58,224 nucleotides of DNA, taken from NCBI GenBank assembly GCA_035504215.1, contig DATJSI010000142.1, forward strand, positions 1 to 58,224, in the 5' to 3' direction. Source of the stretch: Mycobacteriales bacterium (lineage in GTDB: Bacteria > Actinomycetota > Actinomycetes > JAFAQI01). A model generated the notes under the pieces. The model was not told the origin of the DNA. It saw only the letters and a list, made by a program, of their open reading frames with translations, and did no database searches. Each line of letters opens with the position of its first letter. The first letter of the stretch is position 1. Made by a program: the position numbers and the translations under genes. Below, piece by piece: positions 1 through 58,224 of this stretch.

Positions 1-19
1 CTCCGCCACCTCCTGCCAC

Positions 20-49
20 GGCCGCCCGCATCACGTGGGCGGCCTTTGT
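20..49 (+). terminator. Rho-independent terminator of an upstream gene
   Basis: An 8-bp perfect inverted repeat (GGCCGCCC at 20-27, GGGCGGCC at 37-44) with a 9-base loop is followed by TTTGT. This is the form of an intrinsic terminator for a + strand gene that ends left of the window. Confidence 0.7.
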
Positions 50-118
50 CATGGTCGGGACCGATTCGCCGGAAGGTAGTCCTTTTAGGCCATGTTGCCG
101 TCAAACCGAATGAGGTTC

Positions 119-147
119 TTGCGCGCCTGACGTGGGTCACCTACGGT
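119..147 (+). promoter_or_regulatory. Possible promoter of the MFS-glycan operon
   Basis: TTGCGC (119-124) and TACGGT (142-147) are separated by 17 bases, a sigma-70-like arrangement with the TAnnnT -10 common in actinobacteria. It lies 55 bases before the MFS start. Found by eye and weakly supported. Confidence 0.3.
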
Positions 148-202
148 CAGCACGTCCACGCCATGTGGCCGTTACCCGTGGTTATGACGCGAGAGGATCA
201 CG

Positions 203-1903
203 ATGGCAGCCGCTCACGCCTATGGATCGGAAAGTCCCGGTTTGCTCGGTCGGCTGTGGTACCGCGACCTGGACGCCTACCCGAAGACCGGGCCGCGCTA
301 CTGGTACCTGTCCATCGTGGTCGTGACGACCGTCATTCTTTACTACCAGCTCTACATCGGCGGGGCCGTCGCCACCCAGATCCTGGGTGGCTACCACATG
401 ACCTTCCTGTACTACGTCGGCATCTTGGTGGTCGGCAACTCGATCGGGGCCTTCGCGTCGCTGGCGACCGGTGCCGCCGACCGGTTCGGTCGGGCCAACC
501 TGGTCGTCTACGGCACGGTCATCACCTCGCTGCTGACCCTGATCGGTGTCCCGCACGCCCACTCGAAGCTGGCCTTCGGGGTGCTCTACTCCTGCGTCGC
601 GCTGGTCGAAGGCGTGATCCTGGTCGCGACACCTGCCCTGGTCCGTGACTTCAGTCCGCAGGTCGGACGGGCGGCGGCGATGGGCTTCTGGACCATGGGT
701 CCGGTGCTTGGCAGCCTCGTGGTGAGCGAGGTGTCCAGCCACACCCTGAACCACCTGAACGCCTGGCAGGACCAATACATCATCGCCGGCGTCGTGGGTC
801 TCGTGGTCGCCGCGGTCGCGATGGTCGGCCTGCGCGAGCTCAACGCGGGCATCCGAGATCAGGTCATGATCTCGTTGCAGGAGCGGACCGTGATCGAGCT
901 GCGGGCTCGCGGGCTCGACGTCAACGAAGCGACCCGCCGCCCGTACGCGCAGATGTTCAAGCCCGACATCATCGGCTCGGCGATCGCGATCAGCGTGTTC
1001 CTGACCGGCTACTACACGGCGGTCGCGTTCTTCCCGATCTACTTCCAGACCGTGCTCAACTTCACCTCGAGCCAGTCGAACGACCTGCTCAACTGGTACT
1101 GGTCGTTCAACGCGATCGCGCTGATCTTCTTCGGCGCGATGTCGGACCGGCTCGCGGTCCGCAAGCCGTTCATGCTGGTCGGGGCGCTCGGAAGCATCCT
1201 GGTCAGCATCACCTTCCTGTCCAAGGCCACGCACAACTCGCCCACGTTCTCGAGCGTCGCGATTCTTCTGGCGTTCACCGGGATTTGGGGTGGGGCCGCC
1301 TTTGCGCCGTGGATGGCGAGCTTCACCGAGACGGTGGAGCGCCGCAACCCCGCGCTCACCGCCACCGGGCTCGCGGTGTGGGGATGGGTCCTGCGGATCA
1401 TCGTCGCGATCCTGTTCCTCATCCTCCCGCACGTGGTGAACTCCGTCACCCCGCTGGTGGACAACGGCACGCAGGTCAAGGCCGTGGATGCGCAGCTCAA
1501 CGCGAAGTACCCGCAGCTCGGCGCCGAGCTGACGGCTTACCCGAACATCTTCGCCCAGCTGGCGAAGTATCCGAACACCAACGCGATCCCGACCAGCGTG
1601 CTGAACCACGCGATCGACACCGTCGGGACCACCGCACTCACCCAAGCCTCCTCACCCGGCGCAAAGCCGCTGCTGGCCTACCTCAGCGCGCACGCGCCGA
1701 AGGTCCAGGCGGCGCAGAAGGCGGCGCCGCACCAGTGGCAGCATTGGCTGTGGGTATGCACCGGTGGTCAGGTCGTGTTCATCCCGTTCATCTTCTTGAT
1801 GGCCGGGTTCTGGCGGCCACGTGAGGCGCAGGAGGACATCCAGCGCCGCGAGAACCTTGCCCTCAGCGGCGCCGGGCCGGTGCCCGACGCGCAACCGGCC
1901 TGA
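203..1903 (+). CDS. MFS transporter
   Basis: A 566-residue inner-membrane protein with about 12 hydrophobic segments. The MFS signature loop GAADRFGRANLV lies between helices 2 and 3 (near residues 90-101), and a related loop, GAMSDRLAVRKP, follows the central region. Residues 210-250 form the long cytoplasmic linker between the two six-helix halves. A polar extracytoplasmic insert of about 80 residues (430-510) sits before the last helix and makes the protein longer than typical 400-450 residue MFS carriers. The ATG has a good GAGAGGA ribosome-binding site. It leads a tight + strand run of glycan genes, so export of a lipid or sugar-linked compound is possible. The substrate cannot be read from sequence. 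Confidence 0.85.
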   Translation: MAAAHAYGSESPGLLGRLWYRDLDAYPKTGPRYWYLSIVVVTTVILYYQLYIGGAVATQILGGYHMTFLYYVGILVVGNSIGAFASLATGAADRFGRANLVVYGTVITSLLTLIGVPHAHSKLAFGVLYSCVALVEGVILVATPALVRDFSPQVGRAAAMGFWTMGPVLGSLVVSEVSSHTLNHLNAWQDQYIIAGVVGLVVAAVAMVGLRELNAGIRDQVMISLQERTVIELRARGLDVNEATRRPYAQMFKPDIIGSAIAISVFLTGYYTAVAFFPIYFQTVLNFTSSQSNDLLNWYWSFNAIALIFFGAMSDRLAVRKPFMLVGALGSILVSITFLSKATHNSPTFSSVAILLAFTGIWGGAAFAPWMASFTETVERRNPALTATGLAVWGWVLRIIVAILFLILPHVVNSVTPLVDNGTQVKAVDAQLNAKYPQLGAELTAYPNIFAQLAKYPNTNAIPTSVLNHAIDTVGTTALTQASSPGAKPLLAYLSAHAPKVQAAQKAAPHQWQHWLWVCTGGQVVFIPFIFLMAGFWRPREAQEDIQRRENLALSGAGPVPDAQPA

Positions 1904-1912
1904 CCGAACCGC

Positions 1913-3115
1913 ATGACATTGCCCGACCGCCGCGTCAGACCGGCCGCCCGCCGTACGGCCCGGCCGATGCACGTCGCGATCTGCAACTGGCGGGACCTGC
2001 GCCACAGCGAGGGCGGCGGCTCGGAGCTGTACGTCGAGACGGTCGCCGCCAGGCTGGCGGCGGCCGGACACCGGGTCACGCTGCTATGCGCGCGGGTGCC
2101 GGGTGCACCGGCCGACGAGGTCCGGTCGGGCGTGCGGTACCGGCGCCGCGGGTCCCACCACACGGTCTACCTCGCGGCCGCGTGGGCGCTGCTGTCCCGC
2201 CAGGTGCGTCCCGACGCGATCGTCGACGTGCACAACGGGGTGCCCTACCTGTCCCGGCTGGTCAGCCGCCGCCCGGTGGTGGCGCTGGTTCATCACGTCC
2301 ACCGCGAGCAGTGGTCGATGGTCTTCGGGCCGCGTGCGGCCCGGATCGGCTGGTGGGTGGAGTCCCGGCTCGGCCCCTGGATCTACCGCACCTCGCCTTA
2401 CATCGCCGTCAGCGAGGCGACCCGGCGCGACCTGGTCGGTCTCGGCGTCGAGCCGGAGCGGATCTCCATCGTGCACAACGGCACTCCGCACCTGCCCGGA
2501 CCGCGCGTGGCCCGCTCGGCGACGCCGCGGATCGTCGTGCTCGGCCGGCTTGTCCCGCACAAACAGGTCGAGATCGTGCTGGCCGCGATTCCCGCGCTGC
2601 GGGAGCGGCACCCGGGCCTGGTCGTCGACATCGTCGGCCAGGGCTGGCACGACGCGGCGCTGAAGGAACACGCCGCCGCGCTCGGGGTGACCGACGCCGT
2701 CGCTTTCCACGGGTACGTCGACGATCAGACCAAGGCCGACCTGCTCGCGCGGGCGTGGCTGAACGCCGTACCCAGCGTGAAGGAGGGCTGGGCACTGTCC
2801 GTGGTCGAGGCGGCGAGCGTCGGAACGCCGTCGGTGGCGTTCGCCGCGGCGGGTGGGTTGCGAGAGTCGATCGTGGACGGGCGTACCGGCGTTCTGGTCG
2901 ACGGCGGAGCGGCCGAGCTCGCCCGGGCCCTCAGCGACCTGCTCGACGACCCGGCCCGACGCGACCAGATGGGCGCCGCGGCACGCGAACACGCCGCCGC
3001 CTTCACCTGGGAAGCTGCGGCCCAAGGCCTGGAGGGCGTGCTGAGCACCGCACTCGGTCGTACGACGATCGTCCTCGACGCCGTGCCGGAGCCGGCCGTC
3101 TCGATCGCGGTCTAG
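1913..3115 (+). CDS. Glycosyltransferase family 4 (GT-B fold)
   Basis: A 400-residue cytoplasmic glycosyltransferase. The N-terminal half has the GGGSELYVETVAARLAAAGH acceptor-side loop, and the C-terminal half has VVLGRLVPHKQVE, the usual GT4 donor-domain entry, then KEGWALSVVEAASVGTPSVA, the E-x7-E-type nucleotide-sugar site. It probably adds a sugar from an activated donor to a lipid-linked or surface glycan. It begins 9 bases after the MFS stop and is likely co-transcribed. An internal ATG at 1967 gives a start closer to family practice (MHVAICNWRD). Donor and acceptor are unknown. Confidence 0.85.
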   Translation: MTLPDRRVRPAARRTARPMHVAICNWRDLRHSEGGGSELYVETVAARLAAAGHRVTLLCARVPGAPADEVRSGVRYRRRGSHHTVYLAAAWALLSRQVRPDAIVDVHNGVPYLSRLVSRRPVVALVHHVHREQWSMVFGPRAARIGWWVESRLGPWIYRTSPYIAVSEATRRDLVGLGVEPERISIVHNGTPHLPGPRVARSATPRIVVLGRLVPHKQVEIVLAAIPALRERHPGLVVDIVGQGWHDAALKEHAAALGVTDAVAFHGYVDDQTKADLLARAWLNAVPSVKEGWALSVVEAASVGTPSVAFAAAGGLRESIVDGRTGVLVDGGAAELARALSDLLDDPARRDQMGAAAREHAAAFTWEAAAQGLEGVLSTALGRTTIVLDAVPEPAVSIAV

Positions 3116-3128
3116 CCGCCCCGGAAGG

Positions 3129-3920
3129 GTGAAGCGTCGGGCCGCTCGGCGCGCAGCGATGAACGATCTCCCCGACGTCGGCCGACCATGGCGGGCCGAC
3201 CTTCGCCGCAGCGCCACGTTGTTCCGCGCGTTCCTGCACGAGCAGGACGACCCCGATCGCTTCTACCGCACCCTGGCTGCCGACAGCGTCGCCCAGCTGG
3301 CCGGCTGGCAGGAGCTGGTCGGTCAGCTGGTGGTCGATGTCGGTGGCGGTCCTGGATACTTCCGTGATGAGTTCAGCCGGCGCGGTGCCAGCTACGTCGT
3401 CGTGGATCCCGACCTCGACGAGCTCTGGATCCGGGGCCGGCCGGGGCCGAACTGCGTCCGCGGCGATGGCACTGCGCTCCCGCTGCGCACGGGTTCGGTG
3501 GGTGTCTGCTTCTCCAGCAACGCGCTGGAGCATGTCGCCGAACCCGAGCGGCTCGCCGACGAGATGCTGCGAGTGACCCGGCCGGGCGGCCTGGTCTACC
3601 TCGCCTACACGAACTGGCTGTCGCCGAACGGCGGGCACGAGACCAAACCCTGGCACCTTCTTATCGGCGGGCGCCGGGCAGCGGACCGCTACGCCCGCCG
3701 GCGAGGGCAGCGGCCCAAGAACGACTTCGGGCGGACCTTGTTCCCGATCTCTGCGACCCGCATGCTGCGCTGGGCCGACCGGGCGGTCTCGGACGGGCGT
3801 GCGACGCCAGTGGCGCGCGGGCCGCGCTACCACCCGAGCTGGGCGCAGCGGCTGATCGACGTACCCGGCCTGCGCGAGCTCACCAGCTGGAACATCCTCA
3901 TCGTGCTGCGACGTACATGA
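3129..3920 (+). CDS. Class I SAM-dependent methyltransferase
   Basis: A 263-residue Rossmann-fold methyltransferase. Motif I is VVDVGGGPGYF near residue 70, the acidic motif II residue is in VVVDPDLDE, and the motif IV region is FSSNALEHVAEPERLADEMLRVTRPGG, typical of the Methyltransf_11 group. It lies 13 bases after the GT4 gene and overlaps the next gene by 4 bases (ATGA), so it belongs to the same operon and probably methylates a sugar or lipid intermediate. The GTG at 3129 sits almost on a GGAAGG; ATG at 3159 is the alternative start. Confidence 0.85.
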   Translation: MKRRAARRAAMNDLPDVGRPWRADLRRSATLFRAFLHEQDDPDRFYRTLAADSVAQLAGWQELVGQLVVDVGGGPGYFRDEFSRRGASYVVVDPDLDELWIRGRPGPNCVRGDGTALPLRTGSVGVCFSSNALEHVAEPERLADEMLRVTRPGGLVYLAYTNWLSPNGGHETKPWHLLIGGRRAADRYARRRGQRPKNDFGRTLFPISATRMLRWADRAVSDGRATPVARGPRYHPSWAQRLIDVPGLRELTSWNILIVLRRT

Positions 3921-5794
3921 CAGCTGCACTTGCGGAAGACACCGCCCGGACGACGCCGGTGGGGAACACCTACCAGCCCCTCGCGTTGCTCGTCGTGCTC
4001 CAGGCCGGCTGGGTCGCGTGGCTATGCACCCGCGGGTGGTTCTACCAGGACGACTTCACGCTGCTCTCTCAAGGCCTGCACCACAGCCTGACGCCCGGCT
4101 ACCTCACCATGCCGTTCAACGGCCACCTCACGCCCGGCGTCCGGCTGGTGTTCTGGATCCTGGCTCGTACGTCGAAGCTGGACTACGCCCCGACGATCGT
4201 CGTGCGGGTGGTGCTTCAGGCGGTCTCAACGGTGCTGCTCGCGCTGCTGCTCGAGCGGCTCGGGCATTCGCGACGGCTGGCGTTCGCGATCACCGCCCTC
4301 TACTGCGCCAGCCCGCTGCTCGTGCCCGGGACGCTGTGGTTGTCCAGCTCGATGAACCTGCTGACCGCGCAGGTCTGCGTGCTCGTGACCTATCTCGCTC
4401 ATGTCCGTCATGCGGAGACCGGGCGGTTGCGCTGGTCCGCCGTCGCGGGCGTCGCGCTGGTGGTCGGCGTGGGGTTTTGGGAGAAGACCGCGGTCACGGC
4501 GGTTCTGCTGGTCGTGCTGAGCGCCGGGTGGCTGACCAGCGGGTCGCTCCGGGCGCGGATCGTGTCGCTGGTTCGCGACTGGCGGGGATGGGTCTACACG
4601 TTCGGCCCGTTGGCGCTGTTCGCGGCGGACTACTTCACCCATCACTACAGCGCGTCGTCCGCCCATCGACTGCCGGCGCACGTCGCGGTGCACCTGATCT
4701 GGCTGCAGTGGGGTCACTCGCTGTGGGCTGCCGCGATCGGCGCGCCGTGGCGCTGGCTGTCGGCCGGCACCACCTACACCGGCGTCGCGGACCCACGGAC
4801 GGTGACCGTTGTGCTCGGCCAGGTGGCGTTCGTTGCGCTGCTGGCCGCCGGGTGGTGGCGCAACCGGTGGCGCGGCGTTCTTGCCTGGCTGCTGCCCGCC
4901 CTCGCGGTCGTCATCGGCATGGTCGTCGTCGGGATCGGGCGGTACACCGCCTTCGGCGACCTGGTCGGCCTGCAGTTCAGCTACGCGTTCGACCTGGCGG
5001 TGCCGACCGCGATTGCGGCCGCGCTGGCGCTCGCTGCTCGTCCCGGCCTCGACACGGGCGTGCAAGCCCGCGCGGCCGGCGTCGCGGTCGAGCCGGCCCG
5101 GCACCGGCGACGCAGCGTGGTCGCCGTCGTAGTCGGCGCAGCCGTCGTCGTCGCGCTGATCGCGTCGGGCGCGGGGTCGGCGTGGACGTGGTCCGAACGC
5201 TGGCACGAGAGCCCGGCGCGCGGGTATGTCACCGCGATCCGCGCCGGCATCCGCCAGCACGCTCCGACCGCGAACCTGTTCGACACCTACGTCTCGCCGG
5301 TCGTGATCCCCGAGATCAGCCGGGACCGGCGGCTGTCGGACCTGCTCGCGTTGACCGATTCCCGGGTGGTCTTCGATCGCGGTCCCGGCGAGCCCGACCT
5401 GGTCACCGCACAGGGACGGCTTGTCGCCGCCCGGTTCGAACAGGTCGCCTCGCAGATCCGCAGGCCGAATGCCTTCTGCCCGACGCTGCTGCGCGGCACC
5501 CGTTCGATCACGGTTCGGCTCGGGCCGAAGCCCGATGTGGGGGCGTATTTTCTGCGGATCGAGTACTTCGAGCAGCGTCCGGCGATCGTGCGTGTCCGCT
5601 TGCGGGACGCCAAGGGGACAACGGTGGGCCCGACTGGTCCGGCCACGGTCGACTTCGACCAGCGGCTCGGCGCCGTGATCCTGCCGGTCCGGCTGAGCGC
5701 GCCGACATCGGTGACGTTCAGCAGCGGCAGCGCGAACACCAGCGTGTGCATGTCGACCGTCGTCCTCGGCGTGCCTACGCCGGCCGGCTCGTGA
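3917..5794 (+). CDS. Polytopic membrane protein, GT-C glycosyltransferase-like
   Basis: A 625-residue protein with about 10-12 hydrophobic segments up to residue 425, then a soluble C-terminal domain of about 200 residues predicted outside the membrane. After the first helix is WFYQDDFTLL. A paired-acid motif in the first outer loop is the catalytic hallmark of GT-C enzymes, which use polyprenyl-phosphate sugars. The C-terminal part (MxxGxYFLRIEYFEQRP-like region onward) looks beta-rich and may bind glycan. It overlaps both neighbours by 4 bases, so translation is probably coupled. I do not recognise a named family; GT-C assignment rests on topology and the DD motif. Confidence 0.6.
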   Translation: MTAALAEDTARTTPVGNTYQPLALLVVLQAGWVAWLCTRGWFYQDDFTLLSQGLHHSLTPGYLTMPFNGHLTPGVRLVFWILARTSKLDYAPTIVVRVVLQAVSTVLLALLLERLGHSRRLAFAITALYCASPLLVPGTLWLSSSMNLLTAQVCVLVTYLAHVRHAETGRLRWSAVAGVALVVGVGFWEKTAVTAVLLVVLSAGWLTSGSLRARIVSLVRDWRGWVYTFGPLALFAADYFTHHYSASSAHRLPAHVAVHLIWLQWGHSLWAAAIGAPWRWLSAGTTYTGVADPRTVTVVLGQVAFVALLAAGWWRNRWRGVLAWLLPALAVVIGMVVVGIGRYTAFGDLVGLQFSYAFDLAVPTAIAAALALAARPGLDTGVQARAAGVAVEPARHRRRSVVAVVVGAAVVVALIASGAGSAWTWSERWHESPARGYVTAIRAGIRQHAPTANLFDTYVSPVVIPEISRDRRLSDLLALTDSRVVFDRGPGEPDLVTAQGRLVAARFEQVASQIRRPNAFCPTLLRGTRSITVRLGPKPDVGAYFLRIEYFEQRPAIVRVRLRDAKGTTVGPTGPATVDFDQRLGAVILPVRLSAPTSVTFSSGSANTSVCMSTVVLGVPTPAGS

Positions 5795-7002
5795 GCAGCG
5801 CGGCCGGCACCGGCCGCCGTAGCGGCCTCGGTGCGCTGAGCGGGGTCCGGGCCGTTGCGGCGTACGCCGTCATCGCCACCCATGCGGGGTTCGAGAGCGG
5901 CCGCACCCTGAACAACGGGCCGTTCGCGCCGCTGCTGGCACGGCTGAACTTCGGCGTGACCCTGTTCTTCCTGCTGTCCGGGTTCCTGCTCTCTCGGCAG
6001 TTCCTGACCGACACGAGCCGGCTGGAGCGCTCGCACATCGCGCAGTTCTGGTGGCGGCGCGCTCTGCGCATCCTCCCGGCGTACCTGCTGTCCATCGTCG
6101 GCACGCTCGCGCTGTTCTCGAACCAGCACTCGAGCCCCTGGACCTGGGCGAGCTACCTGCTGCTGATCCAGACCTACGACCACCACTACGTCAACCATTC
6201 GCTCTCCCAGAGCTGGACCCTGGTGGTCGAGATCGCCTTCTATGCCGTGCTGCCGCTGGTGATCTGGGCCAGCCGCCGGCTGCGGGCGCCGCGGCACCGC
6301 CAGGCGGCCGTGCTTGTGGTGACCCTCGTGGTCGCCGGCCTCGCCGCCGACGTCATCACTCACGAAGTCGCCGGGTCATCGAGCCTCGCGTTGCTGTGGC
6401 TGCCCTGCTACTTCGACTGGTTCGCACTGGGCATCCTGCTTGCATCGCTGTCGTTGGAGCCGGCCGCCACGCGATGGCGGCGGACGCTGTCGGCCTGGGC
6501 CACCTCGCCGGGGACGTGTTGGGTCGTCGGCGGCCTGCTGTTCTGGTTGTTGACGCTGCCGCTCGCGGGCCCGCGCAGCGTTGCCCCGGCCACTGCCTGG
6601 GAGTGGACGCTCTATCACCTGCTGGCCGGCGGGTCAGCGTTCTTCTTCCTGCTGCCGCTCACCCAGGGCGGCACAGCCTGGACCACCGCCTTGCTCGGTA
6701 ACCGCCCGATGCAGTGGCTGGGCGAGATCTCCTACGGCGTCTATCTCTGGCACCTCGGGATCCTGCTGTCCATCGCGCGCTGGCTGGGCTGGGCGCCGTT
6801 CACTGGGCATTTCTGGGCGCTGTTCGGCATGACCGCCGTCGCTGCGACCTTGGTGGCGGCGGCCAGCTGGCACCTGGTGGAGCGACCGTTACTGCGGCGC
6901 TTCTCCAGCTCGTGGCGGCCGGCCACCACCGAGCAGGCACCGGCACAGGACGGCGCCGACCGCAACCAGGCAGAGCAGCTGCCCGCCGGCGCTGCCGGCT
7001 AG
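5791..7002 (+). CDS. Acyltransferase 3 (OafA/YrhL-type) membrane protein
   Basis: A 403-residue protein with about 10 transmembrane segments, of the family that moves acyl groups onto surface sugars. The N-terminal motif GVRAVAAYAVIATHAGF contains the conserved R and the catalytic-type His. FFLLSGFLLSRQF follows in helix 2, then FWWRRALRILPAYLL, and the C-terminal GEISYGVYLWHL is diagnostic. It starts at GTG 5791, which shares GTGA with the upstream stop. Its last 114 bases overlap the convergent arabinofuranosyltransferase gene. It probably O-acylates the glycan made by this operon. Confidence 0.88.
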   Translation: MSSAAGTGRRSGLGALSGVRAVAAYAVIATHAGFESGRTLNNGPFAPLLARLNFGVTLFFLLSGFLLSRQFLTDTSRLERSHIAQFWWRRALRILPAYLLSIVGTLALFSNQHSSPWTWASYLLLIQTYDHHYVNHSLSQSWTLVVEIAFYAVLPLVIWASRRLRAPRHRQAAVLVVTLVVAGLAADVITHEVAGSSSLALLWLPCYFDWFALGILLASLSLEPAATRWRRTLSAWATSPGTCWVVGGLLFWLLTLPLAGPRSVAPATAWEWTLYHLLAGGSAFFFLLPLTQGGTAWTTALLGNRPMQWLGEISYGVYLWHLGILLSIARWLGWAPFTGHFWALFGMTAVAATLVAAASWHLVERPLLRRFSSSWRPATTEQAPAQDGADRNQAEQLPAGAAG

Positions 7003-10000
7003 CGGATGGCTCGACGCGGCCGTTGCGGCCGTCTCGAGGACCGTGACCGCGGCTGACGCGGCGATCGCCAGGCCGACCAGCGCCCGGCCCCGGAAGCGCT
7101 GTGGCGCGTACCACGCGATGGCGAGCAGGGCCGCAGCCACGACCAGCCCCGCCACCGAGCCGAGCAGCAATAGGCTCAGCACGACCATCGCCACGCCGAG
7201 CCAGCGGTGTGCTCGCGCTGGCCGCGCCCTTGCCGCAGGTGCTCGCGCCCGCCAGCGGCGGGCTGGCCGGCGGATCGCCAATCCGATGAGCACCAGGGCG
7301 GCCGCTGCTCCGGCGAGCAGGCCGATCGCGAAGGTCTTCTGCGGCGCGAACCGCAAGTGAACGACACCGTGCGCGCCGGCCGGCACCAGCCACGCTTGTT
7401 GCCAGCCGTCGACGGTGACGGCGGTCAACGCCCGGCCGTCGTACGTCGCGTGCCAGCCGGGGTTGGCGTTCTCGTGCACGACGAGCAGGGCCGCGACCTT
7501 GGTGTCGACCCCGACCGCTCGGTTGCTCGCGGTCCAGAGCAGCTGGTGGACGGGCAGCGCTACCGGCGCCGGGCGAGCGGGCTGGCCGACCAGCCGCAGC
7601 TCGATCGACTGCGGGTCGGTGACCGCGCTCGCGTCGAGCGTGACCCGGTTGCGGCCGGCAGCGAGCCGCTGCCAGGCCGGAGGGAGGCCGAGCTTGCGGT
7701 CGCCGTGGACCCGGCACGGCACCGCGGGGAGGGCATCGCCCGCCAGCGCGGTCGACATCGGGGCGGACACGTGCATCGGGACCGGTACGCCGTCGATCCC
7801 CAACGTGACGCCGGCCCGGCAGCCCAGCCGGAACTTCTGCCGAGGGATCGCGTGGGGTACGTGCCGGCCGAGCAGGTCGACCTCGCCGATCCCGACCGGA
7901 AGGAACTGCGGCCGGGTGCTCCCGGGGATCGTGGTGATCCGCAGCGCCGCCCGGATCACGTGGATGCGAACGGAGCGGGCACGTACCGGGTGCGCGAAGT
8001 GGATGACGCCGTCGGAGGGGACGACCCTGGTGACCTGCGACGATCCGGCAGTCACCTGCACCTCCACCGGTGCCCGGGCGGGGGCTCCGGCGTACGGGGT
8101 GAGCTCGATGCCGGTGAGCCGGTGCGCCTTCTGCATCGTGACGGTGAGCGTGGGTTTGAGATCGCGCGGCGCCGCGATCCAGCCGGTGTCGGGTGTGCCG
8201 TCGACGGCAGCCTCAGGACGGGATCGCGGATCGGAGGAGTCGACCGACGACGCGACCGCGGTCAACGGCTGTCCGCGGTCGAGGACCTGGTTCAGCGCCG
8301 CGCCCGGACGCAGCGTGACGAGCGCGCGGGTGTCGTACGTCGCGGTGCCGGACAGCGTGAACGTGCGATCGAGGCTGCCGTCCTCCTCGCCGTTGGCGGA
8401 CCAGGCGGGGTCGCAGGCCGGTGCCGCGTTGACCGTCAGGCAGTCGCTGCGGTTGCCGGCCTCGAGGGAGAACGCAACCAGGTCGGGGCGTCCCGATCCG
8501 GGTACGTCGAGGGTGCGAGCCGCGAGCACGCCGGGTATCGAGAGCTCGGCGATCCCGGCCGCTCGTCCGCTGCTGCCATCCGCCATGTGCAGGAGCGTGA
8601 TGCGCACGAAGCCGGTCTCACCGGCCGGCAGCCGGATTGTCTGCGGCAGCCCATCCGGGACGACGGTCTGGTCGAGCCGGCCGGCCGCGGTGGTGACCCG
8701 GATCCGGTCCGGATAGCCGTTGGCGAGCCCGGCGAACGCGATGCTCGCGGTGGAGAGGTCCAACTGCGCGGCGAGGTCGACCTGAAGCCACTGCCCGATC
8801 GCACCGGCGTAGGCGCCCACCCGCCAGGCGGTGAACAGGTTGCCGTCGAGTGCCGACCACGGACCATTTGCGGCCGAGACATTGATGGCCGCGTTCGCAC
8901 TGGCGCCGGAGGACGACGCCAGGACGTCCTTGATCCCGAGATAGGACGTCGTCGACAGCGGCGGAGACGGTGTCGGCAGGTAGTCGTGGGCGGCTCGCGC
9001 AAGGGTGTACGGCTGGTTCGCGGTCATGGTGGCCGAGTAGCCGCCGATCCCGCCGAAGGCGAACTCCCGGCGGCGGATGCCGTCGGTGAGCGCGGTTGAC
9101 GGCGGGCCGGCGCCGGGCGGGAGCTCGGCCGGCGCAAAGATCACCGGCTGGTCGGGAGAGACCCCGGCGGCGGTCAGGTCGGCGAGGTTGTCGGCGGAGC
9201 CGTTGGCCACGACCGCCTGGCTGGTCGGCAGCAGCGCGACGTCGCCGGTCCACGCCGTGTCCGCGTAGACCGTGATGGCGGCGCTCGGCGGCAGTGCACC
9301 GGAGTCGGTGAGCTCGTTGGGGTTGCTTCCCGAGATGAGGTTCGGCCCGAAGCTCTTCACCTTGCGGAAGCCGGCAGAGTTGTCGAGCGTCGAGTAGACG
9401 AACTGGAGCGGCGTCGCGTCCGAGGCGGTGGTGTCGAGGTCGTTGCGGACGACGACGTACCGGATTCCGGAGCGGGCGAGCACCTCCGCGAGGCTCGGGT
9501 CCGCCTGTCCCGCGGCGAGCTCGGCGTCGACCTCGTCGAGCAGCCGGATGTAACCCGCGTTTGCGAGCGGAATCGAGTCGCGGACCGTCCAGGGCGACGT
9601 CGCGAGCGGCTGCAGTGCGTCGTCACGCGGACTGCCCCACAGATAGATCGGCTGCGCCGCACCCGGTACGACGAGCGCCCGGCCGTCGCCCTGGTCGCCC
9701 AACCAGTCCGCCGCCTGATGCCACCAGGACGGGTCGTTGACGGCATGGAGCTCGGGGATCAGCGTTCCGGTGAGCGCCGGCGCGATCGCGGCCACTGCGA
9801 TGCAGAGCGCCGCGACCGTTCCGGTCACCAGAGGGTCGGCACGGCCCGGCCTCGGTTGCCGTGCGCGCCGGCCCCAACGTTCGATCCCTGCAGCCACCAG
9901 CTGCCCGACCCCGATCGCGATCGGCAGTCGGAGCACTGGGTCGAACTTGTGAATGTTGCGGAACGCGTTCAGGGCGCCGTCGAGCGAGGTGCGTTCCGTC

Positions 10001-11094
10001 ATCGCGGCAAGCGGGCCGATCGAGGCGACGTGACCGAACGTGGTGAGGACCAGGCCGGCCGCCAGGCAGGTGCCGAGGAAGAACCGGTTCCGCGTGCGCC
10101 GCAACGAGATCCCGATCAGGCCCGCGGCAGCGACCACCGCGGTCGCGAAGACGACCGTGCGCTGGGTCACGAAGATGTAGCCGGCCGGCCACACGTTGCT
10201 GCCGAGGTAGGCCTCCCAGTGCTCGGCTCCGCGCAGCGTGGTCGCGAGCGACGTGGGGCTCGTGGTGACGGCCGCCGACTCGATCCAGTTCAGGAACGGC
10301 GGGCTGTACTTGCCGAGCACGAGCAGCGGCACGGTCCACCACAGGCAGGAGAGCGCCACGGCGAGCGTCCACCACCGGGCAAGAGCGGCGCGGCGCGGCC
10401 CGCGTTCGCGGGTCAGCAGCCACAGCACGGGAACCGGCAGGATCGCCAGCGTCGCGGCGGCGTTCGTCCCGCCGGCGAACAGTAACGCGATGCCGGACAG
10501 CGCCGCCGCCCGGCGGGGCGATCCCTCCCGGGCCCCTTGCACCAGCGGGATCAGAACCCAGGGGAGCGCGACGACGGGCAACAGCTCGGAGGAGATGATC
10601 CCGATCTCCATGAGCATCCGCGGGGCGAGCGCGTAGGTCAGCCCGGCCGCGACCCGCGGCCACCAGCCGGCAACGCCGAGCAGTCGGGACAGCCGGAACG
10701 TGCCGAGGAACGCGCCGACGAGAAGTGCCGACTCCCAGGTCCGCTGGACGATCCACGCCGGCACGTGGGCCAGGTAACCGAGCAGGAAGAACGGGCCCAT
10801 CGGGAACAGGTAGCCGTAGGCCTGGTTCTGCAGGGTGCCCGCGTCGGCGGTCGGGTCCCAGGCCGTGGCAGCGGTCACCAGGAAGCGCCAGGGCGCCACG
10901 ACGAGGTCGAGCTTGGTGTCGGCGGCGATCAGTCCCGAGCTCTGGGTGAACACCAGCAACGTGATGGCCAGGCCGACCGCAGCGAGGCGAAGCCGTTGCA
11001 CGGAGGGCGACGGCGCGGTCCAGGTGATGGTGCGCCAGCCGGGGCGCTGCGACCAGCGACGCCAGCGGCCGGCGGCTTGGCTCAGTACGGCCAT
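6889..11094 (-). CDS. aftD: Alpha-(1->3)-arabinofuranosyltransferase AftD homologue
   Basis: A 1401-residue membrane enzyme. The N-terminal half has about 11 hydrophobic helices with DTKLDLVVAPWRFL in the first outer loop and NQAYGYLFPMGPFFLLGYL next, both characteristic of AftD (DUF3367). AftD uses decaprenyl-phosphoarabinose to branch arabinan in mycobacteria. The large outer part contains a discoidin-like carbohydrate-binding stretch (WSALDGNLFTAWR, QWLQVDLA) and a second similar one (DGTPDTGWIA). Three or four helices close the C terminus. ATG 11094 overlaps the upstream methyltransferase by 13 bases. Length matches the family. Whether the organism makes arabinogalactan or another arabinan is not shown. 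Confidence 0.88.
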   Translation of the reverse strand: MAVLSQAAGRWRRWSQRPGWRTITWTAPSPSVQRLRLAAVGLAITLLVFTQSSGLIAADTKLDLVVAPWRFLVTAATAWDPTADAGTLQNQAYGYLFPMGPFFLLGYLAHVPAWIVQRTWESALLVGAFLGTFRLSRLLGVAGWWPRVAAGLTYALAPRMLMEIGIISSELLPVVALPWVLIPLVQGAREGSPRRAAALSGIALLFAGGTNAAATLAILPVPVLWLLTRERGPRRAALARWWTLAVALSCLWWTVPLLVLGKYSPPFLNWIESAAVTTSPTSLATTLRGAEHWEAYLGSNVWPAGYIFVTQRTVVFATAVVAAAGLIGISLRRTRNRFFLGTCLAAGLVLTTFGHVASIGPLAAMTERTSLDGALNAFRNIHKFDPVLRLPIAIGVGQLVAAGIERWGRRARQPRPGRADPLVTGTVAALCIAVAAIAPALTGTLIPELHAVNDPSWWHQAADWLGDQGDGRALVVPGAAQPIYLWGSPRDDALQPLATSPWTVRDSIPLANAGYIRLLDEVDAELAAGQADPSLAEVLARSGIRYVVVRNDLDTTASDATPLQFVYSTLDNSAGFRKVKSFGPNLISGSNPNELTDSGALPPSAAITVYADTAWTGDVALLPTSQAVVANGSADNLADLTAAGVSPDQPVIFAPAELPPGAGPPSTALTDGIRRREFAFGGIGGYSATMTANQPYTLARAAHDYLPTPSPPLSTTSYLGIKDVLASSSGASANAAINVSAANGPWSALDGNLFTAWRVGAYAGAIGQWLQVDLAAQLDLSTASIAFAGLANGYPDRIRVTTAAGRLDQTVVPDGLPQTIRLPAGETGFVRITLLHMADGSSGRAAGIAELSIPGVLAARTLDVPGSGRPDLVAFSLEAGNRSDCLTVNAAPACDPAWSANGEEDGSLDRTFTLSGTATYDTRALVTLRPGAALNQVLDRGQPLTAVASSVDSSDPRSRPEAAVDGTPDTGWIAAPRDLKPTLTVTMQKAHRLTGIELTPYAGAPARAPVEVQVTAGSSQVTRVVPSDGVIHFAHPVRARSVRIHVIRAALRITTIPGSTRPQFLPVGIGEVDLLGRHVPHAIPRQKFRLGCRAGVTLGIDGVPVPMHVSAPMSTALAGDALPAVPCRVHGDRKLGLPPAWQRLAAGRNRVTLDASAVTDPQSIELRLVGQPARPAPVALPVHQLLWTASNRAVGVDTKVAALLVVHENANPGWHATYDGRALTAVTVDGWQQAWLVPAGAHGVVHLRFAPQKTFAIGLLAGAAAALVLIGLAIRRPARRWRARAPAARARPARAHRWLGVAMVVLSLLLLGSVAGLVVAAALLAIAWYAPQRFRGRALVGLAIAASAAVTVLETAATAASSHPLAGSAGGQLLCLVAVGAVLCRCLLGGGRPPRAGEAPQ

Positions 11095-11840
11095 TCGCGG
11101 CCGGGGTGCCCGAGTCGGCGCGCGAGCGGATAGGCCCGAGCGGTCAGGGCGCACTTCACCGCGACCATTCTCGAGAAGTAGCCGAGCTGGGCAAGCTGGC
11201 GAGCGGTGTTGCGCAGCCGCGCGGCTCGCCGCACCTGGCGGCGGCGGTACTCGACGAGCGAGCCGTCCCGGCCGACGTACTCGAACCGCGCACCGAAGAC
11301 GAGCAGCCGTAGCTGTGCCGCGGTCACGCCGATCGCGTTGAACGCGTCATGGATCAGCAGGCTGCCCCGCGGCGCTACCCGGCTGCCCCACTGCGCGATG
11401 TCGTCCCGGGCGGGTGAGTACCGGTGCGCGCCGTCGATGTAGAGCAGGTCGATCAGACCGGTCACGTCGCCGTGCGCGGCGCTCGATGCCTTCCGGACGT
11501 GTCGGACCCGCTCCGCCACTCCTGCTGCAACGAGGTTTGCGGTGAAACGCATGTGGTCGGCGTCCCCGCGCTCGGCATCAGGAGCGATCTCGCCCGGGCC
11601 GCGGTCGCCGCCACCGTGTGGGTCGATCGCCACGACCGAGACCGTCTCATGAGCACCGCGGGCGAGCACGATCGTCGACCGGCCGCGAAACGAGCCGATC
11701 TCCACGATCTGCCCCGAGTCGGGCACCCGCCGCGCGGCCCGCCACAGGCGCAGCGCCTGCGCATCGGTCATCCAGCCATCGACCGCCGCGACGGCGGCGA
11801 GCGCACCGTCGAAGCCGTCGTCACCGGGCCGGTCGAGCAT
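11082..11840 (-). CDS. Class I SAM-dependent methyltransferase (Methyltransf_24 type)
   Basis: A 252-residue protein. Motif I is IVEIGSFRGRSTIVLA (residues 45-60), followed by VVAIDPHGGG for ribose binding and LLYIDGAHRYSPARDDI, the IDGxH signature of the Methyltransf_24/macrocin O-methyltransferase-like group. This group often methylates sugar hydroxyls. Its end overlaps the aftD start by 13 bases, so the two are probably one transcript. The C-terminal 60 residues are Arg-rich and may be membrane associated. Confidence 0.8.
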   Translation of the reverse strand: MLDRPGDDGFDGALAAVAAVDGWMTDAQALRLWRAARRVPDSGQIVEIGSFRGRSTIVLARGAHETVSVVAIDPHGGGDRGPGEIAPDAERGDADHMRFTANLVAAGVAERVRHVRKASSAAHGDVTGLIDLLYIDGAHRYSPARDDIAQWGSRVAPRGSLLIHDAFNAIGVTAAQLRLLVFGARFEYVGRDGSLVEYRRRQVRRAARLRNTARQLAQLGYFSRMVAVKCALTARAYPLARRLGHPGREWPY

Positions 11841-11885
11841 CGAGACGGACAGTAGTCGACGAGATGTCGCGAAACCGCGCTTCGG

Positions 11886-12740
11886 TCACGTCGGCCGATG
11901 TGTCACGAAGATCGCTGTGCCCGGGATGATCGCGCCGCGAAGCCGGCTCCACTGCCCCCACGGCCGTAGGTGATCGGGCGGCCACTCGGGTTCGACGACG
12001 TCGTCGATCACCAGCCCGGCCGCCACCAGCTCCCTGACTCGGTCGCCGATCGTGCGGTGGTGCTCGACGTACGTCGCCTTGCCGTCCTGGTCCTGTTCGA
12101 CGTAGGGCTGGCGGTCGAAGTACGACGTGCGCGCGGTCAGGCCGGCCGGTCCGGGATCGTCCGGGAAGCACCAGCGCACCGGGTGGGTGACGGAGAAGAC
12201 CCAGCGCCCGCCCGGCCGCAGCACGCGGGCGACCTCCGCCATGATCGCGGCCGAGTCCGTGGCAAAGGGCACGGCGCCGAACGCCGAGCAGGCGAGATCG
12301 AAGCTCGCGTCGGCGAACGGGAGCCGCTGGGCGTCCGCCTGGATCGCCGGCACCGAGATCCCGGTGCGCCGGTCCAGGGCCGCGCCGTGGGCGAGCTGCG
12401 CGCCGGACAGGTCGATCCCGATCGGCGCCGCGCCCCGGGCGACCAGCCACCGGCTGCACTGCCCGGCCCCGCATCCGACCTCGAGCACGCGCTTGCCCGT
12501 CACGTCGCCGAGCAGCCCCGCGGTGGTCTCGCGCAGCCCTTCGGGGCACCACAGGAAGTCCACGTCGCCGAGGAACTCACCGTGCTCGGCCTGATAGTCC
12601 TGGGCGGTCGCGTCCCACCAGGACCGGCTGGCCCGGCGGCTTTCGGCCGCGTCGACCAGCCGGCGGACCGGGTCGATGACCGCCGCCACGGGCTGCTCGG
12701 CATCGCCGTCGGGGCGTTCGACTCCGCTCACAAGCACCAT
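11886..12740 (-). CDS. Class I SAM-dependent methyltransferase
   Basis: A 284-residue protein. Motif I is [15 protein letters not shown] (about 75-89), then [26 protein letters not shown] and [17 protein letters not shown], a full Methyltransf_11 set. It is often found beside rpsA in actinobacteria and its substrate is unknown. The start at 12740 ([10 protein letters not shown]) is preferred because an earlier start would run through the palindromes of the rpsA leader. It is divergent from rpsA. Confidence 0.82.
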
Positions 12741-12746
12741 TAGACT
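12717..12746 (+). promoter_or_regulatory. Candidate rpsA promoter
   Basis: TTCGAC (12717-12722) and TAGACT (12741-12746) are 18 bases apart. It would give a leader of about 103 bases before the rpsA ATG and overlaps the first codons of the divergent methyltransferase. Found by eye. Confidence 0.3.
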
Positions 12747-12759
12747 CGCTGGTCGCGCC

Positions 12760-12771
12760 GCGGGATCCCGC
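12760..12771. repeat. 12-bp perfect palindrome upstream of rpsA
   Basis: GCGGGATCCCGC is fully symmetric. It lies between the divergent methyltransferase and rpsA, just after the candidate -10. It may be an operator or part of the leader fold. Confidence 0.45.
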
Positions 12772-12784
12772 AGCGTGCCCCAGT

Positions 12785-12821
12785 GACACCGTGCGGTTGG
12801 GAATCCTTCGGACACGGTGTC
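12785..12821 (+). promoter_or_regulatory. Hairpin in the rpsA 5' leader
   Basis: GACACCGTG (12785-12793) and CACGGTGTC (12813-12821) form a perfect 9-bp stem with a 19-base loop, ending 34 bases before the rpsA ATG. S1 autoregulates through its leader in Escherichia coli, so a control structure is possible. GACAC is also the core of the WhiA-binding motif described in Streptomyces. Both readings are inference. Confidence 0.5.
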
Positions 12822-12855
12822 CCCTAGACGATGTCCGTCCGGAGACCCCTACTAC

Positions 12856-14460
12856 ATGACTACCGCCGTCGCAGACGCCAACGCCAACCCCCACCCGTAC
12901 GCCCAGGTCGCCATCAACGACATCGGCAGCTCCGAGGACTTCCTCGCCGCCATCGACGGCACGATCAAGGAGTTCAACGACGGCGACATCGTCGAGGGCG
13001 TCATTGTCCGCGTCGATCGCGACGAGGTTCTCCTCGACATCGGCTACAAGACCGAAGGCGTGATCCCCAGCCGTGAGCTGTCGATCAAGCATGACGTCGA
13101 CCCCAACGAGGTCGTCTCCGTCGGTGACTCGGTCGAGGCCCTTGTGCTCCAGAAGGAGGACAAGGAGGGCCGGCTGATCCTGTCCAAGAAGCGCGCGCAG
13201 TACGAGCGCGCGTGGGGCACGATCGAGCAGATCAAGGAAGAGGACGGGATCGTCACCGGCACGGTGATCGAGGTCGTCAAGGGCGGGCTGATCCTCGACA
13301 TCGGGCTGCGCGGGTTCCTTCCGGCTTCCCTGGTCGAGATGCGCAGGGTCCGCGACCTCCAGCCGTACGTCGGCAAGGAGCTCGAGGCCAAGATCATCGA
13401 GCTGGACAAGAACCGCAACAACGTCGTGCTGTCCCGCCGGGCCTGGCTGGAGCAGACCCAGAGCGAGGTGCGGCAGAACTTCCTGACCCAGCTGCTCAAG
13501 GGCCAGGTGCGCAAGGGCGTGGTCTCCTCGATCGTCAACTTCGGCGCGTTCGTCGACCTCGGCGGTGTCGATGGTCTCGTGCACGTCTCCGAACTGTCCT
13601 GGAAGCACATCGACCACCCGAGCGAGGTCGTCGAGGTCGGCCAGGAGGTCACCGTCGAGGTGCTCGATGTCGACATGGACCGCGAGCGCGTGTCCCTGTC
13701 GCTGAAGGCGACTCAGGAAGACCCGTGGCAGGCCTTCGCCCGCACTCACGCGATCGGGCAGGTCGTGCCCGGCCGGGTCACCAAGCTGGTGCCGTTCGGT
13801 GCGTTCGTCCGCGTCGCGGAGGGCATCGAGGGCCTCGTGCACATCTCGGAGCTGGCCGAGCGGCATGTCGAGATCCCGGAGCAGGTCGTCAACGTCGGCG
13901 ACGAGATCTTCGTCAAGGTGATCGACATCGACCTCGAGCGGCGGCGGATCTCGCTGTCGCTCAAGCAGGCCAACGAGGGCACTGTCGGCGAGGCGGTTGC
14001 CGACCACTTCGACCCGACCCAGTACGGCATGCCCGCGCAGTACGACGACGCGGGCAACTACATCTACCCGGAGGGCTTCGACTCGGAGACCAACGAGTGG
14101 AAGCCGGGCTACGAGACCCAGCAGGCCGAGTGGGAGGCGCAGTACGCCAAAGCCCACGAGCGCTGGGAGGCACACCAGAAGCAGATGGCGTCCGCCCAGG
14201 CCGCCGACGCCGAGGCGGCCGAGGCTGCGTCGTACACCTCGGAGCCGACCGAGGGTGAGCCGGCGAGCGCCGGGACGCTGGCGAGCGACGAGGCGTTGGC
14301 CGAGCTGCGCCGCAAGCTGACCGGCGGCGACGAGGACCAGGCCGACGAGGGCCAGGGTGACGCGGCCGCCGACGAGGCCGCGGGCGAGCAGTCGCCGGCT
14401 GCGGAGGCGAGCGCCGACGAAACGGCCGGCGAAGGCTCCGACGCCTCCGCCGAGGAGTAG
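12856..14460 (+). CDS. rpsA: 30S ribosomal protein S1
   Basis: A 534-residue RNA-binding ribosomal protein that helps load mRNA on the 30S subunit. Four S1 (OB-fold) repeats are visible: [21 protein letters not shown] (about 38), [21 protein letters not shown] (about 130), [21 protein letters not shown] with LVHVSELSW (about 220), and [21 protein letters not shown] with LVHISELAE (about 305). Four repeats plus an acidic Glu/Ala-rich tail from residue 430 is the actinobacterial form. The ATG at 12856 follows GGAG at 12840-12843 at a rather long 12-base spacing. coaE follows 16 bases on. Confidence 0.97.
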
Positions 14461-14476
14461 CTCCCGCGGCACCGGC

Positions 14477-15082
14477 GTGCGCAACGTTGGGCTGACCGGC
14501 GGGATCGGCGCCGGCAAGAGTGAGGTGACGCGGCGATTCGCCGCGCGCGGCGCGACCATCGTGGATGCCGACGCGATCGCGCGCGAGGTCGTCGCGCCCG
14601 GCACACCCGGGCTCGAGGCGGTCGTTGCCGAGTTCGGCCCCCGTGTCAGGGCCGGTGACGGCTCGCTGGACCGGGAGCGGGTGGCGACCATCGTGTTCGA
14701 CGACCCGGCGGCGCTCGCGCGCCTGAACGCAATCGTCCATCCGCTGGTGGCCGAGCGGACCACGGAGCTGGTCGCAGCGGCGGCCGCCGCGGACCCACGC
14801 GCGATCGTCGTTCATGACGTCCCTCTGATCGTCGAAGCGGGCATCCGCGACCGTTATGACGTCGTGGTCGTCGTGGACGCGCCGGTGGAGGTGCAGATCG
14901 ACCGGCTGGTCAGCCGCCGCGGGATGAGCGAGGACGCCGCCCGCGCCCGGATTGCAGCCCAGGCGGACCGCGCCGACCGGCTGGCGATTGCCGACTTCGT
15001 CATCGTCAACGACGGTGACCTCGATGCGCTCGACCCGCAGGTCGACGCCGTGTGGTCCGCGCTGCAGGCCGACGCCGGCTGA
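14477..15082 (+). CDS. coaE: Dephospho-CoA kinase
   Basis: A 201-residue cytosolic kinase for the last step of coenzyme A synthesis, phosphorylating dephospho-CoA on the ribose 3'-hydroxyl with ATP. The N terminus starts with the P-loop [13 protein letters not shown], followed by [27 protein letters not shown] and DVPLIVEAG, all typical of CoaE. GTG 14477 was chosen because it puts the P-loop at residue 5 and gives the family length. The rpsA-coaE-uvrB order is common in actinobacteria. Confidence 0.95.
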
Positions 15083-15099
15083 GCGGGCGCAGCGGCCGG

Positions 15100-15129
15100 T
15101 TGGGAAGTGTCGGGGGTCCGGCGTACGTT
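15100..15129 (+). promoter_or_regulatory. Candidate promoter for a leaderless uvrB transcript
   Basis: TTGGGA (15100-15105) and TACGTT (15124-15129) are separated by 18 bases. The -10 ends 8 bases before the uvrB GTG, and no ribosome-binding site is visible, so the mRNA may begin at or next to the start codon. No actinobacterial LexA box (GAAC-N4-GTTC) is seen. Confidence 0.4.
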
Positions 15130-15137
15130 CTGATGCT

Positions 15138-17237
<2,100 letters not shown>

Positions 17238-17249
<12 letters not shown>

Positions 17250-17340
17250 GCTGCACGCTGCCGGCGTTCTCGGTCGCTTGCGTGCCATAAGCACGCGGCG
17301 CTCCCTGCGGCCTTGGCAGTGCGCAGCTCAGCCCGGAAGG
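17238..17340. repeat. 18-bp inverted repeat spanning the uvrB stop codon
   Basis: CCTTCCGGGCTGAGCTGC (17238-17255) includes the last codons and stop of uvrB. Its exact reverse complement is at 17323-17340 and again at 17419-17436, within the tandem repeat copies. The RNA could fold the end of uvrB into a long hairpin that may act as a terminator or protect the mRNA end. Confidence 0.75.
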
Positions 17341-17520
17341 TGCCTGGGTCCCCGCTGCCGGCGTTCTCGCCTCCTTGCGTGCGCCAGCACGCGGCGTCGG
17401 CTGCGGCCTTGGCAGCGCGCAGCTCAGCCCGGAAGGTGCCTGGGTCCCCGCTGCCGGCGTTCTCGCCTCCTTGCGTGCGCCAGCATGCGGCGCTCCCTGC
17501 GGCCTTGGCAGCGCGCAGCT
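17258..17520. repeat. 96/97-bp tandem repeat, 2.7 copies
   Basis: Copies begin at 17258 (97 bp), 17355 (96 bp) and 17451 (70 bp, partial), each opening with CTGCCGGCGTTCTCG. Every copy has a small hairpin, GCGTGC-loop-GCACGC. The loop varies (CATAA or GCCA), and the third copy reads GCATGC, which still pairs through a G-U. Complete copies end with GCAGCTCAGCCCGGAAGG, the inverse of the uvrB end. The stretch 17250-17595 holds no convincing gene. Because 96 is divisible by 3, a minus-strand reading frame stays open through it. Confidence 0.85.
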
Positions 17521-17595
17521 GGGTCATAGTCGCGGTCAACGAAGTGGTCGGGTCGGACGTTCGAAGTGCATAGGTCACCTGAAGGAGGCGGCGCG

Positions 17596-19164
17596 ATGAG
17601 ACGCCTGGTCATCCCGGCAGCCGCGGTCTCGACGGGCGCGGCGGTGATCGTGTCCGCCATCGCAGCACCCACGACCGGGCGGGCCGGCGCCGCTTTCGTC
17701 TCTCACGGCATCGCGGCCCGCGCGGCCGCGAGCTGCCAGTCGGCTCAACGACGCCCTTTCGACGAGCCGTTCACTGTGGTCGCCGCGGACAAGCGGCGCA
17801 ACGGAAGCGTCACGATCATCGAAGGGAACGACCCGTCCAAGAGGACCACGTTCGACGGCGGTGACTTCGGGCTCACGGGCACCGGTACGCAGCATTTTGG
17901 TGCCAGCCTGACGTCCGGCATGTTCAACGCGGACAACTACCGCGATCTCGCGATCGGCGTACCGGGTGCGACTGTGACGCCGAAGGGCGGGCGGCCGCAG
18001 CGCGGCGCAGGGGCGGTCGTGATCCTCTACGGCGGCCCGACGGGGCTCAGTGCCAGTGACTCGACCGTCATCACCCAGGACGCGGCGGGCCTTTCGGGGA
18101 CCGCGCACACCGGAGACGCCTTTGGCTCGGCGCTTGCCGCCGGACGGTTCACCGGCGGGCGCTACGACGACCTCGCCGTCGGCGCGCCGGGCGAGGATGG
18201 CGCAGATCATCGCGTGCTCACCGGACAGATCGATGTGCTGCCGGGTACGTCCGGCGGGTTGACCGCACGAGGGGCAGAGGTCGTTTCTAGGCACAGCGCC
18301 GGGATTCCGGGCTCGGTTCGGCAGTGGGGGTCGGTGCTCGCGGCCGGCCGGCTGACCGCGGCGAAGCGCGGCGATCTCATCGTCGGCATCCCAGGCGCAA
18401 AGGTGAACGGGCATCCGCGTGCCGGCCGGGTGGACATCGTCTACAGCACCGCGACCGGCTTCCGGCATCGACACAACCAGACCTTCACCGAGAACACGCC
18501 GGGCGTCCCCGGGCGGGTGACGGCCAACGCGCGTTTCGGCGCCTCGCTCGCGACCGGGTTCTTCACTTCGGCGCGGCGGGACGACCTTGCCATCGGTGCG
18601 CCGGACGCCACCGTTCGGTCGGTGCGCGATGCCGGCAGTGTCGACGTTCTCTACTCCCAGGACTCCGGCCTCACCACCCGGCGGGCCCAGTTGTTCACCC
18701 AGACCTTGCCGGGAGTCGGGACGGCCACAGGAACACGGCAATCGGGCATCGGCGCGCAGTTCGGGTCGGCACTCATCGCGGCCGGCACGCAGCGGTTCAC
18801 CAGGGAAGGAGGGGTGCCCTGCCGATTCCGGCGACGCCTCGTTGTCGGGGCGCCGGACGGCACCGGGCGCTACGGCCGAGGCATCAATGGGGGCGCGGCG
18901 ATCGTGGTCATCAAGGGCTCCGCAGCAGGCCTGACGGCGCGGGGGAGCCGGACCTTCGAAGACCCGGAGAACCCTGGCAAGGGCGGCACCGGATGGGGGT
19001 CGGTGCTCGGGACCGACGGGTGGTTCGTTGCGATCTTCCATCGCGAGCGGCTGAGTGGTGACCGGAGCGTCGATCAGATTGCGTTTCTGGATCTCGGCGG
19101 AGACCACGCGACGTTCGGAGTGCGCCCACGGACCGGCGTCGCGGCCACCGCGTTGACCCTCTGA
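17596..19164 (+). CDS. Secreted FG-GAP repeat (integrin alpha-like beta-propeller) protein
   Basis: A 522-residue exported protein. Residues 1-30 form a Sec signal peptide (MRRLVIPAAAVS..., Ala-rich, cleavage near GRAGA). Five or six repeats of about 60 residues follow, each with an FG/WG-x-x-L opening and a D-D-L-x-x-G-x-P-x blade end: FGASLTSG...DLAIGVPGA, FGSALAAG...DLAVGAPGE, WGSVLAAG...DLIVGIPGA, FGASLATG...DLAIGAPDA, FGSALIAA...LVVGAPDG. This is the FG-GAP beta-propeller seen in integrin alpha chains and bacterial surface proteins. A strong GAAGGAGG site precedes ATG 17596. Role unknown; ligand binding at the cell surface or medium is a guess. Confidence 0.85.
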   Translation: MRRLVIPAAAVSTGAAVIVSAIAAPTTGRAGAAFVSHGIAARAAASCQSAQRRPFDEPFTVVAADKRRNGSVTIIEGNDPSKRTTFDGGDFGLTGTGTQHFGASLTSGMFNADNYRDLAIGVPGATVTPKGGRPQRGAGAVVILYGGPTGLSASDSTVITQDAAGLSGTAHTGDAFGSALAAGRFTGGRYDDLAVGAPGEDGADHRVLTGQIDVLPGTSGGLTARGAEVVSRHSAGIPGSVRQWGSVLAAGRLTAAKRGDLIVGIPGAKVNGHPRAGRVDIVYSTATGFRHRHNQTFTENTPGVPGRVTANARFGASLATGFFTSARRDDLAIGAPDATVRSVRDAGSVDVLYSQDSGLTTRRAQLFTQTLPGVGTATGTRQSGIGAQFGSALIAAGTQRFTREGGVPCRFRRRLVVGAPDGTGRYGRGINGGAAIVVIKGSAAGLTARGSRTFEDPENPGKGGTGWGSVLGTDGWFVAIFHRERLSGDRSVDQIAFLDLGGDHATFGVRPRTGVAATALTL

Positions 19165-19266
19165 CCGTTGAGGCTGGGACCGGTCGCAAGCGGTGGCCAG
19201 TTCCTGACGGGTTGTGCAGGGCGCCCCATTTGTGGCCCGGCAGATTTTCCCGCGCCGCGATAGCGA

Positions 19267-19278
19267 GGGTGCGCACCC
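19267..19278. repeat. 12-bp perfect palindrome
   Basis: GGGTGCGCACCC is fully symmetric and lies 9 bases before the CRP-type site. It may be a second operator or chance in GC-rich DNA. Confidence 0.3.
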
Positions 19279-19287
19279 GGGAACACG

Positions 19288-19303
19288 TGTGATATGTCTC
19301 ACA
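19288..19303. promoter_or_regulatory. CRP/GlxR-type binding site
   Basis: TGTGA-N6-TCACA is an exact match to the CRP-family consensus, extended by one base pair on each side (GTGTGA...TCACAC). GlxR of Corynebacterium recognises the closely related TGTGA-NNTANN-TCACA. It lies 35 bases before the YjbR-like start, near where a promoter would be, so it could activate or block transcription. Confidence 0.65.
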
Positions 19304-19338
19304 CAAAGTTGCGGGGGAGGACTTCAGGGGGACGTGCG

Positions 19339-19677
19339 GTGACCCGCGATCAGTTGTTGACCTACTGCCTGGGCAAGCCCGGCGCCTGTCGTGACGAGCC
19401 CTGGGAGGGCGACGTCGTCGCGAAGGTCGGCGGGAAGATCTTCAGCTTCAACGGCGACACGACCATCGGCGTCAAGTGTGGCCGGGATCCGGACGAGGCG
19501 GCCGAGCTGCGCGAGCGCTACCCGAACGACGTCACGATGATGGCCTACATCGGCCGGTTCGGCTGGAACACCGTCCGGATCGACGGTGCGGTCCCGGAAG
19601 ACGAACTGATCGAGCTGATCGACGCGTCGTACGACAGCGTTGTCGCTGGTCTACCCCGGAGCAAACGCCCGACCTGA
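19339..19677 (+). CDS. MmcQ/YjbR family protein
   Basis: A 112-residue small protein. The N-terminal TRDQLLTYCLGKPGACRDEP, VVAKVGGKIFSF, VKCGRDPDEAAELRE and the final WNTVRIDGAVPEDELIELIDASYDSV follow the MmcQ/YjbR (CyaY-like) fold, whose molecular role is unclear although a DNA-binding-like fold has been reported. GTG 19339 is preferred because AGGGGGA lies 6 bases upstream; an ATG at 19294 would add 15 residues and fall inside the CRP-type site. It ends 16 bases before the convergent phospholipase gene. Confidence 0.82.
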   Translation: MTRDQLLTYCLGKPGACRDEPWEGDVVAKVGGKIFSFNGDTTIGVKCGRDPDEAAELRERYPNDVTMMAYIGRFGWNTVRIDGAVPEDELIELIDASYDSVVAGLPRSKRPT

Positions 19678-19693
19678 GCCGCTAGGTCGCCGA

Positions 19694-21565
19694 CTACCGC
19701 GGTGCGCGCACCCGTCTGCCGGACTTGCCGGTTTGGGCCGGTTCGACGACAGCGCCGTGCATGAGTGCGTTGGTCGCCGACTTGGTGGTTGCAGTGTTGC
19801 GGCCGCTTCGGGCCGGGATCCGATCGGTGGATGTCGCCGCTGCCGGGTACCAGCGCGTCGCCGGGACCGTCTTGCCGTGCTGGGTGGGCATCCGCTGGTT
19901 GGTCGGGATCGTGGGCGCCGCGCCACCCATCTCGGTGTCTTCCTCGGTGCAGGTGCCGGTGCCGGTCGCGGAGCCGAGCGGCATTTTGGGCAGTGCCGGC
20001 ATCGCCGCGTTGTGACTGCCGCGGAACAGGGCCGAGGTCAGGTCGCCGACCGTGCGTTTGCGCCACTCCGACACGTTCGGCACCTCGATCCCGAACCGCT
20101 CGGAGACCAGCTTCAGCTGCGAGGTGTGGTCGAACACCTCAGTGGCGATGTGTCCGCCGCGGCTGAATGGCGAGATGACCAGGGCCGGCACGCGGATGCC
20201 CAGACCGACCGGCCCGGCGATCGACTGGTACTGGGTGCTGCTCTTGTGGTTCGCGGTCAGCCACTCACCCTTGGTGCCCTTCGGTGCAGTCGGTGGCGGG
20301 ACGTGATCGAACCAGCCGTCGTTCTCGTCGTACATGACGATGAGGGCGGTCTTCGACCACAGCTTCTGGTGCGAGCTCAGCTCGTCGAGCACGGACTGCA
20401 CGAACCACATGCCACGGTCCGGCGGCGAAGACGGGTGCTCGTCGAAGCCGAGCGGCGGGATGATCCACGACACGTGTGGAAGGTTGCCGGAGCGGACGTC
20501 GGACTGGAAGTCGTTCGGGAAGGTCGGGGTGAACGCCTTGTGGTGCAACGGCGTGGTCGCCTTCTTGAAGGCCTTGAAGTAGGGCAGCACATGGTCGGTG
20601 AGCAGCAGGATGTATTCGCTGTCACCGGCGTAGATCGACGGGTCCCAGGTCGGGAAGTTCTTCAGCCGCGCGTACTTGCCGGTCACATGTGCGTTGGACG
20701 GGTGGTAGACCTTCCACGACACGCCCTTGTCCTCGAGGTGCTCCTGCACGGTTGGCCACGTGCAGGTCCATCGGAAGTCGGGGTAGATGCTCGGGTTGGT
20801 CTCGGTGATCGGACCGCCGTGGTGGCCCTCAGGGTCGATCGTTCCGCTGTTCGCCATCAGCCGATTGGGATGCGTCGGGCCCATCACGGACGCGAAGTAC
20901 GCGTCACAAAGGGTGAAGTGGTCGGCCAGTGCCCAGTGGAACGGCAGGTCGCGGCGTGTGTAGTACCCCATCGTCATCGCGCCGTCGGGGTTGCCTTCGT
21001 ACGTCTTCGACGTATGGGTCTTGACGAAGCGGTTCATCTTGCCGTGGTTCCAGCTCTGATGCTGCGGCTCCCAGTCGTGAGTGAGGTCGTTCGTGCACTC
21101 CTCACCGATCTTGGGATCGAGGTGGAAGGGCAGGAGCAGGTTGCGCGGCGAGAGCATGCTGCCGCCCGGGTAGTCCTGGGCGAACGCTCCCAGCGAGTGC
21201 TTCGGGTGGTCGTCGAACCCGCGGCCCCGGGGGTAGGCGCCGAAGTAGTGGTCGTACGAGCGGTTCTCCAGCATCAGGAACACGATGTGGTCGATCGCGC
21301 CGAGATCGCCACCGGCCGGACCGATCCCCGCTGCGTGCGCCACCGAGGAGACCTGATCGGCGATTCGCGCGGCACGGCGCGCGGCGCGGGCCGCCGGCTC
21401 GGACCGTACCGCCGCGGCGGCGGGTTCCGGCAGCCCGAGCACGGCCGCGGCACCGAGTGCACTGATCGCGGCGATCAACTCGCGCCGGGACATGCTGCCG
21501 AGTCGCTTCAGCCGCTCGGCGCGTGCCTCGGGGTCGTCGTGGATGTCGCTCAACTCCGGCTCCAA
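19694..21565 (-). CDS. Tat-exported phospholipase C / phosphoesterase family protein
   Basis: A 623-residue enzyme of the bacterial phospholipase C/acid phosphatase group, which cleaves phospholipid or other phosphate esters outside the cell. A twin-arginine signal is visible (SRRELIAAISALGAAAVLG, residues 26-44, ending near EPAAAA). The family core follows: DHIVFLMLENRSYDHYFGAY with the catalytic E-N-R-S region, MGPTHPNRL, and VMYDENDGWFDHVPPP. The last 90 residues are polar and Thr/Ala-rich. Its start overlaps the trmO-like gene by 16 bases. Substrate specificity is not evident. Confidence 0.87.
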   Translation of the reverse strand: MEPELSDIHDDPEARAERLKRLGSMSRRELIAAISALGAAAVLGLPEPAAAAVRSEPAARAARRAARIADQVSSVAHAAGIGPAGGDLGAIDHIVFLMLENRSYDHYFGAYPRGRGFDDHPKHSLGAFAQDYPGGSMLSPRNLLLPFHLDPKIGEECTNDLTHDWEPQHQSWNHGKMNRFVKTHTSKTYEGNPDGAMTMGYYTRRDLPFHWALADHFTLCDAYFASVMGPTHPNRLMANSGTIDPEGHHGGPITETNPSIYPDFRWTCTWPTVQEHLEDKGVSWKVYHPSNAHVTGKYARLKNFPTWDPSIYAGDSEYILLLTDHVLPYFKAFKKATTPLHHKAFTPTFPNDFQSDVRSGNLPHVSWIIPPLGFDEHPSSPPDRGMWFVQSVLDELSSHQKLWSKTALIVMYDENDGWFDHVPPPTAPKGTKGEWLTANHKSSTQYQSIAGPVGLGIRVPALVISPFSRGGHIATEVFDHTSQLKLVSERFGIEVPNVSEWRKRTVGDLTSALFRGSHNAAMPALPKMPLGSATGTGTCTEEDTEMGGAAPTIPTNQRMPTQHGKTVPATRWYPAAATSTDRIPARSGRNTATTKSATNALMHGAVVEPAQTGKSGRRVRAPR

Positions 21566-22032
21566 TACGTCGTCATCAGCTCGTGCGACCAGCCCGGCTG
21601 GCGGATCTCGCCGCGCGGCAGGAACTCGCTCATCACCGGCTTCAGATCCAGGACCGGCGTGCCGTCGATCGCATCGAGCGCCTCGACCCGAAGCGTCAGC
21701 CCGTCGATCCCGAGCAGCCGGCAGGCGGTCACGCCGATCCGGTTCGGGCGCATCTTGGCGCGTTGCGCGAAGATGCCGACGGCCGGCCAGTCCGGGTTCC
21801 CACGCGGGTGTCGGGCCCCGCTCTGCACCTCGCCGTCCGGCACCCGGTCGAACAGGAAAACCACCTCGACGTGCGAGAACTCCGCCAGCCCGGCGAGGCT
21901 CTCGGGCCCGAACCGCTCCGGATCCAGCACGATCGACGCCTCGACCGAGGCCCAGTCGTCGTCGATCGCCTCGTCGCGGGACGACCGGACCCAGCCGATC
22001 GGGTCCACGGCGTACGTCGTCACGGCCGTCAC
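21550..22032 (-). CDS. trmO: TrmO/TsaA-like tRNA methyltransferase (UPF0066)
   Basis: A 160-residue protein. TrmO methylates N6-threonylcarbamoyladenosine at tRNA position 37 using SAM. The family signature is present: PIGWVRSS near the start, HVEVVFLFDRV in the middle, then RAKMRPNRIGVTACRLLGI, and LDAIDGTPVLDLKP. The protein is a little shorter at the C terminus than Escherichia coli TrmO (235 residues), which carries an extra domain, but the core is complete. It is the first gene of a two-gene minus-strand unit with the phospholipase. Confidence 0.8.
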   Translation of the reverse strand: MTAVTTYAVDPIGWVRSSRDEAIDDDWASVEASIVLDPERFGPESLAGLAEFSHVEVVFLFDRVPDGEVQSGARHPRGNPDWPAVGIFAQRAKMRPNRIGVTACRLLGIDGLTLRVEALDAIDGTPVLDLKPVMSEFLPRGEIRQPGWSHELMTTYWSRS

Positions 22033-22086
22033 TGTGCCACGCTCGCGCCCACCCCGTCCGCCGGTCCCCGTCAGTTCACGTCGCGG

Positions 22087-22743
22087 CTACCAGCCGCGTT
22101 CACGCCACTCGGCCAGGTGTGGGCGTTCCGCGCCCAGGGTGCTGTCCGAGCCGTGGCCCGGGTAGAACCACGTCTCGTCCGGGAGCTTGCCGAAGATCTT
22201 CGCCTCGAGGTCGTCCATCAGGCTCTCGTGGTCCTCCGGCCGGGTGGTCAGCCCGTGCCCGCCGGGGAACAGCGAGTCGCCGGTGAACAGGTGCGGTCGG
22301 TCGTCCCCCTCGTAGAGCAGGGCGATCGAGCCCGGGGTGTGCCCGACCAGGTGGATGACCGTCAGGCGGCAGTCGCCGACCTCGACCTGGTCGCCCTCGA
22401 CCAGTGGCTCGAACCCGGTGACCGGAAGCGGATCGGCGTCCTCGGGATGGACGGCGACCGGAGCGCCGGTGGCGGCCACGACCTCGGGCAGCGCCTGCCA
22501 GTGGTCGGCGTGCTGATGGGTCGTGACGATCCGCTGGAGCCGCTGGTCGTCGAGGATGCCGAGCAGCACGTCGGGGGAGTGTGCCGCGTCGATGAGCACC
22601 ACGTCGCCGGTGTTGCGGCAGCGCAGGAAGTAGGCGTTGTTGTCCATCGGCCCGACCGCGACCTTGGTGAGGGTCAGGTCGCCGATCTCGCGGGTCTGCG
22701 GCGGGCCGCCGACCGCGACGTTGCCGGTGTATTCATCGGTCAT
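22087..22743 (-). CDS. MBL-fold metallo-hydrolase
   Basis: A 218-residue zinc hydrolase of the glyoxalase II-like group. Metal ligands are visible: TTHQHADHW (the HxHxDH motif), HLVGHTPGSIALL, LFTGDSLFPGG and the C-terminal YPGHGSDSTLG. A gene of this type commonly sits divergent from uvrA in actinobacteria. Hydroxyacylglutathione- or mycothiol-conjugate hydrolysis is possible, but substrate is unproven. Confidence 0.88.
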   Translation of the reverse strand: MTDEYTGNVAVGGPPQTREIGDLTLTKVAVGPMDNNAYFLRCRNTGDVVLIDAAHSPDVLLGILDDQRLQRIVTTHQHADHWQALPEVVAATGAPVAVHPEDADPLPVTGFEPLVEGDQVEVGDCRLTVIHLVGHTPGSIALLYEGDDRPHLFTGDSLFPGGHGLTTRPEDHESLMDDLEAKIFGKLPDETWFYPGHGSDSTLGAERPHLAEWRERGW

Positions 22744-22871
22744 GGCAGGAGCCTATGCGGACCGCTGGGATCACGAGGCTTCCGGGCCGTGCGGGGGAGC
22801 GGGCGCACGACCGCGGGCTGGTTCCGGGGCGGAAACTGTCGGAGCCGGCACGTAGCATCGAAACGCTGGCT

Positions 22872-22902
22872 GGAACTGTTCCGTGACCGCTTCCCCTACG
22901 CT
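22872..22902 (+). promoter_or_regulatory. Possible uvrA promoter region with short palindrome
   Basis: GGAAC-T-GTTCC (22872-22882) is an 11-base palindrome 15 bases before a TAnnnT -10 candidate TACGCT (22897-22902). The gap 22744-22923 shows no other feature. The half-site spacing is wrong for the actinobacterial LexA box. Confidence 0.3.
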
Positions 22903-22923
22903 CGACCTTGAGGCAGACGTGCT

Positions 22924-25815
<2,892 letters not shown>

Positions 25816-25876
25816 CACCTTTCCCGGGGTCGCCCGGGTTGTCGTCGTCGGGTCGGGCGACGTCGGCGGTGCGGAC

Positions 25877-25882
25877 TAGATT
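25877..25882 (+). promoter_or_regulatory. -10 element placing the uvrC transcript start at its GTG
   Basis: TAGATT lies 6 bases before the uvrC GTG. No clear ribosome-binding site at a usable distance and no clear -35 are seen. A leaderless transcript is possible. Confidence 0.3.
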
Positions 25883-25888
25883 GACGGA

Positions 25889-27946
25889 GTGGCGGATCCG
25901 GCGAGCTATCGACCCGCTCCCGGATCGATCCCCGACTCACCCGGTGTCTACCGCTTCCGCGACGAACGCGGCCGGGTCATCTACGTCGGAAAGGCGAAGA
26001 GCCTGCGCAGCCGGCTGTCGTCGTACTTCCAGGACGTGTACAACCTCCATCCGCGCACGCAGCAGATGGTGCGCAGCGCAGCGGCGGTCGACTGGACCGT
26101 GGTCTCGACCGAGGTGGAGGCACTGCAGCTCGAGTACAACTGGATCAAGGAGTTCGATCCGCGCTTCAACGTCCGCTACCGCGACGACAAGTCGTATCCG
26201 TGGCTCGCGGTGACCCTTGACGAGGCCTACCCAAGAGCCCAGGTGATGCGCGGGGCGAAACGCAGAGGCGTGAAGTACTTCGGTCCGTATGCCCATGCCT
26301 GGGCCATCCGCGAGACCCTCGATGCGCTGCTGCGGGTGTTTCCGATGCGCACCTGCAGCGCGGGGGTGTTCAAGCGGGCCGGTCAGGTCGGGCGACCGTG
26401 CCTGCTCGGCTACATCGACAAGTGCTCTGCGCCATGCGTCGGTCGGGTCGACGAGGTCGAGCATCGGGTGATCGCCGAGGACTTCGTCGACTTCATGTCC
26501 GGGCAGACCCAGAAGTTCGTCAAACGGCTCGAACGCGAGATGCGGGCAGCGTCGGATGCCCAGGAGTACGAGCGGGCGGCGCGGCTCCGTGACGACATCG
26601 GTGCGCTGCGCCGGGCGATGGAGAAGCAGGCGGTCGTCCTCGGCGACGGGACCGACGCCGACGTCGTCGCGTTCGCGCAGGACGAGCTCGAGGCCGCCGT
26701 CCAGGTGTTCTACGTCCGGGACGGGCGGGTGCGCGGCCAGCGCGGCTGGGTGGTCGACAAGGTCGGTGACGTGCAGACTCCCGATCTCGTGGAGCAGTTC
26801 CTGACCCAGGCCTATCTCGACGGTGCGAGTCTCGACAGCGAGGTGCCCCGCGAGGTGCTCGTGCCCGAGCTCCCGGACGACCCGGACGTCGTGACCGAGC
26901 TGCTCGAGCTCGTCCGCGGGGCGAAGGTGTCGCTGCGGGTGCCGCAACGCGGTGACAAGCGGGCCCTGCTCGAGACCGTCGCCCGCAACGCCGCCGAGTC
27001 CTTCGCCCGGCACAAGCTGCGCCGCTCGACCGACCTGACCGCCCGTTCGCTGGCGCTCCAGGAGATTCAGGACTCGCTCGGGCTCGACCAGGCGCCGCTA
27101 CGGATCGAGTGCTACGACGTGTCGAACCTCCAGGGCACCGACGTGGTCGCGTCGATGGTCGTGTTCGAGGACGGGCTGCCGCGCAAGAGCGAGTACCGCC
27201 GGTTCGCGATCAAGGGGGTTGCGGGCCAGGACGATGTCGCGTCCATCCACGAGGTCATCACCCGTCGGTTCCGCCGCTACCTCGAGGAGCGGATCGAGAC
27301 CGGCGAGGCCGGTGTCGACGACGCCGAGGACGACGCCGAGGACGGCGACGGGTCGGGCGGCGCCAAGAGCCATCGGCCGATCGACCCCGTCACCGGGCGG
27401 CCGCGCAAGTTCGCCTACCCGCCGCAGCTGGTGGTGGTCGACGGCGGGCCGCCGCAGGTGGCCGCGGCCGCGGCCGCGATGCGCGAGCTCGGGATCGACG
27501 ATGTCGCGCTGTGCGGGCTGGCCAAGCGGCTCGAAGAGGTGTGGTTGCCGGACCGCGCCGACCCGGTGATCCTCGCGCGCACCAGCGAAGGCCTCTACCT
27601 GCTGCAACGCGTCCGGGACGAGGCGCACCGCTTCGCGATCACCTACCACCGGCAGCGGCGGTCGGTGTCGATGACGCAGAGCCAGCTCGATGCGGTGCCG
27701 GGGCTCGGGGAGACCCGGCGAAAGGCGTTGCTGCGCCACTTCGGGTCGGTGAAACGGCTGCGGGCGGCCACGGTCGAGGAGATCGCGGAGGTGCCTGGAG
27801 TCGGTCCCCGCACGGCAGTCGCGGTGCATTCGGCGCTGGCCGGCACGCCGGCGCCGGCACCGGGCGTCGACCCCACGACCGGCGAGATCCTGGACGGCCG
27901 CGACACCGTCAGCAGCGGAGTGGCAGGCTCGGGGTCACCATCATGA
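25889..27946 (+). CDS. uvrC: Excinuclease ABC subunit C
   Basis: A 685-residue nuclease that cuts on both sides of the lesion bound by UvrB. The GIY-YIG domain is at the N terminus ([26 protein letters not shown]). The UVR domain is near 210-245 ([19 protein letters not shown]). The RNase H-like domain has [21 protein letters not shown] and the catalytic-type VVDGGPPQV. Two helix-hairpin-helix motifs close the protein ([31 protein letters not shown]). An acidic Asp/Glu/Gly insert near 475-490 is a lineage-specific loop. Its stop shares ATGA with rapZ. Confidence 0.97.
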
Positions 27947-28830
27947 CCAGCTCGACCTTGCCCGCCGGCGGGCTCAAGGAGCTCGCCGTCATCACCGGCA
28001 TGTCCGGAGCCGGGCGCAGCACGGCCGCGAAGTGTCTAGAGGACCTGGGTTGGTACGTCGTCGACAACCTTCCACCCACCCTGATCACCGCGGTCGTCGA
28101 CCTCGCCGCCCGGTCACACGGCGAGGTCGACCGGATCGCGGTCGTCGTCGACGTACGCAGCCGGGCGTTCAGCTCGAACCTGCGCGACGCCCTCGCCGAC
28201 CTCAAGCGGGCCGGCCAGCCCGCGCGGGTGCTGTTCCTCGAGGCTCCGGAGGATGTGCTCGTCCGCCGGTTTGACGGGGTGCGCCGGCCGCACCCGCTGC
28301 AGGGCGACGGCCGGCTGGTCGACGGCATCAACCGGGAGCGGGAGCTGCTCGGCGACCTGCGCGCGGACGCCGACCTCGTGATCGACACCAGCCAGCTGAA
28401 CGTGCACGAGCTGCGGGCGAAGATCGCGAACGCGTTCGAGGCCGACTCCGCGGACACCTTGCACCTGACGATGGTCTCGTTCGGCTATAAGTACGGCCTT
28501 CCGGTCGACGCCGACGTCGTCATCGACTGCCGGCTGCTGCCCAACCCGCACTGGGTACCGGAGCTGCGGCCGTTCACCGGCGAGGACGAGCCGGTGCGCA
28601 GCTACGTGCTCGGGCAACCGGGTGCCGCCGAGTTCCTGGACACGGCGCTCGCGTTGCTACGCCGCTACGAGCAGGGGTATGTCGGTGAGGGAAAGCACTA
28701 CGCGACAATTGCGATCGGCTGCACCGGCGGTCAGCACCGCAGCGTGGTGATTTCGACCGAGCTCGCCCGCCGGATGCGGGCGGACGGCATCGAGGTGCAG
28801 TTGTCGCATCGAGACGTGGAGCGTGGGTGA
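27943..28830 (+). CDS. rapZ: RapZ-type RNase adapter / nucleotide-binding protein
   Basis: A 295-residue P-loop protein. The P-loop is [14 protein letters not shown] (about 14-27), VVDNLPP follows, and the C-terminal domain contains [32 protein letters not shown] and [15 protein letters not shown], all family signatures. In Escherichia coli RapZ guides RNase E to the sRNA GlmZ and senses glucosamine-6-phosphate. The role in actinobacteria, which lack GlmZ, is less clear. It sits in the conserved uvrC-rapZ-yvcK-whiA run and overlaps both neighbours by 4 bases. Confidence 0.95.
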
Positions 28831-29807
28831 GTAGGTCGGGCGCGCCCAAGGTCGTCGCGTTCGGCGGCGGGCACGGCCTGTCTGCCTCGCTGGCGGCGTT
28901 GCGCGCGGTCACGCCGAACCTCACCGCGGTGGTGACGGTCGGTGACGACGGTGGCTCCAGTGGTGTGATCCGCACCGAGCTCGACGGCTTGCCGCCCGGT
29001 GACCTGCGGATGGCACTCGCCGCGCTCGCGGGCGATGACGAGCAGTCGAGGCTGTGGGCCCAGGTCTGCCAACATCGCCTCGGTGGCTCGGGCACCCTCG
29101 CGGTGCATCCGGTGGGCAATCTGCTGCTGACCGGTCTCAACGCCGTCACCGGCGACCCGGTTGCCAGCCTCGAGGTCGCCGGCCGGCTGCTCGGCGCCGT
29201 CGGCCGGGTGCTTCCGCTCTCGCTGGAGCCGATCGACATCGTGGCCGAGGTGGTCGGGCTCGACCCCGCCGACCCGGGTGCCACCCGCGAGGTGCACGGC
29301 CAGGTCGCAGTGGCGACGACCCCGGGTCAGGTGGTCGGGGTCCGCCTCGACCCTCCTGATGTCGATGCCTGCCCGCAGGCCGTCGACGCCGTGCTCGACG
29401 CCGACTGGGTGGTCTTCGGGCCCGGCTCGTGGTTCACCAGCGTGATCCCGCACCTGCTCGTCGCGGACATGGCCAAGGCCCTGTTCACCACGAGCGCCCG
29501 CAAGGTCGTGACCCTCAACATGTGCCCGCAGAGCGGTGAGACCGAAGGCTTCTCGCCGGAGACCCACCTCGAGGTGCTCGCCGCGCACGCGCCCGACCTG
29601 GAAATCGACGTCGTGCTGTCGCCCCGCCGCGTGGTCGACGACGAAGGCCGCTCGCTGCGACGTACCGCCGAGAGCCTCGGGGCCCGCCTGGTGGTCACTC
29701 AGCTGGGCAACGACCAGTCGGTGCCCGTGCACGACCCGCAGCTGCTGGCCGCGGCGTACCGCTCGATCTTCACCACCGCTACCGAAGGGGACTCCGCATG
29801 GCGATGA
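28827..29807 (+). CDS. yvcK: Gluconeogenesis factor YvcK/CuvA family
   Basis: A 326-residue 2-phospho-L-lactate transferase-like protein that in Bacillus and mycobacteria is needed for cell-wall homeostasis and growth on gluconeogenic carbon and binds UDP-sugars. The N terminus is [18 protein letters not shown], followed by [15 protein letters not shown] and [13 protein letters not shown], then [17 protein letters not shown]. The GTG shares GTGA with the rapZ stop, and its end overlaps whiA by 10 bases, so translation is probably coupled. Confidence 0.95.
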
Positions 29808-30787
29808 CGGCCGCGGTCAAGGACGAGCTCGCGAGGGTGGTCGTCACGAAGCCGTGCTGCCGCAAGGCAGAGATTGCCACCATGCTGCGCTTCGCCGGCG
29901 GCCTGCACCTGGTCGGAAAGGGCCAGGTCGTGATCGAAGCCGACCTCGACACCGGCGCAACCGCACGGAGGCTGCGCAAGAACCTCGCCGAGGTCTACGG
30001 GCACTCCTCGGAGCTCGCCGTGGTCTCGGCCGGTGGCCTGCGCAAAGGGTCGCGCTATCTGGTCCGGGTGACGAAGGACGGCCACGCGCTCGCGCGCCAG
30101 ACCGGCCTGGTCGACGGCAACGGCCGCCCGGTCCGCGGGCTGCCGCCGCAGGTGGTCTCGGGCGCCCTGTGCGACGCGGCAGCGGCCTGGCGGGGCGCCT
30201 TCTTGGCCCATGGGTCCCTCACCGAGCCCGGCCGGTCGTCATCGCTGGAGATCACCTGTCCGGGTCCGGAGGCAGCGCTGGCGCTCGTCGGCGCCGCTCG
30301 CCGGCTCGGGGTCGCCGCGAAGGCCCGCGAGGTGCGCGGTGTCGACCGGGTGGTGATCCGGGACGGCGACGCGATCAGCGTGATGCTCACCAAGCTCGGC
30401 GCCCACGACAGCGTCCTGGCCTGGGAGGAGCGGCGGATGCGCCGCGAGGTCCGGGCCACCGCCAACCGGCTGGCCAACTTCGATGACGCCAACCTGCGCC
30501 GGTCCGCACGCGCGGCGGTCGCCGCCGGCGCCCGTGTGGCCCGCGCGATGGAGATCCTCGGTGAGGATGCGCCCGACCATCTGCTGTCGGCCGGCCGGCT
30601 GCGCCTCGAGCACGGCAACGCCTCGCTCGAAGAGCTCGGTGGCCTCGCCGACCCACCGCTGACGAAGGACGCGATCGCGGGGCGGATCCGCCGCCTGCTC
30701 GCCATGGCCGACGCGCGCGCCGACGAGCTCGGCGTCCCTAACACCGAGGCCTCTCTAACCCCCGAAATGCTCGCCGACGCCCAGTAG
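29798..30787 (+). CDS. whiA: DNA-binding protein WhiA
   Basis: A 329-residue transcription factor with a LAGLIDADG-like N-terminal domain ([42 protein letters not shown]) and a C-terminal helix-turn-helix ([36 protein letters not shown]). In Streptomyces WhiA with WhiB controls sporulation septation and binds GACAC motifs. It is also conserved in non-sporulating actinobacteria, so presence does not show sporulation. Confidence 0.96.
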
Positions 30788-30802
30788 CCGCCCCCGGGCG
30801 GC
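30787..30802 (+). terminator. Hairpin at the end of whiA
   Basis: GCCGCC-CCCG-GGCGGC begins on the last base of the whiA stop codon. It has no T tract, as is common for actinobacterial terminators. Confidence 0.5.
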
Positions 30803-30933
30803 GGCTGGCTGCGTTGTCGTCGTCGGCGGTAGGTCCACTACCGCTCTCCTCCTCCGCCTTGCCATCCACCGCCCGAACCGCGGCTGGCGGCGTTGTCGTC
30901 GGCGGCGGCACGGATCGCCGCCCGCGATAGGTC
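30802..30933. repeat. Imperfect direct repeat of about 28 bp between whiA and the next gene
   Basis: CGGCTGGCTGCGTTGTCGTC (from 30802) recurs as CGGCTGGCGGCGTTGTCGTC (from 30881). Both are followed by GGCGG runs and, a little later, TAGGTCC. It may have arisen by local duplication. Confidence 0.5.
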
Positions 30934-30944
30934 CGGCGGACCTA
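30928..30944 (-). terminator. Inverted repeat over the stop codon of the secreted-protein gene
   Basis: TAGGTCC-GGC-GGACCTA is a perfect 7-bp stem with a 3-base loop that includes the TAG stop of the minus-strand gene. It may limit read-through between two convergent genes. Confidence 0.35.
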
Positions 30945-31817
30945 GCGGCTGACGAGGACCGGTTCGCTCGTTCCCACCCGCAGGGCGAGCGACTGGTTGC
31001 GGGTCACCTGCCCGGTCGCGTCGTACGGGCCGAAGGTCTCGCCCTGGAAGCCGATCGTGTAGCGCGCGCCCCACCGGGTCCGCAGCCGGATCCGGGCCAC
31101 CCCGCCGTGCAGGAACGCGTGGCTGGTGCCGGCGGCAGCTGTGACCCAGCCGGTCAGGCTGCCGTCCCCCCATTGCCATTCGAGAACGGCCGGTCGGATC
31201 GTGATCGTCTCCGTGACGTCGGTGCTGCCGAAGGGGATCGGCGCCAGTCCGGGCGGCGGTTTGGCGCTGAACAAGGTGAGCAGGCCGGCGAGGGTTCCGT
31301 CCGGTGGGCTCGAGGTGATGACGAGGTCGGGCGGCCGGACGTCGCGGAGGTAACGCTCTACATCACCCCTGGCGATCGGCCCGACCTCGACCGGCTGCTG
31401 CGGGCCGCCGATGCAGACCGTGCCTACGACGTGGTCGACCAGGGTGGCGGTCGACAGGAACAGCCGGTAGAGCCGCTGGTCCGGCGAGCAGTCGGCGGAG
31501 GCGCCGGCGCCCACGCAAGCGGTGGGATCGCCCGGCGAGGCGTCCTTGCAAGCGAGCACGAGCGTCCACGTGCAGTCGCCGCAGCCGGGCGAGCTGCCGG
31601 CTTCGGCCGCGTAGTCGAGCACCCACGGCACGCCGCGCACGGCGAGCAGCCCGTGGAAGACCCCGCCGCCCGCGGTGACGCCGTGCGCCGGTGAGCAGAG
31701 CGCCCCGGCGGGCTGCGAACAGGTCGGCTGCAGCGCTCGCGCGGGGTGGGCACTCGCGAGGCCGACGGCCGCGAGGGTGGCGACGAGCAGGACGGCGGCC
31801 GCGAGCCGACGGCCCAT
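30942..31817 (-). CDS. Cysteine-rich secreted protein of unknown function
   Basis: A 291-residue exported protein that I do not recognise. Residues 1-27 are a Sec signal peptide (MGRRLAAAVLLVATLAAVGL, ending near HPARA). The next 130 residues carry eight cysteines (for example GCGDC, ACK, ACVG, DCSPD, VCIGG), enough for four disulfides. The C-terminal 100 residues resemble a PKD/Ig-like beta domain: LEWQWGDGSLTGWVTAAAGT followed by HAFLHGGVARIRL. MGRR at 31817 is chosen because it starts a clean signal peptide; the frame stays open upstream to 32069. It is convergent with whiA. Confidence 0.65.
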   Translation of the reverse strand: MGRRLAAAVLLVATLAAVGLASAHPARALQPTCSQPAGALCSPAHGVTAGGGVFHGLLAVRGVPWVLDYAAEAGSSPGCGDCTWTLVLACKDASPGDPTACVGAGASADCSPDQRLYRLFLSTATLVDHVVGTVCIGGPQQPVEVGPIARGDVERYLRDVRPPDLVITSSPPDGTLAGLLTLFSAKPPPGLAPIPFGSTDVTETITIRPAVLEWQWGDGSLTGWVTAAAGTSHAFLHGGVARIRLRTRWGARYTIGFQGETFGPYDATGQVTRNQSLALRVGTSEPVLVSR

Positions 31818-32135
31818 GGCGCGGCGACCCAGCGCGGCGTACGCTGCGCCGGGAAGGCTTCGGGGCCCGGACACCGCCCCGTCCGCGCAGCCGGTCGGAC
31901 CGGCAAGAGGCACCCCACGCACCACTCGCGCGGAGCAAGAGCCCCGACCCGATCCGGTCGTCACGCGCGAAACGGTAACGACGGCGCGGTCACCGTGGCG
32001 GACGTTGTCCACAGGGCCGAACCGTCGCCCGTTCGGAGCAGCACGCGGTAGTGCCGGATGACCGTTCAAGCCCGACGGGAACGCGGCCGATGGGAAACGT
32101 GAGGCCGCCGACCAAGGGCTCGGCCGTGAGACGAG
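31818..32135. other. Intergenic region upstream of the Roadblock operon
   Basis: This divergent gap of about 320 bases must hold promoters for the secreted protein (-) and the Roadblock operon (+). The only structure I see is CCGAAC-N8-GTTCGG (32017-32022 and 32031-32036). No convincing gene is present. Confidence 0.4.
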
Positions 32136-32144
32136 GTGTCCGTG

Positions 32145-32765
32145 ATGTCCGACTCTGCCAACCGCTCCCAGCGGCTCGACCGAGCGATCGCCGACCTGCT
32201 GGCCCAGGTTCCGGAGATCGAGGCCGCTGCTGTGGTGTCCTTCGACGGGCTACCGATGGCCAGCGCGCTGCCGGCGACCATGGACGAGGACCGGGTCGCA
32301 GCCATGAGCGCTGCGCTGCTGAGCCTGGGTGAGCGGGCCGCCGAGGGCCTCGGCCGCGGCGCGCTGAACCAGGTCTACATCGAGGGCGACACCGGCACCG
32401 TGTTCCTGGTCTCCGCCGAGGACGAGGCCGTGCTCGTTGCGGTCGCCGCCAAGGGCGCCAAGGTCGGCATGATGCTTTACGAGGTACGCCGCTCGGCGGC
32501 GACCGTCGCCGACGTGCTGCGGGCCGAGGTGCACCCCGACCCGGTCGCCGAGCAGGCCGCCGCGGTCGCCGAGGCGCCGTTGCTCGCTGCGGTGACCACC
32601 CCACTGACCGCGGTCGACACCGCGCCGGCCGCGGAGGACAACGCTCCGGCCGACAACGTCGAGCCGGTCGCTCCCTACGCGCCGGTCTCTTCGGACCCCG
32701 CGTGGGTCTCCCACCTTCCCAATGGATCAGCGGTAGCGGCGACCGAGCCGCAGCCGTGGTCCTGA
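32145..32765 (+). CDS. Roadblock/LC7 domain protein (MglB/CvnB-like)
   Basis: A 206-residue protein. Residues 8-115 match Roadblock/LC7: LDRAIADLLAQVPEIEAAAVVSFDG, then TVFLVSAEDEAVLVAVAAKGAKVGMMLYEVRR. Such proteins act as GTPase-activating or scaffold partners of small Ras-like GTPases (MglB for MglA; CvnB in actinobacterial conservons). The C-terminal 80 residues are Ala/Pro/Val-rich and probably disordered, an extension not needed for the fold. ATG 32145 follows GAGG at 8 bases. It is first in a four-gene operon with a DUF4388 protein, a GTPase and a small protein. Confidence 0.82.
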   Translation: MSDSANRSQRLDRAIADLLAQVPEIEAAAVVSFDGLPMASALPATMDEDRVAAMSAALLSLGERAAEGLGRGALNQVYIEGDTGTVFLVSAEDEAVLVAVAAKGAKVGMMLYEVRRSAATVADVLRAEVHPDPVAEQAAAVAEAPLLAAVTTPLTAVDTAPAAEDNAPADNVEPVAPYAPVSSDPAWVSHLPNGSAVAATEPQPWS

Positions 32766-32806
32766 CCGACTGCCCCTGACCACCCGACGCCCACCCGAGG
32801 TCTGCC

Positions 32807-33916
32807 GTGAGACTTGAAGGCTCGCTAGACGCCTTCAGCCTGCCGGACATCTTCTCGCTGCTGAGCATGACGAAGAAGACCGGCGGACTGCACCTGCGCC
32901 GTTCCGGCGAACACGGTGTCGTGTGGCTGGGCGACGGCTTGATCAGCGGCGGGGCATCGGACCTGTCGCGCCTCTCGCTGGGCCGCCGGCTGGCCGGCAG
33001 CGGCCAGGTCTCCGACGACGACCTGCAGGCGGCTGTCGAGCAGGTGGCGAACTCCGAGGAGATCGGCCTGGCCCGGGCGCTGCGTGACCGCAACGCGATC
33101 GACGAGGGCGAGCTGCACACGTTGGTCTGCGAGCACATCGTCGACACCGTCTTCGACCTGATGCGCTGGTCGGAGGGCGTGTTCGAGTTCGTCATCGACG
33201 AGCCGAACATCGACGACGTCGGGGTGGCGCTCGAGGTCGAAGAGGTCGTGACCGATGCGCGGCACCGCCTGGACGTGTGGGCCACGATCGACGAGGGCCT
33301 GGCCGCCGCCGACACGGTGCTTGCGCTGACCCTCAACCCTGCCGCGGAACCGCAGATCCAGCGCGACGAGTGGGCCCTGCTTGCGCTCGTCGACGGTCAC
33401 CGGACGGTGAGCGACGTCGTCATGCTGTGCGGCCGTGGCGAGTACGCAGTCGTGGTGGCACTGGCCGAGCTGATCGCGAAGGGTCTCGTGCACACCGACC
33501 ACACCGGCGGGGTCACGGCGCTGCAGCGCCGGCAGGACCTGGTCGGGTCCCTGGAGCCGGAAGCCGCTTCCTCGTCAGCGTTGCTCGCCGACGTGCTGTC
33601 GGACGGCACGGCCGAACCGGACCCGGCGGTCGGCTCGCTGCTCGAGGCCGAGCGGGCCGAAGCCGGAGCTGTCGTCGCACCGGATGCCGAGGCTGACGAG
33701 GACGATGACGAGGACACCGGCGAGGTCGCCGAGGTCTCCACGATTCCTCGCGCGGTGCCGGCGCCTGAGCTGGCACCTGACCATCCGACGCCGGTAGCCG
33801 CGGCGGTAGCGGGCGGCGGAGTCGTCGCCGCCGTGCCGTCCGGCGCGATCGAACGGGACCCGAGCGTGAACAAGAGCCTGCTCCTCCGCCTGATCGCCGG
33901 CGTGAGGGGGCTGTAG
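32807..33916 (+). CDS. DUF4388 domain protein
   Basis: A 369-residue protein. The N terminus is a DUF4388 domain (LEGSLDAFSLPDIFSLLSMT then GGLHLRRSGEHGVVWLGDGLI), found in regulators such as PatA and in gliding or pilus signalling proteins. The middle region (about 75-230) is helical with two winged-helix-like parts (LARALRDRNAIDEGELHTLV; EWALLALVDGHRTVSDVVML). The last 120 residues are acidic and low complexity. It starts at GTG 32807 and ends 2 bases before the GTPase gene. It occupies the place that DUF742 proteins hold in classical conservons. Role as adaptor is inferred. Confidence 0.7.
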   Translation: MRLEGSLDAFSLPDIFSLLSMTKKTGGLHLRRSGEHGVVWLGDGLISGGASDLSRLSLGRRLAGSGQVSDDDLQAAVEQVANSEEIGLARALRDRNAIDEGELHTLVCEHIVDTVFDLMRWSEGVFEFVIDEPNIDDVGVALEVEEVVTDARHRLDVWATIDEGLAAADTVLALTLNPAAEPQIQRDEWALLALVDGHRTVSDVVMLCGRGEYAVVVALAELIAKGLVHTDHTGGVTALQRRQDLVGSLEPEAASSSALLADVLSDGTAEPDPAVGSLLEAERAEAGAVVAPDAEADEDDDEDTGEVAEVSTIPRAVPAPELAPDHPTPVAAAVAGGGVVAAVPSGAIERDPSVNKSLLLRLIAGVRGL

Positions 33917-33918
33917 CC

Positions 33919-34491
33919 ATGGCCAACCGTCCCCGTCGCCGTTCCGCCGGCACTGCGGTCAAGATCGTCGTGACCGGTCCGTTCGCGGCCGGCAAGACCA
34001 CGCTGATCCGCACGATCAGCGAGATCACCGTGCTCTCGACCGAGCGCGGCATCACCGACGAGACCCGCTCGCGCAAGACCGACACCACGGTCGCGATGGA
34101 CTTCGGGCGGATCACGATCGACCGCGACCTGGTCCTCTACCTGTTCGGTACGCCGGGACAGGACCGCTTCGACTTCATGTGGGAGATCCTCGGCGAGGGG
34201 ATGCTCGGCTACGTGGTGCTGGTCGACGCGTCGCGGGCGGAGTCGCTCGACGAGGCGGTCAGCATCCGCGAGGCGTTCCGCAAGATGGCACGGGTGCCGT
34301 TCGTCGTCGGGCTCAACCGTGCCGCCGGGCTCGACGAGGCCGAGGAGGCCAACGTGCGGGCTCGCCTCGACCTCGAAGACCACGTCCCCGTCGTGCCGTG
34401 TGACGTCACCGATCGCGAGTCCGTGAAGTCGGTCCTGCTGGCTCTGCTCTATGCAGTGGTCGACTCGCTGGACGCGGCGACCGCCGTCTAG
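33919..34491 (+). CDS. Small Ras-like GTPase (MglA/CvnD-like)
   Basis: A 190-residue nucleotide switch. G1 is GPFAAGKT (20-27), a Thr in the switch I region is available (TDETRSRKTDTTVAMDFG), G3 is GTPGQDRF (77-84), and the G4 position reads LNRAAG rather than NKxD, as seen in CvnD-type proteins. It probably cycles with the Roadblock protein of the same operon to control polarity, development or motility. Cognate DUF742 and histidine kinase partners of a full conservon are missing here. Confidence 0.88.
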   Translation: MANRPRRRSAGTAVKIVVTGPFAAGKTTLIRTISEITVLSTERGITDETRSRKTDTTVAMDFGRITIDRDLVLYLFGTPGQDRFDFMWEILGEGMLGYVVLVDASRAESLDEAVSIREAFRKMARVPFVVGLNRAAGLDEAEEANVRARLDLEDHVPVVPCDVTDRESVKSVLLALLYAVVDSLDAATAV

Positions 34492-34513
34492 CGCGGAAAC
34501 GCAAGGGATACCG

Positions 34514-34801
34514 ATGTTCGGCCGCCGCAAGCGCAAGGCCGCCAAGCTGGGGCCGGCCCGCCGTACCGCATACGAGTGGTCCGCGGTCGCGCTCCCGCGC
34601 CCCGTTCCGGTCACCGAGGTCGTGGCCGAGCCGGCGGCCGCGCCGATGACGACGGTCCAAGCGCCGGTGCGATCGAGCGTGCGACTCGGCTTCGCGGACG
34701 GGAGCTCGATGGACATCGACGACGCCTCGGTGGTGTCGGACGAGATCCGTGCGACTGCACGCAGGCTGCTCGAAGCCTCCGGGTCGGGGCAGGACCGGTA
34801 G
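34514..34801 (+). CDS. Small basic-N-terminal protein of unknown function
   Basis: A 95-residue protein, last in the Roadblock operon, 22 bases after the GTPase. It starts with a Lys/Arg-rich stretch (MFGRRKRKAAKLGPARR), has a Pro/Val/Ala linker, and ends in a compact part, VRLGFADGSSMDIDDASVVSDEIRATARRLLEA. AAGGG precedes the ATG. No homologue recognised; possibly a membrane- or nucleic-acid-touching partner of the GTPase. Confidence 0.55.
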   Translation: MFGRRKRKAAKLGPARRTAYEWSAVALPRPVPVTEVVAEPAAAPMTTVQAPVRSSVRLGFADGSSMDIDDASVVSDEIRATARRLLEASGSGQDR

Positions 34802-34854
34802 GTCACCACCTGCCGGTTGGTGGCTGGGAGCGGCAACGGCCGCTTCGACTCGTC

Positions 34855-35886
34855 GTGACGGATACTGCGCGAATGTCGATGCTGCGCGACCGGGTTGCCG
34901 GCTGGTCGGCTCGTCCGGGTGCGCTGGGTGCGTCGTACAACGCGATGCGGGCGGTCCGGGCGAGGGCGTTGATGCGCAACGGTGGCCCGCGGCGCCTGGT
35001 GGACAAGTCGTGGTACTACTCGGTGGAGCTAGCGCCGGGCGTCGTCACGAACGGGCAGTATCACCCGGACCTCCCGATGGTGCCGCGACTGCTCGCGCGC
35101 CAGGTCGTCCTCACGGGCGCGGACTGCCTCGACCTCGGCAGTGTCGAAGGGCTGATGCCGACGCTGATGGTGCGAGGCGGGGCCAACAGCGTGCTGGCCA
35201 CCGACTTCACCGGCTACTGCGCGGACAAGATCGCGGCGGTCAAGCGGGCCTACGGTGTCGACTTCGACTTCAAGAGTGTCGGGCTGATGTACGACCTGTA
35301 CCGCAAGATCGGCAGTGGCTTCGACTTCATCAACTGCTCCGGACTGCTGTACCACACCTGGTCGCCGTTGGACGTGCTCGCCGGAGTCCGCCCGCTGCTC
35401 AAGCGACATGGCTTGATGGTGGTCAGTACCAACGTCGTGCTCGAGGCGGAGTGGACCGCCGAGCTCAATGCCGACGGGCGGCTCAACCAGGAGACCAACA
35501 CCTTCTGGTACTTGTCCGTGCCGACGCTCGACTACCTGCTCCGTTACCTGCGGCTGCGGCCGGTCGATGCGATGGTCATCCCGGAGGCGGACTTCCAGCA
35601 GCCGCTTCGTGGCGTCATTCCCAAGCAGACCGGGTACCTCGGCGTGTTGTGTCGGGCGGAGGACCCGACCGGTGCCGGCGAAGACTGGATGTCGCGCTCC
35701 GCCGCAGAGTCGTGGGAATACCTGCATCGCACCGACTGGCGCCGGGCCGACCGCCAGCCCGAGTCGACGATCAGGTTGAAGACCGCGGAGGTCGTCGAGC
35801 CGCTCTCGCTGTCCACGCTTCGCCGGACACCCACCCCGGCCGGCCCGGACGACGGTCACGTGCTGCGGTTGGCCGCGCGGTCCTGA
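34855..35886 (+). CDS. SAM-dependent methyltransferase-like protein
   Basis: About 343 residues. CLDLGSVEGLMPTLMVRGGA is motif I and VLATDFTGYC follows as the ribose-binding strand. FDFINCSGLLYHTWSPLDVLAGVRPLLKRHGLMVVST resembles the DUF1698/CmoB-type methyltransferases. YYSVELAPGVVTNGQYHP in the N-terminal part is also like the tRNA/sugar methyltransferase group. GTG 34855 and ATG 34873 are both possible starts; neither has a clear ribosome-binding site. It opens the second polysaccharide region, so a sugar substrate is plausible but unproven. Confidence 0.7.
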   Translation: MTDTARMSMLRDRVAGWSARPGALGASYNAMRAVRARALMRNGGPRRLVDKSWYYSVELAPGVVTNGQYHPDLPMVPRLLARQVVLTGADCLDLGSVEGLMPTLMVRGGANSVLATDFTGYCADKIAAVKRAYGVDFDFKSVGLMYDLYRKIGSGFDFINCSGLLYHTWSPLDVLAGVRPLLKRHGLMVVSTNVVLEAEWTAELNADGRLNQETNTFWYLSVPTLDYLLRYLRLRPVDAMVIPEADFQQPLRGVIPKQTGYLGVLCRAEDPTGAGEDWMSRSAAESWEYLHRTDWRRADRQPESTIRLKTAEVVEPLSLSTLRRTPTPAGPDDGHVLRLAARS

Positions 35887-35904
35887 GCCTGCGTCCTGCT
35901 CGGG

Positions 35905-36807
35905 TCACAGCGGGAAGTCGGCGAGCCAGACTTCGGTGAAGTCCGGGTCCCGGGCTCGAAGCGCGGCCACCTCCGCCGCGTAGATCCCAGCAAGCCAGGA
36001 CCGGTCCACGTTGATCGGCACGTCGACCTCTGTGCTCCCGAGCGACGCGACTGCGGCGTCGCGGAGCGCGCGCGCCCGGCGCTCGCCGACGACTTTGCGG
36101 ACCGCCGCTCTGACGCGGTGCGGTGTCGATGCGGACCCGGGAAGACGACCTTCGAGCCGCGCGCGGACGCGGGGGTAGCGCAGGGACCTGGTCTCGTTCG
36201 CGGCCACCGGGGTGACGGCGGTGAAGCCGGGCAGGCCAAGGAACGCGGCACAACGATTCAGGCAGGTCAGGGGGTCGGCGCGCAGCTCCTCGGCGACGAG
36301 CAGAAGGGTCTGGTCCGACCGAAATGGCGGGATGAAGCGGGCAAGGTTGGTTGCGTAGCAACCCTCCTGGTAGAGGTAGCCGTAGTTTCCCGATGGGCTG
36401 CTCCGCGGGTCCGGGACATCAGCCCGGTCGGACTCGAACACGGTCCGGAAGTCGCGGCGCTCCGCCCCGAGGCTGATCAGCCAGCGGTAGTGGGAGAGCG
36501 CGCGGTCGATCGGGTTGCGCAGAAGAAAGATCAGCCGGCAATCGGGGATCGCCGCGTGGATTCGGTCGGGTACGCCGGGAAACACCATGTAGCCGGTGCT
36601 GGACTCGCCGCGATAACGGGACGATGCCGCGGCGGGTGGGAACAGCTCCGCATAGATCTGCTGGGCATGCGCGAGCCGTTCGGGATCGGTGAAGACGTGC
36701 GGCTCCTTGGTCGTGGTCATCACGATGTCGGGATGTTGATCGAGATACAGATGCAGGCTGCTCGTGCCGGACTTCCCCGCGCCGGCAACGATCAGGTTAG
36801 GAAGCAC
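35905..36807 (-). CDS. Sulfotransferase domain protein
   Basis: A 300-residue enzyme that would transfer sulfate from PAPS to a hydroxyl group. The 5'-phosphosulfate loop is LIVAGAGKSGTSSLHLYLDQ (residues 5-24), and the 3'-phosphate site is LIFLLRNPIDRALSHYRW, with Arg and Ser in the expected places. KEPHVF follows the first motif, as in heparan-type sulfotransferases. Its start overlaps the upstream GNAT gene by 11 bases, so the two are coupled. With glycan genes on both sides, sulfation of a surface sugar is likely. Confidence 0.87.
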   Translation of the reverse strand: MLPNLIVAGAGKSGTSSLHLYLDQHPDIVMTTTKEPHVFTDPERLAHAQQIYAELFPPAAASSRYRGESSTGYMVFPGVPDRIHAAIPDCRLIFLLRNPIDRALSHYRWLISLGAERRDFRTVFESDRADVPDPRSSPSGNYGYLYQEGCYATNLARFIPPFRSDQTLLLVAEELRADPLTCLNRCAAFLGLPGFTAVTPVAANETRSLRYPRVRARLEGRLPGSASTPHRVRAAVRKVVGERRARALRDAAVASLGSTEVDVPINVDRSWLAGIYAAEVAALRARDPDFTEVWLADFPL

Positions 36808-37792
36808 TGCACGGGATCCGATAGGTCTCGATACACATGCCGTTCGCGCCGAACGAGCGCTTGAAACGAAAGAGTGGGTCGTTCAGACCCGCACCGTCAT
36901 CGCTGGTGCTCGTTCCGAAGCTGACGAACCTGAGCTCGGACCGGGCGGCCTGCTCGATGAGGGACTCGCAGAGGAAGTCAAGCGCGGCAAGCTTTCTGCC
37001 CGTGGCGTTGGAGGCGAGGTACTGGGTGTGCAGGGTGTCCGACGAGTAGCGGTAGGTGAGCGCGCCGGCGACGAGCTGCCCGCCGTCGGCTCTGGCAACC
37101 CGAAGGCCGATCTGGTCGGGAAAGCGCTGTGTCAACTCGGTCATCTCGGTGAGGGAGTGGACGGGTGTGGCGGCGTGACGCTCCGCCAGCTGCTCGGTGA
37201 GCAGCGACCAGAAGTCGGGTAGCCACTCGACCCCTTCGTGCAGCGTGACTCCCGCGCGCGGCGCCTTGCGCAGCACGTTGCGTTTCTTGGCGTCCGCCGG
37301 TGGTCGCCGGGCAAGGTCGACGACGGCGCTGAGCTGGCAGTCGGTGCGTTGGCCACCCAGCCGGCACACCGCGTAGACGTCCTCGTCGCCCAGGTCGCGC
37401 CGGGCGAAGGGTGGCACCGGACGGTAGTGGAGCGCGTCGAAGCCGAGCGACCGCAGGGTGGTGCTGACCGCAGACAAGGCGGCGACCAACCCGTCGCCGT
37501 ACAGGCCGCGCCCGTAGACCAGGCCGCCGAAGGTAATGCCGGGATGCGACACCACCTCGCGTCCCGGCTCCGCCGCGGAGAGCGCAGCGGGAAGTACGGC
37601 GACGAGGCGGCCCTCGCGAGTGCGCACGACCAGCGAGGCGTCCTCGAACCGGTCCCGGTGGTAGGCGAGATAGCGCCGGGTGTGCAGGAAGGTGCCGTTG
37701 CCTGCGGTGCCGATGAAGCGGTCCCACTCGTCGGCGAGAGACGCCTCGTAGGAGCTCGCCGTGTACATCGCGAGCTCGGACTCAGCGGTCAC
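36797..37792 (-). CDS. GNAT/FemAB-like acyltransferase
   Basis: A 331-residue protein of the FemAB-like Acetyltransf_6 group. It shows NGTFLHTRRYLAYHRDRF near the N terminus, VVDLARRPPADAKKRNVLRKA (like the KxRxxxRKA region of the family) and GQLVAGALTYRYSSDTLH in the second GNAT half. Related proteins in polysaccharide loci act in exopolysaccharide or amino-sugar acylation. It starts at GTG 37792 with CAGGAG 7 bases upstream and is followed by the sulfotransferase. Exact acyl donor unknown. Confidence 0.75.
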   Translation of the reverse strand: MTAESELAMYTASSYEASLADEWDRFIGTAGNGTFLHTRRYLAYHRDRFEDASLVVRTREGRLVAVLPAALSAAEPGREVVSHPGITFGGLVYGRGLYGDGLVAALSAVSTTLRSLGFDALHYRPVPPFARRDLGDEDVYAVCRLGGQRTDCQLSAVVDLARRPPADAKKRNVLRKAPRAGVTLHEGVEWLPDFWSLLTEQLAERHAATPVHSLTEMTELTQRFPDQIGLRVARADGGQLVAGALTYRYSSDTLHTQYLASNATGRKLAALDFLCESLIEQAARSELRFVSFGTSTSDDGAGLNDPLFRFKRSFGANGMCIETYRIPCSAS

Positions 37793-38102
37793 GATGTCTC
37801 CTGGTGACCGCCCGCACTTGTGCGGTGCTCGGCGGCGTCGGGCAATCGGCCACGCGCCGAGAAGGTTTCAGCGCCGTCTTCCGCGAAGAACGTCGCGACC
37901 GCCTGCACCCTGGAGCCATGCGGAATGCGGGCGTGCCGTCGGTCCTGCACCATGGTGTGCTCGAAACCATGATCGGCACGAACGGCCGCGCCGGGAGAAC
38001 CCACGCGGAGCTGTTTGTCGTCGATGGCGGCATGATGCCATGCGTTCCTGCCCGAGCCCGGTCGCGACTTCACCTCACGGGCCGTGGCGTCGAGATTGAC
38101 GT
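37793..38102. other. 310-bp divergent intergenic region
   Basis: It lies between the GNAT gene (-) and the flippase (+) and must carry both promoters. Two opposing frames stay open: minus 37789-38073 (94 codons, ending in GTGA overlap with the GNAT start) and plus 37804-38106 (100 codons, ending in ATGA overlap with the flippase start). By eye, third-position GC is about 75 percent in both, lower than in the neighbours, and neither product is recognised. I do not call a gene. Confidence 0.4.
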
Positions 38103-39680
38103 ATGACCGTGGACGCTCCGCCGGCGGCCCACCAGGGCTGGGCAGACGAGTCCCGGGCGCGGCGGCGTCTGCTCGGCGGCGGAGCGTGGGCAGCCGCCGA
38201 CTTCGCCTTCTCGATGCTGCTCGGCCTGCCGCTCACGGTCGTTCTCGTGCGGGTGCTGCCGCATCACGTCTACGGCTCGATCGCGACCGCGATGTCCGTG
38301 ACGGTGTTGCTCAGCAGCCTAGTCGCCGTCGGCCTCGCGGACTCGGTCGCGCGGGCGATCGCACGAGACGATCCGGAAGCCCGGCCCGGCGGCACCGATG
38401 CCACCGGCCCGGAAGTCGTCGCGACCGCCTGGCGCATGTCGGCACTCGCCGCGGTCGTCGGTGGGCTGCTCGCGCTGGTCGTCGCACTCGCACTCAGCGG
38501 TTCGCGGGACTCGGGCGCTTCAAGCCTGGTGCTGATCGCGATCCCGATGGTGATGATCTATCCGCTGCACAGCGTCTTGATCGGCCTGGTCCGGGTCTCG
38601 TTCCGACCGGCGCTGTCCTTTGTCGCCTCCGCGACGACTTCAGTGCTCGTGCTCGGTGCGACGGTGGTCGTGCTGGTGGCCGGGGTTCGCGCCGGGGCAC
38701 CGGTCGTGGCGGTTCGCGTCGTCGCGTCCCTGCTCGGTGTCGCCGTACTCGGTGTGGGGATGCACCGAACCCGGCCGCGTGGCGGCCTGCCGTCGCGAGC
38801 GACGGCCGGCGCGATGCTGCGGATCGGTGGTGCGGTGGTGCTCGTGTCGATGGCGGCGGCCGCGATCTCCCAGCTCGACGTCGTAGCGGTAGGTGTGTTC
38901 CGCGGAGAGGTCGCCGCAGGCTTCTACGCCCCGCTGTCGCGGCTGCTCGACGTGGTCACCGGCGCGTTCGTCGCGCTCGGGACGTACGCGCTGGTCGCCC
39001 TCAGCACTGCCGGTGCCAAGTCCACCGAAGCGCTGGCCCGGCAATACCACTGGTGCACCCGCTGGACCGTGGTGGCACTAGGCCCGATTCTCGCCGTCCT
39101 GGTGGTCGCCCCCGCGCCGGTGCTCCACCTGCTCTACGGTGCCGAACCCGGAAGTGCCAGTGTCGTGGTCCGGATCATCGCTGCTGCCGCGTGCATCCAT
39201 GTCGGGCTCGGATACAACGGCCTTGGCCTGGTCGCGCTCGGTGAGAGCCGGCTGGTGTTGCTCCAGGGCGGAGTGGCGCTGCTGGTGAGCGTTGTCGCCT
39301 GCCTCGTGCTGGTGCCGTTGTTCGGCATCGACGGAGCCGCGGAGGCGACCGCGCTCGCGCTGGTCGCCAGCAACCTGGTGTGTTCGGTTTCGCTGTGGCA
39401 GCGACATCGGGTTGCGCCACTCGACCGCGCGGCCGGCACGACGATCGCCGGCTTCCTGGTTGCGCTGACCGCCTGTCTCGTCGTGGAAGGGCTGGCCGGC
39501 AGCAACTGGGCCGTCGACGCGACGACATTTGTCGTGGTCGGTGCGTTGACGTTCGGGATCGCGACGCACGAAGGTGACGGCTGGCGTCGACAGGATTGGA
39601 GCGCGCTGTTGCGGGGAGGCGATGCGCGCCGACACGCGGATGCGCTGCCCTCGGCGCGGTCCGACAACGTGGCAGGGTAG
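38103..39680 (+). CDS. Polysaccharide flippase (Wzx/MOP superfamily)
   Basis: A 525-residue membrane protein with about 14 hydrophobic segments, as in MurJ/Wzx-type lipid-linked oligosaccharide flippases. The N terminus (RRLLGGGAWAAADFAFSMLLG, then VRVLPHHVYGSIATAMSV) matches the polysaccharide biosynthesis pattern. SQLDVVAVGVFRGEVAAGFYAPLSRL is the typical mid-protein motif. It probably moves an undecaprenyl-linked repeat unit to the outer face. QdtA/QdtB-like sugar genes follow directly. Confidence 0.83.
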   Translation: MTVDAPPAAHQGWADESRARRRLLGGGAWAAADFAFSMLLGLPLTVVLVRVLPHHVYGSIATAMSVTVLLSSLVAVGLADSVARAIARDDPEARPGGTDATGPEVVATAWRMSALAAVVGGLLALVVALALSGSRDSGASSLVLIAIPMVMIYPLHSVLIGLVRVSFRPALSFVASATTSVLVLGATVVVLVAGVRAGAPVVAVRVVASLLGVAVLGVGMHRTRPRGGLPSRATAGAMLRIGGAVVLVSMAAAAISQLDVVAVGVFRGEVAAGFYAPLSRLLDVVTGAFVALGTYALVALSTAGAKSTEALARQYHWCTRWTVVALGPILAVLVVAPAPVLHLLYGAEPGSASVVVRIIAAAACIHVGLGYNGLGLVALGESRLVLLQGGVALLVSVVACLVLVPLFGIDGAAEATALALVASNLVCSVSLWQRHRVAPLDRAAGTTIAGFLVALTACLVVEGLAGSNWAVDATTFVVVGALTFGIATHEGDGWRRQDWSALLRGGDARRHADALPSARSDNVAG

Positions 39681-39688
39681 GAGCATGA

Positions 39689-40135
39689 GTGCTGGACCGG
39701 AGCCGGGGAGTCGTGGTGGCACCGACGACGAATGACTGTCTGGTCCTCAACCTGCCCCGGATCCAGGATCCGCGCGGCAACCTCACCTTCATCGAGTCCG
39801 GTCGCCATCTCCCGTTCGACATCGTCCGGGTCTTCTACCTGTACGACGTACCAGGAGGGGAGTCCCGAGCCGGTCACGCCAACAAGACGCTGCAGCAGGT
39901 CATCATCGCGGCGTCCGGCAGCTTCGACGTCGTCGTCGACGACGGACGCAACCAGGAGCGGTTCCATCTCAACCGGTCCTACACGGGGCTCTACATTCCG
40001 GGCATGATCTGGCGCGACATCGACAACTTCTCGTCCGGCTCCGTGTGCCTGGTCCTGTGCTCCGACTTCTACGACGAGGACGACTACCACCGCGACTACG
40101 ACGAGTGGCGCGCGATCGCGCTGTCCGTGCAGTGA
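39689..40135 (+). CDS. qdtA: dTDP-4-keto-6-deoxyhexose 3,4-isomerase-like cupin (QdtA/FdtA/WxcM)
   Basis: A 148-residue small cupin. RIQDPRGNLTFIESGRHLPFDIVRVFYLYDVP and ESRAGHANKTLQQVIIAASGSF follow the WxcM/FdtA pattern, with the catalytic His in GHAN and YIPGMIWRDIDNFS later. These enzymes turn dTDP-4-keto-6-deoxyglucose into the 3-keto sugar for amination. GTG 39689 has GGTAGGAG 5 bases upstream; GTG 39716 is an alternative with GGGGAG. It overlaps the aminotransferase by 4 bases, giving the usual pair for dTDP-Qui3N or dTDP-Fuc3N. Which epimer cannot be told. Confidence 0.82.
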   Translation: MLDRSRGVVVAPTTNDCLVLNLPRIQDPRGNLTFIESGRHLPFDIVRVFYLYDVPGGESRAGHANKTLQQVIIAASGSFDVVVDDGRNQERFHLNRSYTGLYIPGMIWRDIDNFSSGSVCLVLCSDFYDEDDYHRDYDEWRAIALSVQ

Positions 40136-41265
40136 TCCGGGTTCCGTTCCTGGAGTTGGCGCGCGCCGACGCTGCGATTCGCGACGAGTTGGCACAGGCC
40201 GCGGCCGAGGTCATCGACAGCGGCTGGTTCGTCCTCGGCCCCCAGGTCGAGGCGTTCGAAGCGGAGTTCGCCGCCTACGTCGGCGCCAAGCACTGTGTGG
40301 GCGTCGGCAACGGGCTCGATGCGATGACGCTGTGCCTGCAGGCCTGGGGCGTCGGTCCGGGACACGAGGTCGTCGTCCCGTCGAACACCTATATCGCGAC
40401 CTGGCTAGCCGTGACGCGGTGTGGCGCCACCTTGGTGCCGGTTGAGCCGTCGGAGTCGAGCTTCAACCTCGAAGCGGCCGCGGTTGCCGATGCCCTGACC
40501 GAGCGCACGTCGGTGGTCCTGCCCGTGCATCTCTACGGCCGGCCGGCCGACGTACCGGAGATTCGCAGGACCGCGACCGCGGCCGGCGTCAAGGTCCTGG
40601 ACGACGCCGCGCAGGCGCATGGCGCCGAATGTGCCGGGGGGCGGGTCGGTGCGCTCGCGGATGCGACGGCATGGAGCTTCTACCCGACTAAGAACCTCGG
40701 CGCGGTCGGTGACGCAGGTGCAGTGACGACGGATGACGACGACACTGCCGCTGCCCTGCGGGCGCTTCGCAACTACGGGACGACGAGCAAGTACGTCAAT
40801 GACCGGCTCGGCGTCAACAGTCGGCTCGACGAGCTGCAGGCGGCGTTGCTCCGGGTGAAGCTGCGCCATCTCGACGAGTGGGTGCAGCAGCGCGGGCGGA
40901 TCGCGCGGGCCTACCTTTCCGGACTTGCCTCGAACGGCCTGATGCTGCCCAGCGCACCCAGCGAAGGACGTCACGCCTGGCATCTGTTCGTCGTGCGGCA
41001 TCCCCGTCGAGATGATCTGCAACGCGAGCTCACGGCGCGGGGCATCGGCACGCTGATCCACTATCCGATCCCGCCGCACCTGCAAGGCGCGTACGCGTCG
41101 ATGGGGAAGGGGGTCGGAAGCTTCCCGGTCAGCGAGGCCATCCATCGCGAGGTGCTCAGCCTGCCGCTTGCGCCGTACCTCTCCGATGACGAGGTCTCTA
41201 CCGTCATCGACACAACGGTTGATGCGTGTCGCGTCGTCGGCGAGCAGGCACTGTCGATGCCCTGA
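40132..41265 (+). CDS. qdtB: DegT/DnrJ/EryC1 sugar aminotransferase (QdtB/FdtB-like)
   Basis: A 377-residue PLP enzyme that aminates the keto sugar made by the upstream isomerase. It begins with VPFLELARADAAIRDEL, and SGWFVLGPQVEAFEAEFAAY leads to the substrate loop. VLDDAAQAHGAE holds the PLP-contacting Asp, and WSFYPTKNLGAVGDAGAV contains the Schiff-base Lys. LNYGTTSKY-like RNYGTTSKY and NSRLDELQAALLRVKL follow as in the family. GTG 40132 shares GTGA with the qdtA stop. It ends 2 bases before a convergent glycosyltransferase. Confidence 0.9.
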   Translation: MIRVPFLELARADAAIRDELAQAAAEVIDSGWFVLGPQVEAFEAEFAAYVGAKHCVGVGNGLDAMTLCLQAWGVGPGHEVVVPSNTYIATWLAVTRCGATLVPVEPSESSFNLEAAAVADALTERTSVVLPVHLYGRPADVPEIRRTATAAGVKVLDDAAQAHGAECAGGRVGALADATAWSFYPTKNLGAVGDAGAVTTDDDDTAAALRALRNYGTTSKYVNDRLGVNSRLDELQAALLRVKLRHLDEWVQQRGRIARAYLSGLASNGLMLPSAPSEGRHAWHLFVVRHPRRDDLQRELTARGIGTLIHYPIPPHLQGAYASMGKGVGSFPVSEAIHREVLSLPLAPYLSDDEVSTVIDTTVDACRVVGEQALSMP

Positions 41266-41267
41266 GC

Positions 41268-42185
41268 TCAGCCGACCGGGCGCGTCCTTCGCAACCGCCT
41301 GGTCCCGACCTCCGTCAATAGCCCGCCCCACTGCCGCGCATAGGCCCAGTCGCCGTGGCGAGCCCGGCGCAGGCTGGGGCGCAGCGAGCGAAGCAGGGCG
41401 CCCGCGTCCGCCCGAAGCGACAGTCCTGCCCATTTGCGGGAGATCACCAGCTTGCTGAGCCACATCTCCTCGGCTCTTGCATTCGACATCGAAGTCGGAA
41501 GGTAGCGGTACGCGGCTACCACGTCCTCGTGATGAGCGAACGGCCACCGACAAGCCAGCCGCAACCACATGTCCCAGTCCTCGTAGAACAGGTCCTCGTC
41601 CCAGCCGCCTACTTCGACGAGGGCATCGCGGCGGATCATCGTCGCCATGGCCGGCAGGAAGTTCCGCCTCAACAGCGTGCGGAAGAACCGGTCGTCCGGC
41701 GGGAGCCCGTCGGGAACGAAGCGCTCGAGGAAGGTGCCACCGAGTGGCGCTCCGTCCTCGGCGATCAACAGCGCGTCGCCGTAGACGACCACGGTCTGGT
41801 CGGGTGCGCGGGCGAAGGCGCCGAGCTGGACTTCGGTCTTGCCCGGCATCCAGTAGTCGTCCGCCGCGATCGTGTGCAGGTAGTCCCCGCGACTGTGTGC
41901 CAATGCCTCGTTCAGGCTGCGGCACAGGCCGACCGGCTGTGGATGCCCGATCAGCTGGTGGCTCGGGAAGTGCTGCTCGACAAAGCGGGTGCCGACGTCG
42001 AAGGACGCGTCCGACGAGCCGTCGTCGACGAAGACCAGGTGGTTCGGCGGCACGGTCTGGTCGCGGACCGACTCGAGGCACTCGGTGATGTACGCCGCAT
42101 GGTTGTGGCTGATGACCACTGCCGTCGTCTCGGGCCGGACTGCACGCTCGACCTCGTGCCCCGAATCCGCCGGGCTATCCGTCAC
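41268..42185 (-). CDS. Glycosyltransferase family 2
   Basis: A 305-residue GT-A enzyme. TAVVISHNHAAYITECLESV starts the fold, LVFVDDGSSDASFDVG holds the first Asp pair, and YLHTIAADDYWMPGKTE is the metal-binding DDD-like motif. DALVEVGGWDEDLFYEDWDMWLRL completes the acceptor-side ED motif. It probably adds one sugar to the repeat unit. GTG 42185 overlaps the upstream methyltransferase by 11 bases and is last of a coupled four-gene minus-strand run. An upstream in-frame start at 42206 or 42236 is possible. Confidence 0.87.
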   Translation of the reverse strand: MTDSPADSGHEVERAVRPETTAVVISHNHAAYITECLESVRDQTVPPNHLVFVDDGSSDASFDVGTRFVEQHFPSHQLIGHPQPVGLCRSLNEALAHSRGDYLHTIAADDYWMPGKTEVQLGAFARAPDQTVVVYGDALLIAEDGAPLGGTFLERFVPDGLPPDDRFFRTLLRRNFLPAMATMIRRDALVEVGGWDEDLFYEDWDMWLRLACRWPFAHHEDVVAAYRYLPTSMSNARAEEMWLSKLVISRKWAGLSLRADAGALLRSLRPSLRRARHGDWAYARQWGGLLTEVGTRRLRRTRPVG

Positions 42186-42939
42186 GACGCACCACCCAGC
42201 GCGCATAGTCGTAGCCGTCGTCGCCGCTCGTCGCATGGGTCAGGACCTGAAGGCCGTTGCCGACGAGGAGCCGCTCGGCCTGCGGCGCCGGAACCACGAG
42301 CATGGAGATTCCGGACAGCCCCCGTCGATGGAGACGTTGGTGCGACCAGCCCAGTGTGCGCAGCAACCGGTAAGCCCGAAACCGGGGCTGGATGCGAGCC
42401 CGCCAGGTCTTCACGCGCTCCGGCAGCTCGATCACCGCGACTCCACCGGGCCGGAGTGCGCCCGCGATGACGCCGACCGCGGCGTCGACCGCCTGGAGGT
42501 CGGGCAGATGCTGGAGGACCAGCAGCGACACTGCGAAGTCGTGTTCGCCGTGCTCGTCGACCTCCGACGGCGCGACGGTCGTGACATTGGTGATGCCGGC
42601 CGCGGCAGCCCGTTCGTTCAGCGTCTTGCGCATGCCGGGGGAGATATCGACGGCGGTGACATGCGCGAACCGTTTGGCGAGGGCGAACGACAGCCTCCCG
42701 GTGCCCGCGCCGTAGTCCAGAGCACGCGCCGCACCGGTCGGCCGGGCAAGCTCAAGGCACTCGGAGACCGCGGCCTCACCGGTCTCGTAGAACTCGGACA
42801 GGTCGTCTTCCCACCCGCGATGGCGACGGTCGCGAACGGTCAGCACGGCCCAGTCCGGATCGTCGGCTCCGAGCGAGGACCACACCTCCTCCTGGCGCTG
42901 CTCGTCGCGGTCCGGGCGAGGTGGCTTGCGACCGGTCAT
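42175..42939 (-). CDS. Class I SAM-dependent methyltransferase
   Basis: A 254-residue protein. ALDYGAGTGRLSFALAKRF is motif I (near 75), VTAVDISPGMRKTL motif II, and FAVSLLVLQHLPDLQAVDAAVGVI with ALRPGGVAVIELPE motifs III-IV. Placement between two glycosyltransferases suggests methylation of a sugar in the repeat unit. ATG 42939 was chosen because it shares ATGA with the upstream stop; the frame is open further but would enter the upstream gene. Confidence 0.85.
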   Translation of the reverse strand: MTGRKPPRPDRDEQRQEEVWSSLGADDPDWAVLTVRDRRHRGWEDDLSEFYETGEAAVSECLELARPTGAARALDYGAGTGRLSFALAKRFAHVTAVDISPGMRKTLNERAAAAGITNVTTVAPSEVDEHGEHDFAVSLLVLQHLPDLQAVDAAVGVIAGALRPGGVAVIELPERVKTWRARIQPRFRAYRLLRTLGWSHQRLHRRGLSGISMLVVPAPQAERLLVGNGLQVLTHATSGDDGYDYARWVVRRDG

Positions 42940-43769
42940 GTGACCGTCCTCCCGAGCGCTCGGCGGACGCCGAGGCCAACCCTGATGGCGGCGATAGCAG
43001 CACGCCCCCGCCACCCGCCGAGCCGGCGTCGGCACAACCGTTCGAGCGCACCGATCCAGCGTGCACCCGCGCCTGAGCTACCGCGATCGTGGCGAACCGT
43101 CACCTCGGGCGCCAGCCGGAAGCGTGCACCTCGCACGGTCGCTGCCGTGCCCCACGCGACGTCCTCGGCGTACACCAGCTCATCCTCCGGAACCGGGCCG
43201 AAGCGTTCGAACGCATCGGGTGCGAGCAGCAGGCAGGCCATGCACAACCAGTCGACGTCCTGGGCGCGCGTGGACTGCCGGCGGGTCAGGAACATGCCAT
43301 GCAGCCACGGCAGCAGGTGGCTGAGGAACAGGAAGTACGCGGTGACCGAACCGAGGGTGAGTGGGCCGCCGGCCGCACCGACCTGCAGCCGGCCGTCCGC
43401 GCCCGCGAGCAGTGGCGCGACACCGGTGACACCCGGCTGCAGGTGCAGGGCGAGGGTCGCCAGCTGGGTCCGGTCGAGATCCACGTCGGGGTTCAGCAGC
43501 AGCCACGGCCGGGTCGCCGGCGCCCCTGCCGAGTCGACTGCACGGTTGACCGCCGCGGCGAAACCGAGGTTCTGACCCAGCAGCAGCGCGGTCGCGTCAT
43601 GAGCGCCGCAGACCCGCTTCACGCCGTCCGGGTCGTCGCCGTTGTCGACGACGATCACGTGTTGCCCGGACAGGGCGTCGGAGCGCAGCCGGGCCTCGAC
43701 GTTTCCCAGGCTGCGGTAGTTGACGAGGATCACGGTGAGGTCGAGATCCGCGGACGCCGGCGCCGTCAT
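42936..43769 (-). CDS. Glycosyltransferase family 2 (rhamnosyltransferase-like)
   Basis: A 277-residue GT-A enzyme. LTVILVNYRSLGNVEARL and VIVVDNGDDPDGV open the fold, LGQNLGFAAAVNRAV and WLLLNPDVDLDRTQL are WbbL-like donor motifs, and VPEDELVYAEDVAWGTAATVRG holds the acceptor-side acidic residues. WbbL-type enzymes often use dTDP-rhamnose, but the donor is not shown here. Both ends overlap neighbours by ATGA. Confidence 0.87.
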   Translation of the reverse strand: MTAPASADLDLTVILVNYRSLGNVEARLRSDALSGQHVIVVDNGDDPDGVKRVCGAHDATALLLGQNLGFAAAVNRAVDSAGAPATRPWLLLNPDVDLDRTQLATLALHLQPGVTGVAPLLAGADGRLQVGAAGGPLTLGSVTAYFLFLSHLLPWLHGMFLTRRQSTRAQDVDWLCMACLLLAPDAFERFGPVPEDELVYAEDVAWGTAATVRGARFRLAPEVTVRHDRGSSGAGARWIGALERLCRRRLGGWRGRAAIAAIRVGLGVRRALGRTVT

Positions 43770-44887
43770 GAGGTCGCCGTTCCCACCGTTGAACCGGTGG
43801 TTCCGCCGGCGGTCCGCAGCGCGTCGAGCGCCGCGGCCGCGCTCGCCGCCCAGCTGTACTCCGCAACTCGCCGGTGACCGGCTGCGACGAGCTCGCGACG
43901 CCGCGGGGCGTCGTCGAGGAGGTCACCGATCGCGGCGCGCCAGCCGTCGACGTCGAGGGACGGGACGACCAGCCCGGCGTCACCGGCCACTTCCGGCAGG
44001 CTCCCGGCGTGGCTCACGATGACGGGGATACCGGCGTACATCGCCTCCAGCACCGGGATGCCGAAGCCTTCGAAGAGGGAGGGAAACGCGAGCAGGTCGG
44101 CGGCGACGTACTCGGCCGCCAGCTGTGCCGGGCTGACGTACCCGGTGAAGGAGACCGCCTCGCCGAGCCGGTGGCGCAGGTCCCGCTCGATCTCACGCCC
44201 GGCGTCCGGCACCCGGCCGACGACCCGCAGCTCGATCTCCAGGCCGGTAGCGCGCAGGGCAGCAACCGCGGCAGCCACCGTGCCGAGGTTCTTGCGCGGG
44301 AGGACGTTGCCGACAACGAGCACCCGGTTCGTGCCGCTGCGTCCTTCGGAGCGAGGTACGGCGTCGATGAGCTGGGCCAGGCCCGGGTCGACGGCGTTCG
44401 GCGCGACGGAGACCCGGTCAGGATCGACGCCGAACCTCTCGATGACGCCCTGCCGGGTGAACTCCGACGGGACGAGAAGCGCGGCCGCCGACCGCGCGCT
44501 ACGCCGGATCGACGCCCGCACCCGGGCCCTGAAGGCAGCCGGCAGCCAGTCGGTGCTGTCCGGGTCGAACGGCGAGAGGTCGTGAACGACGACCACGCAC
44601 GGGCGCCGGGTCAGCGGCATCGTGTAATGCACGAGCAACGCCGCCGCGCGGACGCTGCTCGCCACCCGCGGCAGGTCGACGGCAACCCGGCGGATCGCGC
44701 GGGCGGACACGATGCGCGGGGTCCGCCCGGTGAGCGCGGCGACCTCGTCGCAGCCGGCGGCGGTGGCCGCGAAGGCGAGTGGCTCGACGCCGGGCGAAGT
44801 GGCCAGCTCGCGGGCGATGTTCGCGGCCCAGGTCTCGTTCCCGGTCTGGCGACCTCCGACGTGGTGCACGTCGATCAGAAAGGTCAT
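43766..44887 (-). CDS. Glycosyltransferase family 4
   Basis: A 373-residue GT-B enzyme. The start MTFLIDVHHVGGRQTGNETW has the acceptor-side Gly-rich loop. VLVVGNVLPRKNLGTVAAAV starts the C-terminal domain, and FPSLFEGFGIPVLEAMYAGIPVIVS is the donor-binding ExFGxxxxE motif. It is the first of four coupled minus-strand genes. The frame stays open to 45370, but ATG 44887 matches GT4 N termini. Confidence 0.9.
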   Translation of the reverse strand: MTFLIDVHHVGGRQTGNETWAANIARELATSPGVEPLAFAATAAGCDEVAALTGRTPRIVSARAIRRVAVDLPRVASSVRAAALLVHYTMPLTRRPCVVVVHDLSPFDPDSTDWLPAAFRARVRASIRRSARSAAALLVPSEFTRQGVIERFGVDPDRVSVAPNAVDPGLAQLIDAVPRSEGRSGTNRVLVVGNVLPRKNLGTVAAAVAALRATGLEIELRVVGRVPDAGREIERDLRHRLGEAVSFTGYVSPAQLAAEYVAADLLAFPSLFEGFGIPVLEAMYAGIPVIVSHAGSLPEVAGDAGLVVPSLDVDGWRAAIGDLLDDAPRRRELVAAGHRRVAEYSWAASAAAALDALRTAGGTTGSTVGTATS

Positions 44888-44988
44888 CGCCGGCGGCCCG
44901 GCTGACGTGCTGCCACGCCGAAAAACATAACCGCCGCGAGCCGGGGTTCCCGTGGCATGCGGTGCGCCGGACCAGCGCGTCGCGCGGG

Positions 44989-46296
44989 TTACTCCGCGCC
45001 GAGCACCTGCCAGCGGATGCCCTGGGTCCGCACGAGCATGCCCGCGAGCCGGACCAGGTAGAACGCCAGCAGGCCGGCCCACACGCCACCGAGCCCCCAG
45101 TGGAAGTGCAGCGCGGCAAGGTCGATCGGCACGAAGGCGCCGATACCGGCGACAAGCGTGAGCAGGGCCATGAACCGCACGTCCCCGGCGCCGATGAGGA
45201 CGCCGTCGAGTGCGAACAACACGCCCGCCGGCAGCCACAGCACGCAGAACCACGGCCACATCACGTGCATCTGATGGATGACCGCCGGGGCTCCGCTGAA
45301 GATTCTCGGCACCGGCCACCACAGCGCGGCATATCCGACCGCGAAGGCCACACCGGCCCACGCGCCCCATCGAGCGATCCGCCAGGTCACCCGGCGGGCA
45401 GCCGCCGCGTCGCCGCCGCCCAGTGCCGCGCCCACGAGGGACTGCGCGGCGATCGCCACCGAGTCGAGCAGCAACGCGGTGAACTCGTCGATCTGCATCC
45501 CGACCTGATGAGCGGCCAGCTGCGCCGTACCCATCCGCGCCGCCACCGCGGCTGCGGTGAGGAACGACGCCTGGAACCCGGCGTTACGGATCACGAGGTC
45601 GCGGCCGACGCCCAGCTGCTTGCGAATGGTCGGCCAGACGACCCGCTTGGGACCCTCCAGCGCGGCGATGAACAGCACCGCGCCGACCACCTGCCCGGCC
45701 AGGTTCGCCATCGCTGACCCTCGCAGGCCCAGGCCCGCGGTGTAGACGAGCAACGGGCAGAGCGTGGCCGACACCGCGTTCGCGGCCAGTACGAACACCA
45801 CCGGCTGGCGGGTGCGTTGCACGCCGCGCATCCAGCCGTTCCCGGCCAGTACGACGAGCACCCCAGGGAGGCCGGCGAGACCGATCCGCAACCACTCGAC
45901 GGCATCGGACCGCACCGCGACCCGGCTGCCGGCCAACACGTGGGCGAGCGGCACCGCGAACAGCTCGCCCGCACCGGCAAGCACGATGCCGGTGAGCAGC
46001 GCCAGCCACGAGGCCTGCACACCTTCGGCACGCGCGAGGTCGAGCCGGCCGGCGCCGTACGCGCGAGCCACTCGCCCGGTGGTGCCGTACTCCACGAAGT
46101 CGCCGACGACCAGGAGGAGAGCCACGACGGCGACCGCGATCCCGAGCGCGGCGAGCGGGCGGGTGCCGAGATGGCCGACCACGGCCGTGTCGACGAGGAG
46201 ATAGGTGGGCTCGGCGGCAAGAACCACGAACGCCGACGCGGTCAGCGACAGCAGCCGCCGGGTGGGGATGTCGGCTGCGTCCCCCGACTCGCTCAC
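44989..46296 (-). CDS. MATE family efflux transporter (DinF-like)
   Basis: A 435-residue membrane protein with about 12 helices in two halves. LLSLTASAFVVLAAEPTYLLVDTAVVGHLGTRPLAALGIA is the usual first-helix region including the conserved P and D. GMRGVQRTRQPVV-type loops and the repeated half around RNAGFQASFLTAAAVAARMG with LAAHQVGMQIDEFTALLLDS follow. MATE carriers exchange drugs or metabolites for Na+ or H+. It starts at GTG 46296. Separate promoter likely, as 101 bases without features separate it from the GT4 gene. Confidence 0.88.
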   Translation of the reverse strand: MSESGDAADIPTRRLLSLTASAFVVLAAEPTYLLVDTAVVGHLGTRPLAALGIAVAVVALLLVVGDFVEYGTTGRVARAYGAGRLDLARAEGVQASWLALLTGIVLAGAGELFAVPLAHVLAGSRVAVRSDAVEWLRIGLAGLPGVLVVLAGNGWMRGVQRTRQPVVFVLAANAVSATLCPLLVYTAGLGLRGSAMANLAGQVVGAVLFIAALEGPKRVVWPTIRKQLGVGRDLVIRNAGFQASFLTAAAVAARMGTAQLAAHQVGMQIDEFTALLLDSVAIAAQSLVGAALGGGDAAAARRVTWRIARWGAWAGVAFAVGYAALWWPVPRIFSGAPAVIHQMHVMWPWFCVLWLPAGVLFALDGVLIGAGDVRFMALLTLVAGIGAFVPIDLAALHFHWGLGGVWAGLLAFYLVRLAGMLVRTQGIRWQVLGAE

Positions 46297-46320
46297 CCGG
46301 TATCCGAACTGTTCGGCCGG

Positions 46321-46587
46321 CTACCTGCCGGTGCGCTCACGGTGGCTGCACCCCGGCCAGCAGCACGGCCGCCGCATGCCCTCCTCGAGCTCTTCCTGGG
46401 TCCGCCTGATCCGGCGTTCCCGCGTGTGGTCCTGCTTCGCGTCCTCGACCCAGCAGATGAACTCGTTGCGCGCCAGCGGGGTGATGTCCTTCCACCGGTC
46501 GAGTGCGACCGCGTTGGTGATGAGCGCCGTGCGCAGATCGGCGGGAAGCTTGTGCACCACCCCGCCGGGAACCCGCTGGCCGCTCAC
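46321..46587 (-). CDS. YdeI/OmpD-associated family small protein
   Basis: An 88-residue protein. LPADLRTALITNAVALDRWKDITPLARNEFICWVEDAKQDHTR with RRIRRTQEELEEGMRRPCCWPG follows the C-terminal domain of YdeI/OmpD-associated proteins (LPxDLxxAL...EYxxWIxxAKxxxTRxxRI). Function poorly known; some are linked to peptide or bacteriocin resistance. It begins at GTG 46585-46587. It has two Cys near the end (CCWPGC) that may bind metal. Confidence 0.75.
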   Translation of the reverse strand: MSGQRVPGGVVHKLPADLRTALITNAVALDRWKDITPLARNEFICWVEDAKQDHTRERRIRRTQEELEEGMRRPCCWPGCSHRERTGR

Positions 46588-46666
46588 GCGCCCACGCTAG
46601 CGGGCGGGGACGCCCGAAGAGCGTCGGCTGCACCGATCTGCGCGCTCGCGCCAGTAGGTTTCAGGC

Positions 46667-48565
46667 GTGCGCGCGTTGTTTGCCTTCCGGCGGCGCGCCG
46701 ACTTCCTGCTGGCGGTCGTCGACCTCGGGCTCGGAGTGCTGGCCGGCTACGTCGCGTACTCGCTGCGCTTCGGTGCCACGAGCCTGCCCGGGTTCTACGT
46801 CGTGCGCTACCAAGCGATGACGGTCGGCCTTGCGGTCGGCTCGGTCATCGCCGGCCGGGCCGCCGGGCTCTACCGCCGCGACGTGCTCCGGCCCGGCCAG
46901 TCCACGGTCGAGCCGGCGGTCGAGTCCGCGGTCGCGGTCGGACTCGCCGTCTTCCTCGTCAACCAGTTCAACTTCCACGGCGCGCTGTCGCGATCGTGGA
47001 TCGGTCTGGTCACGCTTGCGCTCTTGCTGTTCGCCATCGCCTCGCGCTCGGTCCTGCGCGCCGGGCGGCGCATGCTCGTCCCGTTCGGCATCGCGCTCGA
47101 GCGCTACGCGCTGGTCGGCGACGACGCCGCGGGACGCCGGCTCCTGGCCGACCTCACCCGTGCCGCCGGCACGCCGTTCAGCGTGGTCAGCATTCTGCCG
47201 AGGAACCTCGCTCCGGACGCGCTGCTCGCCGAGGCGAGGAGCCTCCGGCTCGACGGCCTGATCCTGACCGCCGACGCCGATCCGGTGACGGTCGGGCGGC
47301 TGGCCGCTGCGCTCTCCGGCGAGGGCGTGGACGTCCTGCTCGCGCCCGGGCTGTCCGGCCTGGAGTCGCGAGTCGCGAGCGTCGCGATGCTGTACGGCGT
47401 ACCGCTGCTGAGAGCCGCCGGCATGGCGCCGCGCAGACGTGCGGTGCGGACCCGTGCCCACAAGCGGGTCCGCCGGGTCGCGATCGTCGGCACCCGCGGG
47501 ATCCCGGCGAACTACGGCGGCTTCGAAACCTTCGCCGAGCGGCTGGCGCTCTACCTGACCGAGCAGGGTATCGAGGTGACCGTCTACTGCCGTCGACACC
47601 ATGCGACGGCCGGCAGCAGCTGGCAGGGAGTGCGGCTGGTCACCCTGCCGACGATCCCGACGAAATACCTCGACACGGTCGTGCACACGTTGCTGTCCAC
47701 GGTTCATCTGGTGACCCGGACGCGGATCCGCGACGTCGTGCTGTGCAACTCCGCGAACGCGCCCGCGCTACCACTGTTGCGGCTGAGCGGGAGGCGCGTG
47801 CTGCTCAACGTCGACGGGCTGGAGTGGCGGCGACGCAAGTGGGGGATCGTCGGGCGGACCTGGTACCGGTTCGGCGAGTGGCTCACCGTGCGAATGGCCG
47901 ACGTCGTCGTGACCGACGCGGACGAGGTGCGCACCTACTACCACGTGCGCCACGACACCGACTCGGTCATGGTTCCGTACGGCGCGGACCTCGTGCCGCG
48001 CGGGCAGCCGCTTGCGGCTGACGTCGGTGTCCGGCCGGACCGCTTCGTGCTCTACGTCGCGCGTTGGGAGGTGGAGAACAACCCCGAGCTGGTCGCCCGG
48101 GCGCACGCACGAGCCCGGACCGGGCTCGGCCTGGTGATGCTCGGCCGATCGACCTACGACCCGGCTCTCGAGCGCGCGGTTCGCGCCGCCGCGGCGCCCA
48201 CCGCCGTCCTGCCCGGCGCGGTCTTCGGCGAGGCGTACGTCGCGCTGCAGAGCAACGCCCGTTGCTACATCCACGCGACGGAGGTGGGCGGGACCCATCC
48301 GGCGTTGATCGAGGCGATGGGCGCCGGCAACCTGTGCCTGGTCCTGGACACCCCGGAGAACCGGGAGGTGGCCGGCCCGCAGGCCTGGTACTTCGCCGAC
48401 GAAGCCGATCTCACCGGCCTGATCGAGCGGGTCGACCGGCTCGATCCCGGCGAGCTCGAGACGCTCCGCACAGCGACCCGGCGGCGGGCCGCCGAACGGT
48501 ACTCCTGGACCGATGTCGGCCGGCAGTACGTCCGCCTTCTGACCCGTGACAGCGCCGCTCACTGA
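46667..48565 (+). CDS. Fusion: polyprenyl-sugar transferase N-terminal scaffold + GT4 (DUF1972) glycosyltransferase
   Basis: A 632-residue two-part protein. Residues 1-135 contain four helices as in WbaP/PglC-related initiating transferases, then a CoA_binding_3-type Rossmann part (ERYALVGDDAAGRRLLADL, LDGLILTADADP). The catalytic Bac_transf domain expected after it is absent. Instead, from residue 267 a DUF1972/GT4 enzyme begins (VRRVAIVGTRGIPANYGGFE), continuing with NVDGLEWRRRKWG, VLYVARWEVENNPEL and GGTHPALIEAMGAGN, typical of rhamnosyltransferases. GTG 46667 starts the frame. The scaffold may anchor the GT to the initiating complex (inference). The Wzy_C gene follows 37 bases on. Confidence 0.85.
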   Translation: MRALFAFRRRADFLLAVVDLGLGVLAGYVAYSLRFGATSLPGFYVVRYQAMTVGLAVGSVIAGRAAGLYRRDVLRPGQSTVEPAVESAVAVGLAVFLVNQFNFHGALSRSWIGLVTLALLLFAIASRSVLRAGRRMLVPFGIALERYALVGDDAAGRRLLADLTRAAGTPFSVVSILPRNLAPDALLAEARSLRLDGLILTADADPVTVGRLAAALSGEGVDVLLAPGLSGLESRVASVAMLYGVPLLRAAGMAPRRRAVRTRAHKRVRRVAIVGTRGIPANYGGFETFAERLALYLTEQGIEVTVYCRRHHATAGSSWQGVRLVTLPTIPTKYLDTVVHTLLSTVHLVTRTRIRDVVLCNSANAPALPLLRLSGRRVLLNVDGLEWRRRKWGIVGRTWYRFGEWLTVRMADVVVTDADEVRTYYHVRHDTDSVMVPYGADLVPRGQPLAADVGVRPDRFVLYVARWEVENNPELVARAHARARTGLGLVMLGRSTYDPALERAVRAAAAPTAVLPGAVFGEAYVALQSNARCYIHATEVGGTHPALIEAMGAGNLCLVLDTPENREVAGPQAWYFADEADLTGLIERVDRLDPGELETLRTATRRRAAERYSWTDVGRQYVRLLTRDSAAH

Positions 48566-48602
48566 GGGTCAAGAAGCGGCGTAATCGCGCCGATGCCACA
48601 GC

Positions 48603-50102
48603 GTGACCCCAGCTGTGGTCGCAGCGTCGCCCACGACCGCTGTGGCCCCTCCCTCGCACGCGCCCGAGCGTTCGTCGCGCGTGCTTGCTCTGCTGGCCGG
48701 AAACCTGCCGGCCGCCGCGGCGCTCGCCGCCTGCACCTGGTGGCTGTTGCTCGCCCCGCGCCTCGAAGGCGGCCGGGGTGCGGGCGCCGTGACCGGCGGC
48801 GCCATCCTGACCGCACTCGCGGTCCTCGCCAGCCGGCCCGAACGGGTGCTGCCGCGCCCTGCGGTCTGGCTCGCGCTGGCGATCAGCGTGGCGGCATTCG
48901 GCGTCGCCGTGCTCGCTCCCACCGGCTGGGCTGGTGCGCCGACCGCCGCCAGCTACGTCTGCGCGAGCTGGACCACGATCGCGGTTGCCGCCGCGGTCGT
49001 ACGGTCACCCAAGCTGCGGAACCTCGTCCTGCTGCTGGTGGTCGGGGGAGTCCTCATCGAGCTCGCCGAGTCCTGGATGGCCTGGTGGGGTGGCACCGAC
49101 GCCAGCGTCCCGATCAGCGGGACGTTCTACTGGTACGACCCGTTTGCTGCGTTCATGCTGGCCGGCACGGTCATCGGTCTGTCGTACTGGCTGCGGCGCT
49201 CGGGGCCGCTGGCGCTGTTCGGGCTGGTGGGCGCCGCGCTCGGCAGCATCGGGATGGTCTACTCCACGAGCCGGGCCGCCATCGCCTGCTTCGCCGTTGC
49301 CATCGGCTGCGTCGCGGTCGGGGCCGTGTGGGGCCGCGGCCGGGTGGGCGCGAAGCGGCTCGCGATCGGAGCCGCGGTCGTCGGCTTCGCGGTCTGGGTC
49401 ATCGGTGGGCCGCCGTTCTTCCCGCACCGCTCGCTGCCCTTCGCCGGCACCGCCGGCCGAGCCGCGGGACAGTCCCTCGGCCAGAACGGCAGCTACCGGC
49501 TGGAGTTCTGGCGCGAGGCGCTCACTGTGTTCCGCCGGCACCCGCTGGTCGGCGGTGGCTACCACTCGCTGGCGTCCGCTGCCGTGGGTCACGTCCCGCC
49601 CACCTGGTCGCTCTCGCCGCTCGCCCACAACGGGTACCTGCAGGCGCTCTCGGACGGCGGGCTGCTGCTCGGCGTACCCTTCCTGCTCGCTCTTGCGGCG
49701 ATCTCGTGGTACGTCGTCGCAGCGCTGATCGGCGCGGTTCGACGCCGCGACTTCTCGACCGGCGGGTTCGTCGTTCCGCTCTGCCTCGGTGCGCTGCTCG
49801 TCCACTCGGCAGTTGACTTCGACTGGTCCTACGCAGCCGACTTCGAGGTCGTCGCGATCCTTGCCGGGCTGGTCGCCGCGGCGCGCTGGGCCGCGCCTGC
49901 CGATGGCTCGGCCGCAGAACGGGCGGCCGCGACCGGCCGCCCGGGTGCCCGGCTGCTTTCCGGAGCAGTCCTCGTCGGTGTGGCGCTGCTCGCAGTGGCC
50001 GCCGGCGTCGCCCACAACGGCGACTTCAAGCAGTCGCTGCCGATCGGATCCAGCGCATCGCGGTCCGTCGTCCACCACTCGACCAGCGGGGGTAAGGCGT
50101 GA
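48603..50102 (+). CDS. Wzy_C family membrane protein (O-antigen ligase or pilin O-oligosaccharyltransferase type)
   Basis: A 499-residue protein with about 11-12 hydrophobic segments. The large outer loop includes YRLEFWREALTVFRRHPLVGGGYHSLASAA and PLAHNGYLQALSDGGLLLGVPFLL, the Wzy_C signature with the conserved R and H-N. This family includes O-antigen ligase WaaL, polymerases, and the pilin O-glycosylases PglL/TfpO. The stop overlaps the pilB start by 4 bases (GTGA), so it is probably translated together with pilus assembly genes. It starts at GTG 48603. Ligase versus pilin glycosylase cannot be decided from sequence. Confidence 0.82.
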   Translation: MTPAVVAASPTTAVAPPSHAPERSSRVLALLAGNLPAAAALAACTWWLLLAPRLEGGRGAGAVTGGAILTALAVLASRPERVLPRPAVWLALAISVAAFGVAVLAPTGWAGAPTAASYVCASWTTIAVAAAVVRSPKLRNLVLLLVVGGVLIELAESWMAWWGGTDASVPISGTFYWYDPFAAFMLAGTVIGLSYWLRRSGPLALFGLVGAALGSIGMVYSTSRAAIACFAVAIGCVAVGAVWGRGRVGAKRLAIGAAVVGFAVWVIGGPPFFPHRSLPFAGTAGRAAGQSLGQNGSYRLEFWREALTVFRRHPLVGGGYHSLASAAVGHVPPTWSLSPLAHNGYLQALSDGGLLLGVPFLLALAAISWYVVAALIGAVRRRDFSTGGFVVPLCLGALLVHSAVDFDWSYAADFEVVAILAGLVAAARWAAPADGSAAERAAATGRPGARLLSGAVLVGVALLAVAAGVAHNGDFKQSLPIGSSASRSVVHHSTSGGKA

Positions 50103-51760
50103 AGCAGCTCGGCGACATCCTGGTCGAGGACGGCCTGGTCACTGAGGACCAGCTCGCCGACGCCTACGACGAGCACCAGCGCGTCGGGCGCGCCCTCGGT
50201 CGCGTCCTGGTCGACCGCGGCGTGCTCACCGAGAGCCAACTGGTCGCAGCGCTCGCCCAGCAGATCGGCATGCGCTTCGTCGACCTCACGGAGTTCCCGA
50301 TCGACGGCTCGGCGCTGTCGACCGTGCCCCCGATCGTCTGCCGCCGCTACAACGCGCTCCCGATCGGGTTCGAGGACGGCAAGCTGCTGGTCGCGATGTC
50401 GGACCCGGCGAACGTCTTCGCGCTCGACGACATCCGCTCGATCACCGGCATCGAGGTCAAGCCGGTCGTCGCGACCAAGTCCGACGTCAGCGCGGCGATC
50501 AACCGCTTCCACCGCGCGGACTCCGACCTCGATGACCTCACGATGGCCCTCGATGAGGAAGAGGACACCGGGCTCGACAACCTCAAAGAGGTCGTCGAGG
50601 ACGCCCCGATCGTCAAGTTCGTCAACCTGCTGATCACGCAGGCGATCAACGACCGGGCCTCGGACATCCACCTCGAGCCGACCGAGCGGGACCTGCGCGT
50701 GCGGTTCCGCATCGACGGCGTGCTGCACGAGATCATGCGCTCGCCTCGCAACATCCAGTCCGGCGTGACCAGCCGCCTGAAGATCATGGCGGACATCAAC
50801 ATCGCCGAGCGCCGGATCCCGCAGGACGGCCGGCTCTCGGTCACCGTGAGCGGGAAGAAGATCGACCTGCGGGTGGCGACGCTTCCCACGGTGTGGGGCG
50901 AAAAGGTCGTCATGCGAGTGCTGGACAACTCGACCGCGATGCTGAACCTGTCCGATCTCGGGTTCAGCGACGGCAACTACGAGCGGTACTCGGTGAGCTT
51001 CCAGAAGCCGTACGGGATGATCCTCGTGACGGGACCGACCGGATCCGGGAAGTCCACGACGCTCTACGCGACGCTGAACATCGTCAGCCGGCCGGAGATC
51101 AACGTGATCACGGTCGAGGACCCCGTTGAGTACCGAATTGCCGGGATCAACCAGGTTCAGACCAACCCGAAGGCGGGCCTGACCTTCGCGACTGCACTCC
51201 GGTCGATCCTGCGTTCCGACCCCGACGTCGTCCTCATTGGTGAGATCCGGGACCACGAGACGGCCCAGATCGCGATCGAGGCCGCCCTCACCGGTCACCT
51301 CGTGCTCACCAGCTTGCACACCAACGACGCGCCTTCGGCGATGACCCGACTGGTCGAGATGGGGATCGAGCCGTTCCTGGTCGGTTCGGCGCTTGACTCC
51401 GTTCTCGCGCAGCGGCTCGCCCGGCGGCTGTGTGAGAAGTGCAAGGAGCCCTACACGCCGGAGCCCTCGGTGCTGCGCTCGGCGCAGTTCCCCTGGGAGG
51501 ACGGCGAGCCGCTGCCGACGCTCTACCGCGCAGTCGGGTGCTCGGCCTGCTCGAAGACCGGCTACCGCGGCCGGCTCGCGCTGCACGAGGTGATGACCGT
51601 GAGCGAGGACATCGAGCGGCTCACGGTGGCACGAGCCTCGGCGATCGAGATCGGCCGTACCGCACGGGAGCAGGGGATGCGACTACTGCGCCTCGACGGG
51701 ATGGACAAGGCCGTGGCCGGCGTCACGTCACTGGAGGAGATTCTCCGCGTCGTGGTCTGA
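50099..51760 (+). CDS. pilB: Type IV pilus assembly ATPase PilB
   Basis: A 553-residue cytoplasmic motor ATPase for pilus extension. Residues 1-150 form an MshEN/T2SSE_N domain with two LG-x-x-L-V-x-x-G repeats (QLGDILVEDGLV, ALGRVLVDRGVL). The catalytic core has DIHLEPTERDLRVRFRIDG, Walker A GPTGSGKSTTLYA (about 312), the Asp box VEDPVEYRI, and Walker B VVLIGEIRDHETA with LTSLHTND. The zinc-binding tetracysteine module (CEKCKEPY, CSACSKTGYRGR) near 445-490 is typical of PilB/GspE and absent in PilT. GTG 50099 overlaps the upstream gene; pilT follows 115 bases on. Confidence 0.95.
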   Translation: MKQLGDILVEDGLVTEDQLADAYDEHQRVGRALGRVLVDRGVLTESQLVAALAQQIGMRFVDLTEFPIDGSALSTVPPIVCRRYNALPIGFEDGKLLVAMSDPANVFALDDIRSITGIEVKPVVATKSDVSAAINRFHRADSDLDDLTMALDEEEDTGLDNLKEVVEDAPIVKFVNLLITQAINDRASDIHLEPTERDLRVRFRIDGVLHEIMRSPRNIQSGVTSRLKIMADINIAERRIPQDGRLSVTVSGKKIDLRVATLPTVWGEKVVMRVLDNSTAMLNLSDLGFSDGNYERYSVSFQKPYGMILVTGPTGSGKSTTLYATLNIVSRPEINVITVEDPVEYRIAGINQVQTNPKAGLTFATALRSILRSDPDVVLIGEIRDHETAQIAIEAALTGHLVLTSLHTNDAPSAMTRLVEMGIEPFLVGSALDSVLAQRLARRLCEKCKEPYTPEPSVLRSAQFPWEDGEPLPTLYRAVGCSACSKTGYRGRLALHEVMTVSEDIERLTVARASAIEIGRTAREQGMRLLRLDGMDKAVAGVTSLEEILRVVV

Positions 51761-51774
51761 GCCATTCGGCCGAT

Positions 51775-51794
51775 CGGGCGAGCGCCCGTTTTCT
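51775..51794 (+). terminator. Weak terminator between pilB and pilT
   Basis: CGGGC-GAGC-GCCCG is followed by TTTTCT, a short intrinsic-terminator form 14 bases after the pilB stop. It could lower pilT relative to pilB. Confidence 0.45.
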
Positions 51795-51875
51795 CAAGAC
51801 CGGGCGGAAGCAGGCCGATGCAGACCTGAGGCGGGAGCGGTCTCGCTGCTCGCGGACGACCTCACACGAGGGGAT

Positions 51876-53339
51876 ATGCAGGTGGAGACTCAGGGCAACG
51901 ACGCTTCGTCCATTCCGCCGATGGTTTCGTCGGAATCGGCTCCGCCGGTCGGCCTAAGCCCGCTCGACCCGGGGTGGTCGCCGGACGGCGGCACGGTGAC
52001 CTCACCGTCCGCGCCGCCCGCCACGCTCCTGCCGTCGGTGGCGCCCGTTGCGCCGTCGGTCGCGCCGGCTGCCCCGGCCCCGGTACCCGCCGCCGCGGCG
52101 CCACTGCCGTCGGTGGCTCCTACGCTGCCGCCGCCGGCTGCGCCAGTGGCGCCTCCGATGGCTCCGCCCATGGCTCCGCCGCCGAACGAGCCTCCGCTCG
52201 GCTCGGTCAACCCCCAGGTCGACCTCGACACCAGCTATGCGCGTGCGGCACTGGAGGAGGACAGCGGCCTGGAGGCCGGCTTGCTCTCCGAGCTGCTGGT
52301 GGAGTGCCAGGACAGCGGTGCGTCCGACCTGCACCTGTCAGCGGGCGCGCGCCCGACGTTGCGCATGAACGGCACGCTGGTCCCGATGGAGGACCGTGCG
52401 ATCCTCACGCCTCCGGTCATCCAGCGGATGATGTACGCGATTCTCACCCAGAAGCAGCGGGAGCGTTTCGAGGAGGAGCTCGAGCTGGACTTCGCGTTCG
52501 CGCTTCCGGGCCGGGCCCGCTTCCGGGTCAACCTCTACCGCCAGCGGGACGCCCTCGGTGCGGCGTTCCGGATCATCCCCTACGAGATCAAGGCGCTCGA
52601 GGACCTCGGCATCCCGCCGAGCGTGGCCAACTTCGCCATGCTGCCGCGCGGGTTCGTCCTGGTCACCGGGCCGACCGGTTCCGGTAAGTCGACGACCCTG
52701 GCCTCTCTGGTCGACCTGGCCAACCGCCAGCGGCACGACCACATCATGACGGTCGAGGACCCGATCGAGTTCCTGCACAGCCACAAGGCCTGCCTGGTCA
52801 ACCAGCGCGAGGTCGGCGAGGACACCTGGTCGTTCCAGAACGCCCTGAAGCACGTTCTGCGCCAGGACCCCGACATCATCCTGGTCGGCGAAATGCGTGA
52901 CCTCGAGACCATCTCGGTGGCACTGACCGCCGCCGAGACCGGCCACCTGGTGTTCGCGACCCTGCACACCCAGGATGCGGCGCAGACCATCGACCGGGTC
53001 ATCGACGTCTTCCCGTCGCACCAGCAGCAGCAGATCCGCGTCCAGCTCGCCGGTGCGATCCAGGGCGTCGTCTGCCAGACGTTGTGCAAGACCTACGACG
53101 GCAAGGCGCGTGCGGTCGCGACCGAGGTCATGGTGGCCACCCCCGCCATCCGCAACCTGATCCGCGAGGGCAAGACCCACCAGATCTACTCCGCACTCCA
53201 GGCCGGGGCGCGGTACGGGATGCACACCCTCGACCAGCACCTGGCCGAGCTGGTGAAGGCGGGCCGGATCACCTACGAGACCGCGCTCGACAAGTGCCAT
53301 CACGTCGAGGACTTCAACCGGCTGACCGGCCGGGCCTGA
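51876..53339 (+). CDS. pilT: Type IV pilus retraction ATPase PilT with Pro/Ala-rich N-terminal extension
   Basis: A 487-residue ATPase. Residues 1-115 are low complexity and rich in Pro, Ala and Ser (several APV, PSVAP and APPM units). The PilT core (about 130-487) follows: ASDLHLSAGARPTLRMNG, Walker A GPTGSGKSTTLASL (about 265), VEDPIEFLH, Walker B IILVGEMRDLETI, and LHTQDAAQTIDRVIDVFP. The C-terminal AIRNLIREGKTHQI with the AIRNLIRE retraction motif marks it as PilT rather than PilB. No tetracysteine. Normal PilT is 340-370 residues, so the extension is lineage specific. Confidence 0.95.
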   Translation: MQVETQGNDASSIPPMVSSESAPPVGLSPLDPGWSPDGGTVTSPSAPPATLLPSVAPVAPSVAPAAPAPVPAAAAPLPSVAPTLPPPAAPVAPPMAPPMAPPPNEPPLGSVNPQVDLDTSYARAALEEDSGLEAGLLSELLVECQDSGASDLHLSAGARPTLRMNGTLVPMEDRAILTPPVIQRMMYAILTQKQRERFEEELELDFAFALPGRARFRVNLYRQRDALGAAFRIIPYEIKALEDLGIPPSVANFAMLPRGFVLVTGPTGSGKSTTLASLVDLANRQRHDHIMTVEDPIEFLHSHKACLVNQREVGEDTWSFQNALKHVLRQDPDIILVGEMRDLETISVALTAAETGHLVFATLHTQDAAQTIDRVIDVFPSHQQQQIRVQLAGAIQGVVCQTLCKTYDGKARAVATEVMVATPAIRNLIREGKTHQIYSALQAGARYGMHTLDQHLAELVKAGRITYETALDKCHHVEDFNRLTGRA

Positions 53340-53350
53340 GAGGACGCACC

Positions 53351-54577
53351 ATGGCAACAGTCACGACGTACAAGTACGCGGTCCGCGACCGATCAGGCAA
53401 GCTGGTCAACGGCGAGCTCGCGGCCGAGACGGAGGCCGCCGTCGTCCAGCGGCTGAAGTCGATGGGCTACGCCCCGGTGTCGGTGACCGAGGCGCACTCG
53501 GGCCTGCAGACCGAGATCAAGATCCCGGGCATGGGTACCAAGGTCAAGCTCAAGGACCTGGCGATCTTCTCGCGGCAGTTCGCCACGATGATCAACTCCG
53601 GCCTGTCACTGATGCGGGCCCTCACCATCCTGGCGGAGCAGACCGAGAACAAGGAGCTCGCGCGGGTTATCGGCGAGGTTCGCAACGAGGTCGAAGCCGG
53701 GTCGGCGCTGTCCCTCGCGATGGGCAAGCACCCCAAGGTCTTCCCACCGCTGATGGTGAACCTCTGCAAGGCCGGCGAGATCGGTGGCTTCCTCGACGCG
53801 GTCCTGCTCCAGATCGCCGAGAACTACGAGGCGGAGGTCAAGCTCCGCTCGAAGATCAAGGCCGCGATGACCTACCCGATCGTGGTCGGCTGCATCGCGA
53901 TCATCGCCTTGATCGTCATGCTGACGTTCGTCGTTCCTTCGTTCGCGAAGATCTTCTCCTCGCTGGGATCGCAGCTTCCCGCCCCGACCCAGATGCTGGT
54001 CGACATCTCGCATGCGATGAAGTTCATCCTGCCGATCATGATCATCGGCGGGATCGCCGGGCTCATGACCTGGAAGCGGATCAAGCACCAGGAGCGCGTC
54101 CGCCGGATCGTCGACCCGTGGAAGCTGCGCCTTCCGGTGTTCGGGATGTTGTTCCAGAAGGTCGCCATCGCGCGGTTCGCCCGCAACCTGGGCACGATGA
54201 TCCACTCAGGCGTCCCGATCCTCCAGGCACTCGAGATCGTTTCGGAGACCACTGGCAACTGGACCATCACCGCGGCCGTGCGCGACGTGCAGGACAGCGT
54301 CCGCAACGGCGAGTCGCTCACCCAGCCGCTGAGCCAGCACGATGTCTTCCCACCGATGGTCGTGCAGATGATGGCGGTCGGCGAGGAGACCGGCGCGCTC
54401 GACACGATGCTGCACAAGATCGCCGAGTTCTACGACCAGGAGGTCGAGGCGACCACTGAGGCACTGACCGCTCTGATCGAGCCGATCATGATCGCCGTGC
54501 TCGGTGGCCTCGTGGGCTCGATGATCGTCTGTCTCTACCTGCCGATCTTCGACGTGTACAACCACGTCGGAAGCTGA
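53351..54577 (+). CDS. pilC: Type IV pilus inner-membrane platform protein PilC
   Basis: A 408-residue membrane protein that couples PilB/PilT to pilin handling. It has two repeated T2SF domains. The first has FSRQFATMINSGLSLMRALTILAEQT and the second FARNLGTMIHSGVPILQALEIV. Helices are AAMTYPIVVGCIAIIALIVM (about 175), a second near 225, and the C-terminal EPIMIAVLGGLVGSMIVCLYLPIFD. It starts 11 bases after the pilT stop with GAGAGGA upstream. A 12-bp stem terminator follows, so pilB-pilT-pilC and the pilin operon are separate transcripts. Confidence 0.96.
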   Translation: MATVTTYKYAVRDRSGKLVNGELAAETEAAVVQRLKSMGYAPVSVTEAHSGLQTEIKIPGMGTKVKLKDLAIFSRQFATMINSGLSLMRALTILAEQTENKELARVIGEVRNEVEAGSALSLAMGKHPKVFPPLMVNLCKAGEIGGFLDAVLLQIAENYEAEVKLRSKIKAAMTYPIVVGCIAIIALIVMLTFVVPSFAKIFSSLGSQLPAPTQMLVDISHAMKFILPIMIIGGIAGLMTWKRIKHQERVRRIVDPWKLRLPVFGMLFQKVAIARFARNLGTMIHSGVPILQALEIVSETTGNWTITAAVRDVQDSVRNGESLTQPLSQHDVFPPMVVQMMAVGEETGALDTMLHKIAEFYDQEVEATTEALTALIEPIMIAVLGGLVGSMIVCLYLPIFDVYNHVGS

Positions 54578-54601
54578 ACCAAGCGGTATCCCTCCCTGCG
54601 T

Positions 54602-54631
54602 ACGCGGCGCCCCGGGCTCGGGGCGCCGCGT
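54602..54631 (+). terminator. Strong hairpin terminator after pilC
   Basis: A 12-bp perfect stem (ACGCGGCGCCCC, 54602-54613, with GGGGCGCCGCGT, 54620-54631) and 6-base loop lies 24 bases after the pilC stop. No T tract is seen, but such stems end transcripts in high-GC bacteria. Confidence 0.75.
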
Positions 54632-54650
54632 CGTGGTCGTGTGGCGGCAG

Positions 54651-54688
54651 TTCGTGCATGCGGCCGAATGGGCTAACAGAATTCGGCC
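54651..54688 (+). promoter_or_regulatory. Candidate pilin promoter with overlapping inverted repeat
   Basis: TTCGTG (54651-54656) and TAACAG (54674-54679) are 17 bases apart. GGCCGAAT (54662-54669) and ATTCGGCC (54681-54688) form an 8-bp inverted repeat that brackets the -10, so a repressor or activator could act here. It would give a leader of about 240 bases carrying the riboswitch. Confidence 0.4.
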
Positions 54689-54762
54689 AAATACAAGGCC
54701 TCCGGCCCTTCAAGTCCGTCGGCGGAAAGCCGATCTATCCCTTGTCATCGAGCCGTAAGGCC

Positions 54763-54843
54763 AGGCAAGGGCACACCCGTCGTGAGGCGGGGTCGCAAAG
54801 CTACGGGACTCACAGCTCCCAACGTGAGTTAGCCGGGCTGCCT
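54763..54843 (+). promoter_or_regulatory. Cyclic-di-GMP-I (GEMM-I) riboswitch
   Basis: The 81-base element has the GEMM-I parts in order. P1 is AGGCA (54763-54767) with TGCCT (54839-54843). The AGGGCA joining strand is at 54768-54773; by alignment with the Vc2 aptamer, 54770 is the ligand-reading G20. P2 (CCCGTC/GGCGGG) is capped by a GNRA tetraloop GTGA (54782-54785). The conserved core GTCGCAAAGC is at 54792-54801. P3 is ACTCAC/GTGAGT (54808-54813, 54824-54829), and TAGCC (54830-54834) supplies the second ligand-pairing base. It lies 84 bases before the first pilin gene. Keeping G20 points to c-di-GMP rather than the cGAMP-selective variant. Confidence 0.88.
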
Positions 54844-54863
54844 CGGCCGGCACCCTTTCGGGG

Positions 54864-54900
54864 GAGCCGCGCAGAGGGGGAGCGCTCACCAGCGCGGCTC
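54864..54900 (+). promoter_or_regulatory. Hairpin between riboswitch and pilin start (likely expression platform)
   Basis: GAGCCGCGC (54864-54872) and GCGCGGCTC (54892-54900) make a perfect 9-bp stem. A smaller alternative hairpin, GGCACCC-TTTC-GGGGGAGCC (54849-54868), shares the GAGCC bases, so the two exclude each other. Such alternatives are expected where a riboswitch chooses between ON and OFF folds. No T tract follows, so translation control or Rho is as likely as intrinsic termination. Confidence 0.55.
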
Positions 54901-54927
54901 ACCGAAAGTACAACGGAAGGATCCGCA

Positions 54928-55368
54928 ATGCTCGCTCGACTCCGCAAGATGCAGGAGGAGAATGAGGGTGGCTTCACTCTCATCGAGCTCCTGGTCGTGA
55001 TCATCATCATCGGCATCCTTGCCGCGATCGCGATCCCGGTCTTCCTCCAGCAGCGCAAGAAGGGCTACGACGCGGCCGTCAAGTCCGACCTCGTCGCCGC
55101 CGCGACTGCTGAGGAGACCTACCTGACCGACTTCAACACCTACACCGACAGCACCAGCAACCTGGCCACCAAGGAGTCCTTCAAGTTCTCCGCCGGTGGC
55201 GACTACAACGGTGGCACTGCGGCTCTGACCATCGTGTCCAACACGAACCAGGGCTACTGCATCACCGGCGTTGCCGCGTCGGGCAACACGTGGTTCTACG
55301 ACAGCAGCGCGGGCGGCGTTCAGCCGGCGGCGTCGTCGTACACCTGTGGGGTCAGCGGCGCCAGCTGA
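54928..55368 (+). CDS. Type IV pilin, probable major pilin
   Basis: A 146-residue prepilin. A 15-residue basic leader ends at GG before F16, and Glu is at mature position 5 (FTLIELLVVIIIIGILAAIA), so prepilin peptidase should cut and methylate it. The N-terminal helix is followed by a short globular domain with a C-terminal Cys pair (GYCITG... and YTCGV) making the D-region loop. The protein ends in VSGAS, with serine last. GGAAGGA lies before the ATG. The riboswitch sits directly upstream and a strong hairpin directly downstream, fitting a highly expressed major subunit. Confidence 0.95.
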   Translation: MLARLRKMQEENEGGFTLIELLVVIIIIGILAAIAIPVFLQQRKKGYDAAVKSDLVAAATAEETYLTDFNTYTDSTSNLATKESFKFSAGGDYNGGTAALTIVSNTNQGYCITGVAASGNTWFYDSSAGGVQPAASSYTCGVSGAS

Positions 55369-55381
55369 TCTGACCGAACGT

Positions 55382-55419
55382 CGTTGGAGGCCCGCGGCAT
55401 CTGCTGCGGGCCTCCAACG
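55382..55419 (+). terminator. Strong hairpin after the first pilin
   Basis: A 14-bp perfect stem (55382-55395 with 55406-55419; core GGAGGCCCGC/GCGGGCCTCC) and 10-base loop, followed by CTTG. It sits 14 bases after the stop and before pilin 2, so it may end most transcripts or stabilise the pilin 1 mRNA. Confidence 0.75.
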
Positions 55420-55483
55420 CTTGCAAGCCGCCGGTACGGCCCGTACCGGGCCCGGAACCCTCAACCGGAATGGAGGCGATCAC

Positions 55484-55930
55484 GTGTTCCGCACCGCCCA
55501 ACAGCGGACCGCCGACGCCACTGACGCCGGCTTCAGCATGATCGAGCTCCTGGTCGTCATCATCATCATCGGCGTCCTGGCCGCGATCGCGATCCCGGTC
55601 TTCCTGAGCCAGCGCGACAAGGGCTACGACGTGGCGGTCAAGTCCGACCTCGTCGCCGCCGCCAACGCCGAAGAGGCCTACAGCACCGACTTCAACACCT
55701 ACACCGACAGCGCCAGCCAGCTGAAATCGGCCGAGGGCTTCAAGTTCTCCCAGGCCGGCGAGTACAGCGGGGGCACGCCGGCGATGACGATCGTCTCTGC
55801 CGGGTCGAAGGGCTACTGCATCACCGCGACGGCCGCGTCCGGAAACACCTGGTTCTACGACAGCAACAACGGGGGACTCCAGCCACTCAGCACCTCTGGC
55901 TACACCTGCTCGGTATCCGGAGCCTCATAG
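55484..55930 (+). CDS. Type IV pilin paralogue 2
   Basis: A 148-residue prepilin. Leader of 16 residues ends in AG before F17, with Glu at mature position 5 (FSMIELLVVIIIIGVLAAIA). From KGYDVAVKSDLVAAANAEE onward it is closely similar to pilin 1, including the D-loop (GYCITATAASGNTWFYDS and YTCSVSGAS). It ends in the same VSGAS. GTG 55484 follows GGAGG at 7 bases. Clearly a tandem duplicate of pilin 1. Confidence 0.94.
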   Translation: MFRTAQQRTADATDAGFSMIELLVVIIIIGVLAAIAIPVFLSQRDKGYDVAVKSDLVAAANAEEAYSTDFNTYTDSASQLKSAEGFKFSQAGEYSGGTPAMTIVSAGSKGYCITATAASGNTWFYDSNNGGLQPLSTSGYTCSVSGAS

Positions 55931-55981
55931 CCGCAGGCTCGGATCGGGCGATCGACGAGGGACGCAAAGGGGAGGGCCTCA

Positions 55982-56431
55982 GTGATCGCAGCGCACCACC
56001 GGCCGCAGACCGACGAGGTCGATGCCGGGTTCACCCTGATTGAGCTGCTTGTCGTGATCATCATCATTGGCATCCTTGCGGCGATTGCCATCCCGGTCTT
56101 CCTGAACCAGCGGCTCAAGGCCTATGACACGGCCTCCAAGGAGGACCTGCGCAACCTCGCCAACTTCGAAGAGATCTACCTCGACGACTTCGCCAGCTAC
56201 GGGACGATCGCCGAGATCCAGGCAAAGGAACCGACGATCAAGCCGAGCGGCGGCGTCACGCTGTCCGTGGTCGACTTCATCGGCAACTACGGATACTGCC
56301 TGTCCGCAAGCCATGCCGGCGACCCCAAGGTCTGGTACTACGACAGCCAGGGCGGCGGGCTGCAGCCCAACGGCGCAACCGGGTGTCCGGTCACCACCGG
56401 CGGCACCCCGGGCGACAGCGTCACAGGTTGA
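55982..56431 (+). CDS. Type IV pilin paralogue 3
   Basis: A 149-residue prepilin with a 16-residue leader ending AG before F17 and Glu at mature position 5. The helix is nearly identical to pilin 1, but the globular part has diverged (YDTASKEDLRNLANFEEIYLDDFASYG) and ends in GTPGDSVTG, not Ser. The Cys pair is kept (GYCLSAS, GCPVTT). GTG 55982 follows GGGGAGGG at 5 bases. Probably a minor subunit. Confidence 0.93.
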   Translation: MIAAHHRPQTDEVDAGFTLIELLVVIIIIGILAAIAIPVFLNQRLKAYDTASKEDLRNLANFEEIYLDDFASYGTIAEIQAKEPTIKPSGGVTLSVVDFIGNYGYCLSASHAGDPKVWYYDSQGGGLQPNGATGCPVTTGGTPGDSVTG

Positions 56432-56490
56432 CCGGGCGATCCACCCAGATGGCTATCAATCATCGCCATGCTCGTGCCGATAGAGCCGAC

Positions 56491-58224
56491 GTGACCCGCT
56501 TCTTCTCGCGTGCCCTGCGACCAGGCTCCCGGCCGGACGAGGGCTTCTCCATGGTCGAGATGATGGTCGCCCTGCTGATCATCGCGATCGTGTCAGCGGC
56601 GAGCGTCGCGTTCTTCGTGGCCAACATCCGCGGGGTGAACGACCAGCGCCAGCATCAAGAAGCGGTCTACCTTGCCAACCAGCAGATGGAGACGGTCACC
56701 TCCCTGCCGGTGAGCAAGCTGGTGTCCGGGCGGACCCAGGCCGAGGTCACAGCGCTCTACTCGAGCGCGGCCGCGACCGCCCTCAACATCAGCGCGCAGG
56801 ACGACACCACCAACGCCGGCAACTACGACTCGACCGCGTCGACCACCGGCAACGAGGTCGTCCCGCTGACCGTCACCCAGAGCGTCAACAGCGTGCCGTA
56901 CTCCCTGACCACGTTCATCGACGTGTGCTGGTACAACAACACGACCGGGTTCTGCACGCCGACCCAGACGTCGTCCACGACCCAGGAGTACCGGGTCTCC
57001 GTCTACGTGACGTGGACTTCCGCGGGGACGTGTGCGAACGGATGCAACTACTCGACCAGCACGCTGATCGACCCGAGCTCGGACCCGTTGTTCAACACGA
57101 ACATCAGCACCCCGTCGGCCACGCTGACCACCCCGGCGTCCGGAACGGTCGTCAACGACAATGACGCGAGCTCTTGCACGACGAACGGCAACACGTACGC
57201 CGGCACGCTGTTCTCCTTCACCGGCGGCGCGTACCTCAAGTCGAACATCAGGGTCTTGATCTCCACCGGCGGCGGAACGATTCCGTCGGCGAGCATCTAC
57301 CAACCGAGCGGGTCCGAGGTGGACTTCTGCCTGCAGACCTACGACCAGCCGGGCACCTACACGCTCTCGGTGATCAACACCGACGGTGGTCACTTCCAGA
57401 CCTCGATCACGGAGCTGCCGAACCTCACCTCGGCCTCAGGCTGGACACCGACCGCGAAGAACCTGACTCTCACCGGTGGCGGGTTCGAGTCCGGCGCGAC
57501 CTTCGCGGCGACCGGCGCGAGCTGGACCGGCACCTCCGGTTTGGTCACCGGCAAGAGCATCAACAACGGCGATGCCAACGACGACTCCGTCACGCTGACC
57601 AACTTCACCGGGCCCACCAACGGTGGCACGGCGACGATCACGATGACGAACCCCGACCTGACCACGGCGACGTGGACGATCACCGCGCCGAAGGAGACGT
57701 CGGTCAGCCGCACCGCCCTGGTGTCGGGGCAGACGCTCAGCGTCACGGTCGGCGGCTCCGGCTTCCAGAGCGGCTTCACCCCGGTCGTGGTGAACGCGAC
57801 CGGAAGCGCGACCTACCTGTCGTCGACCGCGGTGTCGCTGAGCCTGACCGGCATCACGGTCGGCACGCCCGCAACCGTCATCATCTACAACCCGGATGGC
57901 GGCGCCAGCAACACGATGTCGTTCGCCGTGGACGCGCCGCCGGTGGTCAACAGCGCGACGCCCAACAAGGTGGTCGCCGGCCAGACCATCAGCGTGAGTA
58001 TCGCCGGCACCGGTTTCGTGAGCGGCCTCACCGTGAGCCAGACGAACGGCAGTGGGCTGACGGTGAGCGGCCTGACGTCGACCAGCATGACCCTGTCGGT
58101 CACGGCTTCGACGGTTGGCACCGACGCCCTCACCATCACCAACCCGGACGGGGGCACGGCGAGCTTCTCGTTGACGGTCGATGCGCCACCGGCGATCGCC
58201 TCGGTGAGTCCGAACCCGGCGCTC
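56491..58224 (+). CDS. Large prepilin with Ig-like (IPT/TIG-type) repeats, runs off the window
   Basis: At least 578 residues, open at the right edge. An 18-residue leader ends at EG before F19, with Glu at mature position 5 (FSMVEMMVALLIIAIVSAA), so it is a class III-helix prepilin of the PilV/minor-pilin type. The rest is a long Thr/Ser/Gly-rich beta region with repeated units such as SGQTLSVTVGGSGFQSGF, AGQTISVSIAGTGFVSGL and NPDGGTASFSLTVDAPP, the look of IPT/TIG domains. Cys pairs occur near 150-260. ATG 56449 is an alternative start with a 32-residue leader. Likely a pilus-tip adhesin or assembly protein; the end is not seen. Confidence 0.82.
   Translation, partial: MTRFFSRALRPGSRPDEGFSMVEMMVALLIIAIVSAASVAFFVANIRGVNDQRQHQEAVYLANQQMETVTSLPVSKLVSGRTQAEVTALYSSAAATALNISAQDDTTNAGNYDSTASTTGNEVVPLTVTQSVNSVPYSLTTFIDVCWYNNTTGFCTPTQTSSTTQEYRVSVYVTWTSAGTCANGCNYSTSTLIDPSSDPLFNTNISTPSATLTTPASGTVVNDNDASSCTTNGNTYAGTLFSFTGGAYLKSNIRVLISTGGGTIPSASIYQPSGSEVDFCLQTYDQPGTYTLSVINTDGGHFQTSITELPNLTSASGWTPTAKNLTLTGGGFESGATFAATGASWTGTSGLVTGKSINNGDANDDSVTLTNFTGPTNGGTATITMTNPDLTTATWTITAPKETSVSRTALVSGQTLSVTVGGSGFQSGFTPVVVNATGSATYLSSTAVSLSLTGITVGTPATVIIYNPDGGASNTMSFAVDAPPVVNSATPNKVVAGQTISVSIAGTGFVSGLTVSQTNGSGLTVSGLTSTSMTLSVTASTVGTDALTITNPDGGTASFSLTVDAPPAIASVSPNPAL

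Follow-up and report, generated by a model that had tools for sequence, protein, structure and literature searches.

The Wzy_C gene that immediately precedes pilB in the stretch of DNA analysed here (58,224 nt, hereafter the window, i.e. the entire contig C142 of a draft genome, G000, of 150 contigs and 3.47 Mb) is best explained as encoding a Wzy_C-fold (WaaL/PglL-type) O-oligosaccharyltransferase acting on type IV pilus subunits, a reading that we regard as likely. The pili of the source bacterium, an uncultured actinobacterium, and those of many distant relatives, are probably sugar-coated. In the mechanism that we infer, in its transferase activity, its pilin acceptor, its glycan and its sequence of events alike, a short glycan would be assembled on undecaprenyl diphosphate by the cassette's glycosyltransferases, the cassette flippase would turn it outward, and the extracytoplasmic loop of the Wzy_C protein (Arg224, Arg299 and His342) would move it onto Ser/Thr residues of membrane-held pilins before their polymerisation by PilB/PilC. 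Pilin O-glycosylation by this enzyme had been proposed in the initial annotation. Because the linkage to pilB and pilin genes is conserved, it is now much stronger than a one-genome guess and is the best-supported reading, although the supporting argument from a C-terminal Ser fails and that from a glycan donor is half supported.

The features of the window on which the analysis bears are the following:

32136..34491, plus strand, Roadblock, DUF4388 and small GTPase genes (Pfam; synteny)
34576..37792, mixed strands, start of the sugar cassette: methyltransferase (plus), sulfotransferase (minus) and GNAT (minus) genes (Pfam)
38103..39680, plus strand, Wzx-type flippase of the cassette (Polysacc_synt, E 3e-16)
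39689..41265, plus strand, FdtA ketoisomerase and DegT aminotransferase, amino-deoxysugar synthesis (FdtA, E 3e-52; DegT, E 2e-111)
41268..45370, minus strand, GT2, methyltransferase, GT2-like and GT4 genes of the cassette (Pfam)
46667..48565, plus strand, TM-GT4, a fused membrane/CoA_binding_3-like region and DUF1972/GT4 glycosyltransferase (Cps2T-like, E 1e-45; TIGR03025, N-terminal part)
48603..50102, plus strand, Wzy_C / O-antigen-ligase-fold membrane protein, proposed pilin O-oligosaccharyltransferase (PF04932, E 1.2e-14)
50099..50102, plus strand, GTGA, overlap of the Wzy_C stop and the pilB start (sequence)
50099..51760, plus strand, pilB, pilus extension ATPase (T2SSE, E 6e-141; TIGR02538, 650 bits)
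51876..53339, plus strand, pilT, retraction ATPase (TIGR01420, E 1e-144)
53351..54577, plus strand, pilC platform protein (ORF 53084-54577, probable start ATG 53351; T2SSF, E 5e-68)
54928..55368, plus strand, pilin 1, ending ...YTCGVSGAS (N_methyl, E 1e-7; sequence)
55484..55930, plus strand, pilin 2, ending ...YTCSVSGAS (N_methyl; sequence)
55982..56431, plus strand, pilin 3, ending ...PGDSVTG (N_methyl; sequence)

The Wzy_C ORF runs from a GTG start to a TGA stop, encodes 499 aa and matches PF04932 over residues 210-360 (54.8 bits against a gathering cut-off of 31.7). Its claimed GTGA overlap with pilB was confirmed (GTG start of pilB at 50099, overlap of 4 nt), and its end, placed at 50110 in the initial annotation, was corrected by 8 nt to the true stop at 50102. 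A 4-nt overlap (GTGA/ATGA) is likewise found in G004, G031, G038 and L138. pilB, pilT, pilC and the three N-methyl pilin genes all lie downstream of Wzy_C and on its strand. Further 3', the contig end truncates a PilV-like gene (56383-58224) whose product has a long repetitive extension, may act as a pilus adhesin and might also serve as an acceptor. A further pilin, 92% identical to pilin 1 and with the same ...CGVSGAS end, is encoded on another contig of the genome (C44:44229-44663, L168). A search of a plasmid collection returned no match.

Orthologues were found immediately upstream of pilB, on the same strand, at 12 loci from several actinobacterial families (G000, G004, G005, G006, G010, G022, G023, G031, G038, G062, G114 and the named record L138). 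The distance from the Wzy_C stop to the pilB start, measured at all loci but that of G062, is -4 nt at five of them and 37-91 nt at the other six. At the G062 locus (L075), the Wzy_C frame upstream of pilB seems broken, through a frameshift or an assembly error. In a set of 28 genomes, pilB was the neighbour of 8/8 recognised family members with a resolvable context vs 0/~37 other Wzy_C genes. Given this contrast and the 12 loci in several families, the coupling of Wzy_C to pilB goes far beyond chance. When 296 genomes of the class were searched by profile, the enzyme was retrieved from 13 and a close PilB from 69; their co-occurrence has a Fisher p of 1.2e-7, uncorrected for phylogeny, the 12 co-occurring genomes representing seven families.

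The ancestral gene order is Roadblock-DUF4388-GTPase-pilB-pilT-pilC-pilins (12 other genomes of the family and order); some genomes have, immediately 5' of pilB, an inserted sugar cassette of variable content whose last genes are TM-GT4 and Wzy_C. In many families of the class, the Roadblock, DUF4388 and small GTPase genes are linked to pilB and, by synteny, directly adjoin it in genomes lacking the sugar cassette; gene order suggests that they form a conserved pilus control module. In G031 the enzyme gene is the only one separating the pilus GTPase gene from pilB, which it overlaps by GTGA, and sugar genes are absent. In G017 it directly follows alaS-yqgF-mltG-aroE and reaches the contig edge, and pilB begins at the edge of another contig, so that their adjacency is consistent but unproven. 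The constant partner of the enzyme is the pilus, not the sugar cluster.

A phylum-wide search yielded more remote homologues (L228, L229, L230 and L231), the last three outside the class. That of L229 lies between pilin genes of a pilB-pilT-pilC-pilin...pilD-pilM-pilN cluster; that of L231 is directly downstream of a pilin gene on the same strand (ORF ends ~30 nt apart) and is followed by pilT; that of L230 is divergent from a pilin gene and is followed by a priming transferase gene. In L228 (MAG113), an ABC-exporter-like cassette, TM-GT4 and Wzy_C extend up to the contig end. Across lineages, linkage of the kind used to recognise a dedicated pilin O-oligosaccharyltransferase was found at 12 pilB-adjacent and 3 pilin-adjacent loci. 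The wider family is not strictly pilus-bound, since four Nocardioides-type genomes (L071, L140, L143 and L144), whose homologues form one monophyletic branch (100/100), have no pilB, and since a 28%-identical Wzy_C of G300 lies away from pilB, beside a PilT-like gene.

The AlphaFold2 model of the window protein (pLDDT 82.3, pTM 0.85) matched WaaL (7tpg) over 353 residues with a Z of 24.1, much higher than that of the runner-up; this was the sole clear structure match, and the protein's fold is predicted to be WaaL/PglL-like. Five residues (R224, R299, H342, H401 and D405) are invariant in 12/12 family members. The first three align with catalytic residues of PglL and WaaL (PglL residues from PMC3643930), and the C-terminal H401-x3-D405 aligns with the PglL-specific H400/E404 (PMC3643930). 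As H401 is absent in 12/12 well-aligned control Wzy_C proteins, H401-x3-D405 appears from the alignments to be the mark distinguishing the family from ordinary Wzy_C proteins. The catalytic R/R/H and GxG were also considered as oligosaccharyltransferase markers and rejected: generic Wzy_C controls have both, and features common to ordinary Wzy_C proteins are no proof of protein transfer. When compared with the PDB, the family profile had a single credible match, the oligosaccharyltransferase 9rmk (E 6e-4), and left 7tpg unmatched up to an E of 10; with a control profile built from other Wzy_C proteins of related genomes, WaaL 7tpg came first (1e-15) and 9rmk second. The structure search cannot decide between ligase and oligosaccharyltransferase because WaaL was its sole clear match and 9rmk was absent from its lists. 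Many family members carry a C-terminal extension, with TPR-like repeats in L229.

Two of the pilins had been described as ending in Ser right after a Cys loop. Ser is indeed the final residue of pilins 1 and 2, but it lies six residues beyond the last Cys (...YTC-GVSGAS and ...YTC-SVSGAS); pilin 3 ends in ...VTG. Major pilins of enzyme-positive genomes have varied ends (CSF, TCS, CPATN, PCT, CPATD, CTGY, CGTY and others), whereas ACS or VCS ends occur in the enzyme-negative G159, G256 and G072. A terminal Ser/Thr was counted by hand in 5/11 enzyme-positive vs 5/27 enzyme-negative genomes and is not significantly enriched (p 0.12). The C-terminal Ser thus does not hold as an argument for the modification site and, lacking a significant association, was rejected as a marker of the enzyme. 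Comparison of the pilins of enzyme-positive genomes revealed no acceptor motif common to them.

The ~14 kb located 5' of Wzy_C carry a flippase, glycosyltransferases, FdtA, a DegT aminotransferase, and methyl- and sulfotransferases, and had been put forward as the source of the donor glycan. This holds in part: a cassette with flippase is present in several genomes, but the enzyme of G031 has no adjoining sugar genes, that of G017 comes directly after aroE, and the window cassette is without priming transferase or Wzz. A search for these two functions found none on the window contig; in the rest of the genome, Wzz matches are on C57 and C28 (weak), and priming transferases on C112 and C57. Directly upstream of the window Wzy_C is TM-GT4 (632 aa), whose N-terminus is similar to polyprenyl glycosylphosphotransferases in their membrane/CoA-binding part but lacks their catalytic Bac_transf domain, and whose C-terminus is a Cps2T-like GT4. 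Full-length homologues occur in 9/296 class genomes, all nine directly upstream of a family Wzy_C and pilB. Within the sampled class, the fusion is seemingly confined to the pilus position; in G300, TM-GT4 adjoins pilB without a Wzy_C (L153:1-1377). Between the cassette and TM-GT4, the minus strand carries a gene for a small YdeI/OmpD-associated (OmdA) protein (46321-46587).

The window gene might instead encode a Wzy polymerase making an exopolysaccharide from the adjoining cassette, co-expressed with pili as twitching needs polysaccharide. The Wzy_C domain is indeed common to Wzy polymerases, the gene follows a 14-kb cassette that includes a flippase and glycosyltransferases, and coupling of pili to polysaccharide is known for Myxococcus EPS and the cyanobacterial hormogonium polysaccharide (PMC7484181, PMC9239167). 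We nevertheless consider a polymerase unlikely: the window contig has neither Wzz nor priming transferase, and some loci are free of a cassette (no adjoining one in G031, L229 and L231, none upstream in G017), both of which argue against it. Moreover, this genome already seems to have its polymerases in two other Wzy_C paralogues (on C57 and C28), both of which have a flippase after them, and the gene tracks pilB or pilins rather than sugar genes.

Transfer to protein could also be general, the main substrates being other exported proteins or PilV-like minor pilins and adhesins, with the gene merely housed in the pilus operon. Homologues in genomes without pilB, the lack of an obvious common acceptor site in pilins of enzyme-positive genomes and the many proteins modified by PglL-class enzymes (PMC12645811) fit such a role, which is still quite improbable in view of the tight, conserved pilB/pilin linkage, a trait typical of dedicated pilin enzymes and mostly missing for PglL enzymes (PMC12645811). 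As to a WaaL-like ligase that would place the glycan on a cell-wall or lipid acceptor and would only be regulated with pili, the predicted fold is closest to WaaL, yet the family profile, unlike the control Wzy_C profile, does not match 7tpg. Monoderm actinobacteria have no LPS, and the host is taken to be one of them, its lineage being assumed from related MAGs named Frankiales/Frankiaceae; we judge a ligase very improbable.

Pilin glycosylation by the Wzy_C enzyme, our preferred reading, would have wider implications. The pilin O-oligosaccharyltransferase classes covered by a 2025 review are from Gram-negative bacteria (PMC12645811), and a 2019 review assigns every actinobacterial pilus studied up to then to the Tad type (PMC6916266). 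Glycosylation of type IV pili of the window's kind is not known to have been reported for actinobacteria. If true, this reading extends pilus glycosylation to a large monoderm phylum with unstudied T4a pili, where phage defence and adhesion would be its likely roles, and offers a new enzyme family for glycoengineering to test. Gene context would be a route to such enzymes where signature domains fail. We see roughly even chances that these proteins constitute a separate class of pilin-dedicated O-oligosaccharyltransferases across Actinobacteria, distinct from TfpO, TfpM, PglS and PglL, often accompanied by a dedicated partner in which a membrane part and a glycosyltransferase are fused, and with a gene coupling to the extension ATPase that would let the glycosylation and extension functions be produced jointly.

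Among known systems, Wzx/Wzy-type EPS polymerases, including the C57 and C28 paralogues, share with the window enzyme the Wzy_C domain, the Arg residues, GxG and a nearby flippase; the C57 paralogue differs by its nearby Wzz and priming transferase, a Gln at the His342 position, the lack of H-x3-D and its location away from pilB. The S-layer O-oligosaccharyltransferases WsfB/WsaB of Gram-positive Bacillales resemble the family in their monoderm host and Wzy_C domain, WsfB having a C-terminal TPR (PMC2943079), whereas their acceptor is an S-layer protein and their gene lies in an S-layer glycan cluster, not in a pilus operon.

With Neisseria PglL, the family has in common the catalytic Arg/Arg/His, a Pro, GxG and an H-x3-acidic motif after the Wzy_C domain, and a C-terminal extension, in some cases TPR-like, is frequent among its members, comparable to that of PglL and WsfB (PMC2943079). 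At the PglL-specific positions Q178, N180, G316, G318, H400, E404 and P406, the window protein has W, D, G, G, H, D and D, i.e. it departs from PglL at Q178, E404 and P406, and also at N180, where the other 11 of the 12 family members keep Asn; GxG is also present in control Wzy_C proteins. Unlike PglL, the family is linked to pilus genes, and PglL_A (PF15864) and Wzy_C_2 (PF11846) were detected neither in the window protein (E up to 0.01) nor in four orthologues (E up to 1). For TfpM (NCBIfam NF058641), the window protein scored 17.4 bits against a cut-off of 600. Judged by these defining domain or model tests, the enzyme lies outside the PglL and TfpM classes. NCBIfam matches (TfpM, PEP_O_lig_1) were rejected as class evidence, being non-diagnostic because paralogues match as weakly.

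Acceptor sites are C-terminal residues for TfpO and TfpM and internal ones for PglS and PglL (PMC12645811). The actinobacterial enzymes differ from TfpO/TfpM in their monoderm hosts, in a gene that mostly precedes pilB and is coupled to it, in pilins without a conserved C-terminal Ser/Thr, and in the low TfpM score. TfpO/PilO of Pseudomonas aeruginosa and TfpM nonetheless share with the window enzyme the Wzy_C fold, a gene in the pilin locus and the absence of PglL_A/Wzy_C_2 domains, and the position of the L231 enzyme gene relative to its pilin gene reproduces a pilA-tfpO-like order.

Follow-up and report, generated by a model that had tools for sequence, protein, structure and literature searches.

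Bordeleau et al. are said to have reported in 2015 (cited in PMC6916266) that the type IV pili of C. difficile are under the control of a c-di-GMP riboswitch. The roles of c-di-GMP-I riboswitches in Actinobacteria, and the control of type IV pili there, are little known. Control of type IV pili by WhiG and RsiG has been described in Rubrobacter (PMC8325347). The locus described here shares features with both systems. It lies in a window of 58,224 nucleotides, the whole stretch of DNA that was analysed and one complete contig. According to Pfam matches, the contig carries an O-antigen-ligase-like gene, pilB, whose product has an MshEN domain, a pilT-like gene, pilC, and four genes with a prepilin-methylation motif, in that order, and the riboswitch sits between the end of pilC (54577) and the start of the first pilin (54928). 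The features are as follows.

48603 to 50102, + strand, O-antigen-ligase-like gene (PF04932)
50099 to 51760, + strand, pilB with MshEN domain (PF00437, PF05157)
51876 to 53339, + strand, pilT-like gene (PF00437)
about 53300 to 54577, + strand, pilC (PF00482)
54761 to 54846, + strand, c-di-GMP-I aptamer (RF03167 66.8 bits, RF01051 58.4 bits)
54915 to 54921, + strand, Shine-Dalgarno-like GGAAGGA, read from the sequence, 6 nt before the ATG at 54928
54928 to 55368, + strand, type IV pilin (146 aa) that opens the riboswitch unit (PF07963 N_methyl, E 6e-8)
55484 to 55930, + strand, second pilin-like gene (PF07963, E 8.5e-6)
55982 to 56431, + strand, third pilin-like gene (PF07963, E 2e-7)
56456 to 58224, including a WhiG-type site, + strand, large minor pilin with a possible GTG start at 56491, running off the contig end (PF07963, E 9e-7)

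The sequence evidence supports reading the element as the aptamer of a c-di-GMP-I riboswitch, located in the leader that precedes a type IV pilin unit of an actinobacterium. The aptamer is of a known kind. The preferred reading, with a probability of roughly two in three, is that two c-di-GMP inputs act in series on the pilin unit, a WhiG/RsiG promoter and an aptamer leader with a P0 switch.

Other features of the cluster were also noted. A GC-rich inverted repeat lies 3' of pilC, at about 54605-54628. The MshEN domain of PilB (50099-51760) was considered as a third c-di-GMP input. It has the two 24-residue motifs with the right 5-residue spacing and the hydrophobic positions kept, but three key residues deviate from the published c-di-GMP motif consensus (PMC5013675), namely R to Q, R to A, and Q to H, and c-di-GMP binding by the domain is uncertain.

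Predicted WhiG-type promoters and their probable regulators

Sites resembling the flagellar/WhiG consensus TAAA-N15/16-GCCGATAA (PMC8325347) are found at four places in the pilus cluster.

48569 (TCAA) with GCCGATGC at 48589-48596, + strand, WhiG-type site before the O-antigen-ligase-like gene
51794 (TCAA) with GCCGATGC at 51814-51821, + strand, WhiG-type site before the pilT-like gene
54710 to 54736, + strand, predicted sigma-28/WhiG-type promoter by consensus match, TCAA at 54710-54713, N15, GCCGATCT at 54729-54736
56456 (TCAA) with GCCGATAG at 56476-56483, + strand, WhiG-type site before the large minor pilin

The pilin site, TCAA-N15-GCCGATCT, has 9 of 12 consensus matches, its -10 box being two bases off consensus, and would place the transcription start near 54743-54744, about 17 nt before the aptamer. 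We took the promoter consensus from the literature and chose the range of spacings and the cut-off score of 9 ourselves. Every one of the four gaps where a pilus transcription unit begins holds a site scoring at least 9, and in none of 3000 shuffles were more than two gaps hit; the gaps were picked after the sites were known, so this result is supportive, not independent. Across the genome the strict promoter pattern occurs 34 times versus 7 for the reversed pattern, and the sites outside the window are mostly within long open frames. One WhiG-type site is followed by roadblock/LC7-, DUF4388-like and small GTPase-looking genes, as read from the sequence (32066-34491).

The site is also found in related leaders. 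Across 30 pilin leaders from relatives, the best promoter match scores on average 8.47 of 12, compared with 6.82 (sd 0.14, maximum 7.23) in 300 dinucleotide shuffles, and in most of them the -10 box lies 29-38 nt before the aptamer. Twenty c-di-GMP-I leaders from a phylum sample, none of them from the pilin set, have a mean of 9.65 versus 7.58 when shuffled (sd 0.16), and 17 of the 20 score at least 9 where 2.6 are expected; they include several closely related CAP-protein leaders and are not 20 independent events. Control leaders not assigned to Actinobacteria have a mean of 7.27 versus 7.08, with 7 of 64 scoring at least 9 (3.4 expected).

The genome encodes both WhiG and RsiG. It has one FliA/WhiG-family gene above the curated cut-off (282 bits), whose product matches S. 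venezuelae WhiG (6pfj_A, E 7e-121). A motif search gave an RsiG candidate in which two E-S-R-Q-D motifs lie 101 codons apart in one frame. This protein (L227:1309-1932) matches S. venezuelae RsiG over nearly its whole length (6pfj_T, E 1e-29), and its E(X)3S(X)2R(X)3Q(X)3D motifs, ETDLSYLRRLLQGRLD and EATVSANRRAVQHVMD, make it an RsiG of the twin-motif type. A second, weaker RsiG-like protein (L229:1372-1917, contig C125) has a degenerate second motif, and a WhiG-type site precedes its gene (C125:21943). There are 19 GGDEF matches in the genome. Because the genome encodes both WhiG and the c-di-GMP-dependent anti-sigma factor RsiG, c-di-GMP probably acts twice; WhiG would be the sigma factor used at the pilin promoter.

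The same proteins accompany the pilin riboswitch in the class. Among the pilin-riboswitch genomes that are at least 90% complete, a strong match to RsiG is present in 23 of 23 and a match to WhiG, at the threshold applied, in 21 of 23. In the 268 good genomes of the class sample overall, any RsiG match is found in 80 and WhiG in 97. The intersections were counted by hand, and common descent can account for part of the association. RsiG also occurs in many genomes that lack a pilin riboswitch.

Architecture of the leader RNA

Between its presumed 5' end and the start codon, the leader can form an outer helix, P0, that encloses the aptamer, and a hairpin that competes with it.

54750 to 54756, + strand, 5' strand of P0, GAGCCGU, pairing with 54894-54900 (covariation in 28 leaders)
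54849 to 54868, + strand, hairpin H1, which excludes the B:C hairpin (complementarity, and the fold with P0 forced)
54864 to 54872, + strand, strand B, GAGCCGCGC, which pairs with 54892-54900 and excludes P0 and H1 (predicted minimum-energy fold)
54892 to 54900, + strand, strand C, GCGCGGCUC, common to P0 (54894-54900) and the B:C hairpin

In 28 aligned pilin leaders, a GAGCYGC strand immediately 5' of the aptamer pairs with a downstream GCRGCUC, and RNAalifold predicts the first five P0 pairs unprompted. The helix has 90.3% of cells paired and a covariation of 0.226 versus 0.153 (sd 0.017) in shuffles (0 of 500), statistics that rest on related sequences. Five measures were compared with shuffles, and two of these are weak (238 of 500 and 32 of 500). 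When the partner strand is slid by one to three columns, pairing falls to 29-45%. The leaders L039 and L164, in which the aligner misplaced the 3' strand, and the near-duplicates L029 and L033 were kept out of the covariation alignment; L039 and L164 can also be read as P0-pairing. A hairpin like H1 is readable in many related leaders.

In the fold model for the window, the B:C hairpin is favored over P0 by about 9 kcal/mol. Two outputs of such a switch were considered and are not supported in the window. Masking of the ribosome site is not predicted, with an accessibility of 0.60 versus 0.59 in the two modelled states, and no U run follows the competing hairpin as in an intrinsic terminator. 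Since the two states do not differ in how open the ribosome site is and there is no U-run terminator, no output mechanism is visible. P0 may possibly act through mRNA stability, ribosome standby, or Rho.

The strongest rival explanation is an ordinary c-di-GMP-I riboswitch behind a housekeeping promoter, in which the WhiG-type site matches the consensus by coincidence and P0 is an extension of the aptamer that does not switch. Isolated sites that resemble promoters occur often, the -10 box GCCGATCT is imperfect, and P0 forms in many leaders in a fold that has no ligand term. However, the site is fixed in position and enriched both in the 30 pilin leaders and in the phylum sample, while the control is near chance, and it is present in all four pilus-cluster gaps. 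We regard this explanation as unlikely, and the reading with two c-di-GMP inputs is preferred.

Identity of the aptamer and its recurrence

An earlier note on this DNA, made from the sequence alone, had placed a GEMM-I element in the pilin leader and named the lack of a covariance-model match as one outcome that would refute it. That outcome did not occur: RF01051 matches the locus with 58.4 bits (cut-off 35 bits; E 9.7e-11 over the 3.47 Mb genome), and the pilin-leader aptamer is the single RF01051 match in the genome. The assignment to RF01051 holds in that the score is well above the cut-off, but the best-scoring family is RF03167 (c-di-GMP-I-GGC), which gives the sole Rfam match in a scan of the whole window (54761-54846, + strand, 66.8 bits, E 1.2e-13; cut-off 59 bits). 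The location given in the earlier note, 54763-54843, is right, while the exact limits differ from those of the Rfam match. An Rfam scan restricted to 54600-55000 gave no further matches.

All of the elements that the note had listed are present: a paired P1, AAGGGCA, a P2 capped by the GNRA loop GUGA (54782-54785), GTCGCAAAGC at 54792-54801, P3, and TAGCC at 54830. The GUGA loop is read from the sequence, and its docking into a receptor in P3 would be a tertiary contact. The ligand-contact positions of c-di-GMP-I aptamers, including G20, A47, and C92, are known (PMC7288161). In the RF03167 alignment, with the numbering of Vibrio Vc2, G20 is 54770, as had been proposed, and A47 (54797) and C92 (54841) are likewise of the c-di-GMP type; C46-A47-A48-A49-G50 corresponds to 54796-54800.

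The consensus and the name of RF03167 suggest that GGC stands for positions 20, 47, and 92, and that a G equivalent to A47 defines the variant. The window has CGCAAAGC where the RF03167 consensus has CGCGAAgC, so that the consensus G is replaced by A at 54797. Because this base is A, we take the ligand site to be the ordinary c-di-GMP-I set G20/A47/C92, and we take the higher RF03167 score to reflect the overall sequence. Binding of c-di-GMP by the aptamer is predicted from these bases.

The arrangement is found in many relatives. RF01051 matches occur in 8 of 12 genomes of the family, 40 of 297 in the class sample, and 143 of 396 in the phylum sample. Two main kinds of protein are encoded downstream in the class, pilins beginning MLARIRK..GFTLIE and secreted proteins that were read as CAP-domain proteins. 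In most class loci the pilins start 44-86 nt after the aptamer. The link to an actinobacterial pilin made in the earlier note is borne out; since the arrangement recurs in about 29 of the 297 sampled class genomes (a hand count), it is not an accident of one genome.

Other targets were seen beside the pilins. L009, L011, L012, L013, and other relatives have c-di-GMP-I aptamers before secreted CAP-like proteins, and these leaders have an outer helix resembling P0, whose 3' strand can pair with the Shine-Dalgarno region instead. Such pairing would suggest ligand-ON control in those leaders, a direction that is not transferred to the pilin. In L018, L021, and L069 the aptamer directly precedes a small secreted protein with a SAFTA segment, and in two of the three a signal-peptidase-like protein, as read from the sequence, is next.

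The genome has a second pilin, 92% identical to the first (L292:1724-2167, contig C44). In the short leader of this gene there is a WhiG-type site, TCAA-N16-ACCGATCA, and the RF01051 search of the genome found no aptamer there. The two genes offer a natural comparison, with a WhiG-type site before each and an aptamer in one. The second copy also fits an explanation in which the aptamer before the first pilin has decayed, regulates nothing, and only the promoter matters. This is very improbable, since the core bases and pairs are all kept and P2 and P3 covary across the 28 aligned leaders. The least probable rival, a c-di-GMP-I-GGC variant with a different or altered ligand preference, has the RF03167 score in its favor. 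It was rejected as a reading of the ligand, since A stands at the deciding position. Related pilin leaders also have CGCAAAG or CGCAGAG at this place, and only 2 of the 12 family genomes are above the RF03167 cut-off versus 8 of 12 for RF01051.

Two proposed c-di-GMP inputs and comparison with known systems

In the preferred reading, with two inputs in series, a sigma-WhiG promoter would produce a transcript whose 5' end lies about 17 nt upstream of the aptamer. The anti-sigma factor RsiG is predicted, from homology and the Rubrobacter work, to keep WhiG inactive at high c-di-GMP. The pilin transcript would then carry the c-di-GMP-I aptamer. Ligand binding would stabilize P1 and favor P0 (54750-54756 with 54894-54900) over the pairing of 54864-54872 with 54892-54900, and the choice between P0 and the competing hairpin would alter translation or stability of the pilin mRNA. 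That P1 is linked to P0, and that expression responds at all, are parts of the proposal.

The direction of the riboswitch would determine what the pair does. If it is ON with ligand, the promoter and riboswitch together would let the signal through only at intermediate c-di-GMP concentrations. If it is OFF with ligand, both inputs would sharpen one threshold. If the reading is true, one messenger would act on one gene through a sigma/anti-sigma pair and an RNA switch, making this a clear and testable case of layered second-messenger control. A link between a WhiG promoter and a c-di-GMP riboswitch was not found in a search limited to one library of papers, some of which were judged by title and abstract. 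A wider design, in which surface genes for pilins and CAP-like proteins throughout the Actinobacteria have sigma-WhiG promoters gated by RsiG and c-di-GMP and mRNAs with c-di-GMP-I riboswitches, is proposed tentatively, at a little below even odds.

The locus resembles the C. difficile pili in having a c-di-GMP riboswitch before type IV pilus genes. It differs in that the C. difficile riboswitch is presumed to be of class II, while the one here is of class I and follows a WhiG-type promoter. Rubrobacter shares the WhiG-type promoters inside a type IV pilus cluster and the presence of WhiG and RsiG, but the paper describing it (PMC8325347) does not mention a riboswitch; the RsiG found here is of the twin-motif type. 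RF03167 is the best-scoring Rfam model and its cut-off is exceeded, but an A stands at the position of its consensus G. With c-di-GMP-I (GEMM-I, RF01051) the element shares the aptamer architecture, the ligand-contact bases, and a score above the gathering cut-off. It differs in lacking a visible intrinsic terminator with a U run and in having an extra helix, P0, which closes the aptamer onto the 5' end of the mRNA.
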